Shown one piece after another: positions 1-64,000 of a DNA stretch of 64,000 nucleotides. The notes below the pieces were generated by a model. That model was not told where the DNA came from, did not search any database, and saw only the letters and a program-made list of their open reading frames with translations. The stretch's first letter is position 1, and each line of letters begins with the position of its first letter. Source of the stretch: Longimicrobiales bacterium (lineage in GTDB: Bacteria; Gemmatimonadota; Gemmatimonadetes; Longimicrobiales; Gaopeijiaceae). The DNA is taken from NCBI GenBank assembly GCA_028822645.1, contig JAPKDG010000006.1:1-64000 (forward strand). The letters run 5' to 3'. The position numbers were made by a program, and so were the translations under genes.

Positions 1-117
1 GTTAGGGGGATGGTAAAGAGGATCTATACTGACTGGGCACAGCAAAACGGCGTCTCGGAAATGAATCCAGAAATCATGGACAGGGCTCGTATTGAGCTCG
101 GCCTAGAGGGCATGTAG
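1..117 (+). CDS. C-terminal end of a PCP_red-domain protein (partial)
   Basis: An open frame runs from base 1 to the TAG at 115-117 and gives the last 38 residues of a protein that starts outside the window. The tail has the pattern VRGMVKRIYTDWA, then NGVSEMNPEIMDRAR. This fits the second half of the PCP_red domain (protochlorophyllide reductase 57-kDa subunit C-terminal family): helix with VR..V, then G..E.....M..AR. The same domain recurs in the UspA-fusion protein and the radical SAM protein a few kb downstream, so this gene probably belongs to the same functional block. Its N-terminal part, and so its function, is not visible. The ABC ATPase gene starts 3 bases after the stop, suggesting one transcript. 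Confidence 0.6.
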   Translation, partial: VRGMVKRIYTDWAQQNGVSEMNPEIMDRARIELGLEGM

Positions 118-120
118 CAT

Positions 121-1062
121 TTGTTTGAGATAAAGTCTCTTTCTTATCAGTACCCTTCCGGGAGAACGGGATTGCAGGACATCTCTCTCGAGGGTGGTCC
201 TGGAGAGCGTATTGTTCTGATGGGCCCCAATGGGTCTGGGAAAAGTACGTTGCTTCGGTCCTTGGCTACAGAGTTGTTATATCCTAAGGGCCCCCTTGTA
301 ATATTCGGCCAGCCAATATTTAGAAATTTACAGGAAGTGCGACGAAAGATTGGGTTTGCGGGGGACCATCCGATTCATTTGCCAAGCCTAACTGGCATGG
401 AGAACGCCCAACTTTTCACCGATCTGTATGGCTTGGAACGAAAGGATGCGGGGCCGGTATTAGAGAATCTATTCGCAATATTTGGGTTGTCTAAAGTGAA
501 AGACGTTCCTGTTGGTTCCTACTCTCATGGAATGAAGAAAAAACTTCAACTTGTGGAGAGCTTGGCGCATAACCCTAAACTTATCATCTTAGACGAACCT
601 ACTTTGGGCCTTGATCCTTCTGCCCTAGAAGCATTTGTCGATTCTATGAATCACAATCAGAACCAAGACAGTTGTATAGTTTTAGCCACGAATCATCCCG
701 AATTAGCAACAAAAGTAGCGACCTCTGTCGTTTTTATGGTCGATGGAGCAATTGTCGTTCAAGGGTCACCCGCCGAACTCTTGCAGCGGCTAGATAATGA
801 GGCAAAAGTTGAGATATGGACGTCTGGGACCGCAGGAGAGGATATTGTCTTGGAGGGTATAAGGGCGAGGGTGTTTTCTGACAGAATAATTGCTAACATG
901 CCCACTGATGTGGCAGGACTACCTATTTTGATGGAAAAAATTCTTGATGTAGGCCTTGTTATTTCTAAGGTAGAAATAACAAGGCCTGATTTGGCCGATG
1001 TTTTTGGTTTGCTCACGGGGACTTCTCTGGAAAACGATCACCTACCCAGGGCAGGCTCTTGA
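121..1062 (+). CDS. ABC transporter ATP-binding protein (CcmA/ABC-2 type)
   Basis: 313-residue nucleotide-binding subunit of an ABC-2 type exporter. Walker A is at residues 35-43 (GPNGSGKST), the signature loop is the variant YSHGMKKK near 133-140, Walker B LIILDEP lies near 153-159, and the switch histidine is in ATNHP near 190. The remaining ~100 residues form the accessory C-terminal region common in this family. The start is a TTG three bases after the previous stop, with a weak AGAGGG upstream; no in-frame ATG gives a full Walker domain. It overlaps the permease gene by 4 bases (TTGA), so the two should form one transporter. Substrate is unknown. Resemblance to the CcmAB haem exporter is only general, though the cytochrome-rich surroundings make a haem or assembly role conceivable. 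Confidence 0.88.
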   Translation: MFEIKSLSYQYPSGRTGLQDISLEGGPGERIVLMGPNGSGKSTLLRSLATELLYPKGPLVIFGQPIFRNLQEVRRKIGFAGDHPIHLPSLTGMENAQLFTDLYGLERKDAGPVLENLFAIFGLSKVKDVPVGSYSHGMKKKLQLVESLAHNPKLIILDEPTLGLDPSALEAFVDSMNHNQNQDSCIVLATNHPELATKVATSVVFMVDGAIVVQGSPAELLQRLDNEAKVEIWTSGTAGEDIVLEGIRARVFSDRIIANMPTDVAGLPILMEKILDVGLVISKVEITRPDLADVFGLLTGTSLENDHLPRAGS

Positions 1063-1778
1063 GGTTTGTTATATTGAAAGCGGAATGGCGTGTCGGCCTT
1101 AGAAACAGGCGCCTGTTTTTTTTGAATACTGTAATTCCCTTGGCTTTTGTTGCTCCGATAATCCTGAGTAACGCACCACCGGTCCATGTGACAGCTATAC
1201 TTGTAGTATTGTTTGCTTTGTTTTCTACTTTCGGGTCCAGTATTCCTCTCATTCGTGACCAAGAGTCGGGACTACTGCAGAGATATGTAATGACCGGCCT
1301 GAACCCAGGGCGATTGGTACTGGAGCGCACAGTTGGATTTGTAGCGATTGATTTCTTACAACTGATCCCCGCCATGCTTCTGATAATATTTACGTACAGT
1401 AGTACCCTTGGCTCTACCCTCCTGTTTGTAGTCGCGGTTCTACTCAGTCTGTTGGCTGGCAACTTAGTCGGCGTGCTGGCGGCTACTATTGCCCGCTCCA
1501 TTGCAGAGGGGGCTTTGTTTTCGAGTGGAATTGCTCTCTACCTGGTCCACCTGGCGGGCGTTTTCCGTGTAGCTTCTGGCGGAAGCCTTTGGGCCACCCT
1601 GGAGCTATGGATACCTTTTCGTCCGCTATATATTGCTGTCAGAGGTATTGTTACTGGCATAAGTCCAACAGACACTATGGGTTTAATGGCCCTTCCCATA
1701 GTGGCTACTGTGGGTTTGGTTCTGGTAACGTATTTGCGGGGGCAGATGTTGTCGATATCGAAGAAAATGAATAGCTGA
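1059..1778 (+). CDS. ABC-2 type transporter permease
   Basis: 239-residue integral membrane protein with about six hydrophobic segments and no soluble domain, the usual size for an ABC-2/CcmB-like permease. The start is a TTG at 1059 overlapping the TGA of the ATPase gene (TTGA), so translation is coupled. The motif RDQESGLLQRYVMTGLNPGR between TM2 and TM3 is typical of ABC-2 permeases, where this cytoplasmic loop contacts the ATPase. A long hairpin 36 bases after the stop probably ends the transcript. Substrate not predictable. Confidence 0.82.
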   Translation: MRFVILKAEWRVGLRNRRLFFLNTVIPLAFVAPIILSNAPPVHVTAILVVLFALFSTFGSSIPLIRDQESGLLQRYVMTGLNPGRLVLERTVGFVAIDFLQLIPAMLLIIFTYSSTLGSTLLFVVAVLLSLLAGNLVGVLAATIARSIAEGALFSSGIALYLVHLAGVFRVASGGSLWATLELWIPFRPLYIAVRGIVTGISPTDTMGLMALPIVATVGLVLVTYLRGQMLSISKKMNS

Positions 1779-1813
1779 CAATTGGAAGGTTTGTAGGAGC
1801 AAGCTGACCTTTT

Positions 1814-1865
1814 CGGGCTACTTCTACTTATGGTTGCACATACAACTATAGGTAGAAGTAGCCCG
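1814..1865 (+). terminator. Long near-perfect hairpin after the ABC transporter genes
   Basis: Bases 1814-1827 (CGGGCTACTTCTAC) are the exact reverse complement of 1852-1865. A T-G wobble follows (1828/1851), then a second arm of 8 pairs (1829-1836 with 1843-1850, one wobble) and a 6-base loop. That is 23 pairs in 52 bases. A T-rich stretch (CTTTTTGT, 1873-1880) follows, itself in the loop of a smaller hairpin (CTTGTG 1867-1872 / CACAAG 1881-1886). Position right after the permease stop suggests a transcription terminator. The stem is longer than a typical intrinsic terminator, so RNA processing or mRNA stabilisation is also possible. Confidence 0.65.
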
Positions 1866-2031
1866 GCTTGTGCTTTTTGTCACAAGAAGCTATTTTTGAT
1901 CCTGGAAATTTGGGGTAACTACTGGTGAAAATAGGCATTTCCCCAAGCTAATCGGAGGCCGCACAGCTCTGCCCGTTTGAATCTCTACGCCAGGTGCTGT
2001 GGTATGGTGGATGGCATAGGTTAAACATAAA

Positions 2032-2065
2032 CATCCTTAATTCGATGTGGAATTGAATTAGGATG
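2032..2065 (+). promoter_or_regulatory. Inverted repeat just upstream of the UspA/PCP_red gene
   Basis: CATCCTTAATTC (2032-2043) and GAATTAGGATG (2055-2065) are complementary apart from one bulged T, with an 11-base spacer. The repeat ends 16 bases before the ATG at 2082, just before the GAGGCAAAG ribosome-binding region. It could be a repressor or activator site or a leader RNA hairpin for the long respiratory operon that follows. No promoter hexamers could be assigned with confidence in 1887-2031, which otherwise holds no gene. Confidence 0.4.
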
Positions 2066-2081
2066 ATTCGAGGCAAAGAGT

Positions 2082-4175
2082 ATGTATAATGAGGTTTTTG
2101 TTCCAATTGACAACTCAGATCACTCCCACTGGGCCGTAGACAGAGCTATTGAGATCTGCAAGAACTCTGGCGGTAGTATCGTTGGCAATCATGTGTACGC
2201 TGCTCGGTTGCACGATGTTCGTTTTCGACAGCTGGAAACGGGACTTCCTGCACAATTCCAAACTGCTCAAGAAATTAAGCGGCAACGTAAGATTCATGAC
2301 AAGCTGATCGAAAAAGGGTTGCAGTTGATTTCTGATTCCTTTTTAGACCAAACTGCCAAGATATGCTCAAAGGCAGGCGTTCCCCTTACTAGGCAATTGT
2401 TAGAGGGAATTAATTACGAAGAGATCATACGGGAAGCTAACAAGGGGGCCGGTCGACTGCCCAGTCTCATTGGGTTTGATCCAAATATAGCTGATAAATA
2501 TGATGGTGGCGAGAACGTACGGAGTGACGTTAAGCTCGGAGATGATGGCCGGATCGTGGCTGAAGATGAGGACCCAGACGAAAAACTGTCTGGGTCGAGC
2601 GGGCGTGAATACGACTTGCTGGTTATAGGTGCTCACGGGATCGGCATTCAACCCCTTTCTCAGCTGGGAGGAATGGTTTCCAGGGTCATTCGGCATGTAG
2701 AGAAAGACATCCTGATAACGAAGGACAAGAAACCCCTGAGGGAGGGCTCTTGGATGGTCTGCGTAGATGGGTCCTCTTATTCCTACAAGGCGATGCGCCA
2801 GGCCTTGGAGATGGCCAGGGATTTCAATGCCAAACTGTTTGTCTGCTCGGCCTTCGACGTGGAATACCATCACTCGGTTTTTGGAAACATTAAAGATATT
2901 CTTTCTGTACAAGCTTCAAAGGTCTTTAAGTTCGAAGAACAAGAGGAGTTACATAATAATATCATCGACAAAGGACTACTTAAGTTGGCTCAGGCCAATC
3001 TGAAAAGGGCGGAGGTTATGGCCCAGGAATTTCCAGACGTGGAAGTAGAGACGCAAATACTTGTAGGGAAGCCATTCCAGTGTATCCTTCAGTGGATAGA
3101 AGAGATTGATCCTAGCCTTTTGATCCTAGCTAGGCATGGCAACCACCGAATTGAAGGGACCGACATGGGCTCTCAAGTGGAAAACCTGTGTCGACTAGCC
3201 CCTGGAAACATGTTGGTGACGGGCACCTTAGATGTGGCGCCAGATGACATTCCCTGGATTGAAGAAGACGGGGAATCTGGACTGGAATGGGCCCCTGATG
3301 CGGAGGTACGCATTTTGAGAGTTCCGCCTTTTGCTTTGGGAATAGCCAGAAAAGCTGTAGAAGAGTTCACCCTAGACAATTACGGGCCTGGAGCGAACGG
3401 GACATATAAAATAGAGGTGAATGGTGCGGGTTCCCGCTCCCTTGAAGAGGTTGAAACCGAGCATGACGGTGAATCTGTCCCTCCCCTAGGGAAAGATGGG
3501 ATGCCGATGGTTACAGGTGACCGCTTGGACGAAGCCATTAAGAAGCTACTGCCTACCCATATGCAATTGATAATGGGCATCGGTACGGCGGAAGAGTTGG
3601 CACTAGCGGAGGTGAAGGCCCAAGAAGCAATGAAGCGGACACTGGTCAAAGGCTTTGATCTCGATCTCGATCCAGAGGTAGCCACGATAGAAACCACCTG
3701 TCCCTACACTGGTCATGTTACCACAAGAGAAAGGATTTCAACGGATCCTGTTCAGTGGACTGAGGAGGCTTTCGAGAGACTTGACGCGGTTCCACTAATA
3801 GCCCGGCCCCTGGCCAGGAATACGGTTGAGAGGTTCGCACGCGAGCATGAATTCTGGCGAGTGACAACTATGGTAATGGACGAGAATAAACAAGCCATGA
3901 TCGAGGCGGACGAGTTCGATATGGATACAATGTTGGTCATGTTTAAGGAGTTACAGACAAAGCAGCTTAAGGCTGCAGCGGAAGGAATAGATGGGATGAC
4001 TCCTGAGATGAGGAAATTTATAGAGGAAGCAAAGGCTAATGGGGTGACGCGGTGTCCCATTAGGGACATTGAAGAGGCGGCTGAAAACTGTCCGGTTGAT
4101 CTCAAGATGGTGTCACCTGAGGACGCCAAGTCAGCTATAGAGAAGTTTATGGATACGGAGAACAATAAAGCGTGA
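2082..4175 (+). CDS. Double UspA-domain protein fused to two PCP_red-like domains
   Basis: 697-residue soluble protein. Residues 1-215 form a first universal-stress-protein fold: FVPIDNSDHSHWAVDRA at the N-terminus and LLVIGAHGIG near 185, with an acidic insertion. Residues 216-390 form a second: WMVCVDGSSYSYKAMRQALE, LLILARHGNHR and a final NMLVTG. The second half carries two PCP_red-like repeats, near 400-435 (LEWAPDAEVRILRVPPFALG) and 557-600 (VQWTEEAFERLDAVPLIARP). A CPYTG motif lies near 545 and a CPIRDIEEAAENCP segment near the end. The radical SAM gene overlaps by 4 bases (GTGA) and also ends in a PCP_red domain, so the two probably act together. UspA domains bind nucleotides or act as sensors; what PCP_red does outside chlorophyll synthesis is not established. 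Function unknown. Confidence 0.85.
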   Translation: MYNEVFVPIDNSDHSHWAVDRAIEICKNSGGSIVGNHVYAARLHDVRFRQLETGLPAQFQTAQEIKRQRKIHDKLIEKGLQLISDSFLDQTAKICSKAGVPLTRQLLEGINYEEIIREANKGAGRLPSLIGFDPNIADKYDGGENVRSDVKLGDDGRIVAEDEDPDEKLSGSSGREYDLLVIGAHGIGIQPLSQLGGMVSRVIRHVEKDILITKDKKPLREGSWMVCVDGSSYSYKAMRQALEMARDFNAKLFVCSAFDVEYHHSVFGNIKDILSVQASKVFKFEEQEELHNNIIDKGLLKLAQANLKRAEVMAQEFPDVEVETQILVGKPFQCILQWIEEIDPSLLILARHGNHRIEGTDMGSQVENLCRLAPGNMLVTGTLDVAPDDIPWIEEDGESGLEWAPDAEVRILRVPPFALGIARKAVEEFTLDNYGPGANGTYKIEVNGAGSRSLEEVETEHDGESVPPLGKDGMPMVTGDRLDEAIKKLLPTHMQLIMGIGTAEELALAEVKAQEAMKRTLVKGFDLDLDPEVATIETTCPYTGHVTTRERISTDPVQWTEEAFERLDAVPLIARPLARNTVERFAREHEFWRVTTMVMDENKQAMIEADEFDMDTMLVMFKELQTKQLKAAAEGIDGMTPEMRKFIEEAKANGVTRCPIRDIEEAAENCPVDLKMVSPEDAKSAIEKFMDTENNKA

Positions 4176-5527
4176 TTCCAAGCTCTGGGACGGCAGTGCT
4201 TTCTGAGGATACGTTGGTGGCTCCTTCTGAGAGGCCCGAAAAGGCCTATGTGCCCCACATAGTGGCATGGAACCTAACTAAGAGATGCAATCTTGCCTGT
4301 GCTCATTGCTATATTTCGGCGGGATCCTGGCACGCCCAAGAAAGCGAACTTCCTACAGACGAATGCCTGCGGATACTCAATGAAATTTTGGAGTTGAATC
4401 CAAGTCCTATGTTGATCCTGACAGGTGGCGAGCCCTTGCTGCGCGATGATCTTGAAGAGATCGCAGAAGCAGCTTCATCCAGGGGTGCGACTGTTGTGAT
4501 CGGCACTAACGGAACAGGCCTTACAGAGACCCGAATCGACTCCTTGATAGGCTCTGGGGTTAAGGGGGTGGCGGTCAGTATTGATTCTCTCAGGCCTGAT
4601 TATCATGACCGTTTCAGGCATGGCGGCGGGGCTCTCAGTGAGACTCAAGCAGCGGTGACTAGATGTGCGCAGAAGAAGCTTGATTTTGTGATACAGACGA
4701 CTGTGACAAGTGGAAATCGGCAGGAATTAAGTGATATTGCCAGGTGGGCTGCTAATGCCGGAGCAATTTCATTTAATGTGTATTTTGTGGTTCCTACTGG
4801 CAGGGCTGAACGCATGAAGGGGATGAGCGCAACGGAAAACGAAGAAGTCTTAAAAGATCTGGTTTCCCTAGAGGAGCTTTACAGGGGGACAATGATGGTC
4901 CGTTCGAAGTGCCAGCCTCAAATTATGAGGCATGTGATTGAAGGAGGGTCGGATTCCCCTCTTCTCAACTATGAGACGCGGTGCCCCTGCGGCGTACACT
5001 ACGTTAGAATTACTCCAGAGGGGAAAGTGACTCCCTGTCCTTACATGCCCCTGATTGCAGGAGATCTTCTTACTCAAAGTTTTAAGGAGATCTGGGAAAC
5101 ATCGCCAGTATTTAGTGACTTAAGAGAAGGTGAGCTTTCGGGTCGATGTGGTAGGTGCGAGTACAGAGAGGTGTGCGGTGGTTGTAGGGCTAGAGCCTAT
5201 GCTGATAGTGGTGACCATTTGGGGCCAGATGATTCTTGTGCCTATGATCCAGTCGGAGACAAACCATTGGTAGCGGTGAAGCAGGGGATGTCCTACGGAC
5301 AGGCAGTTGGGAAAACCAGCCTGGAGTGGACTCCTGAGGCCTATGAGAAGGTACAAAAGATACCTAGTTTTGTTAGGGGCGTGGTGGTTGAAAGGGTGGA
5401 AAAATATGCGCATGCTAGGGGGTATGAAGTGGTAGATATGGAAGTGATGACAAAGGTTCGCGAGGACATGCCAGTAGATTTCTCTAAAAAACTCCCTTTC
5501 TTTTTAGGTGGAGGAGGTAGGGCATAA
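4172..5527 (+). CDS. Radical SAM/SPASM protein with C-terminal PCP_red domain
   Basis: 451-residue radical SAM enzyme. The [4Fe-4S]-SAM motif CNLACAHC is near residues 36-43, the GGEP SAM-binding motif near 85, and a SPASM-type cysteine region (CGRCEYREVCGGCRA, then a Cys near 353) holds auxiliary clusters. Similar enzymes mature haem (haem d1 NirJ, AhbD) or peptides (PqqE, AnSME). Residues about 385-435 form a PCP_red domain (LEWTPEAYEKVQKIPSFVRG). Start is GTG at 4172, overlapping the UspA gene stop. The next gene, a bd-like cytochrome, starts at the stop codon. No small precursor-peptide gene is visible nearby, so a role in modifying haem or a respiratory protein is an inference from context. 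Confidence 0.88.
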   Translation: MIPSSGTAVLSEDTLVAPSERPEKAYVPHIVAWNLTKRCNLACAHCYISAGSWHAQESELPTDECLRILNEILELNPSPMLILTGGEPLLRDDLEEIAEAASSRGATVVIGTNGTGLTETRIDSLIGSGVKGVAVSIDSLRPDYHDRFRHGGGALSETQAAVTRCAQKKLDFVIQTTVTSGNRQELSDIARWAANAGAISFNVYFVVPTGRAERMKGMSATENEEVLKDLVSLEELYRGTMMVRSKCQPQIMRHVIEGGSDSPLLNYETRCPCGVHYVRITPEGKVTPCPYMPLIAGDLLTQSFKEIWETSPVFSDLREGELSGRCGRCEYREVCGGCRARAYADSGDHLGPDDSCAYDPVGDKPLVAVKQGMSYGQAVGKTSLEWTPEAYEKVQKIPSFVRGVVVERVEKYAHARGYEVVDMEVMTKVREDMPVDFSKKLPFFLGGGGRA

Positions 5528-7353
5528 TGGCCACCTTGGCAGCTGCCACAGGGAAGAGAAAAATTAAACTAAATCAGAACTGCGGACGGTCCTTGTTCTG
5601 GCCAGCTTTGGCTGTTTTTGGGATCGCCAGTCAGTTCGCCAGTCCTGATCTATTGTTGGCTCAAAGCTTAGAAGGCGTGAGGCAGTACGGAGAGTTTCCT
5701 TTGGTTGGGAGTCGGGTTGCTATTTGGGTTGCAGCCCAGGTTCATCTTTTGTTCGCTGCTTTTGTCCTTGGTGTGCCGATGTTTGCTGTGGTAGCTGAAG
5801 CTGTAGGCATTTTCGGAGGAGACAGCAAGTATGATAAGCTGGCAAAGGAATTTACCAGGCTGCTATTGGTAGCATACTCCGCCACAGCAATCTGGGGAGC
5901 AATTTTATCCTTCCTGTTGGTGACTCTCTATCCTGGGCTGTGGCTGTACCTTACTGAAATATTCCAAGTGTCAATGTGGATTTATGTATGTCTGTTTTTC
6001 TTTGAATCTTTCACTTTATATCTGTACTACTACGGGTGGGACCTCTGGAATACAGGTAGGGCCAAATGGGTACATTGGACCTTGGGGATTCTCCTGAATA
6101 TCTGGGGAACTGCAGTCATGTTCATAGCAAACTCATGGCTGACATATATGATGAGCCCCCCTGCAGATGTCACCCCTGATACGGCTCCAGGCATGGTTCA
6201 ATTTTGGAGCGCTTTTGCCAATGCGACTTGGATGCCCATTAATATCCACAGGATTATTGCCAACGTTGTATTCGGGGGCGCGATTGTGGGCGCTTATGCA
6301 GCTTATCGATTCCTGGTCGCGAGGACAGATGAAGAAAGGGCTCATTATGATTGGATGGGGTATATAGGGAACCTCATAGCTATGGGAGCGTTAATTATAC
6401 TGCCTTTCGCCGGCTATTATTTGGGCAGGGAGATCTACGAGTTTAATCAGCAAATGGGCATCACCATGATGGGCGGCTTTATGAGTTGGCTTTGGATAAT
6501 CCAAGCTTTTTTGATTGGCGTGCTATTTTTGGCTGGGAACTACTATCTCTGGGTTGGCATGGGGCGTATACCAGGTGCGGAGCGCTTTATGCCCTACACT
6601 AAGTATATGCTGGTCGTACTCGTCCTGGGGGTTATGGTGTGGGCCACTCCGAATACGATGATTGCTGATCGAGAAGAAATAGCTGCGATGGGTGGTACTC
6701 ATCATCCATTTCTAGGTGTACTGGGTGTCATGAGTGCAAAGAATACTGCTGTCAATCTGATGATTCTGACAACCTTTTTGTCCTTCTTGCTTTATCGGAG
6801 GGCAAATTCTCGTCCGACTGTGGATTGGGCTAGGACGGGAACCATAGTACAAGGAGCACTTTTCGTGCTGGCCTCTTTGATAGTCGTATTCTATGGCGTC
6901 TACGGCTATTTTGTTCCTGCAATTGTGAGGATTGGTTTTTCCGTTTATCAAGTCCTAGCCGTGTTGGCGACTATAATTGGAGTCATCACTATAGATGTGT
7001 TCATGTTACGAGGAGCAGAATCCAGAGGGGATATAAGGTGGGGTCAGATGCCGCCCAGGTCCCAGTATGCACTTTTTATTTTGGCAGTGACCTTCACGTG
7101 GCTCATGGGTTTGATGGGTTTTGCGCGCAGTGGAATTCGCCAGCATTGGCACGTATGGGAAGTTGTAAGAGATACGAGTGAATATGCGGCAACACCTGCC
7201 CTAGGGTATGCGGCGATTGTCATTTCTTGTTGTGTTTTGATTTTTTTCACCTTGGTCTCTTTTATCTTCTGGCTCGGGGGCTTGGCAGAGAAAGGAACAA
7301 AGGCAAGCGCAGATTCAGTTGCTGCGACTAGCTCCACTCAGGGAGTGAGTTGA
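5527..7353 (+). CDS. Cytochrome bd-like quinol oxidase subunit I-type membrane protein
   Basis: 608-residue polytopic membrane protein with about 13-14 hydrophobic helices after a charged N-terminus. The beginning of the core (GSRVAIWVAAQVHLLFAAFV) resembles subunit I of cytochrome bd, with a histidine in the first core helix. Further candidate haem ligands are in MPINIHRIIANV and GIRQHWHVWE. It is longer than CydA (about 440-520) and no CydB gene follows. Such bd-like proteins are known next to c-type cytochromes in nitrifiers and other phyla. The gene starts at the last base of the radical SAM stop codon and is followed by three cytochrome c genes. Whether it oxidises quinol, reduces oxygen, or passes electrons between quinone and cytochrome c cannot be decided here. 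Confidence 0.72.
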   Translation: MATLAAATGKRKIKLNQNCGRSLFWPALAVFGIASQFASPDLLLAQSLEGVRQYGEFPLVGSRVAIWVAAQVHLLFAAFVLGVPMFAVVAEAVGIFGGDSKYDKLAKEFTRLLLVAYSATAIWGAILSFLLVTLYPGLWLYLTEIFQVSMWIYVCLFFFESFTLYLYYYGWDLWNTGRAKWVHWTLGILLNIWGTAVMFIANSWLTYMMSPPADVTPDTAPGMVQFWSAFANATWMPINIHRIIANVVFGGAIVGAYAAYRFLVARTDEERAHYDWMGYIGNLIAMGALIILPFAGYYLGREIYEFNQQMGITMMGGFMSWLWIIQAFLIGVLFLAGNYYLWVGMGRIPGAERFMPYTKYMLVVLVLGVMVWATPNTMIADREEIAAMGGTHHPFLGVLGVMSAKNTAVNLMILTTFLSFLLYRRANSRPTVDWARTGTIVQGALFVLASLIVVFYGVYGYFVPAIVRIGFSVYQVLAVLATIIGVITIDVFMLRGAESRGDIRWGQMPPRSQYALFILAVTFTWLMGLMGFARSGIRQHWHVWEVVRDTSEYAATPALGYAAIVISCCVLIFFTLVSFIFWLGGLAEKGTKASADSVAATSSTQGVS

Positions 7354-7404
7354 TGGAGCCAAAGGTCTATTTGGACAGGATGTGTAAAACGATAGGGGTC
7401 GTCT

Positions 7405-8205
7405 GTGTTAACTGAAAATTTGAAAATAATCGGAGTTGTAGTGGGGACCATAGGCCTCTTTACTCTCGTAGCAAACTCCATTCCTCAGGTCCAGTCTGAG
7501 GTCCCACAGGATCTTAGTTTCGGGACGGATGTCACGGCTGCTGAACTGACAGCGTCAGGTGGATTGTTGTTTGGTTCGGCTGGGGGTTGTACAGCATGTC
7601 ACGGTCTCGGCACTCGTGCTCCCAATCTCTTGACAAGTAATGGAAGTGAAGGTCCTATCGGTGCGCGTTGTGGAGACAGGGTGACTGGGGAGAGCTGTAA
7701 AGAGTATTTATACCGCGCCATGATTGAACCTAATGTTTTCTTGGTGGAGGGATATAGCCCGATTATGCCAGATATGAGAAGATCTCTTTCGAACGATCAG
7801 ATCTGGGCGTTGGTTGCTTATCTGGAAGCGCAAGGAGGAGAAGTGACTGTCACAGGAGCTGATATTAACCAGGAAGGGGAAGGAGAGGCTCAGACCACTA
7901 TGGCAGCAGCACCGGTACCCGCTGGTCCTACGAGTGACGCAACTGATCCGTTGGAGATTTTGCGAGCAAATGCCTGCTTAGGTTGCCATGTCCTGTCTGG
8001 TGAAGGGGCGCCTATTGGTCCTGGCTTCGATGGAATTGGCGGACGGGTGTCAGCTGATTATATTCGCGAGTCAATTTTAAAGCCATCGGTGGCAGCCGCT
8101 GAAGGGTACGAGGCATTTGCGGGTCTCATGCCCGCCATCTATGCCAATCAATTGACAGCAGGGCAACTGGAAAATGTGGTTATGTTTCTGGCAGAGCTAC
8201 GCTAG
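7405..8205 (+). CDS. Dihaem cytochrome c
   Basis: 266-residue exported or membrane-anchored protein. A hydrophobic N-terminal helix (residues 8-24) is followed by two class I cytochrome c domains, with haem motifs CTACH at 62-66 and CLGCH near 191-195. Candidate distal ligands are Met in PIMPDM and AGLMPAI. An Ala/Pro/Thr-rich linker joins the domains. Start is GTG at 7405. It lies 51 bases after the bd-like gene and 13 bases before the next cytochrome, so it is a likely periplasmic electron carrier of this cluster. Confidence 0.85.
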   Translation: MLTENLKIIGVVVGTIGLFTLVANSIPQVQSEVPQDLSFGTDVTAAELTASGGLLFGSAGGCTACHGLGTRAPNLLTSNGSEGPIGARCGDRVTGESCKEYLYRAMIEPNVFLVEGYSPIMPDMRRSLSNDQIWALVAYLEAQGGEVTVTGADINQEGEGEAQTTMAAAPVPAGPTSDATDPLEILRANACLGCHVLSGEGAPIGPGFDGIGGRVSADYIRESILKPSVAAAEGYEAFAGLMPAIYANQLTAGQLENVVMFLAELR

Positions 8206-8218
8206 AGAGGATAAATAG

Positions 8219-9007
8219 ATGAGCAAACATTTACGGCACCCCTTAGGTCGAGCTGTACTGGTTCTACTGGGCGCCTATGTGTTGATAGAATTTGGGATCG
8301 CTTACCTGCCCCCACTATTTGGCATTCCCAGTGGGCCGGTGCCTGATACGGTACTCTTCCAATATTTGGGCACAGTCGTGGTAGGTATTTTAATATGGGT
8401 CAGTGACAACGAAACTCGGTGGAGCGAATTCAAAGCGCCTTTGCACAAGGTGATGGTAGAACCAGAAAAGAAAAGAGCCAGGCTTGCCCTAGCGGTGATC
8501 ATTCCAGCCCTGGTGGGCCTGATGACCTTCAACCAGGTCAAGCCTTCTATGGCTGCCCCAGCGACTTTACGGTCAATTCACCCTGCCCCTCCAGGACAGA
8601 TTGATTTCAAAGGAGAGACAATGGAACTCGCTGGCCTGGAAAACCCACTTCGGGCCACTGGGTCCATGGAAGAGCATTACGAATCGGGAAGAGAAATATA
8701 CGTTAAAAATTGTATGGCCTGTCATGGTGATGGGTTGGCTGGACGGGGACACTATGCCTTGGGTTTTAATCCTGGTCCAGCGAGTTTTCAAGATGTTGGT
8801 ACCATTGCTCAGCTGACTGAAAGTTATGTTTTTTGGAGAGTTGCCAAGGGAGGACCCGGCCTTCCAAACGAGGGTGCGCCATGGAACTCAGCGATGCCTT
8901 CTTGGGAAGACTTTTTGACTGAAGAGGAAATATGGTCTGTTATTATTTTTATGTATGAACAGGCGGGCCATGAACCTCGTACCTGGGAGGAAGAAGGGGA
9001 ACATTGA
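8219..9007 (+). CDS. Membrane-anchored monohaem cytochrome c
   Basis: 262-residue protein with three hydrophobic segments in the first ~110 residues (8-30, 42-60, 82-100), then a periplasmic cytochrome c domain with CMACH near 165-169 and a distal Met candidate in SAMPSWEDF. The N-terminal membrane module plus a single haem suggests it docks on a membrane complex, possibly the bd-like protein. A ribosome-binding site (AGAGGAT) precedes the ATG. The stop codon overlaps the start of the next gene (TGATG). Confidence 0.83.
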   Translation: MSKHLRHPLGRAVLVLLGAYVLIEFGIAYLPPLFGIPSGPVPDTVLFQYLGTVVVGILIWVSDNETRWSEFKAPLHKVMVEPEKKRARLALAVIIPALVGLMTFNQVKPSMAAPATLRSIHPAPPGQIDFKGETMELAGLENPLRATGSMEEHYESGREIYVKNCMACHGDGLAGRGHYALGFNPGPASFQDVGTIAQLTESYVFWRVAKGGPGLPNEGAPWNSAMPSWEDFLTEEEIWSVIIFMYEQAGHEPRTWEEEGEH

Positions 9008-10557
9008 TGGATACAATTAGAATCATGCTCTTAGTCCTAACTGTCATGACTATCCCGTTGAGGCTTGATGCTCTACAGGAAGATGATTTAGGGAAAGTTA
9101 CCTATGACCGATGGTGCTCTGAGTGTCACGGGGTAGATGGCAGCGGTAATGGGTCGGCAGCGGGATTCATGTTACCGCGGCCTAGGAATTTCACTCTAGC
9201 GCAATACCAGATCCGTACTACTGCTAGTGGGGACCTTCCCACTGATCAGAACATGTTGGATGCGATCAATAATGGTGCCCCAGGTACGGCAATGCCAGCG
9301 TGGGACGATCTTTTGTCGGAGCCTGAAAAACAAGCTCTTGTGCAATACCTTAAGACATTTTCTAGGTTTTTCCCCGACGACGAGGTCCCCCAGTCGCTGG
9401 ATTTTGGGGGTTCCACCCGTACATCTGAAGAAGTGGTAGCTGAAGGTAGGCGTCAATATGAAGCGATAGAGTGTTGGAAGTGTCATGGTGATCAAGGCCG
9501 CGGTGATGGGGAGTCATCGCCGACGCTGGTTGATGATACTGGTTTTCCTGCAGCAGCAGCGGACCTGACTGAGAATTGGTTTTTCAATGGGGGAGATGAC
9601 GTCGAAGATATTTACAGGGCAATTCGTACTGGCTTGGATGGAACTCCAATGCCGAATTTTTCTGATGTGCTGGATGCTGGCGTCATAACCGAGGAAGAGC
9701 TTTGGGCTGTGGCGCACTATGTCAGAAGCCTTTCTCCTGAAGAGGTCCCTGGGATTTCCGAAGTTGTGCAGGCTAGATTGATCGAAGATCTAGACGTGCC
9801 CCGCTCTGTAGCTGATGAGATCTGGAACGAAACTGAAGGCGTGTATATTCCTTTAGTCGGTCAAATCATTGTCCAACCACGTTGGTTCAATCCCCGCGTA
9901 GACGGAGTCTGGGTTAAGGCTTTTCACAACGGGGAAGACATTAGTGTCATGGTGAGGTGGAGTGATCCGAACAATAGTCCTGACCAAGCATGGTCAGACT
10001 GGAAATCGCAAGTGGTGACAACAATGGAGCCTAAAGAGGGTGGTGATACGGGAATAGGTGCGTCTCCGGATCAATTAGTTGTTCAATTTCCTATGCAAAT
10101 GCCAGAGGGTATGGAACGTCCATATTTTCTGAAAGGGGATAGCCGTCGACCTGTCTATTTGTGGGAATGGAAAAGTGATAGACAAACCGCCCTGGAAGGG
10201 GAGGCCCGTGGTGTAGGGACCGAAAGTTTCCAAGCCGAGGGCCAAGACCTTAGTGTGGAAGGAGTCCACAAAGATGGACAGTGGCAGGTTGTATTTACAC
10301 GACCCCTACTGACTGAAGATGAAAATGATTTAGATTTCATTACAGGTGAAGCAATCCCGATGAGCTTTTTTGCTTGGGATGGCGATAATGGCGAATCAGG
10401 CAATCAAGGAGCTTTAAGTTCTTGGTATTTTTTAATGTTGGAAGAAGCAACACCTACAGCTGTGTATGTGGCACCGCCGTTAGCTATGCTGTTGGCCGGT
10501 GCTTTAGGTCTGTTGATGGTCAGGAACGCTCAAAAACGTGAGAAGGAAAATATTTAG
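9007..10557 (+). CDS. Dihaem cytochrome c fused to an ethylbenzene dehydrogenase-like haem-binding domain
   Basis: 516 residues: signal peptide (1-23), a cytochrome c domain with CSECH at 37-41 and distal Met in GTAMPAWDD, a second with CWKCH near 156-160 and Met in GTPMPNF. A beta-rich domain follows from about 280 to 470, resembling the haem b-binding gamma subunit (EB_dh family) of ethylbenzene and DMSO dehydrogenases. A C-terminal transmembrane anchor ends the protein (about 483-503, then KREKEN). ATG at 9007 overlaps the preceding stop. Three possible haems in one anchored polypeptide suggest a relay between a membrane quinol-oxidising unit and soluble cytochromes or the cox oxidase. No molybdopterin partner subunit is encoded nearby. 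Confidence 0.78.
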   Translation: MDTIRIMLLVLTVMTIPLRLDALQEDDLGKVTYDRWCSECHGVDGSGNGSAAGFMLPRPRNFTLAQYQIRTTASGDLPTDQNMLDAINNGAPGTAMPAWDDLLSEPEKQALVQYLKTFSRFFPDDEVPQSLDFGGSTRTSEEVVAEGRRQYEAIECWKCHGDQGRGDGESSPTLVDDTGFPAAAADLTENWFFNGGDDVEDIYRAIRTGLDGTPMPNFSDVLDAGVITEEELWAVAHYVRSLSPEEVPGISEVVQARLIEDLDVPRSVADEIWNETEGVYIPLVGQIIVQPRWFNPRVDGVWVKAFHNGEDISVMVRWSDPNNSPDQAWSDWKSQVVTTMEPKEGGDTGIGASPDQLVVQFPMQMPEGMERPYFLKGDSRRPVYLWEWKSDRQTALEGEARGVGTESFQAEGQDLSVEGVHKDGQWQVVFTRPLLTEDENDLDFITGEAIPMSFFAWDGDNGESGNQGALSSWYFLMLEEATPTAVYVAPPLAMLLAGALGLLMVRNAQKREKENI

Positions 10558-10601
10558 CAGGTAAACGAGAAAACCTAAACGCTGATTAAAGCGGAGGAAT
10601 T

Positions 10602-11471
10602 ATGTTAGTTCTAAAGAAAATTGAAAAGTTGGCAGCTTTTACACTTGTTGGTAGTCTGTTAATGGTTGGTTGTGGAGGAGCAGACAGCTCTGATAGTGCG
10701 GGATCCTCTTCCGCCGCCTCAGAAGCTACAGCTATGGAGAATCCTGTGGATCCTTCTACAGCTGGTAATATTGTTGGTTCAGTAGCCTTCGAAGGTAGCG
10801 CTCCTGCGATGGATGCTATTGATATGAGTGGAGAATCAGTGTGTGCGAACAAGCACTCGGGCACTCCTATGGTTCAAACCGTGGTTGTGAACGACAACGG
10901 TACGCTTAGCAATGTGTTCGTCTATGTAAAAGAGGGTAGTGCAATTGACGGCATGCAATTTCCAACCCCATCAGCAGCACTGCTAGATCAGGATGGATGT
11001 GTATATAGTCCCCATGTGATGGGAGTGATGGTTGATCAGGAAATCACAATTCGTAACAGTGACGGGCTACTGCACAACATTAACGCAACACCGACTGAGC
11101 AGCGTGGCTTTAACAGCAGCCAGCCGGTCACGATGGAGACATCACAGGATTTTGGTACGCCAGAAGTGATGATTCCACTTAGGTGTGACGTCCACGGGTG
11201 GATGACTGCTTATATAGGAGTACTAACCCACCCTTACCACAGCGTATCGGACGGTAGTGGTGATTTTAGCCTTTCTACTCTCCCCGAGGGAGACTATGTA
11301 GTAGAGGCATGGCACGAGCAGTATGGAACACAGAGTCAAACGGTCACGGTTACTGCAGGTGGGACTGCAGATGTTACCTTCACTTTTAGTGCTGACATGG
11401 CCAATGCGGTAGTTCCAATGGGAACACCAGTAGATCTTCATGATCATTCCTTAGTTACGGACCAGCAATAG
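10602..11471 (+). CDS. Lipoprotein with a CDVHGWM motif and carboxypeptidase regulatory-like domain
   Basis: 289-residue lipoprotein: signal peptide with lipobox LMVGC, acylated Cys24, then a Ser/Ala-rich linker. The body is beta-rich. A segment RCDVHGWMTAYIGV (Cys, His and Met spaced as in a type 1 copper loop) is followed by a carboxypeptidase regulatory-like beta sandwich (GDFSLSTLPEGDYVVEAWHEQYG). Such proteins are often annotated as plastocyanin- or cupredoxin-like; copper binding is not proven. A strong GGAGG precedes the ATG. It sits between the cytochromes c and coxB, so it may carry electrons or copper to the oxidase. Confidence 0.75.
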   Translation: MLVLKKIEKLAAFTLVGSLLMVGCGGADSSDSAGSSSAASEATAMENPVDPSTAGNIVGSVAFEGSAPAMDAIDMSGESVCANKHSGTPMVQTVVVNDNGTLSNVFVYVKEGSAIDGMQFPTPSAALLDQDGCVYSPHVMGVMVDQEITIRNSDGLLHNINATPTEQRGFNSSQPVTMETSQDFGTPEVMIPLRCDVHGWMTAYIGVLTHPYHSVSDGSGDFSLSTLPEGDYVVEAWHEQYGTQSQTVTVTAGGTADVTFTFSADMANAVVPMGTPVDLHDHSLVTDQQ

Positions 11472-11531
11472 GATCATTGGTCGACACGCTACAAGGTTAC
11501 TGTACAAACCTAAAAGGGAGAGGATGCTGGG

Positions 11532-12215
11532 ATGAATTTGTCGTGGATTATGCCGGAGAGCGTTTCTACGTTTGGACCGGCTTTAGATAACCTCTATTAC
11601 GTAATTCTTGTGATAACAGGAATAGTATTTGTCGTGACCGAGGTCGTGCTTGTGTATTTCATGATCAAGTACAGACATAAAGAAGGCAGAAAAGCTACTT
11701 ATATAGAAGGAAGTAGCAAGGCTGAATGGATATGGACTTCGGCAACAGCAGTCATAGTTATGGCCCTTGCCATTTATTCCAAAGGTATCTGGGACGAAAT
11801 TCGTCATCCAGATATGTTTCCCGAAAACGCTTACGAACTAAACGTTACGGCGAAACAATATGAATGGAACGCCGCCTATGCTGGGCCAGATGGGCAATTG
11901 GGGACTTCGGACGATATCATGTCTAGAAACCAAGTCCATGTTCCAGTAGATCAGCCTGTCATTGTGAATCTTCAGTCGGAAGATGTTATCCATTCTTTTT
12001 TCTTGCCGCAATTGAGGGTTAAGCATGACGTTGTCCCAGGACGGGTTTGGCCAATTTGGTTCGAAGCTACACAAACGGGCGAATTTCCTCTCGCGTGTGC
12101 AGAACTTTGTGGTCTGGGGCATTACCGGATGGGAGGCACATTAATTGTCCATTCAAAAGAAGATTTTGACAGCTGGCTTTCCGAGATGCAGATCGAAGCG
12201 GAGGACGACGAATGA
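11532..12215 (+). CDS. coxB: Cytochrome c oxidase subunit II
   Basis: 227 residues: two transmembrane helices (about 22-45 and 70-88) and a periplasmic cupredoxin domain. The CuA motif CAELCGLGHYRM lies near 189-200, with the upstream histidine in EDVIHSFFLPQL. It accepts electrons from cytochrome c and passes them to subunit I. An insertion GPDGQLGTSDD sits in the cupredoxin domain between the aromatic region (QYEWNAAY) and the remaining strands. There is no fused cytochrome c domain, so a separate donor is needed. The stop overlaps the coxA start (ATGA). Confidence 0.96.
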   Translation: MNLSWIMPESVSTFGPALDNLYYVILVITGIVFVVTEVVLVYFMIKYRHKEGRKATYIEGSSKAEWIWTSATAVIVMALAIYSKGIWDEIRHPDMFPENAYELNVTAKQYEWNAAYAGPDGQLGTSDDIMSRNQVHVPVDQPVIVNLQSEDVIHSFFLPQLRVKHDVVPGRVWPIWFEATQTGEFPLACAELCGLGHYRMGGTLIVHSKEDFDSWLSEMQIEAEDDE

Positions 12216-13990
12216 GCAGTGCGATACCTGTGGGTGACAGCCACTCAGAAGACCACCACGACTTAGGTTTTATTAGGACCTATATCTTTTCTACTGATCA
12301 TAAAATGATCGCTAAGCAGTTTCTTGTTACTTCACTCCTATTTCTTGCCTTGGGTGGAATGCTTGCTGCTATGATTAGGTGGCAACTTGGATTTCCCGGG
12401 CAGCCCCTGCCCTTCAACCTCGGAGCTATCTTACCAGACACTATGGCCCCAGGGGGCATAATACTTCCTGAGTTCTATAACTCACTAGTAACTATGCACG
12501 CTACCTTCATGGTGTTTTTTGCATTGATGCCTCTTATGGCAGGTGTATTTGGAAACTTGTTGATTCCATTGCAAATCGGGGCTGATGATATGGCCTTTCC
12601 TCGAATCAACATGTTGTCCTTTTGGATCACACCAGTGGCGGGTGCAATTATGTTGGCCAGTTTTTTCGTCGAAGGTGGTGCGGCGGGGGCTGGCTGGACG
12701 TCTTATGCACCCTTAAGTACGTCTGGTGAATGGACTGGGGTATATTTGGGTCAAATTCTTTGGCTGGTTAGCCTTATAGTCTTGGGCTTCTCCTCTATTA
12801 CGGGAGCACTTAATTATGTGACTACTGTTATAGCAATGCGTGCTCCAGGGATGACTTGGTTTCGGATACCACTAGCCACTTGGTCTTTGTTTGTTACTGC
12901 GTGGTTGCTACTGCTGGCCATTCCAATATTGACGGGTGGATTAATTCTTCTGCTTCTTGACCAAACAATTGGGACGGCTTTCTTTCGGCCAGAAGGGAGC
13001 GGAGAACCGCTAATGTGGCAACATATTTTTTGGTTCTTCGGCCATCCTGAAGTGTATATCCTTATCCTCCCAGCCATGGGATTTGTCTCCGAAGTCATCG
13101 CGAATAGATCTAGAAAGCCTGTATTCGGATACCATTCTATGGTAGTCGCTATTGTCGCTATTGCGTTTTTGGGTTGGGTTGTCTGGGGACACCATATGTT
13201 CCAAAGTGGAATGAATCCATTCCTAGGAATGAGCTTCATGGCGACCACAGTTGTGATTGCAGTACCATCAGCGATTAAAACGTTTAACTGGATAGGCACT
13301 TTGTGGAAGGGGGATATACATTTTGACACCCCTCTCTTACATGCGGTTTCATTCGTTGCTCTTTTTGTGATAGGTGGATTGTCCGGCATCTTTCTCGCGT
13401 CAGCTCCAGTAGATATTTATCTCCACGATACTTATTTCATTGTTGCACACCTGCACTATGTATTAGTAGGGGGTAGTTTATTCGGAATTTTTGCAGGTAT
13501 CACATTTTGGTACCCAAAAATGTTCGGAAGGATGATGAATGAAACTCTAGGAAAACTACACTGGGGCGTGTCGTTCATCGCCTATAATCTAGCATTTTTT
13601 CCGATGCACAACTTGGGGGTCCAAGGGATGATGCGTCGGATTTATGACCCCAATCAATACGAATTTCTGCAGAGTCTGCAATCCACCAACACATTTATTT
13701 CTAAAAGCGTTTTTGTCTTTGTATCAGTCCAGGTACTTTTTGCTATCAATTTCTTCTGGAGTATGAGAAAGGGTAAAAAAGCAGGCGACAATCCTTGGGA
13801 TTCAAATGGCCTTGAATGGGCCTGTCCCTCCCCTCCTCCGCATGGCAATTTTGCAGAAATACCTATAGTACATAGAGGGCCTTATGAATATAGTTATCCA
13901 GGGAGAGAACAAGATTTCTGGCCGCAAAACGAAGCGCCTGTTGAGAGCTTTGGTGCAAGTACAAAACCCGAACACAAGCCCGGAGAGTAA
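12212..13990 (+). CDS. coxA: Cytochrome c oxidase subunit I
   Basis: 592-residue haem-copper oxidase subunit I. It has about 12 transmembrane helices, the low-spin haem ligand in TMHATFMVFF, the CuB and cross-linked Tyr motif FGHPEVYILILPAMG (with the D-channel glutamate of A1-type oxidases), CuB histidines in VWGHHMF, and the haem ligands in HDTYFIVAHLHYVL. It reduces oxygen to water and pumps protons. A hydrophilic C-terminal tail of about 60 residues (SPPPHGNFAEIPIVHRGPYEY) is common in oxidases partnered with alternative complex III. ATG overlaps the coxB stop. No haem A synthase, Sco or CtaG gene is in the window. Confidence 0.97.
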   Translation: MSSAIPVGDSHSEDHHDLGFIRTYIFSTDHKMIAKQFLVTSLLFLALGGMLAAMIRWQLGFPGQPLPFNLGAILPDTMAPGGIILPEFYNSLVTMHATFMVFFALMPLMAGVFGNLLIPLQIGADDMAFPRINMLSFWITPVAGAIMLASFFVEGGAAGAGWTSYAPLSTSGEWTGVYLGQILWLVSLIVLGFSSITGALNYVTTVIAMRAPGMTWFRIPLATWSLFVTAWLLLLAIPILTGGLILLLLDQTIGTAFFRPEGSGEPLMWQHIFWFFGHPEVYILILPAMGFVSEVIANRSRKPVFGYHSMVVAIVAIAFLGWVVWGHHMFQSGMNPFLGMSFMATTVVIAVPSAIKTFNWIGTLWKGDIHFDTPLLHAVSFVALFVIGGLSGIFLASAPVDIYLHDTYFIVAHLHYVLVGGSLFGIFAGITFWYPKMFGRMMNETLGKLHWGVSFIAYNLAFFPMHNLGVQGMMRRIYDPNQYEFLQSLQSTNTFISKSVFVFVSVQVLFAINFFWSMRKGKKAGDNPWDSNGLEWACPSPPPHGNFAEIPIVHRGPYEYSYPGREQDFWPQNEAPVESFGASTKPEHKPGE

Positions 13991-13992
13991 CT

Positions 13993-14619
13993 ATGAGTGA
14001 CGCTGTATTGGCTACTATAGACCGCACTCCGGAGCCGGGTATGGGGGTGTTTAATAAAAAACTTGGCATGTGGGTGTTTTTGTTGAGTGAGGTGATGTTT
14101 TTCACTTCCCTCATTGGCTCATATATCATTTTGCGTTATGCCCATCCAGATCATTTTGCTGCACCAGGAGAGTTACTCAATGTAAATTTGACGGCGGCAA
14201 ATACGTTTCTTTTGATTTGTTCTTCTGTTAGCATGGTGAAGGCTTTTGCTGCTATCCAACAGGGAGACTTAAAAGGATTACAGAGGTGGTTGTTGGTGAC
14301 CATACTGATGGGTACCGCCTTCGTTAGCGTGCAAGCTTATGAGTATATAATGCTTAGTCACGAAGGTTTTCTTCCCGGCCTGGCAGATTATACCGCACAT
14401 GCTGGAGGTCCATTATACGGTGCGACTTTTTATGTCATGACAGGCTTCCATGGTGCTCACGTTAGCCTGGGTGTTTTAGCTCTGATCTTTGTTTATATCC
14501 GGGCGCTGAGAGGGGAATATACCGTTGCGGATCACGAAGGAGTGGAAGTAATAGGGCTGTATTGGCATTTTGTCGATCTGGTTTGGATCATTCTCTTCAC
14601 CATCGTATACCTCATATAG
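13993..14619 (+). CDS. coxC: Cytochrome c oxidase subunit III
   Basis: 208 residues with five hydrophobic helices, matching the shorter five-helix bacterial subunit III. Characteristic motifs are GMWVFLLSEVMFFTSLIGSY near the start, FYVMTGFHGAHVSLGV and the terminal YWHFVDLVWIILFTIVYL. It stabilises subunit I and proton uptake. It starts two bases after the coxA stop. Confidence 0.95.
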   Translation: MSDAVLATIDRTPEPGMGVFNKKLGMWVFLLSEVMFFTSLIGSYIILRYAHPDHFAAPGELLNVNLTAANTFLLICSSVSMVKAFAAIQQGDLKGLQRWLLVTILMGTAFVSVQAYEYIMLSHEGFLPGLADYTAHAGGPLYGATFYVMTGFHGAHVSLGVLALIFVYIRALRGEYTVADHEGVEVIGLYWHFVDLVWIILFTIVYLI

Positions 14620-14637
14620 ACACAAAGAGAAGAAATT

Positions 14638-14958
14638 ATGAAAAACTCTGAAAATGGCACCTCTGACAACCGGATGAATTTCCTGGGTTGGAAGGTAGAT
14701 ATTTATATCGGTATTTGGGTGATTCTCCTTCTACTCACTCTGGGCGAGGTGATTCTTGCTTTCTTGCCTTTTCCTAAAATGGCTCTTGCTCTGGGCTTGA
14801 TTGCTATGGCTGTGTATAAGGCTGCATTGGTTGGTTGGTATTATATGCACCTGCGCTACGAACCGAGGAATCTTTGGATCCTAGCTATTTGCCCGCTTCC
14901 CTTAGCGTTTATTTTGGTTCTTGCAGTGATGACGGAATTTGGATGGCTAGTTGGATAG
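14638..14958 (+). CDS. Cytochrome c oxidase subunit IV (prokaryotic caa3/COX4 type)
   Basis: 106 residues with three transmembrane helices (about 23-43, 48-66, 75-98). The pattern ALGLIAMAVYKAALVGWYYMHLRYE is diagnostic of the small prokaryotic subunit IV family (KA..V..YYMHL). It lies 18 bases after coxC and completes the oxidase core operon. Confidence 0.9.
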   Translation: MKNSENGTSDNRMNFLGWKVDIYIGIWVILLLLTLGEVILAFLPFPKMALALGLIAMAVYKAALVGWYYMHLRYEPRNLWILAICPLPLAFILVLAVMTEFGWLVG

Positions 14959-15023
14959 TGACGGGATTGCCTGGAGTGAGGTCAGCATCATAAATATTTA
15001 TAGATTCAGATAGAGAGCTGATT

Positions 15024-15161
15024 TTGGAAGAACAGTCGGGGCTCAGATTAGGACTATTTTTTGCTGGGGCGTTAATGGCAGCCGTTCCGGTTAGTGTGGG
15101 AATAGGCTTTGCAATTTTTTTGGTGCGAGAGTTCTGGAAAGAACATCAATCCAGAGACTAA
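15024..15161 (+). CDS. Small single-helix membrane protein after the cox operon
   Basis: A 45-codon frame with a TTG start at 15024 and stop TAA at 15159-15161, too short for routine calling. The product begins LEEQSGLRLGLFFAGA, has one strong hydrophobic helix (residues 7-35) and ends in the charged tail REFWKEHQSRD. AGAGAG lies about 7 bases upstream of the TTG. Many oxidase operons end in such one-helix subunits or assembly factors, and position 65 bases after subunit IV supports that reading. No family could be assigned. Confidence 0.5.
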   Translation: MEEQSGLRLGLFFAGALMAAVPVSVGIGFAIFLVREFWKEHQSRD

Positions 15162-15199
15162 AACTTGGCGGTTCTCTCAGGTTCATTGAGTCATCAGGA

Positions 15200-15421
15200 C
15201 TATTGATTTGATCGCCCGAGGAACCGATTCAAATGAATTAAATAGTAAAGCATTCCGCAACCCAATATTACAAAGAGAATTCCTAGCATCACAGAGTTGG
15301 TTTCGGCGTTTGTAGTGAATCGAACTATTTCGTAAATGCCAAATCCCCAACAAAATAGAATGCTGGAAGCAATAAGTACTCTGTGAAAATTCATTAATGA
15401 CAACATTTCTGGCTCCGGCAT
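15200..15421 (-). CDS. Two-helix membrane protein of unknown function
   Basis: 73-residue protein, ATG at 15421, with two hydrophobic helices (about 14-34 and 42-62), a short polar N-terminus and a basic tail (HLNRFLGRSNQ). It is transcribed towards the cox operon and lies 42 bases after the Trm112-like gene on the same strand, so the two may be co-transcribed. I do not recognise the family. Confidence 0.55.
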   Translation of the reverse strand: MPEPEMLSLMNFHRVLIASSILFCWGFGIYEIVRFTTNAETNSVMLGILFVILGCGMLYYLIHLNRFLGRSNQ

Positions 15422-15463
15422 TTTGTGTAAAAATGTGAATCGAACGGGTATGACATGTTGATC

Positions 15464-15721
15464 CTAAGGTAGGTCTCCAAGGCTGATGGATTCATCAATC
15501 AACATGACGGGTATGTCTTCGAGGACTGGATAGACTACTGAACCGTCTTGGGTAACAAGGCCCTCTAGGAGGGGTTCATTGACAGCAACCCCTTTCTTGT
15601 TAGTGAGGGTCCCGGCTAAGACTGCGGAGTTGATTTGAGATAGGATTTCCCTGCTGGCTTGGGATAGAGGTTGGCGGCTTTGTGGGCAAACCAGAATTTT
15701 TAGTAATTCTTTATCTACCAT
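15464..15721 (-). CDS. Trm112/UPF0434-family small protein
   Basis: 85 residues with the family N-terminus KELLKILVCPQSRQPL and the late strand DGSVVYPVLEDIPVML, both typical of Trm112-like proteins. Eukaryotic and archaeal Trm112 activate methyltransferases, and bacterial homologues are small partners of unclear target. Only one of the usual zinc cysteines is present (CPQS instead of CPxC), as in many bacterial UPF0434 members, so zinc binding is unlikely. ATG at 15721. Confidence 0.83.
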   Translation of the reverse strand: MVDKELLKILVCPQSRQPLSQASREILSQINSAVLAGTLTNKKGVAVNEPLLEGLVTQDGSVVYPVLEDIPVMLIDESISLGDLP

Positions 15722-15821
15722 GTGTCGTTCCAGGTTAAAAATGCTAGATTGTCTCTAGGGAGCAAACTCTTTTCTAGAGTGAAAAACTACTGAAATTGGA
15801 GCTGAGAGCAACCCAAATCCT

Positions 15822-16283
15822 ATGAAGGCAGCTCACTGGGTATTATTGGTTTTGTTTATCGCTGGATCAGGTCTTGGTGCTGCAAGAAGACCTGAGGCCG
15901 CCGAGAGCTATATCTCGATTCGGGCTGGCACAGCATTGGTGATCCTTGGAAATGACACAGTTAATGCTGAAGTCGCCAGAACCTCTCAGGAGCGCAGTAA
16001 GGGGCTCATGGACAGAAGAGAGGTACCCGACGGTACTGGTATGCTGTTTGTGTTTGAAAGAGAAGCCAATAGGGCATTTTGGATGGAGGACACTCTGGTG
16101 AGTTTAGATATAGCTTTTTTGGATTCCAGCATGAACATCATAGATATTCAACAAATGGATTCAGGATCCAGCGAGATCTATGACAGTGCTGCTCCTGCTA
16201 AATTTGCTCTGGAAGTGCGGAAAGGTTGGCTTGAGGAGCATTGTATTACTGTGGGTTTAAGGGCCGAGATTATCTTCCTTTGA
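15822..16283 (+). CDS. DUF192 family exported protein
   Basis: 153 residues: N-terminal signal sequence (WVLLVLFIAGSGLGAA) and a DUF192 beta-barrel domain from about residue 40, with typical motifs EVARTSQERSKGLMDR, GMLFVFE, FWMEDTLVSLDIAFLD and FALEVRKGW. The family's biochemical role is not established. Its 3' end overlaps the 3' end of the convergent aminotransferase gene by 14 bases. Confidence 0.88.
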   Translation: MKAAHWVLLVLFIAGSGLGAARRPEAAESYISIRAGTALVILGNDTVNAEVARTSQERSKGLMDRREVPDGTGMLFVFEREANRAFWMEDTLVSLDIAFLDSSMNIIDIQQMDSGSSEIYDSAAPAKFALEVRKGWLEEHCITVGLRAEIIFL

Positions 16284-17433
16284 TTGCAACGGCTAATGCT
16301 TCTACTAGGGCATCTATGTCTTCCCGGTCATTATAGACGTTAGGGGAAATCCTCAAAGATTTTCCTCTGACTGAGAGGAAAATCTTTCTTCTTTCCAGTT
16401 CTTGTTTTAAAGATTCTAAGCACAAATTATTTGGTAAAGTTAATCCAAGTAGGTGTCCAGACCTGTGGCTCCGTTCTTCCGCTGAAAAGCCGAATTCAGC
16501 GACTTCTCGAACTAGTTTGTCGGTGAGCTGGCTACAATAAGCTTGGATAGCATGAGGGGTCCATTCCTGTAGTAAACTTAGAGCGGCCGTAAGCATAGGT
16601 AATAGAATGAAGTTGGAAGATTCTCCAACATCATAGCGGATGGCTCCAGGATGGTAGAGTTCCTGATAGTCAACTAAACCTGCAAAATTTTGGCTTCCCT
16701 GTCGTCCTATCCAGGTCTCTTCGAGGGGCACGCCTTCGTCAAAGCGAGAATTGAAGTAGGCTACCCCTATCGAGTAGGGTCCTAAAAGCCATTTGTAGCC
16801 TGCTACTATAAGGACGTCTGGGCGTATCTCGGCTACGTCAAAAGGTAGGGCGCCTATGGATTGGGTGCCGTCTACTACTAAGGCCGTTCCCAGCTCTCTT
16901 GCACGTTGGCTAATGGCTTTCAGGTCAAAAAGGGTACCATCGGTCCAATGGACGTGGGGAACACTTATGATGGCTGTGTCCTTGTCCATACGATCTAAAA
17001 TCCGTTCATTCCAATCACTGGATTTTGGAGATGTAGAACTGGGGGCAACTGTTCTCAGCTCAGCTCCTACATCTGACGCTTTTTTTCTCCATGTGTACAC
17101 ATTTCCTGGGAATTGTTCATGGAGTATGACTATATTTTGTCCCCGTTTGACAGGGAGATTCTGGGCTGCAACTGCAGCTCCGTAAGATGCGGATGGAATG
17201 ATAGCAATGCGGTTGGGTTCAGAGACTCCGATGAGCTTAGCGAAACGCCTCCGTATTTCATGTTGCTCGGAAAAAAAATCACTAGCGCGGATGTCAGTCG
17301 GTTGCCGTTTGCGAAGTATCCCTTGGATTCCGGCTTCTTCCACTTCTGCGGGCAACGGTGACATGTAGGCGCAGTTGAGGTAGTGTATTTCTTCTGATAG
17401 AAGGAATGCATCCCGCTGACATGGCAAAGCCAT
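16270..17433 (-). CDS. Class V PLP-dependent aminotransferase / cysteine desulfurase-like enzyme
   Basis: 387 residues with the class V fold: SASYGAA phosphate-binding region near 85, HVHWTDGTLFDLKAI, the Asp-containing VVDGTQSIGALPFDV and the PLP lysine in VAGYKWLLGPYSIG near 215. Relatives include isopenicillin N epimerase-like enzymes, kynureninase-like enzymes and desulfurases; no cysteine-rich loop supports desulfurase activity. It lies 66 bases downstream of the TAXI binding-protein gene on the same strand, so it may act on the compound imported by that transporter. Substrate unknown. Confidence 0.85.
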   Translation of the reverse strand: MALPCQRDAFLLSEEIHYLNCAYMSPLPAEVEEAGIQGILRKRQPTDIRASDFFSEQHEIRRRFAKLIGVSEPNRIAIIPSASYGAAVAAQNLPVKRGQNIVILHEQFPGNVYTWRKKASDVGAELRTVAPSSTSPKSSDWNERILDRMDKDTAIISVPHVHWTDGTLFDLKAISQRARELGTALVVDGTQSIGALPFDVAEIRPDVLIVAGYKWLLGPYSIGVAYFNSRFDEGVPLEETWIGRQGSQNFAGLVDYQELYHPGAIRYDVGESSNFILLPMLTAALSLLQEWTPHAIQAYCSQLTDKLVREVAEFGFSAEERSHRSGHLLGLTLPNNLCLESLKQELERRKIFLSVRGKSLRISPNVYNDREDIDALVEALAVAIKGR

Positions 17434-17499
17434 TTTAGGTTACCAGGAGTGTTTGTAAAGCTTTGAATAGGGACTTCTGAGTCACTCCAGGCGATAATG

Positions 17500-18462
17500 T
17501 CACCTAATTCCTGACCACCACTGCTCGACACCTGGGTGGACTGGTATTGGTGCATCTTCGAGAAACGCAAGGTCAATCTCTCGTGCCATGATGGATACAT
17601 TTTCCAGTGCTTGTCTGTCATTGGCTATTAGGTTTAGGACATTGATTACAATATTATTTGGTAAAGTTTCAGAAGCTACTATCCAGTTAAGAACAATGGC
17701 TGTTGAGATAGGTTCATCTAAGCCAGGATAAATTCCACCTGGTATTTCCCCTCGTCCAAAATAGGGGTAAAGGTCGATCAGTTGCGTTATTCGACTTGGG
17801 GTAATCGGTAGCAACCGTGCTCCTCCTGTTGCTGTAGCTTCGAGAATGGCCGCAGCGGGGTATCCGACACTAATGATGGCCGCATCAATTGCTCTGTCTC
17901 TTAATGCTGATGCAGATTCGTTAAACGACAAATAGCGAACGTCTACATCTTGATAAGTGAGGCCATGTACCTCCAAGATTCTCTTAGAGATCTGTTCTGT
18001 TCCGCTTCCTGGTGCTCCGACTGATACTCGTAATCCCCTGAAGTCTTCAATGCTTTGAGCTTCGGATCCTTCAGCGACTAAAATATGAGTTGGATTAGGA
18101 TAAAGTGGTGCCACCACTCTAAGGTCAGGGACTGTTCCGTTGAACTCTGGGCTTCCAAAGTATGCGTCATAAACGGTATTCGCAGTTGCAAATGCGAGTT
18201 CCATTTGGCCAGCACGGATCCGGTTGATGTTTTCTACAGCGCCGCCAGTCACCTCTGCGTTAAAAATTTGGTTTTCGTCCGCTTGCGTTAAAAGGCTGGC
18301 GATGACGCCACCAAGAGGGTAATAGATTCCACCAGTACCAGCGGTTCCTAAGCTAAAGAAACTAGGTGCACCGCTGGGATCACCTGAGCAACCTACAATA
18401 AAAATTAGGAGTGCCAGGATGAATCTCCTCGGTCTCTGAAAATGTCTCTTTGTTTCAACCAC
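17500..18462 (-). CDS. TAXI-family TRAP transporter solute-binding lipoprotein
   Basis: 320-residue periplasmic binding protein with a lipoprotein signal (lipobox FIVGC, Cys25). The opening of the mature domain, FFSLGTAGTGGIYYPLGG, is the hallmark of TAXI proteins (immunogenic-protein family), followed by ELAFATANTVYDAY and VSVGAPGSGTE. TAXI proteins serve TRAP transporters that import organic acids or amino acids by an ion gradient. The start is GTG at 18462 with AAGGAGG upstream. The gene lies 57 bases after the permease gene. Ligand unknown. Confidence 0.93.
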   Translation of the reverse strand: MVETKRHFQRPRRFILALLIFIVGCSGDPSGAPSFFSLGTAGTGGIYYPLGGVIASLLTQADENQIFNAEVTGGAVENINRIRAGQMELAFATANTVYDAYFGSPEFNGTVPDLRVVAPLYPNPTHILVAEGSEAQSIEDFRGLRVSVGAPGSGTEQISKRILEVHGLTYQDVDVRYLSFNESASALRDRAIDAAIISVGYPAAAILEATATGGARLLPITPSRITQLIDLYPYFGRGEIPGGIYPGLDEPISTAIVLNWIVASETLPNNIVINVLNLIANDRQALENVSIMAREIDLAFLEDAPIPVHPGVEQWWSGIR

Positions 18463-18519
18463 CGTATAACCTCCTTAGAAGTTTGCTTCAGTCAAAAATA
18501 AGCCGTTGTCTAGAACCTT

Positions 18520-20373
18520 CTATTTTCTCAGAAGTATCAGAGCAAGTAGCAAGATACCAATTATATCTGTTTCCCAGCCAGGAAACATCAAAGTTCCAGA
18601 TGCTACACCAAGTAAAATTCTTTCCCACGCCATAAGGTGCCTGGAAGTGAATCCAATCCCAGCCGCCGCCAGGGCTGTCACTCCAGCGATGCCAGTACAG
18701 AGCGCCTGGGCTATTCCTAACTTACTTCCCTGCAATAGCAGAGGAGAAAAACCCTCACTGGAGGCAAACATAAAGGGAACAATAAATCCTACTGAGGCCA
18801 GTATAACGGCAGTAAATGCAGTTTTCATGGGGGGCGAGTCAGCAATGCCAGCAGCAGCGTATGCGGCTAAAGATACTGGTGGGGTAACGTTAGAGATACA
18901 GCCGAAATAAAAGATGAAGAGGTGAGCTGCCAGCAGGGGAACGCCTAATTCTGTCAAAGCGGGTGCCCCAAGGGCAGCCAAGACAACATAGGCGGCTGTT
19001 GTAGGCAGTCCCATTCCTAGAATGATCGAACCAAGTCCAGTGAGAAAAAGAGCCACGAAAAGATTCCCACCCGAAACAGTGATAATGAGTTCTGACATCC
19101 TTAATCCGATGCCAGTGAGGGAAGCCACACCTACAACGATTCCAGCCGCAGCACATGCCGAGGCTACCTGTACAGCACCCTTCGCTGCAGAATTTAAAGC
19201 TCTAGTAATGTCTCGCCAGCCCAACCAAGTATCCTTCCTCAACCATGTGACTGCCAAGGCAGAGGCTACTCCCCAAAAAGCGGCTCGACTGGGCGAACTT
19301 CCTTGAAGTAGGACGATCACAATAGCTGCAAGGGGAAGAAGAAGGTGGATTCGGGACCAAAGCTTTTCATCTCTGGTTTCTGTGGACGGTTCTAGTCCCA
19401 TCTTGCAGGCCTGAAAGTGAATCGCCATCAATAAAGCAACATAATAAAGGATTGCAGGGATAGCGGCGGCGAGGGCGACTTCGCCGTAGGGTATATTTGT
19501 CCAAGTGGCCAGAATGAACGCACCAGCACCCATTATTGGAGGCATGAGTTGCCCACCTGTACTCGCGGCAGACTCAATTGCAGCGGCGAAATAAGGTTTG
19601 AATCCAGCCCTTCGCATAAGCGGGATGGTGAAGGTTCCAGTTGTTACTACATTGGCGACTGCACTTCCCGAGAGAGAACCCATGAGAGCACTTGCTACTG
19701 CCGCAGTTTTGGCTGGGCCTCCTCGGGTCTTTCCAGCCACCCTGTCGGCCAATCCGATAAGAAGTGCTCCACCTCCTGCCACATCTAGAACAGCGCCAAA
19801 AAGAATAAAGAGATAGACGAATTGAGCGGAAACCCCCAGAGGGATGCCCCAAATGCCTTCAGTAGATAAGTATAAATGTTCTACTAGCCGTTGTACTCCA
19901 TATCCTCGATGAGCAAGTATTCCTGGCAAATACGGGCCTGAAAAAGCAAACGCAAGAGCAAATATGGCCACTGTCACTAAGCCCCACCCAGTAAATCGCC
20001 TTGCCAGTTCCAAGACGAGCAGCACGGTGATGGATCCAGCTATCAAATCCAGGTTTGTCGGCGATCCAGAACGCGAAACAAGAACTTGATACTGCGAAAC
20101 CAAGTAGATACACGAAGTGACGGTCAGACATGCTAGCAATACTGACAGATACTTGGATCCGCGAGAGGTATTCCTTTTTTTAGAATACAGGTCCGCTCCC
20201 ACAAAACCCAGTATAGACATGAAGGCTAAGTGAATAGGTCGTTGGACAAGAGCTGTAAATGGCTCAATGGCGGCGTACATGTGAAATGCTGCTGCTGCTA
20301 CAGCTGTAGCGCTTACAATAGCCTTCCTTGTAATTGTCCAATCCTTGACTAACCCGATGATAACTCCAATCAC
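18520..20373 (-). CDS. TRAP transporter fused permease (4TM/12TM)
   Basis: 617-residue membrane protein combining the small (DctQ-like) and large (DctM-like) TRAP permease subunits in one chain, the normal form for TAXI systems. Recognisable motifs in the DctM part are GSLSGSAVANVVTTGTFTIPLM, GGQLMPPIMGAGAF and GMGLPTTAAYVVLAALGAPAL. Start is GTG at 20373 with GGGAGA upstream. With the binding protein downstream it makes a complete importer, and the class V aminotransferase follows in the same direction. Confidence 0.94.
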   Translation of the reverse strand: MIGVIIGLVKDWTITRKAIVSATAVAAAAFHMYAAIEPFTALVQRPIHLAFMSILGFVGADLYSKKRNTSRGSKYLSVLLACLTVTSCIYLVSQYQVLVSRSGSPTNLDLIAGSITVLLVLELARRFTGWGLVTVAIFALAFAFSGPYLPGILAHRGYGVQRLVEHLYLSTEGIWGIPLGVSAQFVYLFILFGAVLDVAGGGALLIGLADRVAGKTRGGPAKTAAVASALMGSLSGSAVANVVTTGTFTIPLMRRAGFKPYFAAAIESAASTGGQLMPPIMGAGAFILATWTNIPYGEVALAAAIPAILYYVALLMAIHFQACKMGLEPSTETRDEKLWSRIHLLLPLAAIVIVLLQGSSPSRAAFWGVASALAVTWLRKDTWLGWRDITRALNSAAKGAVQVASACAAAGIVVGVASLTGIGLRMSELIITVSGGNLFVALFLTGLGSIILGMGLPTTAAYVVLAALGAPALTELGVPLLAAHLFIFYFGCISNVTPPVSLAAYAAAGIADSPPMKTAFTAVILASVGFIVPFMFASSEGFSPLLLQGSKLGIAQALCTGIAGVTALAAAGIGFTSRHLMAWERILLGVASGTLMFPGWETDIIGILLLALILLRK

Positions 20374-20687
20374 GAACAGTCTCCCATTATCAATCCTCGG
20401 TGTTTACAATTCTATTCTTGCCATACAACAGATCCTTAAATGGCAGCGGAATTTTACCACCATTTTAAGTCCAATATATTTCTGTACAAGTTGCAGTGAG
20501 CACATTTGTGGACCAAGTGTCGACGCCTATTTTACATCTTCTGGACTATTAGGAACATAGTTGACATCAAGATATACCAGATGAGTTTGGTAGTTGATCA
20601 CAGTTCACCTCTTGGCCTGTGTAGCCTATACGGGTTATCATTTGCTGTAAATGAAGACGGTGAACTTGCCACACTAGAGGAAGAATC
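20374..20687. other. Intergenic region between the TRAP operon and an orphan gene
   Basis: 314 bases between divergent genes, so it should hold a promoter for each. It contains an imperfect inverted repeat (CTTAAATGG 20435-20443 / CCATTTTAAG 20060+400, i.e. 20460-20469) and a TTGACA hexamer at 20561-20566 without a convincing -10 partner. AGAGGAAG precedes the ATG at 20688. I see no RNA gene or small protein in it. Confidence 0.45.
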
Positions 20688-21311
20688 ATGAGCCTGCGGA
20701 CAAATCCCGATAGAATCCTTGACAATATCGATAAGCAGAAACTCCGGGAAGAAGAGAATCAAAGTCATCAAAACCGCCAGGCTACAGGCAGGGCACTTAA
20801 TACCGAGCCTCCTGACCTAGATGCTACCACACCAGAACGGACAAGGCGACTTTTTCAGATTGTTCAAGAAGCTTATACTTTGGCAGCTTCAAATACTGAA
20901 TTAGGTAGATTGGCCTCTCATTTTCGAGCAGTTGGCGACATACCAAATCACCATGCTAGCGGGGATGTTTCGGTATCGATACAGTACGTCGACTCTCCCA
21001 GGTTAGACGATATCGGGATGACTCCCTATGAGATCGTGCCCCAAAGGCTCCTGGATGCTAAGAAGGAGACTAAGACGAGTCGCCCAGACGTCAATGCACT
21101 CAAGGTACTTCGACTTGAGATACGTGACAGTGTTTTGCTAGCCTATAAGAAACTCGCTCCAAGGATTAAGGATGCCCTTAGAGATAGAGCAGACATGGGG
21201 CACGTGGCTGTTCAGATCACTATGGATGTGCGGCCTGCAGGAACTTCAGAGGCTAACACTGTTCAACAGGGCGGATTGGATCTCATAGGTTTGGTCCAAG
21301 CTGAGGAGTAG
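20688..21311 (+). CDS. Hypothetical protein, unrecognised family
   Basis: 207-residue soluble protein without signal peptide or membrane segment. The first 55 residues are polar and probably disordered. The rest mixes helix and strand, with motifs ERTRRLFQIVQEAYTLAA, GDVSVSIQYVDSPRLDD and HVAVQITMDVRP; two beta stretches (VSVSIQYV and VAVQITMDV) flank a helical middle. The ATG has a good ribosome-binding site (AGAGGAAG). It is the only + strand gene between about 16.3 and 34.8 kb and converges on the menC-like gene 24 bases later. I do not recognise it. Confidence 0.65.
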   Translation: MSLRTNPDRILDNIDKQKLREEENQSHQNRQATGRALNTEPPDLDATTPERTRRLFQIVQEAYTLAASNTELGRLASHFRAVGDIPNHHASGDVSVSIQYVDSPRLDDIGMTPYEIVPQRLLDAKKETKTSRPDVNALKVLRLEIRDSVLLAYKKLAPRIKDALRDRADMGHVAVQITMDVRPAGTSEANTVQQGGLDLIGLVQAEE

Positions 21312-21335
21312 AGTTCTGGGGGTTCTTTGCGGCCA

Positions 21336-22436
21336 TTAGAACTCAGCGCTACGAACTGTTAGCTTCGCCACCAGATCTTCCAAAACGGTTACGCCGATCC
21401 CGGCATCTGTTGGCACCTGGACATGGCCATCCTTGATCGTGAATTCAGGGGCTACTATGTCTTCAGCCCAGTAACGTTGGCTCTCGGAAATATCTGCAGG
21501 AAGTACAAACCCAGGCAAGCTGGCCACAGCCACATTGTGGGCTCTTCCGACACCAGATTCCAACATTCCTCCACACCACACTGGCATTCCTTTTTTTAGA
21601 CAGTACTCATGAATGGCCTTAGAAGACGCAATTCCACCAACTCTTCCGGGTTTGATGTTAATTATTTTGCAGGAGCCCAGTTCGGCTGCTAGTTTCACAT
21701 CGTTAACGGACCTGATCGATTCGTCTAAGCAAATGGGTGTTTCGATCTCTTGCTGAAGGCGAGCATGGTCTAAGTAGTCATCATGGGCTAATGGTTGCTC
21801 GATCATCATCAATCCGAGTTTATCTAGTTCCTTTAAGACTTCCATATCGTGCAGAGAGTAGGCAGAATTAGCGTCGACCATGATCCTTGTATCAGGGTAT
21901 AGTTCCCGAATCTTTGCAACCATATGGATATCACGGCCTGGTTTGATTTTCAATTTGATCCGCGAGTAACCTTTTTCAATAAATGCACCTACTTTTGTGG
22001 CCAATTCCAGGTCGTTCGGCTGTAATCCTACGCTTACGCCGACCTCCACCTCTTGCTTGGTACCACCGACCATAGAACCTAAAGACTGTTTTTGTGTTTT
22101 GGCTTCAAGGTCCATTAAGGCCATTTCTAAGGCAGCCTTAGCCATGGGATGGCCTCTGATCCAGTCAGTATCGCTAACGCCCTCTTCAGTCGAAGCTAGG
22201 TCCTTCCCTATCATTTGTGGCAACATGAGTTTGGTCAGGAGAAACCAAGCAGTCTCACATGTTTCGTAGGAGTAGCTCGGGTCTTCTCCTGCCACACATT
22301 CGCTCCATCCTGTCAGGCCCTCAGAAAACACAGTCAACAGGATAACACGTCGGTCATGCACGACACCGCTTGAAATCTCAAACGGCTCTTTCAACTGCAT
22401 TCGGATTTCTCTCAAAAGGATACGGTCAATTTTCAA
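21336..22436 (-). CDS. menC: o-Succinylbenzoate synthase / N-succinylamino acid racemase
   Basis: 366-residue enolase-superfamily enzyme of the OSBS/NSAR group. The acid-base lysines are in the KxK motif (RIKLKIKPG, near 160) and in KIINIKPGRVGG near 255. Metal ligands are the Asp of MVDANSAY, the Glu of MIEQPL and the Asp of CLDESI. OSBS makes o-succinylbenzoate for menaquinone; many close homologues instead racemise N-succinylamino acids. The upstream gene for a GNAT-family acyltransferase and the M20 peptidase nearby favour the racemase reading, and no other men gene is in the window, but both activities can coexist. It is the last gene of the marR-GNAT-menC set, 52 bases after the GNAT gene. 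Confidence 0.87.
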   Translation of the reverse strand: MKIDRILLREIRMQLKEPFEISSGVVHDRRVILLTVFSEGLTGWSECVAGEDPSYSYETCETAWFLLTKLMLPQMIGKDLASTEEGVSDTDWIRGHPMAKAALEMALMDLEAKTQKQSLGSMVGGTKQEVEVGVSVGLQPNDLELATKVGAFIEKGYSRIKLKIKPGRDIHMVAKIRELYPDTRIMVDANSAYSLHDMEVLKELDKLGLMMIEQPLAHDDYLDHARLQQEIETPICLDESIRSVNDVKLAAELGSCKIINIKPGRVGGIASSKAIHEYCLKKGMPVWCGGMLESGVGRAHNVAVASLPGFVLPADISESQRYWAEDIVAPEFTIKDGHVQVPTDAGIGVTVLEDLVAKLTVRSAEF

Positions 22437-22488
22437 AATATTTCTCCGTGAATAGTGATCAATATTTATTTAAAGGTTGTCTCGTTTT

Positions 22489-23331
22489 TTATCCTAAACG
22501 CTTGGCTTCTAGTAGTAGGTATGCAGAATAATCTTCTCTTCGCAAGAGGTCCGTCACCTCATAACCCTCTGTGATATAGGTGGTCAGGGCATCTCGGACC
22601 GCGACTCTCCATTCTACGGCCAATTCTAGGGATGCTTTTTTTAGGGACTGAATAGATAGTGGTATTGGTATTGAGACAGCTGGGACCGCCAAATTCAAAT
22701 TTGGCTGCATGGGCCGGACTAGCCCATGTTTCTTCTCGACTTCAAAGACTGAGAGATGCCGAACTTTTTGAGCAGCTTCTGAATTAGGAGCTTCGCTTTG
22801 AATTCGTTCTATAGTTCTAGGAGAATCCAGAATCCAAGTGGTAACAAGGCGATCTGTGCCGATACCACTGTGCAGTGGAGAATCAGTTTGTCCGTAGATA
22901 TCCCTAACATATTCCTTGGAAGTGGCCCCTAGCTTATTTAAATTCAAGTATGCGTTTTTGGATTCCAAGGGATCAAAGGTCCAGTGCATCTTTCTGATGC
23001 CTTTGGCCAAAAGAGCTTTACGTTGATAGTCTTTGAGCTTTACTCCTAACCCTGAATTTCTCAGCTCTGGCTTGACTGCAAGCATGTCTGACCAGTGAAC
23101 TACTTCACCATTTTGAACTCCTGTCATCCCAAAAATAAAACCGACTAACTGTCCCTTGGTATCGTATGCTCCCGAAGCGATACCTCCCAGCCGCTGGCTT
23201 ACCTTGAGGATCGCTATAGGCACTCGCTCAGTGAAATGCCCTCCCCAGGTATGGGCTTGGAATTCAACGCACTTCTGGAATTCATCAATCGACTCAAACG
23301 GCCTGATTTCTATGCGGTCCATGTCGCTCAT
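22489..23331 (-). CDS. GNAT-family acyltransferase
   Basis: 280 residues with an N-terminal GNAT domain: IRPFESIDEFQKCVEFQAHTWG, a central VGFIFGMTG strand, then ELRNSGLGVKLKDYQR as the acyl-CoA binding motif. It belongs to the larger COG3375-like GNAT proteins often beside NSAR/menC genes. In Geobacillus kaustophilus a GNAT of the same neighbourhood is a succinyl-CoA:D-amino acid N-succinyltransferase, which suggests the activity here by context only. The ATG overlaps the marR stop by 4 bases (ATGA). Confidence 0.82.
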   Translation of the reverse strand: MSDMDRIEIRPFESIDEFQKCVEFQAHTWGGHFTERVPIAILKVSQRLGGIASGAYDTKGQLVGFIFGMTGVQNGEVVHWSDMLAVKPELRNSGLGVKLKDYQRKALLAKGIRKMHWTFDPLESKNAYLNLNKLGATSKEYVRDIYGQTDSPLHSGIGTDRLVTTWILDSPRTIERIQSEAPNSEAAQKVRHLSVFEVEKKHGLVRPMQPNLNLAVPAVSIPIPLSIQSLKKASLELAVEWRVAVRDALTTYITEGYEVTDLLRREDYSAYLLLEAKRLG

Positions 23332-23795
23332 TTACCAGGCTGGTGGGGTTGGTCGCTGGCTCTCAGGTGAAGATATGAGTCTGCGGCTTTTTTTAAGGAG
23401 TCTATTGTATCTTTTCCAAGCACGCCTGTTGCGCTCTTCTCGGCTTCCCTCCAGACTGGCCCAGCTCTTCTCAATACTTTGTCCCCCTGGTCAGTGACGC
23501 CGACCCCCCGTCGCTCGCCCTCTTTTCCTGCTACCGTATGGATCCATCCTCTTTTTCTCAGTACTGAAAGACCCCTACTTACGGTACTTTTTTCCATTTC
23601 GAGCATACGTCCTATTTCAACTGCTCTCAATCCCTCCATGGAAGCGACCAACGCAAGCATCGTCAGTTGACTGGAGCCTATCCCAACGTTCCTTAGCGCA
23701 TCGTCAAACGCCTGCGTAAGAATTCTGTCTAGCATTCTGGTCCTACTGCAAACACAGGTACGGAGTATTTCTCTGGCAAGGCTTATTTGGTTCAT
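23328..23795 (-). CDS. MarR-family transcriptional regulator
   Basis: 155 residues with a winged helix-turn-helix: TMLALVASMEGLRAVEIGRMLEMEKSTVSRGLSVLRKRGWI (about 44-84; recognition helix around KSTVSRGLSVL), then the wing with GERRGVGVTDQG. A CVC pair near residues 14-16 could be redox-sensitive. It is the first gene of the marR-GNAT-menC set and is probably autoregulatory: two nearly identical palindromes lie 86 and 149 bases upstream of its start. Confidence 0.92.
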   Translation of the reverse strand: MNQISLAREILRTCVCSRTRMLDRILTQAFDDALRNVGIGSSQLTMLALVASMEGLRAVEIGRMLEMEKSTVSRGLSVLRKRGWIHTVAGKEGERRGVGVTDQGDKVLRRAGPVWREAEKSATGVLGKDTIDSLKKAADSYLHLRASDQPHQPGK

Positions 23796-23806
23796 ATTAT
23801 AAATGT

Positions 23807-23816
23807 TGCATATGCA
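23807..23816. promoter_or_regulatory. Short palindrome at the marR start
   Basis: TGCATATGCA, a perfect 10-base palindrome 11 bases upstream of the marR start codon and inside an AT-rich stretch. It lies where a repressor would block transcription or translation start. A 10-base palindrome can arise by chance. Confidence 0.25.
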
Positions 23817-23880
23817 TTATAGATTACTAAAAATTGTAATATTCCTGTATGACAAGACAAGGATAGAGTGGAATCATATC

Positions 23881-23896
23881 AGTTGTATCCACAACT
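23881..23896. promoter_or_regulatory. Candidate MarR operator, copy 1
   Basis: AGTTGTATCCACAACT: 6-base arms AGTTGT/ACAACT around four bases. The reverse complement of copy 2 (23944-23959) matches it at 15 of 16 positions. The site is 86 bases upstream of marR, and MarR proteins usually bind palindromes of 15-20 bases. Confidence 0.5.
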
Positions 23897-23943
23897 AGCA
23901 AGTCTATACAATCGGTTTGGGCATTGGGGGAGCGTCTGTATGG

Positions 23944-23959
23944 AGTTGTAGATACAACT
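23944..23959. promoter_or_regulatory. Candidate MarR operator, copy 2
   Basis: AGTTGTAGATACAACT, extended to a 22-base near-perfect palindrome at 23941-23962 (arms TGGAGTTGTA / TACAACTCCA). It is 63 bases, about six helical turns, from copy 1. It also lies 7 bases past the 3' end of the amidase gene (- strand), so part of its function could be termination, although no T-run follows on that strand. Confidence 0.5.
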
Positions 23960-23968
23960 CCAGGGTAT

Positions 23969-25591
23969 TTATCTTAAGGCAGGAGTTGTTGGAGGTTTCC
24001 TTCTGTGCTTAGTAGCTTGTTCATACCCGTATGCGATGGTGATCAAAGTGGGTTCACTGAAAGGCCGTCCTAAAAGCTGAAGGCCTGCGGGAAGTGTCCC
24101 GAAGGAGAATCCCATGGGGACATTAAACGCTGGGAATCCGGTAGGCGGTGAAATTGTGCCACTATTGGCACCATAAGTAGTGTTCAGGTCTCCAGTTAAA
24201 CGTGGAGGGTAGTTGTATGTGGGATAGACTAAGGCATCAAGGCTGTAATCATCCATCAGTTGTAGGACGGCGGCTTGCAGATTGGCTTGTGCCTTTAAAT
24301 AAGCAGGGTAATCCTTGTGAGCTGTGGGATCAAGAGAGTCTTGAACTTGCTGGTTCAGAGTGTATTGGAGGTAAGGATGGTAGTCACCAGATGCCAGAAT
24401 CTCAGGCAAAGATTTGTACGGGAGTTCAGGTCGGGTTGAGAGGTAGTTTTCGAAGTCATAGCGCATACGTGGTATTGATGGAAAAGCTGCCCGAAGACTA
24501 TCCAAGTGCTCAATGCTAACGGAATCGACAACTTTGACGCCAGCAGCAGTCATGTCCACAAGGGCTTGGTCGAGTAAGCGCAGAACTTCAGGGTGGACCT
24601 TGGTCGGAGTCTGTTTGTCGATTGTAGCTTCATCGCTAGTCTCTGATGGTTCAGGTCCCGTTGTTTGCGGGTCTGGTTCTTGGAATAGTTGCCGCAAGAC
24701 ACCGACCCTCTTTCCATAGACGTCGGCTTCATCGAGGAAGACTGTGTAATCCTCAGAAGCGTTTTCTTTGCTTAGGGCAGTAATTGGATCTGCGGGATCA
24801 TAGCCGGAAATTACATTCAGAAGGATTGCGGCGTCTGTTACAGTCCGAGCTATGGGGCCGCCTATGTCACGACTGAGGTTCAGGGGGGCTATCCCATCTC
24901 GGCTGGAAAGACCCATGGTGGTCCTGAAGCCTACTAGGGATTGGTGAGAGGAAGGGCCACGAATTGAACTGCCAGTATCTGTGCCTAAACCTAGGACAGC
25001 AAAGTTGGAAGCAACAGCTGCAGCGGTTCCTCCACTAGAACCAGCTGTCACTCTACGCAGATCATAAGGATTGCGAGTGTATCCAGGGAGGACGGAACTC
25101 ACTGTAAAAGCACCGCTTGATGCGAATTCAGCGAGATTAGCTTTTCCTAGAATGATTGCTCCTGCTGCCCTGATTTGTTTAACCTGGAATGCGTCATCGG
25201 GGGGGATGAATCCTTTAAAAGCTAGAGTCCCGTTTGTAGTTGGGAGATCAAAGGTGTCATAATTGTCTTTGATAACCATTGGGATCCCATGCAGCGGGCC
25301 AGAGAGGCCCGATTCCTGGTATTGCAGATCAAGAGCGCGGGCTTGATCTAGAGCGTTGGGATTTATGGTGATGATAGAATTGATATAAGGTCCGTCTTTA
25401 TCATATGCGTGTATTCGCGCTAGGTAGCTTTTGACCAGTTCTTCTGCGGTGACTTCTCCCGACTCCATCATGTTGTGGATCTGATCTATGGTTAATTCTT
25501 CAACGTCCAATGCTTTTTCGCATGCAGTTAGGAGTATGGAGAAGTAAAGAAGGATGATTGAGAGCTTTCTTTGGGAGTGCAGTGTTGTCAT
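23969..25591 (-). CDS. Amidase-signature-family lipoprotein
   Basis: 540 residues from the ATG at 25591; this start gives a lipoprotein signal with lipobox ILLTAC (Cys24), whereas the longer frame would bury it. The amidase-signature triad is visible: Lys in MVIKDNYD, the cis-Ser in GSSGGTAAAVAS and the nucleophile in TDTGSSIRGPS. These enzymes hydrolyse amides. The start is 7 bases after the M20 peptidase stop, with AAGGAG upstream, so it is the last gene of the glc-M20-amidase operon. An exported amidase beside an M20 peptidase suggests use of external amides or peptides; substrate unknown. Confidence 0.9.
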   Translation of the reverse strand: MTTLHSQRKLSIILLYFSILLTACEKALDVEELTIDQIHNMMESGEVTAEELVKSYLARIHAYDKDGPYINSIITINPNALDQARALDLQYQESGLSGPLHGIPMVIKDNYDTFDLPTTNGTLAFKGFIPPDDAFQVKQIRAAGAIILGKANLAEFASSGAFTVSSVLPGYTRNPYDLRRVTAGSSGGTAAAVASNFAVLGLGTDTGSSIRGPSSHQSLVGFRTTMGLSSRDGIAPLNLSRDIGGPIARTVTDAAILLNVISGYDPADPITALSKENASEDYTVFLDEADVYGKRVGVLRQLFQEPDPQTTGPEPSETSDEATIDKQTPTKVHPEVLRLLDQALVDMTAAGVKVVDSVSIEHLDSLRAAFPSIPRMRYDFENYLSTRPELPYKSLPEILASGDYHPYLQYTLNQQVQDSLDPTAHKDYPAYLKAQANLQAAVLQLMDDYSLDALVYPTYNYPPRLTGDLNTTYGANSGTISPPTGFPAFNVPMGFSFGTLPAGLQLLGRPFSEPTLITIAYGYEQATKHRRKPPTTPALR

Positions 25592-25598
25592 AACTGGC

Positions 25599-26783
25599 TC
25601 AAGCTCCTTCACTGCTAAGGTCCTCTGGCAGGAGGATAGCGAGGGTGAGTAAGGCTGTTCGTTCAATGAGCCCTTTTAGACAGACATATTCGTGAAGTGC
25701 GTGGGCTCCGTCACCGACGCTCCCGAGTCCATCCAATGTTGCTGTGTGCAGACTGGTGATATTGCCGTCCGAAGCACCTCCAGATTGTCCGCCAACGAGG
25801 TGAATTCCTAGGCTCTTTCCACAATTCCTGACAGCATTCCACAGGTCTATGTTCCGGGCGTTAGATTCCATGGGTGCTCTATCTACACCTCCTGAGATCT
25901 CTAGGTGAGTACCTGGAACTGTCGTCTTTAAGTTGCGAATTTGCCGGTCGATCCACGCAGATTGAGCTTGGTTCGATACTCGTATATCCACAACGGCAGA
26001 ACACGTGGCGGCTATTACGTTAGCTCTGGTTCCCCCAGTGACGGTCCCGACATTAATCCCCAGTCCCTCTTCGGGTCGATTCAAGCAATGAAGTTGCTGG
26101 ATCACATATGACATTTCTTGAATTGCACTGGCCCCTTCTTCGGGGGCTAGCCCTGAATGTGCTGCCTTTCCCACGACCTTTATTTCAAATTGACCTACAC
26201 CTCTCCGAGTAGTTTTGATGAGACCGTCGGTTCCCAGGGCCGGTTCCATGACGAATACCCTGCCTGACCTCTTTGCATATTTTTCGATATAAGGCTGGGA
26301 CTCTGCACTCCCTATTTCCTCATCGGAGTTCAAGAGTATGGTGGTGGTCATCTCTGGAGTGCAGCCTAGGGTCTTTAGGGTCTTTAGGGCAAATATCATT
26401 TGTGTGATTCCACCCTTCATATCGAAGACTCCAGGACCTCTTACAATGTTATTTGCCTTATCCCAGACTACTGGCATGTGCTTGATGGTTCCAACTGGCC
26501 AGACTGTATCTGTATGCCCAAGAAGAAGTTGCTTAGGAGCGTCGGAGCCCGCAGGGGTCTCCCGGATGGCATAAAGGTGGCCGCCAGTCTTTTGTCCTTC
26601 TTTTAGTTCCACTTGAAACCCTAAGTTCTCTAAAGGCTTTCGCAGGAATTCTTGAACTGGTAATTGTGTTTCAGCAGCTAAGGAGGGGGACTCTATTTTG
26701 GTCAGATCCATCAAAAAATTTACTACCTCTTCTTTCTGTTCGATTAGGTGGTCCTGGATCTCCTTAGATAAATTACTCAGCAT
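25599..26783 (-). CDS. M20-family metallopeptidase (carboxypeptidase G2-like)
   Basis: 394-residue zinc hydrolase of the M20 family. Metal-site motifs are LLGHTDTVWP, GVFDMKGG and the catalytic DEEIGS, with a dimerisation domain in the middle (GKAAHSGLAPEEGASAI). Members cleave glutamate, acyl groups or dipeptides; the nearest functional types are carboxypeptidase G2 and N-acyl-amino acid deacylases. It overlaps the glcF stop by 11 bases. Together with the GNAT and menC-like genes 2-3 kb away it could be the desuccinylase of a D-to-L amino acid conversion route. Confidence 0.9.
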   Translation of the reverse strand: MLSNLSKEIQDHLIEQKEEVVNFLMDLTKIESPSLAAETQLPVQEFLRKPLENLGFQVELKEGQKTGGHLYAIRETPAGSDAPKQLLLGHTDTVWPVGTIKHMPVVWDKANNIVRGPGVFDMKGGITQMIFALKTLKTLGCTPEMTTTILLNSDEEIGSAESQPYIEKYAKRSGRVFVMEPALGTDGLIKTTRRGVGQFEIKVVGKAAHSGLAPEEGASAIQEMSYVIQQLHCLNRPEEGLGINVGTVTGGTRANVIAATCSAVVDIRVSNQAQSAWIDRQIRNLKTTVPGTHLEISGGVDRAPMESNARNIDLWNAVRNCGKSLGIHLVGGQSGGASDGNITSLHTATLDGLGSVGDGAHALHEYVCLKGLIERTALLTLAILLPEDLSSEGA

Positions 26784-28143
26784 AATAACCAGCCCTACGG
26801 TAGCTTTCGTCTAGTAGCTCTATGGGGTGTTGAGCTGTGATTGTGGACCCCGCCAGTATCAATCCAGCACCAATTTGCATGATGCATCCAGGGTTGGCAG
26901 TCGCCACAAGATCAACTCCAGTGTTTTTGATTGCGTTCACCTTGTCTTCTCCAATACTCACACCTAAATCACCGTGTGTGATTCCATATATTCCAGCTCC
27001 ACCACAACATTCCTCTTCTCCAGGTAGGTCTATGATTTCTAAATTTGGAATTGCTTTCAAGAGATCCTTGGGCTCCGTAAGGAGGCCTTGGCCATGACAC
27101 AGGTGGCAAGCCGCGTCGTAGGTGACTTTCATTGGAATTGATCCCCCTACCTTGGGCCCATTTGACATAGTTAGAAGTTCTGAAATGTCACGCACTTTAC
27201 CAGAGAAAGCATATGCAGTTTTGCTATGCTTCGAATCATGCTCCAGAAGGTGGCCATATTCCTTCAGGGCAAGGCCGCACCCAGCCGAGTTAGTGGCTAT
27301 GTAGTCGAAGTGGTCGGAGTCGAAGGCTTTCAAGTTGGCTATGGCCAACTTGCGGGCTGAATCGGTGGCTCCTCCATGTGCATGTAAGGCACCACAACAA
27401 CCTTGCTCGGTGACTGTTACAACTTCGTAGCCGTTGACCTGTAAAAGTCTTTCTGTGGCTCGATTGACCCTGGAGAACAGACCAGATTGGACGCACCCCT
27501 CTAGAAGTGCTACTCGACCTTTTGGTTGGACTTGGATTATGTCGTTTTTTTCTTTCTCGTTTTTGGAGGATTTTGGTGTGAAGCTTTTTAGGTGGGTTTC
27601 GGAGGTGGCTGCTAACATGGCAAGACCGAAACGAAAAGGATGTAGGACTTGGAGCTTTGGGATGATACGTGCGATCAATTTAGGAAGCCGAGTCCATCGA
27701 AATATTCTGGCCCACCCCATGAACCAATTGGTCCAGGGTTGACGAGCCATTATACCCATCAACGCTCTTGATAAAAATGACATTCCTCCAGCTTTAGATG
27801 CGACCTCTCTCGCACTCTCTAAAAGAAGCCCGTATTCGACACCAGAGGGACAAACTGGTTCGCAGGCTCTACAACCCAAGCAACGATCGATATGGGTTTG
27901 AAAGGCTTTCGATTTTGGAGACATCCTTCCTTCTACTACGGCTTTCATCAGGTGGAGTCGGCCACGTGGGGAATCATTTTCGTCACCCAGGCGTACGTAG
28001 GTAGGACAGGCTGGTAAACAGAAGCCACAATGAACACAGGGAAGAAGTCGGTCTTCTTGGTCCCTTAGGGCCTCTGTTAAGCTGGTCAAGGTCAATGGGC
28101 TTTCGGAGGAACCGTGTTCAGGTGATTGCATTGTGTTTTTCAT
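26773..28143 (-). CDS. glcF: Glycolate oxidase iron-sulfur subunit
   Basis: 456 residues from the ATG at 28143, which overlaps the glcE stop as ATGA; longer frames run into glcE. Two [4Fe-4S] motifs lie near the N-terminus (CVHCGFCLPACPTY and CLGCRACEPVCPSG), and two CCG-type domains carry CCGALHAHGG and CCGGAGIYG. Such subunits pass electrons from flavin subunits to the quinone pool. Third gene of glcDEF. Confidence 0.94.
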   Translation of the reverse strand: MKNTMQSPEHGSSESPLTLTSLTEALRDQEDRLLPCVHCGFCLPACPTYVRLGDENDSPRGRLHLMKAVVEGRMSPKSKAFQTHIDRCLGCRACEPVCPSGVEYGLLLESAREVASKAGGMSFLSRALMGIMARQPWTNWFMGWARIFRWTRLPKLIARIIPKLQVLHPFRFGLAMLAATSETHLKSFTPKSSKNEKEKNDIIQVQPKGRVALLEGCVQSGLFSRVNRATERLLQVNGYEVVTVTEQGCCGALHAHGGATDSARKLAIANLKAFDSDHFDYIATNSAGCGLALKEYGHLLEHDSKHSKTAYAFSGKVRDISELLTMSNGPKVGGSIPMKVTYDAACHLCHGQGLLTEPKDLLKAIPNLEIIDLPGEEECCGGAGIYGITHGDLGVSIGEDKVNAIKNTGVDLVATANPGCIMQIGAGLILAGSTITAQHPIELLDESYRRAGYYAE

Positions 28144-29459
28144 TCTGCTGATCGGTGTGCTGAGGATCGGGAAAGAATCTGATTTGGATCGAACACTTTC
28201 TCTAGACCAGCGCACAGTGTCTCTAATTCGTCAAGGGATCCCCAGGGTGTGACCTCTTTCAGGAGCGCTTCTGGTGCGAATAAGAGGGTCAAACTTCCCC
28301 CCTGTTGTTCTACAGTATCACGAAATTCCTTTAGTGTTTCAGCGGATTGCGCCAACCAATCATCGTCTAACTTCAGTTTGTCTATCAAGACAAGAAGTAT
28401 GCCAGATTCATAGTGAGCTAAGAATTGTAATCCACCCAGACTATCATCCGCTACCAGACTCTGCAGGGCCTCTATTTGGTGTATCAGATTCTTCATGATG
28501 GACGGCAGACATTTGATCCGAATGACAACGTCTGAATCAGTGTCAGTATTCTTGAGGCTTTCAAAAAATGCTTCAGATTCTGAGCCATTCAGTCTTTTGC
28601 ATGGGAGAAGGTCGGTTCTCTCCAGGATTAAAGCTTCTACTTGGTCTACTGCTGCTTCAGATTCTAAAATGCGAACAGCGACTCCAGTATTCTCAGAATC
28701 CAGTTCTTCTCGAAGTCCTGGTGATAGTATAGATATTGACTGAAGTGTAGCAGGGGTGTGCATAATGTCATGAGCTAAAGAGGTTCCTGAATGCGCTTGG
28801 TTGCTGCTGAAAAGCAAGGTGCGGTCTGCTTCTGGTAGTGGATGTAAACGCATGATTAGTTTAGTGATGACACCGAACCGCCCCCAGCTTCCAGAGAGGA
28901 GCTTAAGTAGATCAAACCCAGCGACGTTTTTAACAGTTTTTCCTCCAAGTTTCAGGGTTTTTCCATCACCAGTGATTAGGGTTGCCCCCAGTACGTGGTC
29001 CCTTGGCCTGCCGAATCCAGTTTGCAATGCTCCGCAGGAACTTGTGGCTATGATGGCGCCCATTGTCGAAGAATTCTTTCCAGGAGGGTCGAGTGGAAGC
29101 CATTGTTTGGAAGGTCGAAGTGTGACTTGAAGCTGTTCCAGGGTGACCCCAGCCTCCAGTTCTACAAATAGATTGTCTGGTTCATGCACAAGAATGTTGT
29201 TCATTTTGCTCATGCTAACTATGAGGTTCACTTCTCTATCGGTATTCATACATCCTTCAAGCCAAGTGCCGTTGCCGGCTGGCATACAGTTCCAGTTGTT
29301 TTCATTTGCTAAGGATAGGACAGACGTGATTTCCTCTTGGGAATGGGGAAAAAGTACAGCCCGAGGTTGGCGACTGAAGAAAGACCAGTCGGTTTCTCCG
29401 AAATGTTCCAATACCTGCCCTTTTACTGGGAGGATTTCTCGTAATAGGCTAGTGTCCAA
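28140..29459 (-). CDS. glcE: Glycolate oxidase FAD-binding subunit
   Basis: 439-residue FAD-linked subunit. The FAD_binding_4 core is visible: GNGTWLEGCM, ELEAGVTLEQLQ, STMGAIIATSSCGALQTGFGRPRDHVLGATLITGDG and GGKTVKNVAGFDL, the last typical of GlcE. It is somewhat longer than E. coli GlcE (350). It starts 17 bases after glcD and overlaps glcF by 4. Confidence 0.93.
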   Translation of the reverse strand: MDTSLLREILPVKGQVLEHFGETDWSFFSRQPRAVLFPHSQEEITSVLSLANENNWNCMPAGNGTWLEGCMNTDREVNLIVSMSKMNNILVHEPDNLFVELEAGVTLEQLQVTLRPSKQWLPLDPPGKNSSTMGAIIATSSCGALQTGFGRPRDHVLGATLITGDGKTLKLGGKTVKNVAGFDLLKLLSGSWGRFGVITKLIMRLHPLPEADRTLLFSSNQAHSGTSLAHDIMHTPATLQSISILSPGLREELDSENTGVAVRILESEAAVDQVEALILERTDLLPCKRLNGSESEAFFESLKNTDTDSDVVIRIKCLPSIMKNLIHQIEALQSLVADDSLGGLQFLAHYESGILLVLIDKLKLDDDWLAQSAETLKEFRDTVEQQGGSLTLLFAPEALLKEVTPWGSLDELETLCAGLEKVFDPNQILSRSSAHRSAE

Positions 29460-29476
29460 AGTCTTCTCTTTCCTCG

Positions 29477-30871
29477 TCAGATATCCGCTGGTAGTACTTT
29501 ACCGGGATTCATACCATGGTGAGGGTCGAATACCGTTTTAACTTTTTTCATTGCTTTCATTTCTTCGATTCCATAAACCAGGGGCATGTAAGATTTCTTA
29601 TCATGGCCCACTCCATGTTCGCCAGTGATAGTTCCGCCTGCAGCCACACAGAGTTTCATGATTTCAGTAGAAGCTAGTTCCACTTTTTCTAGTTCCTCAG
29701 AGTCAGAGCGGTCAAATAAAATATTGGGGTGTAGGTTTCCGTCCCCAGCATGAAAAACGTTTGCAATGTTTAAATCATAGCGGTCACCTATTTCGGATAT
29801 TTTCAGTAACACCTCTGGAAGTTTGCTACGAGGCACGGTAGCATCCTGGACTAGAAGGTCCGTAGCTATTCTTCCCATGGCTCCAAAAGCTTTCTTTCGA
29901 CCCTGCCAAAGTTTCTGACGCTCCTCTGAAGTAGCTGCTGAACGCACCTCTGTAGCTCCTGAATTGTTGCAGTCCGAAACAGCTTTTTGGACATCTGCAC
30001 CCAAGCCTTCCTCAATACCGTCAAATTCCACCACTAGTGCGGCGTTAGCATCGGCTGGGTATCCTCCTGCGAACACACTGGCTTCTACAGCTCGGATTGT
30101 AGCGCCATCGACAATCTCCAGTGCAGCGGGCAATAAACCTCTTGCCATGATGGAGGTAACGGCTCTTCCAGCATCCTCAATACGGTCGAATATTGCCAGC
30201 AATGTTTGTACTGCTTCTGGTTTCGGTAACAGTTTCACTTCCACTTCTGTAGCAATCCCGAAACATCCTTCAGAGCCAACGAAGACACCGACCAGGTCAT
30301 AGCTTCCTCGTTCTCGTCCGAGGCCCCCTAATTGTAATACCTGCCCTTCATAAGTTACGATAGTTAGTCCAGTGACATAGCGTGAAGTAACCCCATATTT
30401 CAGGCAGTGAGGGCCCCCAGAATTTTCTGCCACATTTCCGCCAATTGTGCACGCGCTCTGAGAGGCGGGGTCTGGGGCGTAATAAAGGCCGAAAGGTGAT
30501 GCTACTTCTGACAAACGAGCGTTAATAACTCCAGGTTGAACCACTGCTCTTCTATTATCGGCGTCAAGCTCGAGAATAGTGTTCATCCTTGAAGTTCCAA
30601 TAATTACTGAAGTTGGCTCAGCCAGGGCGCCTCCTGAAAGGCCAGTACCAGCACCTCTGGGGACAACCTTGATTCCATTTTGCGACAATAGTTTGAAAAC
30701 ATTACTTACCTGGCTGGTGCTTTCTGGAAGCACTACAGCTAGGGGTATACTCCGATAAGCGGTTAGACCATCAGACTCATAGGCGAGTAGCCGATCTCTA
30801 TCCGTAAGAACCCATTTACTACCAACGATGTTCTTTAGGTCTCTGGCTAGATTTTTAGGTAACGATTCCAT
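29477..30871 (-). CDS. glcD: Glycolate oxidase catalytic subunit
   Basis: 464 residues from the ATG at 30871 (a TTG three codons upstream is possible). FAD-binding domain: PRGAGTGLSGGALAEP, VVQPGVINARLSEVA, CTIGGNVAENSGGPHCLKYG. C-terminal FAD-oxidase domain: FHAGDGNLHPNILFD and TGEHGVGHDKKSY, which contains the metal/substrate site. It oxidises glycolate (or a similar 2-hydroxy acid such as D-lactate) to the oxo acid. Glycolate is a major phytoplankton exudate, so this fits an aquatic habitat. It is transcribed just after the NHL lipoprotein gene (gap about 20 bases). Confidence 0.94.
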   Translation of the reverse strand: MESLPKNLARDLKNIVGSKWVLTDRDRLLAYESDGLTAYRSIPLAVVLPESTSQVSNVFKLLSQNGIKVVPRGAGTGLSGGALAEPTSVIIGTSRMNTILELDADNRRAVVQPGVINARLSEVASPFGLYYAPDPASQSACTIGGNVAENSGGPHCLKYGVTSRYVTGLTIVTYEGQVLQLGGLGRERGSYDLVGVFVGSEGCFGIATEVEVKLLPKPEAVQTLLAIFDRIEDAGRAVTSIMARGLLPAALEIVDGATIRAVEASVFAGGYPADANAALVVEFDGIEEGLGADVQKAVSDCNNSGATEVRSAATSEERQKLWQGRKKAFGAMGRIATDLLVQDATVPRSKLPEVLLKISEIGDRYDLNIANVFHAGDGNLHPNILFDRSDSEELEKVELASTEIMKLCVAAGGTITGEHGVGHDKKSYMPLVYGIEEMKAMKKVKTVFDPHHGMNPGKVLPADI

Positions 30872-30891
30872 GGGCGCCAAATTATTCGTGG

Positions 30892-32040
30892 CTAATTGCC
30901 TGCCACGTACTTCGTGAAGGCACCGCCCGCCCAGCTTAGCGAATTTGGACCTTCGGCAGCATAGATATTTCCGTCCTCGTCTACGGCGACACCTTCACCT
31001 GCCGTACCCTGGTATACACGACTCTCACGCTCGAACGGCGGAACGAACGCGACGATTCGGTCTTCATCGACCGGACCTATACGGACCCCGTTTCGCCAGT
31101 TCGGATGATTCGTCGGACTGGACTCTGAATCGATAGCGTACACCATCTCGTCCTTGATGAAGATCCCGCTGATACGACCATAGCTATAACGCGAGTCCAA
31201 GTAATTACCGTCCGCGTCATAGATTTCCAGACGATGGTTACCGCGATCAGCGATCCACAGCCGGCCCTGGGAGTCGAAGGCGAGCGCGTGAGGGGTTCGG
31301 AACTGGCCGTGCTCGACACCTATCTCACCCCATTCCATTACGAACTCACCCTGTGGGGTGAACTTCTGGATACGTGCGGTCTGGCCAGCGTCGCGACCTA
31401 AATTCATCGCCTGATTCGACGTCATGCCCTGGCCATTGTGGCCGTCAGAGACGTAAATGGATCCATCCGGCCCGGTCACCACATCATTGGGCTGATTGAA
31501 TTGTCCGGGTGCATTCCCTGGCTGGCCCGCTACACCGAGCGTCAGAAGGACTTCTCCCTCGGAACTGAACTTCCACACCTGATGACCTCGCGTACCCTCA
31601 CGGTTACCCGCAAAGTCAGTGATCCAAACGTTACCTTCGGAATCGACATGGATACCATGCGGAGTGACCATGAGATCGGCTCCGAAGTTTGCGAGCACCT
31701 CGCCGGTGTTACGATCGAACTTGAAAACTGGGGGAACCGGATTCGTCTCGCAGTTCACTGGTTCTCCATCACCGAAGCTACCTGCTCCACAGCGTTCGTA
31801 AGCCCATATGTGCCCGTCATGCGGATCGATGTCGACTCCAGCTGTGGTCCCCCACTCCCTTCCTTCAGGGAGATCACCCCAGTTCGTGATGACGGACGTG
31901 GTCGGGTTCACAAGACCGTCGCCTGTGATGAGGTTGCCACTTGAATCCGCAGTGACTGAGCTGCCTGATGGAGCACATCCTGCCATTCCGACGATAGCGA
32001 CTACCATGATCGTCAGAGAAGAATACTGAGTCCGCATCAT
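30892..32040 (-). CDS. NHL-repeat beta-propeller lipoprotein
   Basis: 382 residues: lipobox VGMAGC (Cys22), then repeated NHL-type blades such as DSEGNVWITDFAGN, GPDGSIYVSDGHNGQG, FDSQGRLWIADRGNHRLEIYD and DEDGNIYAAEG. It forms a six-bladed propeller like peptidyl-alpha-hydroxyglycine lyase-type proteins, anchored on the outer face of a membrane. Activity unknown. AAAGGAGATT precedes the ATG pair. Its arginine codons are almost all CGN where neighbouring genes mix in AGA/AGG, suggesting different origin or high expression. It lies upstream of glcDEF on the same strand, but no functional link is evident. Confidence 0.88.
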   Translation of the reverse strand: MMRTQYSSLTIMVVAIVGMAGCAPSGSSVTADSSGNLITGDGLVNPTTSVITNWGDLPEGREWGTTAGVDIDPHDGHIWAYERCGAGSFGDGEPVNCETNPVPPVFKFDRNTGEVLANFGADLMVTPHGIHVDSEGNVWITDFAGNREGTRGHQVWKFSSEGEVLLTLGVAGQPGNAPGQFNQPNDVVTGPDGSIYVSDGHNGQGMTSNQAMNLGRDAGQTARIQKFTPQGEFVMEWGEIGVEHGQFRTPHALAFDSQGRLWIADRGNHRLEIYDADGNYLDSRYSYGRISGIFIKDEMVYAIDSESSPTNHPNWRNGVRIGPVDEDRIVAFVPPFERESRVYQGTAGEGVAVDEDGNIYAAEGPNSLSWAGGAFTKYVAGN

Positions 32041-32111
32041 AATCTCCTTTTTTTATACTTTTAGGTAGCTTTCCTGCTACACCAATATTTCCGACCTAGT
32101 AATACCCTCCA

Positions 32112-33407
32112 TCAGCCGAATCTGCTTGCAATAAATATTATGGCGACTGTCGTCATTCCAGCTAGGCCCAAGTATGAGTATACGCGCATTGCCTTGCCGG
32201 GTTGGTGCTCCTCGGGCATTGCTGGAGATGTAACGCACTTCAGGTTCAAAAATCCAATGATAGGTCCCGTCAGGAAGGCGACGATAGTTACAAAGTCCAC
32301 CAGCTGTGTCATGCTGGTCTGGAATAGTTGTAAGACAGCGGTCATAGCAATACCGATTAGAATCACTGCAACCCAGTAGGGCCTGCTAATGGGTGCGTTT
32401 GCTGTTTTAGTTGGGTCATTAATGGTGAGTACTTTTACTGCCCGATCTAGTACCCTTGGATAGCCGTCTGCAACGGTCAGGGCAGTCGACATCATGGCTG
32501 TTAGAGCGGTGATTGTCATCAGCCATTTGGTCCAGGAGCCGAGTGTTTGGACATATAGGTCAATTAACTGTGTTGAGAATACTGCACCATTAGAGCTAAA
32601 TTCTGTTCCCGATCCATACATAACACCGGCACCTAGAGTAAGAAATGCAAAGGCCAGGATCGCCGTTCCCATGTAGGCAATTTTAAAGTCTAGCCTTGCC
32701 GTGGCCACACTGACTTTTATTCCGCTGGCCTGATTCTTGGCAAGGGTCCATAGAGAGCTATAGAGGGATATCAAAATGTCTGAAGGCATCCAGCCAGCCA
32801 GTGCGAGCATGAATGCAAGGGTGACTGTGCTACCAGCTGGTGGTATCAGACTTATGCTGAAAGTAGAAAAATCAGTTTGAGGGGCTACAACAAAAGCAGC
32901 AATAAGTGTGGAAACAGCCAAGGTCAGCAGTATCACTTTAATCGCGATGTCTAACGCCGAGTATCCAACCCTAAGTAACACGGCACACAAAGCATACATC
33001 AGTGCGGATGCGAGAACGGGACTTACTGCAGTGCCAAGAGCAAATTGAAACAAGGAGGAGGTGAAGAGAATGATTGCTGCGTTGGTGATGACTACAGTAA
33101 AGACTGCCAGAGCGAAAAATAACCAGACGGCCCATTTCCCAATCCGGCGGTATCCCTCTACTAAGCTTTCCCCAGTGGCGGCAGCGTAGCGAGGTCCGTA
33201 CTCAAAGAAGGGGTACTTTAGAGCTAGGGCAAAGATAATAACTCCAGCTAGTGCGAATCCTGCCTCTCCACCGGCACGGGTGGACTGAACGAGATGAGAA
33301 ACTCCAATGGCACTTCCCGCCCAGAGCAACCCCGGACCGAAGCTTAGTAGAAATTCTTGCATACCACCATTGTTCGAGTTTTCAGATGTTGGGTTGTCAA
33401 CGTTCAT
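32112..33407 (-). CDS. Divergent Nramp-family transporter
   Basis: 431 residues from the ATG at 33407 (GGAGAGAACG upstream); 11 hydrophobic helices. The fold is Nramp-like, but the metal-binding signatures are changed. The TM1 DPGN motif of MntH-type proteins is replaced by the segment WAGSAIGVSHLVQSTRAG, and the TM6 MPHN motif by MPSD. This marks a divergent bacterial branch with unknown substrate, so Mn/Fe transport should not be assumed. Confidence 0.8.
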   Translation of the reverse strand: MNVDNPTSENSNNGGMQEFLLSFGPGLLWAGSAIGVSHLVQSTRAGGEAGFALAGVIIFALALKYPFFEYGPRYAAATGESLVEGYRRIGKWAVWLFFALAVFTVVITNAAIILFTSSLFQFALGTAVSPVLASALMYALCAVLLRVGYSALDIAIKVILLTLAVSTLIAAFVVAPQTDFSTFSISLIPPAGSTVTLAFMLALAGWMPSDILISLYSSLWTLAKNQASGIKVSVATARLDFKIAYMGTAILAFAFLTLGAGVMYGSGTEFSSNGAVFSTQLIDLYVQTLGSWTKWLMTITALTAMMSTALTVADGYPRVLDRAVKVLTINDPTKTANAPISRPYWVAVILIGIAMTAVLQLFQTSMTQLVDFVTIVAFLTGPIIGFLNLKCVTSPAMPEEHQPGKAMRVYSYLGLAGMTTVAIIFIASRFG

Positions 33408-33507
33408 TCGTTCTCTCCGCAAGAAGGTGTTTATTGTCTAGATCCGCTCAGAAAGGTTGCATGCAAATCCCCTGAGCACAATCATCGCTTTCTATTTCCG
33501 TTATAGG

Positions 33508-34632
33508 TTATGATTCCAAGACCTTTGAAAGAGTCGCAATGACACTATCGATCTCTTCCGAAGTCCCTACTGAGATTCTTAAGTGGTCGGGTAGTCCCCA
33601 AGGCCCCAGAGGCCTAACCACTATGCCGAGATTTAAGAGCTGACGATAAATACTATCAACTGGTTTTCCCAAATCCACTAGTGTGAAATTAGTCAGGGAC
33701 GGATAGGCTTTTAGTCCCAGGCTTGTCATCAATGCCACCATGGTTCGGGTGCCCTGGTGTGCAATGACCCTCGACTGCTCTACGTGTGCTGAATCTTGAA
33801 GGCTAGCAGCAGCAGCAGCTTGAGCCACTCGGTTTATATTAAATGGACGCCTAACTCTGTTCATGTAGTCGACAATAGCGCAGTCCGCCATGGCGTAGCC
33901 GACACGTAATCCAGCTAGACCATATATTTTTGAGAATGTGCGCAGAGTGATAAGCAAAGGATGACTGGTCTCATGTCGATAGGTCAAAGAGTTTGGGTAT
34001 TCCTTGCCTTCACTATCTATGGCGTATTCGTAGTAGGCTTCATCCATCACCAGGATAACTTCTCTCGGCAATCTCGACAAAAACCTCTCTAAGTCAGGAC
34101 GCCGGATATGTTGTCCAGTGGGATTATTCGGGTTTGCTAGGAATATAACTCGCGTCTTAGGAGTAATAGCTTCAAGGAGCGCGTCCAGATCAACTTGGTA
34201 ACCTTCATCCACGGCGGTTTCAATGAATTCCACATTATGCGCCTGAGCAGAAAGTTTATAACTGATGAACGCATATTTGTGGGTGAGAATTTGATCTTGT
34301 CCAGGCTTGCAAAACGTCCGGACAATTAGGTCGATTAATTCGTCACTTCCCGCCCCAAAAATCAACTCGTCTGTAGATACTCCAACATGAGCCGAAAGAA
34401 CTTCTTTTAGGTCATGACTGTCTCCGTCTGGATATAAATGCATTTTTTCCAACTCACGAGCCGCGGCCTCAAGCGCCAGTGGTGATGGTCCCAAAGGATT
34501 TTCATTAGATGCTACCTTTATAGCCTTATTGATTCCGTGTTCTTTTATTAAGGCTTCTATAGGCTTGCCTGGCTTGTAGGCCTTCAAGGTCTTGATATTA
34601 TCCGGCACTAGGGAATCGATAAGATTATTCAT
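33508..34632 (-). CDS. hisC: Histidinol-phosphate aminotransferase
   Basis: 374-residue fold-type I PLP aminotransferase. Features: ASNENPLGPSP at the N-terminus, AGSDELIDLIVRTF, LANPNNPTGQ, VMDEAYYEYA and the PLP lysine in RTFSKIYGLAGLRVGY near residue 230. It makes histidinol phosphate from imidazole-acetol phosphate; HisC homologues can also serve aromatic amino acids. It stands alone, not in a his operon. About 235 bases of divergent promoter region separate it from mutY. Confidence 0.92.
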   Translation of the reverse strand: MNNLIDSLVPDNIKTLKAYKPGKPIEALIKEHGINKAIKVASNENPLGPSPLALEAAARELEKMHLYPDGDSHDLKEVLSAHVGVSTDELIFGAGSDELIDLIVRTFCKPGQDQILTHKYAFISYKLSAQAHNVEFIETAVDEGYQVDLDALLEAITPKTRVIFLANPNNPTGQHIRRPDLERFLSRLPREVILVMDEAYYEYAIDSEGKEYPNSLTYRHETSHPLLITLRTFSKIYGLAGLRVGYAMADCAIVDYMNRVRRPFNINRVAQAAAAASLQDSAHVEQSRVIAHQGTRTMVALMTSLGLKAYPSLTNFTLVDLGKPVDSIYRQLLNLGIVVRPLGPWGLPDHLRISVGTSEEIDSVIATLSKVLES

Positions 34633-34867
34633 GTGACGTACAAGCTAATTTATCGTTTTTCATTAATGTTCTTGGTTATAGGGAAAAGACTCATATACAT
34701 GTGTTTGATTTGTGGTACAGAGGAGAATAATTGTCAAGATAGTGTGAAGTGCTACCTTGGAGTATCCTGAGAAAATACAGAATATTCCGAGTGATCCTTT
34801 ATGAAAAAATCCAGTGAGTAATCCATAGTGGCTAGAATAACTTCGACCACTTAATGATACCAGTTCA

Positions 34868-35977
34868 ATGACTGAAACTCCCCGTCAGGAACTAACGAGT
34901 GAATTGTTGCTCGACTATTACGATAAGAGAGGCAGAAAGCTTCCGTGGAGGGAGAATTCAGATCCTTATCGGGTATGGGTATCAGAAGTAATGCTGCAGC
35001 AGACACGAGTCGAGACGGTGGTGCCCTACTTTAATGCTTGGATAGAAAAATTTCCTAAACTTTCCGATCTTGCCGTTGCGGACGAAGAGTCGGTTTTGAA
35101 TATGTGGGAAGGTCTGGGATATTACTCTAGGGCTCGGAACCTGCTCAAAGCAATTAAGATCGTTGCAGAAGATATGGATGGATTGGTACCAAGGGATCTG
35201 GTTAAGCTGAGAACACTTCCAGGCATAGGTGAGTATACTGCTAACGCTATTGCTAGTATTGCCTATGGTGAGCCGGTCCCTGCGATTGATGGTAACCTAA
35301 GGAGAGTATTGTCGCGATTGTTTGATCTTTCCTACCCCAGCCCAAAGGAGCTTAGGTCTAAGGCTGATCTTCTTCTGGATCGCGATAGGCCAGGGGATTG
35401 GAATCAGGCACTCATGGATCTTGGTGCGACAGTCTGTACTTCTAGAGCACCTGTATGTGAAGAATGTCCTTTGGAAGAACAGTGTCAAAGTAGGGCAAGG
35501 GGGACACAGGGCGAGAGGCCTATTTCGAAGAGCAGACAACTTGTTAGGTCTAAAATTCATGCTGTGGTAATCGCTGTTAACTACAAACACGAATTTCTTT
35601 TAAGGAAAAGGCCCAGAAATGGGTTGTTGGGAGGGCTGTGGGAGTTTCCTGAGAGTGAAGTAACTAGAGAAGATACTGCTACATCCGTGCACAATGATGT
35701 AGCCCGTGGGTTAGGAATTGATATGGCGGCTGACCAAGTGGAACTGATCCCATTAAATTCAGTAATACATAAATTTTCTCACCTAAAAATAACCTATAAG
35801 CCATTGTTGATTTTTAGCACAGTGCAGGGATCAAATTGTAAATTTACAGACCATGAGTATCGTTGGGTTGAATATAATTCAGTAAAGAACTTGCCACTTT
35901 CTGTGGGTCAGCAGAAGTTGCTCAAGCATGCTAAGGAGGCCTTGACCTATCGAACATGCGGCGTTGGTGCGGTGTAG
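34868..35977 (+). CDS. mutY: A/G-specific adenine glycosylase
   Basis: 369 residues. Helix-hairpin-helix glycosylase domain with VSEVMLQQTRVETVVPYF, LPGIGEYTANAIASIAYG and the catalytic Asp in PAIDGNLRRVLSR. The [4Fe-4S] cluster is C-x6-C-x2-C-x5-C (from CTSRAPVCEECP). The C-terminal Nudix-like domain that recognises 8-oxoG runs from about 235 (GGLWEFPESEV). It removes adenine mispaired with 8-oxoguanine. Divergent from hisC. Confidence 0.96.
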   Translation: MTETPRQELTSELLLDYYDKRGRKLPWRENSDPYRVWVSEVMLQQTRVETVVPYFNAWIEKFPKLSDLAVADEESVLNMWEGLGYYSRARNLLKAIKIVAEDMDGLVPRDLVKLRTLPGIGEYTANAIASIAYGEPVPAIDGNLRRVLSRLFDLSYPSPKELRSKADLLLDRDRPGDWNQALMDLGATVCTSRAPVCEECPLEEQCQSRARGTQGERPISKSRQLVRSKIHAVVIAVNYKHEFLLRKRPRNGLLGGLWEFPESEVTREDTATSVHNDVARGLGIDMAADQVELIPLNSVIHKFSHLKITYKPLLIFSTVQGSNCKFTDHEYRWVEYNSVKNLPLSVGQQKLLKHAKEALTYRTCGVGAV

Positions 35978-36030
35978 GAGTTTTTGATTGCCCAAGATGA
36001 ATGCTTTGTATCCAAGGAGAAGGTGAGGTT

Positions 36031-37710
36031 TTGACAAACTTCGATAGTCACGAACAACTGAACCCAGCTGAATTTCAAAAGGGTCTTCCGACGGATACTT
36101 TGATTCTTCGGGAAGGCCCTCAGTCCGATGATACTCCTTTGGACGTTGTCTTTGTTGGAGCAGGACCAGCGGGTTTAGCAGGGGCAATAGAATTGGCCCG
36201 GTTGATTAAGCAGGATAATATGGAAGGCGGAGGTATTGGCCAAATTGAAATAGGAGTTTTGGAGAAAGCGGGGGAACTCGGAGGCCATTCTTTGTCGGGA
36301 GCAGTAATCAACCCAAAGTGCTTCTTTGATCTGTTTCCCGATCTTGAACTTGGCGACATGCCTTTCAGGGCCCCAGTAACTGGAGAGTCCTTTCATTTTC
36401 TCACTGAAAATCGTTCAGTGAGAATACCTCTTCCGCCAACCATGGATAACCGTGGAAACTACGTAGCATCCATTTGCGAAGTGGTTAGATGGATGGGAGA
36501 GAAGGCGGAACAGCTCGGAATTAGTATATTCCCAGGCTTTCCAGCAGATGGACTATTAGTACAGGACCAAAAAGTGGTTGGGGTCAGGACTACTCCGTCT
36601 GGGTTAGGTTCGGATGGCATGCCGGTAGAGGGATCTCATGTGCCACCGATGGATATTACAGCTAAAGTTACCGTCCTTGCTGAAGGAACAAGAGGGCCGC
36701 TTACCCAAGCTTTCCTGGATTGGCAGAACATTACATCACCTAATCCACAGATATATGCATTGGGAGTTAAGGAACTATGGGAGGTCAAGACACCCATTAA
36801 GAGAGTCGTCCACACGATGGGATGGCCTCTGCCGAGAGATGCTTTCGGGGGAAGTTTTATATACCCAATGGACGACAATATCATAGCTTTGGGCCTTGTA
36901 GTTGGCCTGGACTACAAGAGCGCCACTTTTGATGTTCACGAGGCTCTTCAGCGCATGAAGATGCATCCCATAATAGAACCCCATCTAAGGAAAGGAGAAC
37001 TGTTAGAATGGGGAGCTAAGACGATTCCAGAGGGAGGCTATTATTCAATACCTGATCGATTGCATGGAGAAGGAGTCTGTTTAGTTGGTGATGCGGTAGG
37101 TTTTGTAGATGTCCCTTCTTTAAAGGGTATTCATTACGCGATGCATTCTGGGATTCTTGCTGCCAGGTCTATTTTCCAAGGCCTGAAGGCTGGGGATGTT
37201 TCAAGGGAAGGTCTTGCGTCCTATACGAAAGCAATCCAAAGCAGTTTTATTATGAAAGACCTGAAGGAGACTCGTAATGTTCGATTGGCCTTCAAAAATG
37301 GGTTTTGGTCGGGAGGTCTTAAGGCTGGTTTAATGAGCCTAACAAAGGGTCGTTTGTTGGGAGAAAAAATCTCTGTGGTAGAGGATGCTGCTGAACAGAA
37401 ATGGCTTGCTGACGATGAAGGTGTTGAGAAAGATCTGAGTGGGCCTAAGGTGACTAAAGTTGATGCAGTTTATAGGTCCGGTAATCAGACGAGAGATGAC
37501 ATCCCTAGCCATTTATTGTTAGGGGACGACATTGATGCAGGCGTTTCACGATTTTATGAGGCCATGTGTCCAGCGGGAGTATATGAATGGGATGGACAGG
37601 GGCTACGGGTTAATGCTCCCAATTGTGTCGATTGTAAGGCTACAGATATACTTGGTCCCAGATGGCAAGTAAGAGAAGGAGGAAGTGGCCCATCCTATCG
37701 AAGGATGTAG
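36031..37710 (+). CDS. Electron transfer flavoprotein-ubiquinone oxidoreductase (variant Fe-S site)
   Basis: About 559 residues from a TTG at 36031 (AGGAGAAGGTGAGG just upstream); an ATG at 36001 would add 10 residues. FAD-binding VVFVGAGPAGLAGAIEL lies near the N-terminus, followed by GGHSLSGAVINP and GVCLVGDAVGFVD, as in ETF-QO. The C-terminal cluster domain has CPAGVYEWD and NCVDCKATDILGPRW. The usual fourth cluster cysteine (in CKTCD) is replaced by threonine, so a [3Fe-4S] or non-Cys-ligated cluster is possible. It moves electrons from ETF-linked dehydrogenases, such as the acyl-CoA dehydrogenase at 59-60 kb, into the quinone pool. Confidence 0.93.
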   Translation: MTNFDSHEQLNPAEFQKGLPTDTLILREGPQSDDTPLDVVFVGAGPAGLAGAIELARLIKQDNMEGGGIGQIEIGVLEKAGELGGHSLSGAVINPKCFFDLFPDLELGDMPFRAPVTGESFHFLTENRSVRIPLPPTMDNRGNYVASICEVVRWMGEKAEQLGISIFPGFPADGLLVQDQKVVGVRTTPSGLGSDGMPVEGSHVPPMDITAKVTVLAEGTRGPLTQAFLDWQNITSPNPQIYALGVKELWEVKTPIKRVVHTMGWPLPRDAFGGSFIYPMDDNIIALGLVVGLDYKSATFDVHEALQRMKMHPIIEPHLRKGELLEWGAKTIPEGGYYSIPDRLHGEGVCLVGDAVGFVDVPSLKGIHYAMHSGILAARSIFQGLKAGDVSREGLASYTKAIQSSFIMKDLKETRNVRLAFKNGFWSGGLKAGLMSLTKGRLLGEKISVVEDAAEQKWLADDEGVEKDLSGPKVTKVDAVYRSGNQTRDDIPSHLLLGDDIDAGVSRFYEAMCPAGVYEWDGQGLRVNAPNCVDCKATDILGPRWQVREGGSGPSYRRM

Positions 37711-37772
37711 CGCCTTATCGATTGGCTAGTATAAAAAATTCTGATCCATCGAAGGCCTGCAATTAATAGAAC

Positions 37773-39362
37773 TCAGTATCCGACGGCCATTCCATCTTTT
37801 CTTGGATCTGATCCTGAAGCATATCCTTTGGGAAGATTTATAATAGCCTGACCTCCTCCAAAACCCGATTCGATACTGTCACTCAAACAGTGCCCTAGTT
37901 GCTGAAGTTCGCCCCTCACAGAATCACTAATGGATTGCTCCAGTATGACTCCAGAATCAGATAGATGACGAACTCGGCCAGCTTCTAGCGCTTGTTGAAG
38001 AGTCATGTCAAAAACCAAAATATTTAATAGTAGTTGCAAGTGTCCTTGTGGTTGCATAGATCCACCCATCACACCAAAAGCCATCCAAGGCTTCCCTTTG
38101 TGAGTTACAAATCCTGGTATAATCGTGTGCAAAGGCTTTTTATTGGGGCCTATTTGATTCGGTCCTTTATCAAGAGTGAATCCAGCACCTCTGTTCTGCA
38201 GGGCGAATCCAGTGCCTGGTGCAACAACACCTGATCCAAAATGCTCGTATATGCTATTTATGAAAGAAACCATGTTGCCGTCTTTATCTGCTGTCGCGAG
38301 ATAGACTGTTTCTGTCCTTGTCATTTCAGGACTGGGTTGAATCTGAGTCGTGGCTTTTTCAGGGTTGATCAGTCTTCGGCGGCCAGCAATGTAGGTGTCT
38401 TCTAGAAGCTGTTGTGCAGACACTGTCATATTGTTTTTGTCCCCTACGTAGGTGACAAGATCTGAATAGGCTAATTTTTTTGCCTCTATGATGTGGTGAA
38501 GGTAAGTGGCTGTGTTGTGTCCCATTTCTTTGAGGCTGAATGGTTCCAGTAGCTTTAGCATTTGAAGGGCTGCTACTCCCTGTCCTGCAGGGGGGAGTTC
38601 CCAGATATCATACCCTCTGAAGTTCACACTAATTGGGTCTACCCATTCCACTCGGTGGTTTTCCAAGTCCTCGAGGGTGAGATAGCCACCTTGAGAAGAT
38701 AATGAGTTAATGATTTTTTCACCTAGGTCGCCGCCATACAATGTTCTGATTCCTTGACTGGCGATATCGTTAAAAGTTTTTGCCAAATCAGGATTTTGGA
38801 ACCATTCACCTGTATTAGGTCCACGCTGACCATCGTAAAGGAAGAGTTTTCTGGCACCAGAATCCTGGCAAAGAAATTTTCTCTTTTCACGCCATTGCTG
38901 GGCGATGATTGGCGTAACAGGGAATCCTCTTTCAGCAGTCATTATCGCCGGAGCTAATACTTGCGATAGTGACATTGTTCCGTATCGATCGAGAAGCGCG
39001 CACCAACCACCTAGTGCGCCAGGAACTGTTATAGATTTTGCTCCTGTCCGGGGAATTGATTCAGTACCCTTTCCTAATAGTTCCGTTTTATCCAACAGGG
39101 AGCCGGATTTCCCACTAGCATCTAGTCCGACAAGTTTTTGTTCGTTGGCAGACCAAAGTAACGCAAAGACATCACCTCCCAGTCCAGTCATATGAGGTTC
39201 CACAACATTGAGCATTGCAGCCGTTGCAACAGCTGCGTCGATTGCGTTGCCACCCTGTTGAAGGATGTGAAGCCCGGCCGAGCTCGCTAAAGGCTGGCTA
39301 GTGGTGACTGTTCCGTGTGAGGAATAAACGGTCGAGCGTCCTGTTTTGATTTTCTCGGTCAT
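37773..39362 (-). CDS. Gamma-glutamyltransferase
   Basis: 529 residues of the Ntn-hydrolase GGT family. Visible motifs are GGNAIDAAVATAAML, VEPHMTGLGGDVFAL, NFRGYDIWELPPAGQG and the autoproteolysis region TRTETVYLATADKDGNMVS, where the Thr at the head of TVYLATADKDG would become the new N-terminus. FGVMGGSMQPQGHLQ is the oxyanion and substrate region. No obvious signal peptide, so cytoplasmic location or unusual export is likely. Some homologues are cephalosporin or GL-7ACA acylase-like, so glutathione need not be the substrate. Convergent with the ETF-QO gene. Confidence 0.92.
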   Translation of the reverse strand: MTEKIKTGRSTVYSSHGTVTTSQPLASSAGLHILQQGGNAIDAAVATAAMLNVVEPHMTGLGGDVFALLWSANEQKLVGLDASGKSGSLLDKTELLGKGTESIPRTGAKSITVPGALGGWCALLDRYGTMSLSQVLAPAIMTAERGFPVTPIIAQQWREKRKFLCQDSGARKLFLYDGQRGPNTGEWFQNPDLAKTFNDIASQGIRTLYGGDLGEKIINSLSSQGGYLTLEDLENHRVEWVDPISVNFRGYDIWELPPAGQGVAALQMLKLLEPFSLKEMGHNTATYLHHIIEAKKLAYSDLVTYVGDKNNMTVSAQQLLEDTYIAGRRRLINPEKATTQIQPSPEMTRTETVYLATADKDGNMVSFINSIYEHFGSGVVAPGTGFALQNRGAGFTLDKGPNQIGPNKKPLHTIIPGFVTHKGKPWMAFGVMGGSMQPQGHLQLLLNILVFDMTLQQALEAGRVRHLSDSGVILEQSISDSVRGELQQLGHCLSDSIESGFGGGQAIINLPKGYASGSDPRKDGMAVGY

Positions 39363-39667
39363 ATAGATCGGATTGAAGTTTTAGGTGGCACAATCAAGAT
39401 GTAAATAAAGATATACTTTTGGCTTTCAAGCAAGAGACCATAAGTTTTTTGCCAAAAAAGGCGGACAAAATGACAGAAGTACTGCAACTCCGACATAATT
39501 CGGTTGTTTTCTAGTTGGCAAGGTTCGTGCAACAGTAGGACAGTATGGTCTAAGGTAGGGTTTAATGGCTCACTCTTGTTTATATTTAGAAATGACTCTG
39601 GACTCCATCGTTATGATACTGTGGTGAATAATTGAATTTGAACATTGGGATTACTAAGTGAGGATTT
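39363..39667. other. Promoter region between ggt-like gene and lon
   Basis: 305 bases between divergent genes. It holds a small bulged hairpin (CAACTCCGA 39485-39493 / TCGGTTG 39500-39506) and AT-rich stretches. I could not assign promoter hexamers. There is no CIRCE-type repeat and no RNA gene; GTGAGG lies just upstream of the lon ATG at 39668. Confidence 0.4.
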
Positions 39668-42103
39668 ATGGCTGAACAATATATTCTTCCAGTTTTACCA
39701 CTTCGGGATACGGTTGTTTATCCAGGAGTGGCAGTTCCTATATCGGCTGGAAGGGCTGGAACAGTAGAGGCTGTACAGGCAGCTCTGGACGGAGATCGGC
39801 GTCTATTTGCTGTCGCTCAAAGGGAAAATGTGGACGAGGCTACTCCCGAAGTTCTGTATTCGATAGGTACTGTAGTGCGGATTATACAAACGCATCGAGT
39901 CAGGGGTGGAGTTCAGCTTCTCGTCCAGGGTGAAGGACGGGCTGAGGCAGTTTCTTACCAGTCCGCTGGGGATGCAATGCTTCAGGCATCTTTGTTGGAC
40001 CTTGATCGGGAAGGTAGTGATGCGTCCAGTGGTCCGGCGTTTGAAGCTCTAGACCAAGAGCTGAGATCAAGGGCAGCTGAGTTAGGGACTCGCAGAGGTG
40101 TGCCATCTGAAGCTTTGAATCAACTCATTCAGGGTGTGGACGAACCAGGGTCATTCGCTGATCTGGTCTCGTTCTACCTTGAGTTGCCCCCTGAAGATAA
40201 GCAGGAGCTCCTAGAGACACTCATCGACGAAGAGCGTATGAGAGCAGCCCTAATAGCTGTTGAAAGAGAATTAGCCCGACTAGATGCTCAAGAAGAAATA
40301 CAAGCCAAGGTACAAGAGGAGTTGGGTGAGCGTCAGCGTGAAATGTTGCTAAGGGAACAGCTGAAGCAAATTCAGAGGGAACTGGGGGAGGAAGATGAAA
40401 AAGATGACGTTGATGAATTGAGGGAGCGTTTGGAGTCTTTGAACCTGGGAGAAGAACAGAGACTGGAAGTAGATAGAGAGCTAAAAAGATTAATGCGTAC
40501 CAGCCCGCAGGCAGCTGAATATCAAGTCATTAGAACTTTTTTAGAGTGGGTGACCGAGTTGCCCTGGGAAGATAGGTCAGATGAGAAAATTGACTTGGAT
40601 GTTTCGGGGGAAATTCTAGATAAAGATCACTATGGTTTAGAGGACGTTAAAGATAGAGTTCTTGAGTTCTTGGCCGTGTCTAAATTAAAACAAGAACGCA
40701 ACGGAGCATCAAGGGATTCAGAAGAAACTGAGAGCGATAACAAGCCAGAGACCAGTATCGAAAATGTAGAAAAAGGCATGATGGAGACGGGTGGGAGAGC
40801 GCCGATATTGCTTTTTGTGGGCCCGCCAGGAGTTGGAAAAACGAGTATAGCAAAATCTGTAGCTCGCTCTTTGGGTAGAGAATATGTACGCATCTCCTTA
40901 GGGGGAGCACGAGATGAGGCAGATATCAGGGGCCATCGTCGTACTTATGTTGGAGCTATGCCAGGGCGGATTCTCCAAGGAATGCGGACTGCAAAGACGA
41001 AGAACCCTGTATTTTTGTTAGATGAAGTAGACAAATTGGGGGTTTCTTTTCAGGGGGATCCTAGTGCGGCTCTGTTGGAAGTGCTGGATCCAGCACAAAA
41101 TAGTAGCTTCGCAGACCATTACTTGGGAATGCCTTTTGATTTGTCTGAGGTGCTGTTTATCGCGACTGCGAACTATGCAGATAGGATTCCACTTCCATTA
41201 TACGACCGGATGGAAAGAGTTGATTTTTCAGGATATACTGAGGCCGAAAAGCTGCAAATTGCCAAGCGATACCTTCTACCCAGGCAGAAGAAGGAGAATG
41301 GCCTTAAAAATAATGAATTGATTTTGGGAGAGAGAAGCCTACTGGCCTTAATTCAGGAATATACACGTGAATCGGGAGTGCGGCAGATAGAACGGGAACT
41401 GGGTAAACTTGCGAGGAAAGTTGCTCGCAAAATAGCAGCCGGAGAAACCAAGAGTCTCAGGGCTACCAAGAAGGCAATCAGAGAATTAATGGGTAGGCCC
41501 CGAGTCCATCCAGAGAGGATGGCTGAGGTTGATACTATTGGTGTGGCGACGGGAATGTTCTACACCCCCATGGGGGGTGATATAATGTTTGTGGAAGTGA
41601 GCACTATGTCGGGAAAAGGAAGCTTGGTCCTGACAGGACAATTAGGCGATGTGATGAAGGAATCAGGTAGGGCCGCCCTGAGCTTTGCTAAAAGCAACTA
41701 TCAGCAACTTGGAATTCCTGAGGATAGCTTAAAAGAGAAAGACATTCATATACACGTACCAGCTGGCGCAATTCCTAAGGATGGACCTAGTGCGGGTATT
41801 ACTATGGCTACGGCCCTCGTCTCTGTCTTATGTGGCGACAAAATTAGAAAAGATGTCGCGATGACAGGAGAATTGACACTGACTGGAAGAGTCCTCCCGA
41901 TTGGAGGCGTAAAAGAAAAATTATTAGGTGCAGTCCGCGCCGGTATCCATACAATAATAATTCCTAAAGACAATGAGGCGGACCTAGAAGATCTTCAGGA
42001 AGATGTAAGAAAAAAATTGACAGTTCATCTAGTCGAAGACTTGAATCAAGTCATTGATCTAGCTTTGATCTCAGGCGACTCAAAGAAAAGAGCAAGAAAA
42101 TGA
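39668..42103 (+). CDS. lon: ATP-dependent protease Lon
   Basis: 811 residues, normal Lon length. N-terminal substrate domain (LPVLPLRDTVVYPG), coiled-coil region, AAA+ module with Walker A GPPGVGKTS near 385 and Walker B PVFLLDEVDK, and the C-terminal serine protease domain with the catalytic Ser in PKDGPSAGITMATAL and Lys in GGVKEKLLGAVRAG. A 30-residue acidic insertion (RDSEETESDNKPETS) precedes Walker A. It degrades misfolded and regulatory proteins. No heat-shock operator was found. The transcript likely ends at the A/T-flanked hairpin at 42111-42134. Confidence 0.97.
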   Translation: MAEQYILPVLPLRDTVVYPGVAVPISAGRAGTVEAVQAALDGDRRLFAVAQRENVDEATPEVLYSIGTVVRIIQTHRVRGGVQLLVQGEGRAEAVSYQSAGDAMLQASLLDLDREGSDASSGPAFEALDQELRSRAAELGTRRGVPSEALNQLIQGVDEPGSFADLVSFYLELPPEDKQELLETLIDEERMRAALIAVERELARLDAQEEIQAKVQEELGERQREMLLREQLKQIQRELGEEDEKDDVDELRERLESLNLGEEQRLEVDRELKRLMRTSPQAAEYQVIRTFLEWVTELPWEDRSDEKIDLDVSGEILDKDHYGLEDVKDRVLEFLAVSKLKQERNGASRDSEETESDNKPETSIENVEKGMMETGGRAPILLFVGPPGVGKTSIAKSVARSLGREYVRISLGGARDEADIRGHRRTYVGAMPGRILQGMRTAKTKNPVFLLDEVDKLGVSFQGDPSAALLEVLDPAQNSSFADHYLGMPFDLSEVLFIATANYADRIPLPLYDRMERVDFSGYTEAEKLQIAKRYLLPRQKKENGLKNNELILGERSLLALIQEYTRESGVRQIERELGKLARKVARKIAAGETKSLRATKKAIRELMGRPRVHPERMAEVDTIGVATGMFYTPMGGDIMFVEVSTMSGKGSLVLTGQLGDVMKESGRAALSFAKSNYQQLGIPEDSLKEKDIHIHVPAGAIPKDGPSAGITMATALVSVLCGDKIRKDVAMTGELTLTGRVLPIGGVKEKLLGAVRAGIHTIIIPKDNEADLEDLQEDVRKKLTVHLVEDLNQVIDLALISGDSKKRARK

Positions 42104-42110
42104 CCGCACG

Positions 42111-42134
42111 AAAAAACTAGCTTGCTAGTTTTTT
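42111..42134. terminator. Bidirectional intrinsic terminator between lon and selD
   Basis: A perfect 10-pair inverted repeat: AAAAAACTAG (42111-42120), loop CTTG, CTAGTTTTTT (42125-42134). Runs of six A and six T flank the stem, so it can end the lon transcript (+) 8 bases after its stop and the selD transcript (-) 34 bases after its stop. Confidence 0.75.
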
Positions 42135-42167
42135 GATCTGCATTATGCAACTAGTCCAGGCCCACAG

Positions 42168-43226
42168 TTAGATAACTCTGATTGATCCTGGGTTCCCGGA
42201 AATAATTTTACCTACGATTGACGGACGGCAAGTAGGACTGTTCAGCAGACTCATCAAGTGTGAAGTTTTCGCCTCCTGAACACAAATCAACAAGCCTCCA
42301 GAGGTTTGAGCGTCGGCCAAAATTAACTGGTCTGACTCTCCTGTGGCGCCAAAATCAATTCGGGACTCAATGTCAGAAAGATTTCTTCTGGTTCCAGAGG
42401 GCACGTTGCCTGTGGCGATCAACTCGTGCACATCTGGCAGGATTGGAACGGCTTCCAAAACCAGTTCGGCTGCGACTTCGGAATGGAGAAGCATGTTGCT
42501 GAGATGACCCAATAGCCCATAACCAGTTATGTCGGTGGCTGCTAGCACGCCCACTTCCTTCATTGCCTGAGCTGATTCCCGATTGAGGGTCGTCATCGCT
42601 GAGATTGCTGCATCAATGGAGGCTGGGGAGGCCTGGCTGGCTTTGATAGCAGTAGTGATAATGCCCGTGCCTAGTGGCTTGGTCAGGATGAGGTTGTCTC
42701 CCTCTGTTGCAGCTGAATTAGTAACGATAGCATCCTCTCCTACTTCGCCGACGATTACGAGTCCATATTTTGGTTCAGCGTCATCTACTGAGTGTCCACC
42801 CATGATCGGGACACCTGCTGCATTTGCTACATCGAGCCCACCTCGAAGAATCTCTTCCGCCAATCCCTTATTGAGCAGAGCTCTTGGAAAACCGAAAAGA
42901 TTCAGTGCGAAAAGTGGTTTTCCGCCCATTGCATAAATATCCGAAAGGGCATTTGTAGCCGCGATACGACCAAAGTCGTACGGATCATCTACCACTGGTG
43001 TGAAGAAGTCCAGAGTCACCACTAGGGCTCTTCCTCCTCCTAAGGAATAGACTGCCGCATCGTCTCCAGTAGTGAGGTCGACCAGTGTATTGGGATCTTT
43101 TAGTGGAGTTAGGTGACGCAAGACCTGCGTCAGCTCGGACATGCTGAGCTTACAGGCTCAGCCAGCGCCGTGAGAAAGTTGGGTTAAGCGGATTTCTTGA
43201 TCTGGAGTAGGTGTTTGATCTACCAT
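42168..43226 (-). CDS. selD: Selenophosphate synthase, selenocysteine-containing
   Basis: Reading only from the ATG at 43142 gives 324 residues lacking the SelD N-terminus. In the same frame the protein extends upstream to an ATG at 43226 through one TGA (43158-43160). The extended start has RLTQLSHGAG, then TGA, then ACK. This aligns with E. coli SelD RLTQYSHGAGCGCK, placing selenocysteine at the catalytic Cys position (residue 23 of 352); the nearby Lys26 is also conserved. ATP-binding and substrate motifs follow: TGDDAAVYSLGGG, VVTLDFFTPVVDDPYDFGRIAATNALSDIYAMGG and MGGHSVDDAEP. SelD makes selenophosphate for selenocysteine synthesis, so this enzyme needs its own product. A SECIS-like hairpin follows the TGA. 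Confidence 0.93.
43124..43156 (-). promoter_or_regulatory. Bacterial SECIS-like hairpin in selD
   Basis: Immediately 3' of the TGA on the - strand: a lower stem CCTG (43156-43153) / CAGG (43127-43124), an internal loop, then an upper stem AGCTC (43150-43146) / GAGCT (43136-43132). The 9-base apical loop AGCAUGUCC contains a GU about 18 bases after the UGA. This matches the general form of bacterial SECIS elements recognised by SelB. Fold checked by eye only. Confidence 0.65.
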
Positions 43227-43433
43227 GGGGATTCTTAGTTAGTGTTAGAGTCAAAAATGCCGCTTCTTTAGATCATTATCCATCTTCCTGAGAAGGATTC
43301 TGACAATGTATCGAGGCAAGCTCAGAGAGCAAGTTAAAGGTTGTAAGCTATGGTTGATGGAAGCAGTCTCTTGCGCCAGATTTAATCGACTGGAAAAAGT
43401 GCACAAACTAACATATGCAGGAGGGTGTTTTTA

Positions 43434-44528
43434 GTGTCTGGAATTTCTTGGTGTGAGGTTCGAGGTGTCAGGGTGGCTAGACATCACGGTGATCCCATCA
43501 AAGAGTATCAGGAAGCCGTTAATACTACAGCGATAAGGGATCGGAGTCATCGGACTAGGCTAAGGATATCCGGGAAGGCTCCAGTGGCTACTTTGCAGGG
43601 CATCTTAACTGGGAGGATGCCTGCTGCCCCTGTTCTATTAACAGAAGCAATGTGGAAAGGAAAAAGCTTTTATTCGGCGGTTCTGACTCCAAAAGCAAGA
43701 GTAGTAACTGATTTAGGTATTATGTGGGGTGACCAATCAGCGCAGGAAAGCTTGTTCCTGGATATTCCTCATATCGGAAAAGCTCCATTTATTGAGTATC
43801 TGAGCAGAACAGTTCCTCCTCGACTTGCAACGTTTACGGATGTATCTAAGGAAACTGGACTTTTGAGCTTTGTGGGTCCAGAAGCGACAAATGTTGTCGC
43901 TAGGTTTGTGCTAGGTACGGCCAATCAAGTGGCAGTGCTGAATGACTGCGAGGAAGGTGAGTATATACAGTTGGGAGTGAATGACAGTGACGTTCGGATT
44001 GTAAGAATGGAAGAAGTGTCCGGGGGTGGCTGGAACGTTTTTTCATCAAAGGACAATATCGGATCCTTGTGGTCACGGTTAGCTAGGTCTGGAATCCAGC
44101 CTCTTGGCGCAAGCATTTGGGAAACCCTAAGGATAGAAGCCGGCGTTCCAGCTTTTGGTCAAGATATAGGAGACTCTAATATTTTGCCGGAAACTGGCTT
44201 GATCGACAAAGCGGTCGATCACAATAAGGGTTGCTATACTGGCCAAGAAGTTATTGTACGTGTGAGGGACAGAGGTCGTGTAAATCGTCTTCTCAGCGGA
44301 TTTCGTTTGCATGGAGAAGTGCTCCCTGGGGCTGGAGAAAGATTGTTTGTAGAAGGTAGGGAGGTTGGTTGGTTGACCAGCATTGCTGAGTCGCCGCGAG
44401 CTGGTGGCACTGTGGCGCTAGGGTACCTGCGGCAGGGTCTATTGCAGAGTGATGTTATTACTGTTGGGCCTTCTGGTAAATTTCAGGCTACCGTAATTTC
44501 ACTAGGTCCAAATTGGTTGGAATTTTAA
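43434..44528 (+). CDS. ygfZ: YgfZ/GcvT-like folate-binding protein
   Basis: 364 residues from the GTG at 43434, 9 bases after AGGAGGG; a GTG at 43425 directly abuts that ribosome-binding site and is less likely. GcvT-type fold with a KGCYTGQEVIVRVRDRG motif near 270, the signature of the YgfZ branch (KGCxxGQE), rather than true aminomethyltransferase. YgfZ helps assemble or repair iron-sulfur clusters in a folate-dependent way, fitting a genome rich in Fe-S enzymes. It is therefore probably not the T protein of the glycine cleavage system encoded at 60.5-63.8 kb. Confidence 0.85.
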   Translation: MSGISWCEVRGVRVARHHGDPIKEYQEAVNTTAIRDRSHRTRLRISGKAPVATLQGILTGRMPAAPVLLTEAMWKGKSFYSAVLTPKARVVTDLGIMWGDQSAQESLFLDIPHIGKAPFIEYLSRTVPPRLATFTDVSKETGLLSFVGPEATNVVARFVLGTANQVAVLNDCEEGEYIQLGVNDSDVRIVRMEEVSGGGWNVFSSKDNIGSLWSRLARSGIQPLGASIWETLRIEAGVPAFGQDIGDSNILPETGLIDKAVDHNKGCYTGQEVIVRVRDRGRVNRLLSGFRLHGEVLPGAGERLFVEGREVGWLTSIAESPRAGGTVALGYLRQGLLQSDVITVGPSGKFQATVISLGPNWLEF

Positions 44529-44682
44529 CGGTTTTGGTCAAAACCTAGGCTTTGCAGTAAGATCAGGTCTCAAGTAGAAATAATGCCAACTAGGTAGATC
44601 AGATTAGTCCTCTCTGCTATTTTGGTGTAGCGTAGTGATGTATTTTAGGTATACAAAGTGGCTTTGTTAGAGGGAGTGTCTC

Positions 44683-45237
44683 ATGCGGATCAGAGGTGGT
44701 TTAGGGAAAAGTATGTTCTGGAGGGGTGTCTACGGGCTTGTCTTGATGTTCACAGTCTCACCACTGCTTGCACAAGAGTCTGCTGGACCTAAGGTGGGAG
44801 TCTTTGATGGAGAAAGAGTTTTAGCTGAGTCCGAAATGGGCGAAGAAGCAGTTGCATTGCTAAGTCAGCTACAAGAGCAGCGTGTGGCAGAGTTGCAGGC
44901 CCAACAGGCTGAGATTAACACCATTAGACAGCAGGCTTTATCAGCGGCTCCTGGAACGGCGGAAGCGGCCCAGCTAGAAAGACAGATGGAAGATAGGGGC
45001 TTACAGTACCAACGTCTCGAACAGGACGTGCAGCAGGAGCTTGGACAGAGGCAAGCAGAACTTGTAGAGCCCATCACTCAGATAGTTCGTCAAATAATTG
45101 ACACTATGGGCAGAGAAGAAGGCTATGTGCTGATCTTCAATGTAGCTCAAAGTGGATTGGTTTATTTTGACCCTACTATAGAAGTCACAGAAGAAATCAT
45201 AAGAAGAGTTAACGTTGTTAATGCAGGTAGTCAGTAA
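44683..45237 (+). CDS. Periplasmic chaperone Skp/OmpH family
   Basis: 184 residues: signal sequence with a likely cleavage after LLAQ (about residue 30), then the beta start KVGVFDGERVLAESEMGEEA and long coiled-coil helices rich in Gln/Glu (QLQEQRVAELQAQQAEINTIRQ), ending with YVLIFNVAQSGLVYFDP. This is the OmpH/Skp pattern, a trimeric holdase that carries outer-membrane proteins through the periplasm, so the organism has an outer membrane. AGAGGGAG precedes the ATG. Confidence 0.92.
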   Translation: MRIRGGLGKSMFWRGVYGLVLMFTVSPLLAQESAGPKVGVFDGERVLAESEMGEEAVALLSQLQEQRVAELQAQQAEINTIRQQALSAAPGTAEAAQLERQMEDRGLQYQRLEQDVQQELGQRQAELVEPITQIVRQIIDTMGREEGYVLIFNVAQSGLVYFDPTIEVTEEIIRRVNVVNAGSQ

Positions 45238-45330
45238 TTTTTCTGTCGGGCATACTGACCCAGGGGGCCCAACGGTATCATTATCATCTTTCAATCTCAG
45301 GGATGATTCTTTGTAGTCAGAGAGGTTGGG

Positions 45331-45846
45331 TTGAATAACTATCAGATTCATATTAATAGTCTGGTCGGCTACCTACTAATATTTGGGTTGTCGAGTAGCC
45401 CTAATCCCTTAGCTGGACAGATTGTGGGAGGCGTGTTTATTGAACGTGGCCTGGAATCATCTGGAGACAGAGAAGGGATTGGTGGAGAGTTGGGTTTCGA
45501 GGTAGCTTTTCTGCCGATTGATGTTTTCGCTTCTGGTGCTCATTTTCCTTCAACTGAAAAGGCTGAGTCTTTTAGAGTATGGTCGATAGGCACTAGGGTT
45601 AAAATTATTCCGATACCAATTGTAGGCCCCTATATCGTTGGCGGCCTGAGTCTAACAGAATCAAAAATATCAAATCTAGAAACCTCTCATTCTAAAGAAG
45701 GATCGTTTGCAGGGGTCGGCATAGATTTAAGTGTAAAATCTATGAAAATTTATTTAGAAGGTAAGTATGAGTTTTTTGATGAGGGTGAAGCTTTTGCAAG
45801 GCTGCGAATAGGAGCTTCAGTACTGTGGGGAGGACTGGGTTTGTAG
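45331..45846 (+). CDS. Probable small outer-membrane beta-barrel protein
   Basis: 171 residues from a TTG at 45331 (AGAGAGG upstream). A hydrophobic N-terminal signal (VGYLLIFGLSSSP, Ala-Gly-Gln cleavage region) is followed by alternating strands rich in Gly and aromatics: VGGVFIERGLE, ELGFEVAFLPIDVF, VGPYIVGGLSL, IYLEGKYEFFDEGEAFARLRIGASVLWGGLGL. This resembles the OmpW/OmpA-type eight-stranded barrels, but I cannot assign the family. Downstream of the Skp gene on the same strand. Confidence 0.6.
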   Translation: MNNYQIHINSLVGYLLIFGLSSSPNPLAGQIVGGVFIERGLESSGDREGIGGELGFEVAFLPIDVFASGAHFPSTEKAESFRVWSIGTRVKIIPIPIVGPYIVGGLSLTESKISNLETSHSKEGSFAGVGIDLSVKSMKIYLEGKYEFFDEGEAFARLRIGASVLWGGLGL

Positions 45847-45851
45847 TAGCC

Positions 45852-46844
45852 TTAGGTAACTAGATTACTTAAGACTGATGTAACGATTTTTGGCCCGTGA
45901 AGCTTGCCGTTTTCTATGAAAATCTTATTCGCGTTTTTACCCGCCGCCAAAACTCCAGCTATGTAGATACCCCTGTGATTGCTCTCCATTGTGTCCAGAT
46001 CATGAAGAGGAATCCCTGTCTCCACATTCGTTTGAATTTTAAAGTTATTCAATAGGGCTTTGTTGGGGGACCAGCCAGTCATAGCTAAGACCCAGTCATT
46101 CGGAATCTCTTTTGTCTTGCCTGACTCGACATGGGTGATCATGACTGATTTCTGAGAAATTTCTTTGATGCGGTGTTCCCAGTATACCTGTATTTCGTTC
46201 TTGTCGATTCTATTGCTAATGTCTGGGATGACCCAAGGCTTAACTCCTTTGTCTATAGTTTTTCCGAAGTGTACTAAGCTCACCAGTGCGCCAGTGCGGT
46301 ACAATTCTAAGGCGCACTCAACTGCAGAGTTTCCTGCCCCTACTACCATAACGTTTTGATTATAGTATGGATGAGCTTCTTTGTAATAGTGGTTTACTTT
46401 GGGTAAGGTTTCACCAGGAATATCCAAAAAATTAGGCTGGTGGAAACCTCCAGTAGCTAAAACTATGTATTTCGTCCTCACCGATTCTTGGTGGCCAAGT
46501 TTGTTTCGACTCCTTAGGAGAAAATCTCCCTCCGAGCCTTCTACTGATAGTATTTCTTGGTATTGATTTACTCTGAGGTTGTAGGTCTGAGCGACTCTTC
46601 GGTAATAGACCAGGGCTTCCTGCCGTGTAGGTTTGACTCCTGCTATCGCAAATGGTATGTCGGCAATCTCTAGCTTCTCGGCGGTACTGAAGAAGGTCAT
46701 ATAGTAAGGGTATTTGACAAGTGAACTGGCCAGGCATCCTTTGTCATATAAGGATACAGAAAGGCCTTGTCGGGTTGCGGCCGCACCTACTGATATGCCA
46801 CAGGGCCCTGCACCAACTACTGCTATGTCTAGGGATTTGGCCAT
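45852..46844 (-). CDS. ypdA: YpdA-family bacillithiol disulfide reductase (putative)
   Basis: 330-residue flavin reductase. FAD motif VVGAGPCGISVG at residues 10-21 and NADPH motif VVGAGNSAVECALEL near 165. The conserved start SLYDKGCLASSLVKYPYYMTFFSTAEKLEI is typical of YpdA, which reduces bacillithiol disulfide with NADPH in Firmicutes and is found in several other phyla. There is no CxxC pair as in thioredoxin reductase. If correct, the cell uses bacillithiol or a related low-molecular-weight thiol; no bsh biosynthesis gene is in the window. Confidence 0.85.
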   Translation of the reverse strand: MAKSLDIAVVGAGPCGISVGAAATRQGLSVSLYDKGCLASSLVKYPYYMTFFSTAEKLEIADIPFAIAGVKPTRQEALVYYRRVAQTYNLRVNQYQEILSVEGSEGDFLLRSRNKLGHQESVRTKYIVLATGGFHQPNFLDIPGETLPKVNHYYKEAHPYYNQNVMVVGAGNSAVECALELYRTGALVSLVHFGKTIDKGVKPWVIPDISNRIDKNEIQVYWEHRIKEISQKSVMITHVESGKTKEIPNDWVLAMTGWSPNKALLNNFKIQTNVETGIPLHDLDTMESNHRGIYIAGVLAAGKNANKIFIENGKLHGPKIVTSVLSNLVT

Positions 46845-46979
46845 TTAAGTTTATGGATGAGGATAAGCAAAGAGGATGAAGGTAACCGATCCTGAAGCCT
46901 ATCCCCAGGCCTGGTTAACTGGCATGTTATCCTTCGGTAAAAATTTCTTGGTAGGAACATTATAAGGTTTTTAACGGGA

Positions 46980-47300
46980 GTGCTCTTCTGGGTGGAAAAT
47001 TCTAATGCAAAAGCTCGCAATGAAAACCCCGCACGAGCAGCTCGCAGGGCTTTGAATCGCTTCAGTAGAGCTGTCAAAAAAAGCCAAAGAGAGTTGGAGT
47101 CAATGAAGAAATCCTTACAGGAATTGGAAGGAGAATCTGCGACAGAAAAAGACTTTTTGGAATTTGAACAAAATTTTGACAGCATGCTGGAATTCTTGAA
47201 TGAAAAAATGCGACTTATGAGAGAGAGCCTTCTTTTGTCAACTATGATGGATCTAGATAGAACTGCAAAAGGCAAAGGAGGGGGAGGCGAGGTTCTTTGA
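46980..47300 (+). CDS. Small coiled-coil protein coupled to the LuxE-like gene
   Basis: 106 residues from a GTG at 46980 (another GTG at 46992 is possible). The N-terminus is basic (ARNENPARAARRALNRF); the middle is a heptad-like coiled coil (KKSQRELESMKKSLQELEGE) and further helix follows (FLEFEQNFDSMLEFLNEKMRLM). No membrane segment. Its TGA overlaps the TTG start of the LuxE-like gene, so the two are translationally coupled and the product may be an adapter or carrier for that enzyme. Family unknown. Confidence 0.6.
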   Translation: MLFWVENSNAKARNENPARAARRALNRFSRAVKKSQRELESMKKSLQELEGESATEKDFLEFEQNFDSMLEFLNEKMRLMRESLLLSTMMDLDRTAKGKGGGGEVL

Positions 47301-48424
47301 ACGAGAATTCGCATTTGAAGATGAGCGACTTCAAAATGTTGGCAGCAGAACTGATGAGGTCTTTTGAGGAACCGATTACTGGGCCTTGGAGTGATGCTGT
47401 ATTTTCGAACCTAGCTGTCAAGGTCTTTGAGTACCAATACAAAAATAATCCCGCATACGCCAAGTACTCAAAGAACAGGGGGGTGACCCCATTGAATATT
47501 CAGAGTTGGAAGGATATTCCCCCAGTGCCAACGTTGGCATTCAAGGAGTTTCCGGTAATTTCTGGAAGCTCTGGTGTAGCTGAGGCTGTGTTCAAGACTA
47601 GTGGGACAAGTCTGGGCAACCAGCAGGGAGAACATCACATCCTGAGCCTTTCTCTGTATAAGGCATCTATTGTGGGTAGTATGAAGCACCACTTTTATTC
47701 CGAACAGAGGCCTACACTTTTAGCATTAGTGCGAGATCCAATTGAATCGCCATCTTCCTCACTGAGTTTTATGTTGGGCGAAGCCTTGAGTAGCTTATCT
47801 ATGGGTAGGGGTGGTTTTTACGTGGGCCAAGACAACCGTATACAGTATGAAAAATTAGTGAATGGTCTCCGCAAGGTTGAATCAGATGGAGTCTCGGTGT
47901 TGTTTGCAGGAACAGCTTTTGCCTTCGTACACTGGGTAGATTGGCTGGATCAACAGGGGTTATATTTCCAACTTCCCGAGAGCTCACAAATCATGGAGAC
48001 GGGAGGATTCAAAGGACGCTCAAGGGTGATTCCTCGCTTGGATCTATATGAAGCTCTAGCGAGCCTGCATGGTATCTCTGTCTCTTCTATAGTCAGTGAA
48101 TACGGCATGACTGAAATGCTGTCTCAATTTTATGAGAAGACTGTGGTGGAAGCAGGAACAGGAAAGGTCAGGCACCTTGGGTATCGACCACCACCTTGGG
48201 TGCGTTCTCTAGTATTGGATGTAGATACACTGGCTCCCCTTCCAGCTGGTAAAGAAGGAGTGCTGTGCCATTTTGATTTAGCGAATCTGGGGTCGGCTAT
48301 GGCTATATTGACGGAGGACGTCGGTGTGGTCACAGAGGGAGAGGGGATTCGACTTGTTGGAAGATTAGATGGAGCAGAAGAAAGAGGATGTTCGTTAGCG
48401 ATGAATGATTTTCATTCCGACTAA
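47297..48424 (+). CDS. LuxE-like acyl-protein synthetase / long-chain acyl ligase
   Basis: 375 residues from a TTG overlapping the preceding stop. Features of the LuxE family (ANL superfamily): FKTSGTSLGNQQGEHHILSLSLY as the ATP/AMP motif, LYEALASLHGISVSSIVSEYGMTEMLSQFY as the YGMTE-type motif, and an acidic C-terminal region. LuxE activates a fatty acid with ATP and hands the acyl group to LuxC for reduction. The LuxC-like gene follows with TAATG overlap. No luciferase (LuxAB) or LuxD gene is present, so the aldehyde must serve another purpose. Confidence 0.87.
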   Translation: MNENSHLKMSDFKMLAAELMRSFEEPITGPWSDAVFSNLAVKVFEYQYKNNPAYAKYSKNRGVTPLNIQSWKDIPPVPTLAFKEFPVISGSSGVAEAVFKTSGTSLGNQQGEHHILSLSLYKASIVGSMKHHFYSEQRPTLLALVRDPIESPSSSLSFMLGEALSSLSMGRGGFYVGQDNRIQYEKLVNGLRKVESDGVSVLFAGTAFAFVHWVDWLDQQGLYFQLPESSQIMETGGFKGRSRVIPRLDLYEALASLHGISVSSIVSEYGMTEMLSQFYEKTVVEAGTGKVRHLGYRPPPWVRSLVLDVDTLAPLPAGKEGVLCHFDLANLGSAMAILTEDVGVVTEGEGIRLVGRLDGAEERGCSLAMNDFHSD

Positions 48425-49839
48425 TGATGAGTAATGGCGTTTTTGACGCGTACCAATTGCCCGATGAAAGTGAATGTCCAGAGAGATTGAATTCCGTCAA
48501 TGTCTCTGAAGATTTTTCTGTGCGGTACCCCAATTTTAGGGCCTTAAATAAGGATGCTTTGGTCAAGCTTCTGATAGAAAATAATGTAGCGATCAAGAGC
48601 ATGCCAGTGTCAGAAATAATTCAAGCTATTGGAAGAGTGTCGGAACGCCTTATGGATAAGGATGACCCACTGAGGTATGAAGCTTTAGATGTTATGGTGC
48701 CTACGGCTGGGATTTCCCCTCAGATGGCGGAGACAATTTTGGCGGGAATGTCTGCAGGCTGGACCGAAAAAACATTGACTGAACTGGTCGAACGAGAGTT
48801 CACAAACCCAAAAGTATTGGACAGTTTTCAGCGGATTGACTCTGGTCGCAGTCAGATGGTATATGGGTTCACTTTGAATCTCACAGTGGGTTCTGGCACT
48901 GTTCCAGGCGTGGGTGTGACCGCCCTCATCCGGGCCTTGCTTTTAAAATCATCTATTTTAATGAAACCAGGCTTGGGAGATGTGGCTCTTCCAGTATTGT
49001 TTGCTAGGGCTCTCGGAGAAGAAAATGAAGTTTTTCGAAAATGCCTTGCAGTTTTTTATTGGGATGGCGCCAAGGAGAGAATAGAGAGAAAAACTTTAGA
49101 AAAGGTTGGAGTAGTAGTTGCTTATGGAAGCGATGATTCCATAAGGTCTATTCGAGATCAAGTCCCCAGGAAAACAGACGTCGTTTCGTATAGTCATCGT
49201 TTGGGGGTAGGCCTGGTGGGACGTGAAGCTCTGTCAGAAGATAAGGCTCGTGAGACGGCGCAAGAAGTGGCGATGTCGATCGCCACTTTTGATCAGAGAG
49301 GCTGTGTCTCGCCACAGGTCTTGTATGTCGAACAGGGCGGACAGGTCGCTCCAGAGGATTGGGTGCAGGTGCTTGCCTCGGGGATGGAAGAGCTGGAGGA
49401 ACAATTGCCTGCGGGAGTACTTAGCCAGGAAGAAACAATTGGGGTGCAGCAAATACATGCAGCTATAGGGCTGAAACAACTGGGAGGAACGGGAGTCCAG
49501 ATATATAAAGGGACAAGGAAGTCGTGGGCTGTAATCTTTGAGCCAGAAATAGTACTGAAATGGTCAGATTGTAGGAGGGTAATATACGTTAAGCCGATTA
49601 CGGATCTTATGACTGCGAAAACGGTGTTGGCCCCTGGCGGGGACTATTTACAAACTGTGGCCATCGCTGGAGCATCAAGCCGAAAAGAGAATATCGCAAC
49701 CAGCTTGACCCAAATTGGCGTGACCAGAGTCACTTCTTTTCAACAAGCCCCCTGGCCTAAGCCTTGGTGGCATCACGATGGGAGATCAGTTTTTCAGGGT
49801 TTATTTGAATTGATTGATTTGGAGGATGTTGTTGACTGA
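48424..49839 (+). CDS. LuxC-like acyl-CoA / acyl-protein reductase
   Basis: 471 residues, usual LuxC length. NADPH-binding aldehyde-dehydrogenase-type fold: GSGTVPGVGVTALIRALLLKSSILMKPGLGD, VVVAYGSDDSIRSIRDQVP, and the catalytic cysteine in FDQRGCVSPQVLYVEQGG. It reduces an acyl group supplied by the LuxE-like partner to a fatty aldehyde. Gene order (small protein, LuxE, LuxC) with stop-start overlaps indicates one complex or operon. The product could go to lipid, wax or pigment synthesis. Confidence 0.9.
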   Translation: MMSNGVFDAYQLPDESECPERLNSVNVSEDFSVRYPNFRALNKDALVKLLIENNVAIKSMPVSEIIQAIGRVSERLMDKDDPLRYEALDVMVPTAGISPQMAETILAGMSAGWTEKTLTELVEREFTNPKVLDSFQRIDSGRSQMVYGFTLNLTVGSGTVPGVGVTALIRALLLKSSILMKPGLGDVALPVLFARALGEENEVFRKCLAVFYWDGAKERIERKTLEKVGVVVAYGSDDSIRSIRDQVPRKTDVVSYSHRLGVGLVGREALSEDKARETAQEVAMSIATFDQRGCVSPQVLYVEQGGQVAPEDWVQVLASGMEELEEQLPAGVLSQEETIGVQQIHAAIGLKQLGGTGVQIYKGTRKSWAVIFEPEIVLKWSDCRRVIYVKPITDLMTAKTVLAPGGDYLQTVAIAGASSRKENIATSLTQIGVTRVTSFQQAPWPKPWWHHDGRSVFQGLFELIDLEDVVD

Positions 49840-49851
49840 GGGAGTGCGACG

Positions 49852-50058
49852 TTAGCCTGTAAAGTCCTCAAGGTCGTCCGTTTCTTCTCCTCTCCACATG
49901 ACCATTTGACGTTTTCCGTCGCCAGTTTCTTCTACTCGCACTGTTAGCGAGTCTTTTGGATTAAGTCGGAGATTATCACGTAATTCCTGAGGAATCGTTA
50001 TCCGGCCGCCGACGCCGACAGTTACTTGGGTATAATAAAGAGTACGGTAAATGGCCAT
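49852..50058 (-). CDS. AbrB/SpoVT-type DNA-binding protein
   Basis: 68 residues with the swapped-hairpin AbrB domain: QVTVGVGGRITIPQELRDNLRLNPKDSLTVRVEE. Acidic C-terminus (WRGEETDDLEDFTG). Such proteins are transition-state regulators or antitoxins; no toxin gene is adjacent, the neighbour at 50148-50462 being unlike known toxins. AAGGAGCC precedes the ATG at 50058. A hairpin (TTTGGCC 50086-50092 / GGCCAAA 50102-50108) lies in its leader and could be an autoregulatory site. Confidence 0.88.
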   Translation of the reverse strand: MAIYRTLYYTQVTVGVGGRITIPQELRDNLRLNPKDSLTVRVEETGDGKRQMVMWRGEETDDLEDFTG

Positions 50059-50147
50059 TCTGGCTCCTTAAATGTTCTGTAAAATTTTGGCCGAAAATAG
50101 AGGCCAAATCTATAGCTAATTTCTGATGCAGCAACAGGTGGAAGGAA

Positions 50148-50462
50148 TCAGGCAGTCGTGTTGGGAAGCAATGATCGCAATAAAGACTGAAGATGGTGTT
50201 CTTCTAGGCTTCGTGCTTTGCCAAGGGCTTTTTCGAATGAATCTTCAATGATAATCACACTAGTTCTAAGGTCTTGAAGAACAGACTCTTCGTTTTCGTT
50301 TGCAGAGGAAAAACGTAAGAATCCCCTGAACGTAGAGATTTGAGTTGGGTCCTTTTCGAAGTCGAGAAGAATTTCCCAGAAGGAACCCTCGTGACTGATA
50401 GTAGTAACATGGCACTTCCCATGGATCGAAGGTGTGCCGGACGAAGGTTTTGTGGGAGTCAT
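50148..50462 (-). CDS. Hypothetical protein
   Basis: 104 residues, ATG at 50462. The first part is strand-rich (KCHVTTISHEGSFWEILLDFEKDPTQISTFRGFLRFSS), the second helical (SFEKALGKARSLEEHHLQSLLRSLLP). No signal or membrane segment, no family recognised. It lies upstream of the AbrB gene on the same strand, 89 bases apart, and diverges from the alternative complex III operon. Confidence 0.5.
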   Translation of the reverse strand: MTPTKPSSGTPSIHGKCHVTTISHEGSFWEILLDFEKDPTQISTFRGFLRFSSANENEESVLQDLRTSVIIIEDSFEKALGKARSLEEHHLQSLLRSLLPNTTA

Positions 50463-50519
50463 TGCCGTAACATAAGCAACAGTAAGGTGGTGGCGCCACT
50501 ACAGTACATTATAGAGGTG

Positions 50520-50591
50520 ATAGACTCTCGTCAGTCTATGTTGGTGCCGGATGGTAGGAGCGTTGACATCAGGTCGGAGCACAGGTAGCTT
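50520..50591 (+). promoter_or_regulatory. Candidate promoter and inverted repeat of the act operon
   Basis: An inverted repeat ATAGACT (50520-50526) / AGTCTAT (50533-50539) with a 6-base spacer lies 23 bases upstream of a TTGACA (50563-50568). A weak -10 TAGCTT (50586-50591) follows after a 17-base spacer, 55 bases before the actA ATG. The -35 matches the consensus perfectly and the -10 at three of six bases, so this is a tentative sigma-70-type promoter with a possible activator site. Confidence 0.35.
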
Positions 50592-50646
50592 TTTCGCGTC
50601 CTAAGACTGAGAAATCTAGCTTTTACCCATGTTGGGGAGCGGGTAC

Positions 50647-51207
50647 ATGACAAAAAGATGGATAGGTAGGCTCACTATCGGATTTGTTACTATCTTGGGT
50701 TGCCTAGCTTTCGTGTTTTCACAGGAGAATGGAAAGGATGATAGTGTGTCCTCCAGCGCGGAATCCTCGACAGTCTTAGACTTCACTCAGCCCATTGCTT
50801 TCCCCCATACCATTCACGCTGGAGTCGACCAGATAGACTGCCAGTATTGCCATTTTTCTGCTGAGCGTTCGGTAGACGCTGGAATTCCCCCCGTCAGTAC
50901 CTGCATGGGATGTCATATGGTAATTGGTGGTTCAGATGAGGTCCAGCAGGCAGAAATTCAAAAAGTGAGAGACTACTGGGCCGCTAAAGAACCTATTCCT
51001 TGGGTGAGAATTTACAAAGTAGCTGACCATGTTCATTTTCCGCATATGAGACATGTCGCTGCGAATGTAGATTGTACGACATGTCACGGAGAAGTGAAGG
51101 AACTTGAAGTCATAGAAACCGTCAATCAGCCGCTCTCAATGGGTTGGTGTGTCAGCTGTCACGTGGAACAGAACGTCCGTCGCGACTGCACTGTTTGTCA
51201 TTATTGA
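50647..51207 (+). CDS. actA: Alternative complex III subunit A, pentahaem cytochrome c
   Basis: 186 residues from the ATG at 50647 (GGGGAGCGGG upstream; an earlier ATG at 50629 is less likely). N-terminal hydrophobic anchor/signal (IGRLTIGFVTILGCLAFVF) and five CxxCH motifs: CQYCH, CMGCH, CTTCH, CVSCH, CTVCH. This matches ActA, which takes electrons from the Fe-S subunit and passes them to cytochrome c. First gene of the act operon. Confidence 0.94.
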   Translation: MTKRWIGRLTIGFVTILGCLAFVFSQENGKDDSVSSSAESSTVLDFTQPIAFPHTIHAGVDQIDCQYCHFSAERSVDAGIPPVSTCMGCHMVIGGSDEVQQAEIQKVRDYWAAKEPIPWVRIYKVADHVHFPHMRHVAANVDCTTCHGEVKELEVIETVNQPLSMGWCVSCHVEQNVRRDCTVCHY

Positions 51208-51223
51208 TCATGGAATGTATTCA

Positions 51224-54200
51224 ATGAACGATGGGTTAAAGAGACGTGATTTCCTTAAAGTTGTAGGGGCCAGCGGAGCCGGTGCAGGCGTGTTGGGTTG
51301 TTCCACGGAAAAGGTTGAAAAATTGATGCCTTATGTGACTCCACCCGAGGAAATCACTCCAGGGGTTGCCACTTGGTATTCTACTGTTTGTGGAGAATGT
51401 GAGGCTGGTTGTGGAATGTGGGTCCGCACTCTAGAGGGTCGGGTGGTAAAGGTAGAGGGCAACCCTAACGATCCGGTGTCCAAGGGCGCCTTGTGTTCTA
51501 AGGGTCATTCCAGCCTACAAGGTCTGTATAACCCCGATCGCTTCAAGGGGCCGATGATACGTGAGGGTGGCCAACTAAAACCGATCTCATGGGTGGAAGC
51601 TGAAGAGGTACTGGCGGGCCATCTCGAACGAGCTGACAACTATTACTTAATCACTGGCTCTACCGGCCCCAGTTTGACAGAGCTAGTCGATAGTTTTGCA
51701 GGAGACACTGGCGGGAAAATTCTAAATTATAATCCACTGGACCACGGCCCTTTACGAGAAGCCAGTAGGATCGTATTTGGACGAGATGTGGTGCCCTGGT
51801 ATGACCTAGGATCTGCGAAGTGCATTATTTCATTCGGGGCAGATTTCCTCGATGGCTGGCTTTCTCCCTTGAGAGATAGTCGCGGCTTTTCTAAGATGAG
51901 TGCTGTGGGTGAAGGTGGTTTCAAAGGCAGATTTGTATTCGCTGCTCCCAGGCTATCGTTGACGGGTCAGAATGCTGACGAGTGGTTGCCTATAGCTCCT
52001 GGAACAGAAGCTCTGGTGGCACTGGCGATGGCCAACGTAATAAGTGGTGGAACTGCAGAGGCAGGGCCTTACCAGGAAATTGTGGACGCCCACTCACCCG
52101 AGGATGTGGCGGCTAAGGCAGGTGTCTCTGCAGAAAGCATAAGACGGGCAGCTAATCACCTGGTAGAGGATGGACCCAGTCTAGTCTTAGGTCCGGGAAT
52201 TGAGGGTCAACACCGGAACAGTACGGCGGTAAATGTAGCAGTAGCTATTCTAAATTTTGTTGCTGGTAACGTCGGCAAAACTGTCGACTACTCCTCTCCT
52301 CAGTTTGGAGCTTCCTCCCGCTCATCAAGCTATGAATCGATGCAGGATGCTATAGGTGATATGCGTACAGGGGAGGTTCCCCTTGTCTTAGTTCATGCAG
52401 CAAATCCCGCATACGCTCTACCATCTACATCTGGATTCAAAGAGGCTTTCGGACAAGTGTCCTTTAAGGTCTCTTTTTCCTCAGCTATGGATGAGACTGC
52501 GGCAATGGCAGATCTTATTTTGCCTGATCGTCATTTTCTGGAATCCTGGGGTGACTCTTCATGGAGATCAGGTCGATTCAGTATACAGCAACCTGCTATG
52601 CAGCCAGTGCCTCATTTTGACTCTAAGCAAGTCGGTGATGTCTTACTGTCGGTGGCGGAAAATATGGGTGTGGGATCTGGGAACCAGTCCTTTTATGAGT
52701 GGCTCCGATTACAGTGGCAATCCAAGGCTGCCACTGAGGGCGTTTCAGATTTCGAACATTTTTGGAGGGAAGGGCTACGAACCGGAGTGATTGATACTGA
52801 ATCTGAATTTGAATCAAGTAGTAGTGAAGCTCTCCGGGAAACCGATAGGGCGCTGGTGTTTGACTCACCTGAATTTGATGGAGAAGGCGATCTCCACTTA
52901 ATGGTTTACCCTTCGGCTCGTTTTGGCGATGGATCCATGAATGCCAATCGACCCTGGCTTCAGGAACTTGCTGATCCAGTTAGCAAGATTGCCTGGCATT
53001 CATGGGTAGAGATGCATCCAGATAGGGCCGAGTCGTTGGGAGTGCAAAATGGCGATGTCTTGACCTTGAGTACTGACTATGGTGCACTCGAAGTTCCGGC
53101 TTGGATCTACCCGGGTATACGTCAAGATGTTATAGCATTGGCAATGGGTGGAGGCCACACTGAGGCTGGAAGGTTTGCAAATGGCAATGGTGTGAATCCT
53201 ATGGATTTGATCCCTGCCGAAGTGGAGGCTTTGTCTGGTGGGCTCGTACACTTCATTACCAAAGTAGCCGTCACTCCAACAGATGATCGCTATCAACTTG
53301 CGTCGATAGCGGGCTCCGACGTTCAAAGTAACCGCCCGATTACACCGGTCGTGAGTTTGGAAGAATGGACTCGGGGAACAACGGAACACTCTGACGAAGG
53401 AGGGCATGGGCCACTTAAAGAATTACAAGGTATAGGTGGCTTTGTGCCCATTGAGACGGAGGGATTGCCAGAAAATTTTCCACTTGATGGATCCAAGCAT
53501 GGGGAGTATGGAAAAGAAGACGAGCCACGATGGGCTATGGCTATTGATTTGGATAAATGTACAGGTTGTAGCGCTTGCGTCACTGCCTGCCAGTCTGAGA
53601 ACAATGTGCCTTGGGTTGGTGAAAGCCAGGTGGCGATGGGTCGAGACATGGGTTGGATCCGCATGGAGCGTTACTATGAAGCAGTCGATGCTACACAGGC
53701 GGGACCGGTGGACATTCGGTTTTTGCCAATGCTTTGTCAGCACTGCAATAACGCGCCATGTGAACCAGTATGTCCAGTTTTTGCAACGTACCATACCCCC
53801 GACGGACTAAATGCACAGATATATAACAGATGTGTTGGCACAAGATACTGTGCTAATAATTGTCCTTATAAAGTCAGGGTGTTCAACTGGTATACTTTCA
53901 CAGATGAAGAACCGGTGCGTGAAGGATTGGGCCATATCCCCGAGCCTTTGAATTGGCAGTTGAATCCAGATGTTACAGTTAGAGAAAACGGCGTCATGGA
54001 GAAATGTTCCTTCTGTGTTCATAGAATCAGGAATGCACAAAATAGAACCGCCCTGGAAGATGGTGTCCTTGCTGAAACTGACGTAGTGACCGCTTGTCAG
54101 CAGACATGTGCAGCGGAAGCTATAGTTTTTGGAAATATAAAAGATCCTAATTCGAAGATTTCTCGTATTTCCAAAGATCAGCGCTCCTATCGTGTTCTCA

Positions 54201-54280
54201 ATGAAATAACTAACACCCAACCAGCAGTTAGTTATTTGAAGAAAGTCACCTTCCACGAAGTAGTATCCGAGGGGCATTGA
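51224..54280 (+). CDS. actB: Alternative complex III subunit B, Fe-S protein
   Basis: 1018 residues from the ATG at 51224 (a start at 51215 is also possible; longer frames overlap actA). Tat signal KRRDFLKVVGASG at the N-terminus. Domain 1 resembles a molybdopterin oxidoreductase but in this complex holds no cofactor. Domain 2 (from about 760) is the Fe-S part: CTGCSACVTAC, CQHCNNAPCEPVC, CVGTRYCANNC and CSFCVHR plus CQQTC. The third set lacks one Cys (GT in place of GC), which gives the [3Fe-4S] cluster. It forms the periplasmic electron path from quinol to ActA/ActE. Confidence 0.95.
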   Translation: MNDGLKRRDFLKVVGASGAGAGVLGCSTEKVEKLMPYVTPPEEITPGVATWYSTVCGECEAGCGMWVRTLEGRVVKVEGNPNDPVSKGALCSKGHSSLQGLYNPDRFKGPMIREGGQLKPISWVEAEEVLAGHLERADNYYLITGSTGPSLTELVDSFAGDTGGKILNYNPLDHGPLREASRIVFGRDVVPWYDLGSAKCIISFGADFLDGWLSPLRDSRGFSKMSAVGEGGFKGRFVFAAPRLSLTGQNADEWLPIAPGTEALVALAMANVISGGTAEAGPYQEIVDAHSPEDVAAKAGVSAESIRRAANHLVEDGPSLVLGPGIEGQHRNSTAVNVAVAILNFVAGNVGKTVDYSSPQFGASSRSSSYESMQDAIGDMRTGEVPLVLVHAANPAYALPSTSGFKEAFGQVSFKVSFSSAMDETAAMADLILPDRHFLESWGDSSWRSGRFSIQQPAMQPVPHFDSKQVGDVLLSVAENMGVGSGNQSFYEWLRLQWQSKAATEGVSDFEHFWREGLRTGVIDTESEFESSSSEALRETDRALVFDSPEFDGEGDLHLMVYPSARFGDGSMNANRPWLQELADPVSKIAWHSWVEMHPDRAESLGVQNGDVLTLSTDYGALEVPAWIYPGIRQDVIALAMGGGHTEAGRFANGNGVNPMDLIPAEVEALSGGLVHFITKVAVTPTDDRYQLASIAGSDVQSNRPITPVVSLEEWTRGTTEHSDEGGHGPLKELQGIGGFVPIETEGLPENFPLDGSKHGEYGKEDEPRWAMAIDLDKCTGCSACVTACQSENNVPWVGESQVAMGRDMGWIRMERYYEAVDATQAGPVDIRFLPMLCQHCNNAPCEPVCPVFATYHTPDGLNAQIYNRCVGTRYCANNCPYKVRVFNWYTFTDEEPVREGLGHIPEPLNWQLNPDVTVRENGVMEKCSFCVHRIRNAQNRTALEDGVLAETDVVTACQQTCAAEAIVFGNIKDPNSKISRISKDQRSYRVLNEITNTQPAVSYLKKVTFHEVVSEGH

Positions 54281-55692
54281 TGGAGAATGACGCAGTGAAC
54301 GCCTCCCGGGGGTCTCTGGCTCATCCCGACATCAAGACTATGGCTGAGGTCAATGTCGATGTCCTGAAGCCACTCAGTAAGCCTGGAAAAGGCTGGTGGA
54401 TGTTACTGGGCCTATGCGTGTTAGGTATTGCTTTGTTGTTTTGGTCTTGGGGAATCCAGATGGTCCAAGGAATCGGGGTTACGGGTCTCACAAGTCCAGT
54501 TGGTTGGGGGGTTTATATAACCACCTTTGTTTTCTGGGTGGGCATAGCCCACTCCGGGACATTGATATCAGCTGTGTTATTCCTGTTCAGGGCTCCTTGG
54601 AGGCAATCTATATATAGAGTCGCGGAGGCGATGACGGTCTTTGCGGTAATGACCGCAGGGTTGTTCCCTTTAATCCATGTGGGTCGAGTATGGCACGCTT
54701 ATTGGTTGATTCCATACCCTAATAGCCGTTTTCTGTGGCCGAATTTTCGGTCTCCGCTCGTTTGGGATGTCTTTGCGGTTACGACCTATTTTACGGTTTC
54801 GGCTGTTTTCTTCTATCTGGGTACTATCCCTGACCTAGCAGCCGCGAGAGATGCAGCCAGGGGATTTAGGAAAAAATTTTATAGTGTCATTTGTCTAGGG
54901 TGGAGAGGTACTGATAGGGAATGGCACCACTTAAGTAAGGCGTATATCTTCCTGGCAGCTCTGGCTACTCCCTTGGTTCTGTCGGTCCACTCTGTAGTTT
55001 CATGGGACTTTGCGGTAGGTATCGTACCTGGATGGCATGCAACGATTTTTGCGCCATATTTTGTAGCTGGGGCTATTTTCTCCGGCGTCGCCATGGTTAT
55101 TACTCTTAGCGTTCTGGTTAGGAAAGCTTTCGGCTTGGAGGCTTACCTGACCATTAAGCACTACGATGCTATGGCAAAACTTTGTTTGGTAACCTCCATG
55201 ATAGTCCTGTACGCTTACCTGTCTGAATTTTTCATGGCATGGTACAGTGGAGAAGAAGTTGAAAGGGCTGCATTTTGGCAACGCCTTTTCGGAGGATACT
55301 GGTGGGCTACTTGGATCATGTTGGTATGTAACGGTTTCGTCCCTATTATGCTCTGGTTCAAGAGGGTGCGTCACTCAATCGCAGCGCTATTCACAATATC
55401 CATTTTCGTAAACATTGGTATGTGGTTTGAAAGGTACGTAATTATAGTAACTTCTCTCCATCATGAATACGAACCATTTGCATGGGGCATGTATAGGCCC
55501 TCTATGGTGGAAATGGGGATCATGGTAGGTAGTTTTGGTTGGTTTGGCTTTTGGTTTCTGCTTTTCACAAGACTTCTGCCTCCTGTAGCGATTGCGGAGC
55601 TGAAAGAAGTTCTTCCTAGGCCCATGAAACCTGTGGCCGACAGTTCTTTCGTCGGGACTGGCTCGCCGCCTGGGGGTGTGTCTAATGGATAG
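54280..55692 (+). CDS. actC: Alternative complex III subunit C, NrfD-like quinol-binding subunit
   Basis: 470 residues from the ATG at 54280, overlapping the actB stop (TGATG). About ten transmembrane helices. NrfD/PsrC-type features: WGVYITTFVFWVGIAHSGTLISAVLFLFRAPWR, VSWDFAVGIVPGWHATIFAPYFVAGAIFSG and LYAYLSEFFMAWYSGE. This is the membrane subunit thought to bind menaquinol near ActB and take part in proton translocation. Confidence 0.95.
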   Translation: MENDAVNASRGSLAHPDIKTMAEVNVDVLKPLSKPGKGWWMLLGLCVLGIALLFWSWGIQMVQGIGVTGLTSPVGWGVYITTFVFWVGIAHSGTLISAVLFLFRAPWRQSIYRVAEAMTVFAVMTAGLFPLIHVGRVWHAYWLIPYPNSRFLWPNFRSPLVWDVFAVTTYFTVSAVFFYLGTIPDLAAARDAARGFRKKFYSVICLGWRGTDREWHHLSKAYIFLAALATPLVLSVHSVVSWDFAVGIVPGWHATIFAPYFVAGAIFSGVAMVITLSVLVRKAFGLEAYLTIKHYDAMAKLCLVTSMIVLYAYLSEFFMAWYSGEEVERAAFWQRLFGGYWWATWIMLVCNGFVPIMLWFKRVRHSIAALFTISIFVNIGMWFERYVIIVTSLHHEYEPFAWGMYRPSMVEMGIMVGSFGWFGFWFLLFTRLLPPVAIAELKEVLPRPMKPVADSSFVGTGSPPGGVSNG

Positions 55693-56212
55693 CCGGTTCG
55701 CTTTTCTCGCTTCTTTTAGCTATCTGGATTCTGCTGTCAAAGCTATAGAGCGGCTAAGAAAGGAAGGGCTTAGGGAGATTACTGCTTACATGCCCTATCC
55801 GGAGCATGAGATAGAAGACGCCCTGGGTTACGGGCAAAGCCCAGTGAGGGTATGGGCATTGGTGGGAGGCTTATGCGGTGCCGCTGGAGGGCTTGCATTC
55901 ACATCTTTCACTTCGATGGACTGGCCGTTAGTGACTGGAGGAAAACCTATTCTTTCTATTCCCGCTTATATTATAATAGTCTTTGAGATGATGGTCCTGT
56001 TCGGTGCTCTTTCAACCGTCATAGGGTTTTTTATTAACAGCCGCCTGCCTCAAACTAAGCCTTTGGTTATCTATAATCCAGAATTTAGTGCCGGTAAATA
56101 TGGGGTCTATATCGAGGTTTCTGAAGCGAAAAAAGAACAGGCGAAGCAAATATTGATTGCTGAAGACCCCGACCAATTGGATGAGCATCAACTAGGGGAT
56201 GGCCATGGTTAA
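55685..56212 (+). CDS. actD: Alternative complex III subunit D (DUF3341)
   Basis: 175 residues from the ATG at 55685, which overlaps the actC stop. N-terminal cytoplasmic ferredoxin-like part (FLASFSYLDSAVKAIERLRKEGLREITAYMPYPEHEIEDALG), two transmembrane helices (GGLCGAAGGLAFTSF and IIIVFEMMVLFGALSTVIGFF) and a C-terminal domain with GVYIEVSEAKKEQAKQIL. This matches DUF3341, the ActD subunit. Confidence 0.93.
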   Translation: MDSRFAFLASFSYLDSAVKAIERLRKEGLREITAYMPYPEHEIEDALGYGQSPVRVWALVGGLCGAAGGLAFTSFTSMDWPLVTGGKPILSIPAYIIIVFEMMVLFGALSTVIGFFINSRLPQTKPLVIYNPEFSAGKYGVYIEVSEAKKEQAKQILIAEDPDQLDEHQLGDGHG

Positions 56213-56819
56213 AGTGACGAATAAATGGCTCCTGCTGCTTTCTGTAGCAACGATATCTTGTACTCCAATGGATGATGCTCTAGCAGGAATTTTCGGCAGA
56301 CATATGCGTGATTCTAGATCATTTGACCCCTACGAGAACACAATTGACCCACCTGAAAATACAGTTCCATTCGCTTCAGGAAACATGACTCCGGGAGTTG
56401 GACAATTGAACACCGGTCAGCCAGAAATGGGAATAATGGCACCGCCTTTTGGGCCGATGGACTTACCTGCAGATGGGAGTTCTCCCCTTGGTATAGTTAA
56501 TCCGGTAGCACCAGATAGTGCTTCGCTAATTCGAGGCGAAGTGATGTTTGATCGAATGTGTGCAGTGTGTCATGGGGCAGAAGGAATCGGTTCCCAGGCA
56601 AGTATAATAGAAAAATATCCGTTACTGGTCGCCTATAATCTCTCGGGTACTCGAGTCGCGGGATTCAGTGATGGTTATATCTATGGAATCTTGCGTGTCG
56701 GAAGGGGTTTGATGCCGTCTTATGGACATCAAGTCAGTCATTTTGATCGTTGGCATATTGTGAACTATATTCGTTCATTACAGCGCAAGGCTGGGAATTT
56801 TCCTGTGGAAGGGGGCTAA
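56199..56819 (+). CDS. actE: Alternative complex III subunit E, monohaem cytochrome c
   Basis: 206 residues with overlap of the actD 3' end. A signal with a possible lipobox (VATISC) at the N-terminus, then a region with MRDSRSFDPYENTIDPPENTVPF, typical of ActE, and one haem motif CAVCHG with distal Met in GRGLMPSY. An in-frame ATG at 56205 is an alternative start. It forms part of the electron exit of the complex. Confidence 0.93.
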   Translation: MAMVKVTNKWLLLLSVATISCTPMDDALAGIFGRHMRDSRSFDPYENTIDPPENTVPFASGNMTPGVGQLNTGQPEMGIMAPPFGPMDLPADGSSPLGIVNPVAPDSASLIRGEVMFDRMCAVCHGAEGIGSQASIIEKYPLLVAYNLSGTRVAGFSDGYIYGILRVGRGLMPSYGHQVSHFDRWHIVNYIRSLQRKAGNFPVEGG

Positions 56820-56823
56820 AAAT

Positions 56824-58116
56824 ATGGATCACGTGCACGTTCCCAGTGAGATTCCGGCAAAATTTTTTAGGGAATCATCGAAACATCTAAGGTTGATTGT
56901 GGCCATATTCCTAGTCGGCGTATGCGGTTCGGCGTGGAGCTTGGTCATGGATGCAGATCGTGTCCGACAGGCGTACGTGTCTAATTGGATGTTTTTTACT
57001 AACATAGCTGTGGGTGCAATCTTATTCGCTGTGGTGACTTGGATTACTAAAGCGAAATGGAATTGGTCAGTGCGGAGAGTTAGTTTGTCTTTTGTGGCTT
57101 TTTTACCTGTTTCATTCCTCCTGTTTTTACCTATGCTGACTTTTGGAGATTCGTATTTTCCATGGATCCTGGAAATGTCCCACGATCCGATTCTTCAAAA
57201 GAAAGCAGCCTATTTGAATATGCCATTCCTTGTGGCAAGGAATGTTTTGGGACTTCTGCTGCTTTTTGGATTTGCAATGAAATTCGCTTATTTGGCACTA
57301 AGGCCCGATATGGGTTTATGCGAAGATGCTATGCAGGGTGGAACAAGAAAAATGTGGAGAAGTCGACTGATAGAAGGTTGGCGGGGGCAGGATCAAGAGG
57401 AAATGGATTCCTATCAACGTATGTTGGTAGTCGGTCCTATTTTTGTGATTCTTTACTTCCTAGTGATGAGTATTCTCTCATACGATTGGGTGATGTCCCT
57501 GGAGCCTCATTGGTTCTCAACCATGATGGGCCCATGGTTCTTTATGGGTGCTTTTTGGAGTGGTATTGCAGCCACTGCTTGTGCCGTGGCTTTTCTGAAA
57601 AGACAGGAAGATTATTTTGATCAAGCGATGGGTGCCCAACAATTGCATGATATCGGCAAGCTGACGTTTGGATTTGCAGTATTCTGGGCGTACCTGGTGT
57701 TTGCCCAGTACTTGGTTATATGGTATGGGAAATTGCCATGGGAGCAGGCGTGGATCATCCATAGATCAGAAGAGCCATGGGGCAAGCTGTCAGTTGCGGT
57801 CGTGTTGATGTGTTTCGTGTTCCCGTTTGCTGGGCTGATAGGACGGAAGGCCAAAATGAAAGCTGGCTTCTTGAGTCTTGTTGCCCTTGTCGCCCTCGGC
57901 GGACTGTGGCTGGAAAAACATTTGATGGTTGCTCCATCTATTCGCGATCCTGAGACCGCAATTCTTGGCGAGACTGAATTCTTTGTGGGCTTGATGTTCC
58001 TGGGCCTGTTCCTGTTTTCACTGCGGTATTTTCTCTCAATTTTTCCGGTCATTCAATTGTGGCAGCCTCAGCCTGATCCTGAAGCAGTCGAGATGGAAAC
58101 GTTGGTTGGATCTTGA
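56824..58116 (+). CDS. actF: Alternative complex III subunit F, NrfD-like
   Basis: 430 residues with about ten transmembrane helices, paralogous to ActC. Typical features are SYDWVMSLEPHWFSTMMGPWFFMGAFWSG, HDIGKLTFGFAVFWAYLVFAQYLVIWYGKLPWE and the late LFLFSLRYFLSIFPVIQ. It starts 4 bases after actE. No ActG and no second oxidase operon follow; the cox genes are at 11.5-15 kb. Convergent with the trmJ-like gene. Confidence 0.94.
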   Translation: MDHVHVPSEIPAKFFRESSKHLRLIVAIFLVGVCGSAWSLVMDADRVRQAYVSNWMFFTNIAVGAILFAVVTWITKAKWNWSVRRVSLSFVAFLPVSFLLFLPMLTFGDSYFPWILEMSHDPILQKKAAYLNMPFLVARNVLGLLLLFGFAMKFAYLALRPDMGLCEDAMQGGTRKMWRSRLIEGWRGQDQEEMDSYQRMLVVGPIFVILYFLVMSILSYDWVMSLEPHWFSTMMGPWFFMGAFWSGIAATACAVAFLKRQEDYFDQAMGAQQLHDIGKLTFGFAVFWAYLVFAQYLVIWYGKLPWEQAWIIHRSEEPWGKLSVAVVLMCFVFPFAGLIGRKAKMKAGFLSLVALVALGGLWLEKHLMVAPSIRDPETAILGETEFFVGLMFLGLFLFSLRYFLSIFPVIQLWQPQPDPEAVEMETLVGS

Positions 58117-58185
58117 GAGAGCGGACGAGTGGATCAATTAGGAATCCTCTTCTTTTAGCGACGGCCTTTTGATCTGGAGTGTCGA

Positions 58186-58932
58186 TTAATCGTTCGATCT
58201 CTTGAAGTACTTAGACATTTCAAATCCTATGGCTCTCATTAGCCGTGCTTCTCTGAGATCAGGCTCTGCTCTCGACAACAATGTTCGTAGCATTCGTAAG
58301 ACACTTTCAGGGTGTCGATCTCCCTTGAAGAACCCGATTTGATGCAGACCCTGTTTTAGGGCAAAATGCATTTCTTCTATATCTTCGTGTTTGGCAGGTC
58401 CTGCATTTCTTTTTCCGGTGGGGTGTGGGGCGGCTTCTTTAAATGCAAGCTGAATTTCATAGCAAAGGATCAGGCAGGCTTGAGCTAAATTGAGACTGGG
58501 GTGTTGAGTGGTCGTGGGGATGATAGCCAGTTGATGACATAGATCTAGGCCGTCATTTGTGAGGCCTCTGTCTTCTTTGCCAAAGACTAAAGCGACTGAC
58601 CCTTTGGTCGCTTTTTCAATAATTATTGGAGCAATATCCCTGGGTTTTGTGTAGTTGCGTTGTGCGGTTCGTGGACGGGCCGTGGTCCCGACTACAAAAG
58701 TGGTATCAGCCAAGGCTTCGGCCAGGGTCGAGTAGATTTGCGCAGTTTCGGCGAGCTGCTTGCTTCTGTGAGCTATTCCATCGATCCGGTGGACGTCATA
58801 GTTTGCTGGATTTACTAGGCGAAGCTGAGATATGCCCATATTCATCATTACACGAACTACACCAGCTACGTTGACTATGTGTTTGGGGTTATCTAATACG
58901 ACAATGATGTTGTTGAGTGGAGAATGTTCCAT
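58186..58932 (-). CDS. trmJ: SpoU-family RNA methyltransferase (TrmJ-like)
   Basis: 248 residues from the ATG at 58932, 16 bases after the tatA stop; a longer frame would run into tatA. SPOUT knot motifs are visible: NIIVVLDNPKHIVNVAGVVRVMMNMGI, VALVFGKEDRGLTNDGLDLC and IPTTTQHPSLNLAQACLILCYEIQLAF. This matches TrmJ (2'-O-methylation of position 32 of tRNA), though a TrmH-type rRNA or tRNA role cannot be excluded. The C-terminal ~60 residues are a helical extension of the TrmJ type (MHFALKQGLHQIGFF). Confidence 0.85.
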   Translation of the reverse strand: MEHSPLNNIIVVLDNPKHIVNVAGVVRVMMNMGISQLRLVNPANYDVHRIDGIAHRSKQLAETAQIYSTLAEALADTTFVVGTTARPRTAQRNYTKPRDIAPIIIEKATKGSVALVFGKEDRGLTNDGLDLCHQLAIIPTTTQHPSLNLAQACLILCYEIQLAFKEAAPHPTGKRNAGPAKHEDIEEMHFALKQGLHQIGFFKGDRHPESVLRMLRTLLSRAEPDLREARLMRAIGFEMSKYFKRSND

Positions 58933-58948
58933 TTTGTTGTAATTATAC

Positions 58949-59146
58949 TCAATAAGACTCTTCGGTCTCGATAGAATCTTCCGTAGTCTCGTCATCATTT
59001 GTACTTTCGGGTTTCTTTAATTCCCCTTTGAAATTTCGGATACCTGTTCCCAGACCTTTGGCCATTATTGGAATCTTTTTTGCTCCAAAGAAGAAAAGCA
59101 GAATCAGTAGAATCAGTAGAACTTCTCCAAATCCTAAACCCATCAT
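58949..59146 (-). CDS. tatA: Twin-arginine translocase subunit TatA/E
   Basis: 65 residues: short N-terminus, one hydrophobic helix (GEVLLILLILLFFFGAKKIP), the FGxxKIP hinge, amphipathic helix (MAKGLGTGIRNFKGELKK) and acidic tail (ESTNDDETTEDSIETEE). It builds the Tat pore, consistent with a Tat signal on ActB. Overlaps the acyl-CoA dehydrogenase stop (ATGA). Confidence 0.94.
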   Translation of the reverse strand: MMGLGFGEVLLILLILLFFFGAKKIPIMAKGLGTGIRNFKGELKKPESTNDDETTEDSIETEESY

Positions 59147-60312
59147 TTCAGTAACCCCTTTGCTATAGTTTGTAGTTGCATATTCGTAGTTCCCTCATAG
59201 ATAGTTCCAATCTTTGAATCTCTATAAAACTTTTCAACCGGATACTCACTTGTAAATCCGTACCCTCCGTGAAGATCTACACAAAGAGAGGTTACACTCT
59301 GTGCCATCTTTGATGAATGTAACTTGGCCATAGCTGCTGGCACCAGGAAGTCTTTGCCCTCGTCTTTGAGTCTGGCAGCGTTGTATACCAGAAGACGAGA
59401 AGCTTCTAGGTTGGTTGCAGCTTCAGCGATTTGAAACTGTACGCCCTGAAAATCAGATATTGGTTGTCCGAATTGCTCTCGCTCTTTAATGTAGTTTTTG
59501 GTGTGGTCTAGTGCTCCTTGGGCCAATCCGATCATTTGAGCTCCAATGCCAATACGTCCCTCATTTAAAGTTTCTATGGCTACTTTATATCCTTCTCCGA
59601 TGGACCCGAGGATCCTTTCCGAAGGGATTTTTACGTTTTCCAGTATCAATTCGCTTGTAGAAGAGGCTCGTATTCCGAGCTTGTCCTCCTTTTTCCCCAC
59701 CGATAAACCTTGTGCATCTCTCTCCACAAGAAATGCCGTGATTCCTTTGTAGCCAATTATGGGATTGACGTTAGCGAAAACTATGTACATAGAAGCTTCT
59801 GCTGCATTGGTGACCCAAAGTTTGCGGCCATTTATAACCCAATCGTTTCCACTTTGGTTGGCTTGACACTTGAGGCCAAAGGCATCCGATCCACTTACAC
59901 TTTCGGATAGCGCATAGGCTCCGATCCACTCAGATGCGAGTTTAGGTAAGTACCGACTGCGCACTTCCTTTGATCCCCATCTGTATACAGCATTATTTAC
60001 TAGGGTATTCTGGACATCGACGAGGATAGCCACAGAAGGGTCTACTCGAGAGATTTCTTCTATAAGTATGATCGAGTTAAAGAAACTAGATTGTGATCCG
60101 CCGTATTCTTCCGGGATTTCAATGCTCATTAGTCCCATGTCAAAAATCATTTTTATCAATTCAGGGGCTATTTCCTGATTTGAATCCATCTCTGACACCA
60201 AGGGGGCTATTTCTGCCAGCGCGAAGGCCCGGATTGCTTCCTTGAACATTGTTTCGTCGCTGGAAAATGATGTTAATGCTGACCGACTTTTCCAGGTTTT
60301 ATCATCATTCAT
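59143..60312 (-). CDS. Acyl-CoA dehydrogenase
   Basis: 389 residues of the flavoprotein ACAD family. Features: EISRVDPSVAILVDVQNTLV, ALSESVSGSDAFGL (FAD-binding), WVTNAAEASMYIVFANV, EREQFGQPISDFQGVQFQIAE, DLHGGYGFTSEYPVEKFYRDSKIGTIYEGTTNMQ, with the catalytic Glu in the IYEGT segment. Short/branched-chain ACAD type. It oxidises acyl-CoA to enoyl-CoA and passes electrons to ETF, then to the ETF-QO at 36-37.7 kb. First of the acd-tatA-trmJ group. Confidence 0.94.
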   Translation of the reverse strand: MNDDKTWKSRSALTSFSSDETMFKEAIRAFALAEIAPLVSEMDSNQEIAPELIKMIFDMGLMSIEIPEEYGGSQSSFFNSIILIEEISRVDPSVAILVDVQNTLVNNAVYRWGSKEVRSRYLPKLASEWIGAYALSESVSGSDAFGLKCQANQSGNDWVINGRKLWVTNAAEASMYIVFANVNPIIGYKGITAFLVERDAQGLSVGKKEDKLGIRASSTSELILENVKIPSERILGSIGEGYKVAIETLNEGRIGIGAQMIGLAQGALDHTKNYIKEREQFGQPISDFQGVQFQIAEAATNLEASRLLVYNAARLKDEGKDFLVPAAMAKLHSSKMAQSVTSLCVDLHGGYGFTSEYPVEKFYRDSKIGTIYEGTTNMQLQTIAKGLLK

Positions 60313-60509
60313 AATAGCTAATGGCCTTGGAGTGTAGGGATGTTTTTAATGATTTCCAGCAATGACAATTCTAATTGAATTTACTTATGGTACTTCTTTA
60401 TGAAAAGGTTTATTTTGGGCGGTCTGGAAAAGACTTTGTTTAGGTTGGTTTTTGCTTAAATTTAAATAGGTCTGCTATGGGTTGGCCTTAAACACTCGAC
60501 CTTGGAGGA

Positions 60510-60902
60510 ATGATGTCCGAGTATCCGGAGGGTTTGCGCTATACGGAAGAGCATGAGTATCTCCAACCTACCGAGGAAGATGGTGTCTATCGGGTTGGTA
60601 TTACTGATTATGCGCAGGCTGAATTAGGAGATGTTGTTTATGTGGAACTCCCAGAAAAAGGGAGCCATTTTGATGGTATGGGAGTCTTTGGGACCATCGA
60701 GGCAGTTAAGGCGGTCAGTGATCTCTATTGTCCACTGTCTGGGAAGGTGGTTGAAGTAAATGACAAATTGGACCAAGAGCCAGCGCTTATAAATACAGAT
60801 CCCTATGGAGATGGATGGATGGTTTGTTTGCGGCTTGATGAAGGAGAAGTAGTGGACTCCATGATGGATGCCACTGCATACCAGGTTTTCATTGGAGACT
60901 AG
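60510..60902 (+). CDS. gcvH: Glycine cleavage system H protein
   Basis: 130-residue lipoyl carrier. The lipoylated lysine is Lys67 in GTIEAVKAVSD; the frame TEEHEYLQ, VGITDYAQAELGDVVYVELPEKG and AYQVFIGD completes the GcvH fold. It shuttles the aminomethyl group from GcvP. TTGGAGGA precedes the ATG; the adjacent gcvP GTG starts one base after the gcvH stop. The 197-base upstream gap holds no glycine riboswitch that I can recognise. Confidence 0.97.
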   Translation: MMSEYPEGLRYTEEHEYLQPTEEDGVYRVGITDYAQAELGDVVYVELPEKGSHFDGMGVFGTIEAVKAVSDLYCPLSGKVVEVNDKLDQEPALINTDPYGDGWMVCLRLDEGEVVDSMMDATAYQVFIGD

Positions 60903-63794
60903 GTGGCTGTAGTGTCACAGGATAACAACCATTTTTCCGATAGACACATCGGGCCGAGGGTCTCCGATGTGCATGAAATGTTGAATTGTCTGGGGTTGTC
61001 CGACCTGGACGAATTGGTAGCCCAGACAGTACCGGAGTCGATAAGGATTGATGGTGATTTAGACCTTCCGGAAGGTCTAACAGAAGATGGATTGCTAGAA
61101 TTCATCACTCAAATCAGTTCCGAGAATGACATTTTTCGTTCATATATCGGAATGGGTTACTACGACACCATAGTTCCAACTGTAATTGCTAGGAACGTGT
61201 TGGAAAATCCTGGATGGTATACCGCCTACACACCCTACCAGGCAGAAATTTCCCAGGGGCGCCTCGAAGCGTTATTGAATTTCCAGACAATGGTGATAGA
61301 TCTGACAGGTTTGGAGATTGCCAATGCGTCACTTCTCGATGAAAGCACTGCTGCCGCTGAGGCGATGACGATGCTTTACGGAGATAGTGGCAATAATGAA
61401 AGAAACTCCTTTTTTGTTTCAGATAATTGTCATCCTCAAACTATCCAGGTAGTTAGGGGCCGAGCTGCCCCAATGGGTATCAAGGTGGTAGTGGCCTCCG
61501 AAACGCAGTTCCTAAAGGAAGAAGACAAGCAAACTTTTTTCGGTTCACTGGTGCAATATCCGGGAACCAACGGATTGCTTGCCGATTATACTAATTTTTG
61601 TGAAACAGCCCATAGCTTTGGGGTGTCGGTTGTGATGGCTGCCGACCTTTTGGCTCTTACTTTGGTGAAACCTCCGGGGGAAATGGGAGCGGATGTGGCA
61701 GTAGGGAGCACCCAGAGATTTGGAGTTCCAATGGGATATGGAGGCCCACACGCAGCCTACTTTGCAACCCGGGAAAAATTCAAAAGAAAGTTGCCGGGCC
61801 GTATCATAGGAATGTCTAAAGATGTAGAAGGTAGGCCAGCGCTTCGGATGGCCTTGCAGACTAGGGAACAGCATATCAGACGTGGGAAGGCCACTTCAAA
61901 CATTTGTACTGCTCAAGTGCTTCTCGCAGTAATGGCTGGAATGTATGCTGTTTATCATGGTCCAAGAGGATTAACCAGCATTGCTAGGCGGGTCCATTCA
62001 CTGACACAATCTTTGGCCTCTGGCCTTGAAGAGATGGGTTACAGTGTGAAGCATGAGACTTTTTTCGACACTCTTCAGTTAGACGTAGGAGGATTGACAG
62101 AAGCGCTATTGCATCGTGCTCAGATGAAAAAAATCAACCTGAGAAACGACACAGAAGGGTTGATCGGGATCTCTATAGATGAAACAACATCACAAAAACA
62201 CATTGAGGAACTCCTTTCTGTTTTCGATTTAGATAATGACAAGCCAGAAATGAACTCTCGGCCATTAGCGTTGACTTCTTCAACTGCACTGAGTATCCCA
62301 AAAGAGTTGGAGAGATCTTCTGGCTTTCTTAAGCATCCTGTGTTTCACAGTTATCACTCTGAAAGTGAGATGCTTAGGTATTTGAACAAGCTTGAAAGAA
62401 AGGATCTGTCACTGACTACTAGTATGATCCCTCTGGGATCTTGCACTATGAAATTGAATGCTACTACAGAGATGATTCCAGTCACTTGGAATGCGTTTGG
62501 CAGGCTACATCCGTTTTCACCCTTGGATCAAGCTGAGGGCTATCAGAAGATTTTTGCAGATTTGAAGAAATGGCTCTCGGAGATAAGTGGCTTAGAGCAT
62601 ACTTCCTTACAGCCGAATTCTGGAGCCCAGGGAGAATACACAGGCTTATTGGTGATAAAGGCCTATCACGATAGCGTTGGAGAGAGTCACAGGAATGTAT
62701 GCTTGATACCAACCTCAGCACATGGTACTAATCCAGCGAGTGCTGTTCTAGCAGGCATGAAAGTAGTGGGAGTGCAGTGTGATCCGTCTGGTAATATTGA
62801 CTTAGAAGATCTAAGAGAGAAAGCTGAAAACAATAAGGGGGATCTATCAGCATTAATGGTCACTTACCCCTCTACTCATGGGGTCTTTGAGTCTGGAATA
62901 AGGGAGATCTGTGACATAATACATGAGTATGGTGGACGCGTTTATCTGGATGGAGCAAATTTGAATGCTCAGGTTGGTTTGTGTCGGCCAGGTGATTACG
63001 GTGCAGATGTATGTCATATCAATCTACACAAAACTTTCTCTATCCCACACGGAGGTGGTGGTCCTGGAATGGGACCAATCTGCGTCACATCTGAGTTGGC
63101 TCCCTTTTTACCGGGTCACCCACAAGCTAATTGTGGCGGCGGAAAAAGTATCCTTCCTGTTTCTGCGGCTCCTTGGGGAAGTAGTAGTATTCTGCTGATT
63201 TCCTGGGCGTACATTGCATTATTGGGCAAGACTGGAGTCAAAAGAGCCACACAGGTGGCGATACTGAATGCCAATTATATGGAGAGCAGGTTGCGTGATC
63301 AGTTCGAGGTACTCTACAGGGGAGATTTAGGTAGGGTGGCTCACGAGTTTATTATCGATTTGAGGGAATTCAAGAAAACAGTGGATATTTCTGCTGAAGA
63401 CGTTGCAAAGCGATTGATAGACTATGGTTTTCACGCTCCTACAATATCTTTTCCCGTTGCAGGCACGATGATGATTGAACCTACGGAGAGCGAGTCTCGG
63501 GAAGAATTGGACCGATTTTGTGAGGCATTATTATCGATCCGCGAAGAAATTCGTGAGGTGGAATCAGGGCAAGCAGACCCAACTAATAATGTGCTCAAAA
63601 ATTCTCCTCACACTGCTGCTTTTGTGAGTTCTTCTGATTGGCCTTGTGATTATTCGAGAGAAAAAGCAGCTTACCCCGCTTCCTGGACACGAGAGCACAA
63701 GTATTGGGTCCCAGTTCGTAGGATAGATAATGTTCAAGGGGATAGGAACTTGATTTGTGCTTGTCCTCCTCTGGAATCTTATATTGAAGAGTGA
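60903..63794 (+). CDS. gcvP: Glycine dehydrogenase (decarboxylating), P protein
   Basis: 963-residue single-chain P protein (homologous halves fused, as in E. coli and eukaryotes, unlike the two-gene GcvPA/GcvPB type). The first half carries [17 protein letters not shown] and [19 protein letters not shown]; the second the glycine-rich PLP region [20 protein letters not shown] with PLP-binding Lys710. It decarboxylates glycine, passing aminomethyl to GcvH. GTG start right after gcvH. T and L proteins are not in the window. Confidence 0.97.
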
Positions 63795-63843
63795 TTGGTG
63801 ATGGTCAAAAGAGCCACATCGAAAATTTAGAGAGGTCTGGAAA

Positions 63844-64000
63844 ATGGCGAAGCTCGATTTTTATGGACATGCGACATTTGGATTAACCACAGAAGACGGC
63901 ACAAGAATCATCATAGATCCATTTTTTGGTGAGAACCCATGGACGGATGTCCAGGTAGACAGCGTCGAAGCAGATTTTGTTTTCTGTACCCATGGTCATT
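63844..64000 (+). CDS. Metallo-beta-lactamase-fold hydrolase (UPF0173-like), partial
   Basis: Starts with ATG at 63844 and runs past the window end. The visible 52 residues have the UPF0173 opening (KLDFYGHATFGLTTEDGTRIIIDPFF), then DFVFCTHGH, the start of the HxHxDH metal site. Likely a zinc-dependent hydrolase; no substrate known. Upstream AGAGGTCTGG acts as ribosome-binding site, 49 bases after gcvP. Confidence 0.8.
   Translation, partial: MAKLDFYGHATFGLTTEDGTRIIIDPFFGENPWTDVQVDSVEADFVFCTHGH

Follow-up and report, generated by a model that had tools for sequence, protein, structure and literature searches.

A conserved gene block joining PCP_red-domain proteins, a radical SAM enzyme and a cytochrome bd-like protein in Gemmatimonadota and Methylomirabilota

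A gene block combining PCP_red-domain proteins, a radical SAM/SPASM enzyme (rSAM) and a cytochrome bd-like membrane protein was identified as a real and conserved system, beyond chance as judged by synteny and co-occurrence, and its gene linkage and presence were observed in two phyla, Gemmatimonadota and Methylomirabilota. With a probability of roughly 45%, the PCP_red genes, together with those for an Mrp-type ATPase and a ferredoxin, are proposed to constitute a maturation module, by which a modified tetrapyrrole would be made for, or inserted into, the adjoining bd-like complex. The DNA analysed (the window) comprises bases 1-64000 of a 66,109 bp contig (C99) from a 2.04 Mb marine Gemmatimonadota MAG, of which the nearest named relatives, as indicated by 94-95% identity of the UspA fusion described below, are the Gemmatimonadetes MAGs SP311 and UWMA-0339.

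Within the window, all features of the block lie on the plus strand. The 3' end of a zinc-ribbon gene with a PCP_red domain (ZnR-PCP_red; 1..117) is followed by two optional members, an ABC transporter ATPase (121..1062; PF00005, 91.7 bits) and an ABC-2 type permease (1059..1778; PF01061, 39 bits), a pair that is present at the corresponding place in 30 of 80 related loci. A terminator-like element (1815..1864, read from the sequence), consisting of an inverted repeat with T-rich sequence after it, lies between the ABC genes and the UspA gene. The latter encodes a tandem UspA protein with a C-terminal extension that carries two PCP_red segments (2082..4175; PF00582, 99.9 bits), and is followed by the gene for the rSAM with its C-terminal PCP_red domain (4172..5527; PF04055, 85.8 bits; PF13186, 37.4 bits) and by that for the bd-like protein (5527..7353). 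The overlap of 4 bases that had been described for the last two PCP_red genes was located at 4172-4175, between UspA and rSAM, and the rSAM and bd-like genes share a single base (5527).

The remaining genes that the original prediction had placed downstream, namely three c-type cytochromes, a lipoprotein with a metal-like site and coxBACD, were, like the bd-like gene, all recovered by profile matches and sequence. The cytochromes comprise a di-haem protein with an N-terminal membrane anchor (7405..8205; PF00034, 49.2 bits, two CXXCH motifs), a membrane-anchored mono-haem protein (8219..9007; PF13442, 41.1 bits) and a di-haem protein with an additional EB_dh domain of the haem b, type II DMSO-reductase gamma-like kind (9004..10557; PF13442, 73.5 bits; PF09459, 72 bits; TIGR03477, 89.2 bits). 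The lipoprotein (10602..11471) combines a carboxypeptidase-regulatory-like domain (PF13620, 38.6 bits) with an H/C/H/M site whose residues H158, C195, H198 and M201 are conserved among relatives and which, as read from the motif, would be of the cupredoxin type. The genes for cytochrome c oxidase subunit II with its CuA motif (coxB, 11532..12215), subunit I (coxA, 12212..13990) and subunit III (coxC, 13993..14619) were assigned by sequence and synteny, and a coxD-like gene for subunit IV (14638..14958) was assigned by sequence, its homologues adjoining coxC in Methylomirabilota.

The ZnR-PCP_red gene is divided between two contigs, as its 5' part occupies the first 400 bases of contig C44 (C44:1-400, minus strand), with the PCP_red portion at C44:5-100 (minus strand), and the window contig and C44 have approximately 55 bases in common at their ends. 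The joined gene encodes approximately 153 aa with a CxxC...CxxC arrangement and a PCP_red domain, and it is uncut at the same place in two close relatives (L027 and L028). Immediately upstream of it on C44 lie the genes for a ferredoxin with four cysteines and for an Mrp-type ATPase that has a CxxC motif. The original prediction had been made without the Mrp protein, the ferredoxin or the zinc ribbon, which sit on this other contig.

The original prediction of four PCP_red segments in three genes was borne out by a PF08369 profile search, for which the curated cut-off is 32.5 bits. The domain was detected in the rSAM (5327-5461; 49.7-53.6 bits) and twice in the UspA fusion, of which the second segment (3756-3890) exceeds the cut-off at 41.3 bits and the first (3288-3374) falls below it at 21.8 bits alone, the whole protein scoring 51.5 bits; residues W403, R410, R413, P415 and R423 of this first segment are nearly invariant. 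The fourth segment is that of the ZnR-PCP_red gene, in which the tail at 1..117 scores low (17.8 bits) because the contig end cuts the domain, and the C44 part, covering PCP_red positions 1-32, is above the cut-off at 34.3 bits. A PF08369 search of the genome identified no PCP_red domain elsewhere; chlorophyll synthesis was rejected as a role since every PCP_red in the genome falls inside the block. Additionally, the full-length NCBIfam model for BchB is matched in the C-terminal region alone, at 37.5 bits against a cut-off of 509. In some Methylomirabilota genomes a further protein consists of three PCP_red domains, and twice its gene is flanked by those for the EB_dh cytochrome and UspA; the existence of this protein fits a modular docking or binding role for the domain. 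PCP_red may be a binding surface for a tetrapyrrole or Fe-S cofactor, as the original prediction suggested, or a docking module only. We know of no function for PCP_red, even in BchB, and this counts against the maturation reading.

For comparison across genomes, 80 loci were gathered with the UspA fusion as query. Throughout these approximately 80 loci the order ferredoxin/Mrp/ZnR-PCP_red, optional ABC pair, UspA-PCP_red, rSAM-PCP_red, bd-like, three cytochromes, lipoprotein and coxBAC is kept, with few exceptions, wherever the contig is long enough. Co-occurrence, with the bd-like gene as the only partner, held in other lineages as had been anticipated: of 59 Gemmatimonadota relatives, 24 have the UspA fusion together with the bd-like gene and 33 have neither, the two exceptions being a genome of 60% completeness whose bd-like copy is divergent and another in which the contig ends inside the UspA gene. 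In Methylomirabilota, the loci of which were found by PF08369 search and not by neighbouring genes, the domain was found in 64 of 95 genomes; PCP_red and bd-like genes are both present in 57 and both missing from 29. The corresponding p-values (3e-14 for Gemmatimonadota and 1e-15 for Methylomirabilota) overstate independence, since the genomes are related. Most of the exceptions examined are contig breaks. Several of the seven Methylomirabilota genomes with PCP_red only are broken before the expected bd-like site (breaks in L168, L171 and L173, contig ends in L154 and L161), and one genome (G069) has PCP_red proteins without the module. The gene set recurs in Methylomirabilota in rearranged orders, and this is stronger evidence than the p-values. 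One locus titled Rokubacteriota (L105) displays the Gemmatimonadota gene order and an rSAM that branches with Gemmatimonadota, which indicates transfer or misbinning, and it was left out as independent support.

The same loci bear on a rival suggestion, in which the client of the module would be the neighbouring cytochrome c oxidase, for assembly of its haem A or copper sites, in place of the bd-like protein. In Gemmatimonadota and most Methylomirabilota clusters coxBACD comes next, and between coxA and coxC the Methylomirabilota clusters contain genes called ctaA- and ctaB-like on the basis of sequence, as this explanation would have it. However, three loci (L150, L151 and L153) have PCP_red genes beside the bd-like gene with no cox genes nearby, and it is well established that the widespread cox genes of other bacteria manage without such genes, rendering this explanation quite unlikely.

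The bd-like protein belongs to the cytochrome bd superfamily (PF01654, 73.3 bits against a cut-off of 26.2) and matches the CydA fold (Foldseek E 1e-7, probability 1.0), as judged from a structure model of intermediate confidence (mean pLDDT 72.5). Residues H19, E99, E107, H186 and E445 of E. coli CydA, which we take to be its haem-site residues, were used to recognise a canonical quinol-oxidising CydA, and the bd-like protein does not carry this set. H73, E160 and H241, which are invariant, as is H542, are the equivalents of H19, E107 and H186; Y153 occupies the position of E99, and no Glu is present in residues 515-545, the region of E445, where the C-terminal half aligns weakly. The protein contains long invariant stretches, and its identity between the phyla is 58-63% in most loci compared (45-52% for a divergent copy, L160), as against approximately 30-40% for UspA and rSAM. 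In one genome that has the module, a second bd-like copy (L048) lies without adjoining PCP_red genes, which counts against the maturation reading.

Non-quinol families of the bd superfamily, OR-C and OR-N (CydAA'), are cited in three sources (PMC10839748, PMC12342949, PMC13189123), and a cytochrome c-linked role for OR-N enzymes is proposed in the first (PMC10839748). By analogy, the bd-like protein is likely to have a cytochrome c-linked role resembling that one, because c-type cytochromes and the cupredoxin-like lipoprotein adjoin its gene. That the bd-like complex might instead replace complex III, as a route for electrons from quinol to the cytochrome c that feeds the adjoining oxidase, accords with the bd fold, with the location of c-type cytochromes beside a cytochrome c oxidase and with the lack of a bc1-type cytochrome b in the organism's own genus. 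Nevertheless, a full alternative complex III operon lies within the window (50629-58116) and the module is unrelated to the presence of cytochrome b (p=0.43), and on these grounds the replacement was rejected as highly improbable.

The rSAM carries the CX3CX2C motif and eight SPASM cysteines, spaced C247-X23-C271-X17-C289-X36-C326-X2-C329-X5-C335-X2-C338-X17-C356. The full SPASM motif of AhbD, CX20-33CX17CX36-37CX2CX5CX2CX17-35C (PMC10452713), is reproduced with exact spacing in both phyla, and all eleven AhbD-type cysteines are conserved across Gemmatimonadota and Methylomirabilota. The top NCBIfam families were NirJ2 (274.6 bits), AhbD (270 bits) and TIGR04053 (252 bits), all below their cut-offs; for AhbD (TIGR04545) the cut-off is 500, which a true AhbD of Methylomirabilota (L215) exceeds at 520 bits, and for NirJ (TIGR04051) the rSAM scores 165 bits against 515 and occupies a separate tree branch. 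In a tree of the PCP_red enzymes with NirJ/AhbC-like, AhbD and TIGR04053 proteins from Methylomirabilota, the PCP_red enzymes form one group per phylum, the two groups being adjacent with a weak joint branch (82/40); two other rows are long. As judged from sequence, the rSAM is a separate branch in the NirJ/AhbC/AhbD/TIGR04053 group. To our knowledge, no product has been assigned to the TIGR04053-type enzymes of this tree, which also counts against the maturation reading. AhbD-like synthesis of haem b was rejected, since the genome has ChdC, such that haem b can be made without the rSAM, and the enzyme scores below the AhbD cut-off. The presence of ChdC and of alternative complex III further implies that the block adds to, and does not replace, ordinary haem synthesis and quinol oxidation.

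Maturation of a modified haem, as suggested in the original prediction, has the best support of the ideas considered, given that the rSAM has the AhbD cysteine pattern and belongs to the tetrapyrrole-modifying NirJ/AhbC/AhbD group; the chemistry of the product stands as a suggestion drawn from the sequences. Further points in its favour are the known occurrence of PCP_red in BchB, which is a tetrapyrrole enzyme, and the altered active-site positions of the bd-like protein within its CydA fold. Peptide maturation was rejected because a reading of the block's sequence revealed no gene for a precursor peptide. The enzyme might, on the other hand, act on a residue of the bd-like protein or of one of its partner cytochromes, introducing a cross-link or a comparable modification, with PCP_red serving only to dock the maturation proteins together. 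It is established that peptides and proteins are often substrates of SPASM radical SAM enzymes (PMC10452713), PCP_red occurs on three unrelated scaffolds and thrice in one protein, as a docking module would, and the invariant stretches of the bd-like protein would suit such a substrate. Against this, the models of peptide maturases score far lower (mycofactocin 126 and PqqE 107 bits) than the 275 and 270 bits of the closest curated families, and the CX2CX5CX2C spacing is of the AhbD type, so that residue modification is considered unlikely.

In the UspA fusion, PF00582 was detected in two stretches and the structure match extends over residues 1-380, consistent with a tandem universal stress protein (USP), and the C-terminal extension yielded a low-quality structure model. 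The fusion is well conserved (mean column identity 66% in 52 sequences), the Gemmatimonadota proteins being 65-82% identical to that of the window. C540, C658 and C670 are invariant in Gemmatimonadota and not conserved in Methylomirabilota, which makes an essential shared metal site in the extension less likely and counts against the maturation reading. A plasmid search with the fusion retrieved ordinary USPs only. As USPs are ATP-binding stress proteins, to which the fold match points, the UspA and PCP_red proteins could be imagined to regulate the respiratory complexes by sensing their redox or energy state, making no cofactor; however, an intact rSAM, Mrp and ferredoxin in one block point to chemistry and the cluster cysteines are all conserved across the phyla, and a sensor is thus regarded as very unlikely.

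With the association of the genes established by observation, we infer the reactions of the proposed maturation module, and the parts played in it by PCP_red and Usp, as follows. Mrp would put [4Fe-4S] clusters onto the rSAM, for which the ferredoxin would serve as reductant, and the enzyme would then change a side chain of an iron-tetrapyrrole in the manner of NirJ and AhbD. The tandem UspA may act as an ATP-binding hub on which PCP_red domains gather the partners, and the finished cofactor would be passed to the bd-like protein (or to the EB_dh haem protein). Electrons would reach the bd-like protein from its own c-type cytochromes and the cupredoxin, not from quinol. In its most specific and rather doubtful form, the proposal would be that in both phyla a cytochrome c-linked bd-like reductase uses as its cofactor an undescribed modified haem, the product of a PCP_red-tagged rSAM pathway organised on a UspA hub.

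No paper joining these genes was found in the open literature, the scope of the search, and a description in subscription papers is possible. If the maturation reading is true, PCP_red would be a general cofactor-maturation module rather than an indicator of chlorophyll synthesis, and respiration in two widespread, mostly uncultured phyla would draw on a new haem or haem-insertion pathway. PF08369 is among the Pfam families employed in screening genomes for phototrophy (PMC12815261), and its use as such a marker is affected, as it is found here in a respiratory setting, in the 64 of 95 Methylomirabilota genomes noted above and in Gemmatimonadota.

Several parts of the block resemble known systems from which they also depart. 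BchB/ChlB, of the dark-operative protochlorophyllide reductase, likewise has a C-terminal PCP_red domain (PF08369), for which structures are solved (2kru and 2l09), yet the nitrogenase-like core of BchB/ChlB is absent from all three PCP_red proteins described here. Rv2623, TTHA0350 and UspE are tandem universal stress proteins with the two-domain fold seen in residues 1-380 of the fusion, to which the latter adds a C-terminal extension of approximately 300 residues with the PCP_red segments. NirJ, AhbC, AhbD and TIGR04053 proteins, the nearest curated families, share CX3CX2C with the rSAM, and full AhbD has its eight SPASM cysteines spaced alike; the rSAM differs in scoring below the family cut-offs, in forming its own branch, in its extra C-terminal PCP_red domain and in adjoining bd-like genes. 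Finally, the OR-C and OR-N families have in common with the bd-like protein the CydA fold and the equivalents of E. coli H19, E107 and H186, whereas the bd-like protein has no Glu at the E99 and E445 places and its gene is accompanied by PCP_red genes and by those for three c-type cytochromes and a cupredoxin-like lipoprotein.

Proteins with three PCP_red domains were found in the Methylomirabilota loci L160 (16792-17880), L161 (3572-4354), L164, L167, L169 and L172, and in two Methylomirabilota cases such a protein is adjoined by the UspA fusion and by the EB_dh cytochrome, whose counterpart in the window is a di-haem c-type cytochrome fused to an EB_dh domain. The genome represented by L167 (G069) encodes one of these three-domain PCP_red proteins and also has a distant radical SAM gene, yet it lacks the bd-like gene; PCP_red may therefore be used in other systems besides the bd-like block.

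Further genes were observed within the Methylomirabilota blocks. In one genome, the block continues (L150:14265-19510) with genes for another EB_dh cytochrome and for a molybdopterin oxidoreductase of 1157 aa, and thus the molybdoenzyme may be a partner of the complex in this genome. Additionally, the block at L162 includes two small proteins of 132 aa (251-649) and 140 aa (2609-3031), neither of which has a Pfam match; the protein following the radical SAM enzyme in L159 (2032-2460) has the same start as the former.

In L048, the bd-like, cytochrome, EB_dh and lipoprotein genes occur a second time (1-9677), adjoining the main cluster; this additional set has no PCP_red genes of its own, and its bd-like protein displays 47% identity. 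Gemmatimonadota-like clusters were also identified on contigs titled Rokubacteriota or Gammaproteobacteria (L105; L049-L051, L053), a mismatch which represents transfer, misbinning or wrong titles.

The window that carries the PCP_red block also contains an ActABCDEF-like alternative complex III operon (50629-58116), encoding a multihaem cytochrome, a molybdopterin-like/Fe-S protein, two NrfD-like proteins, ActD and the ActE cytochrome.
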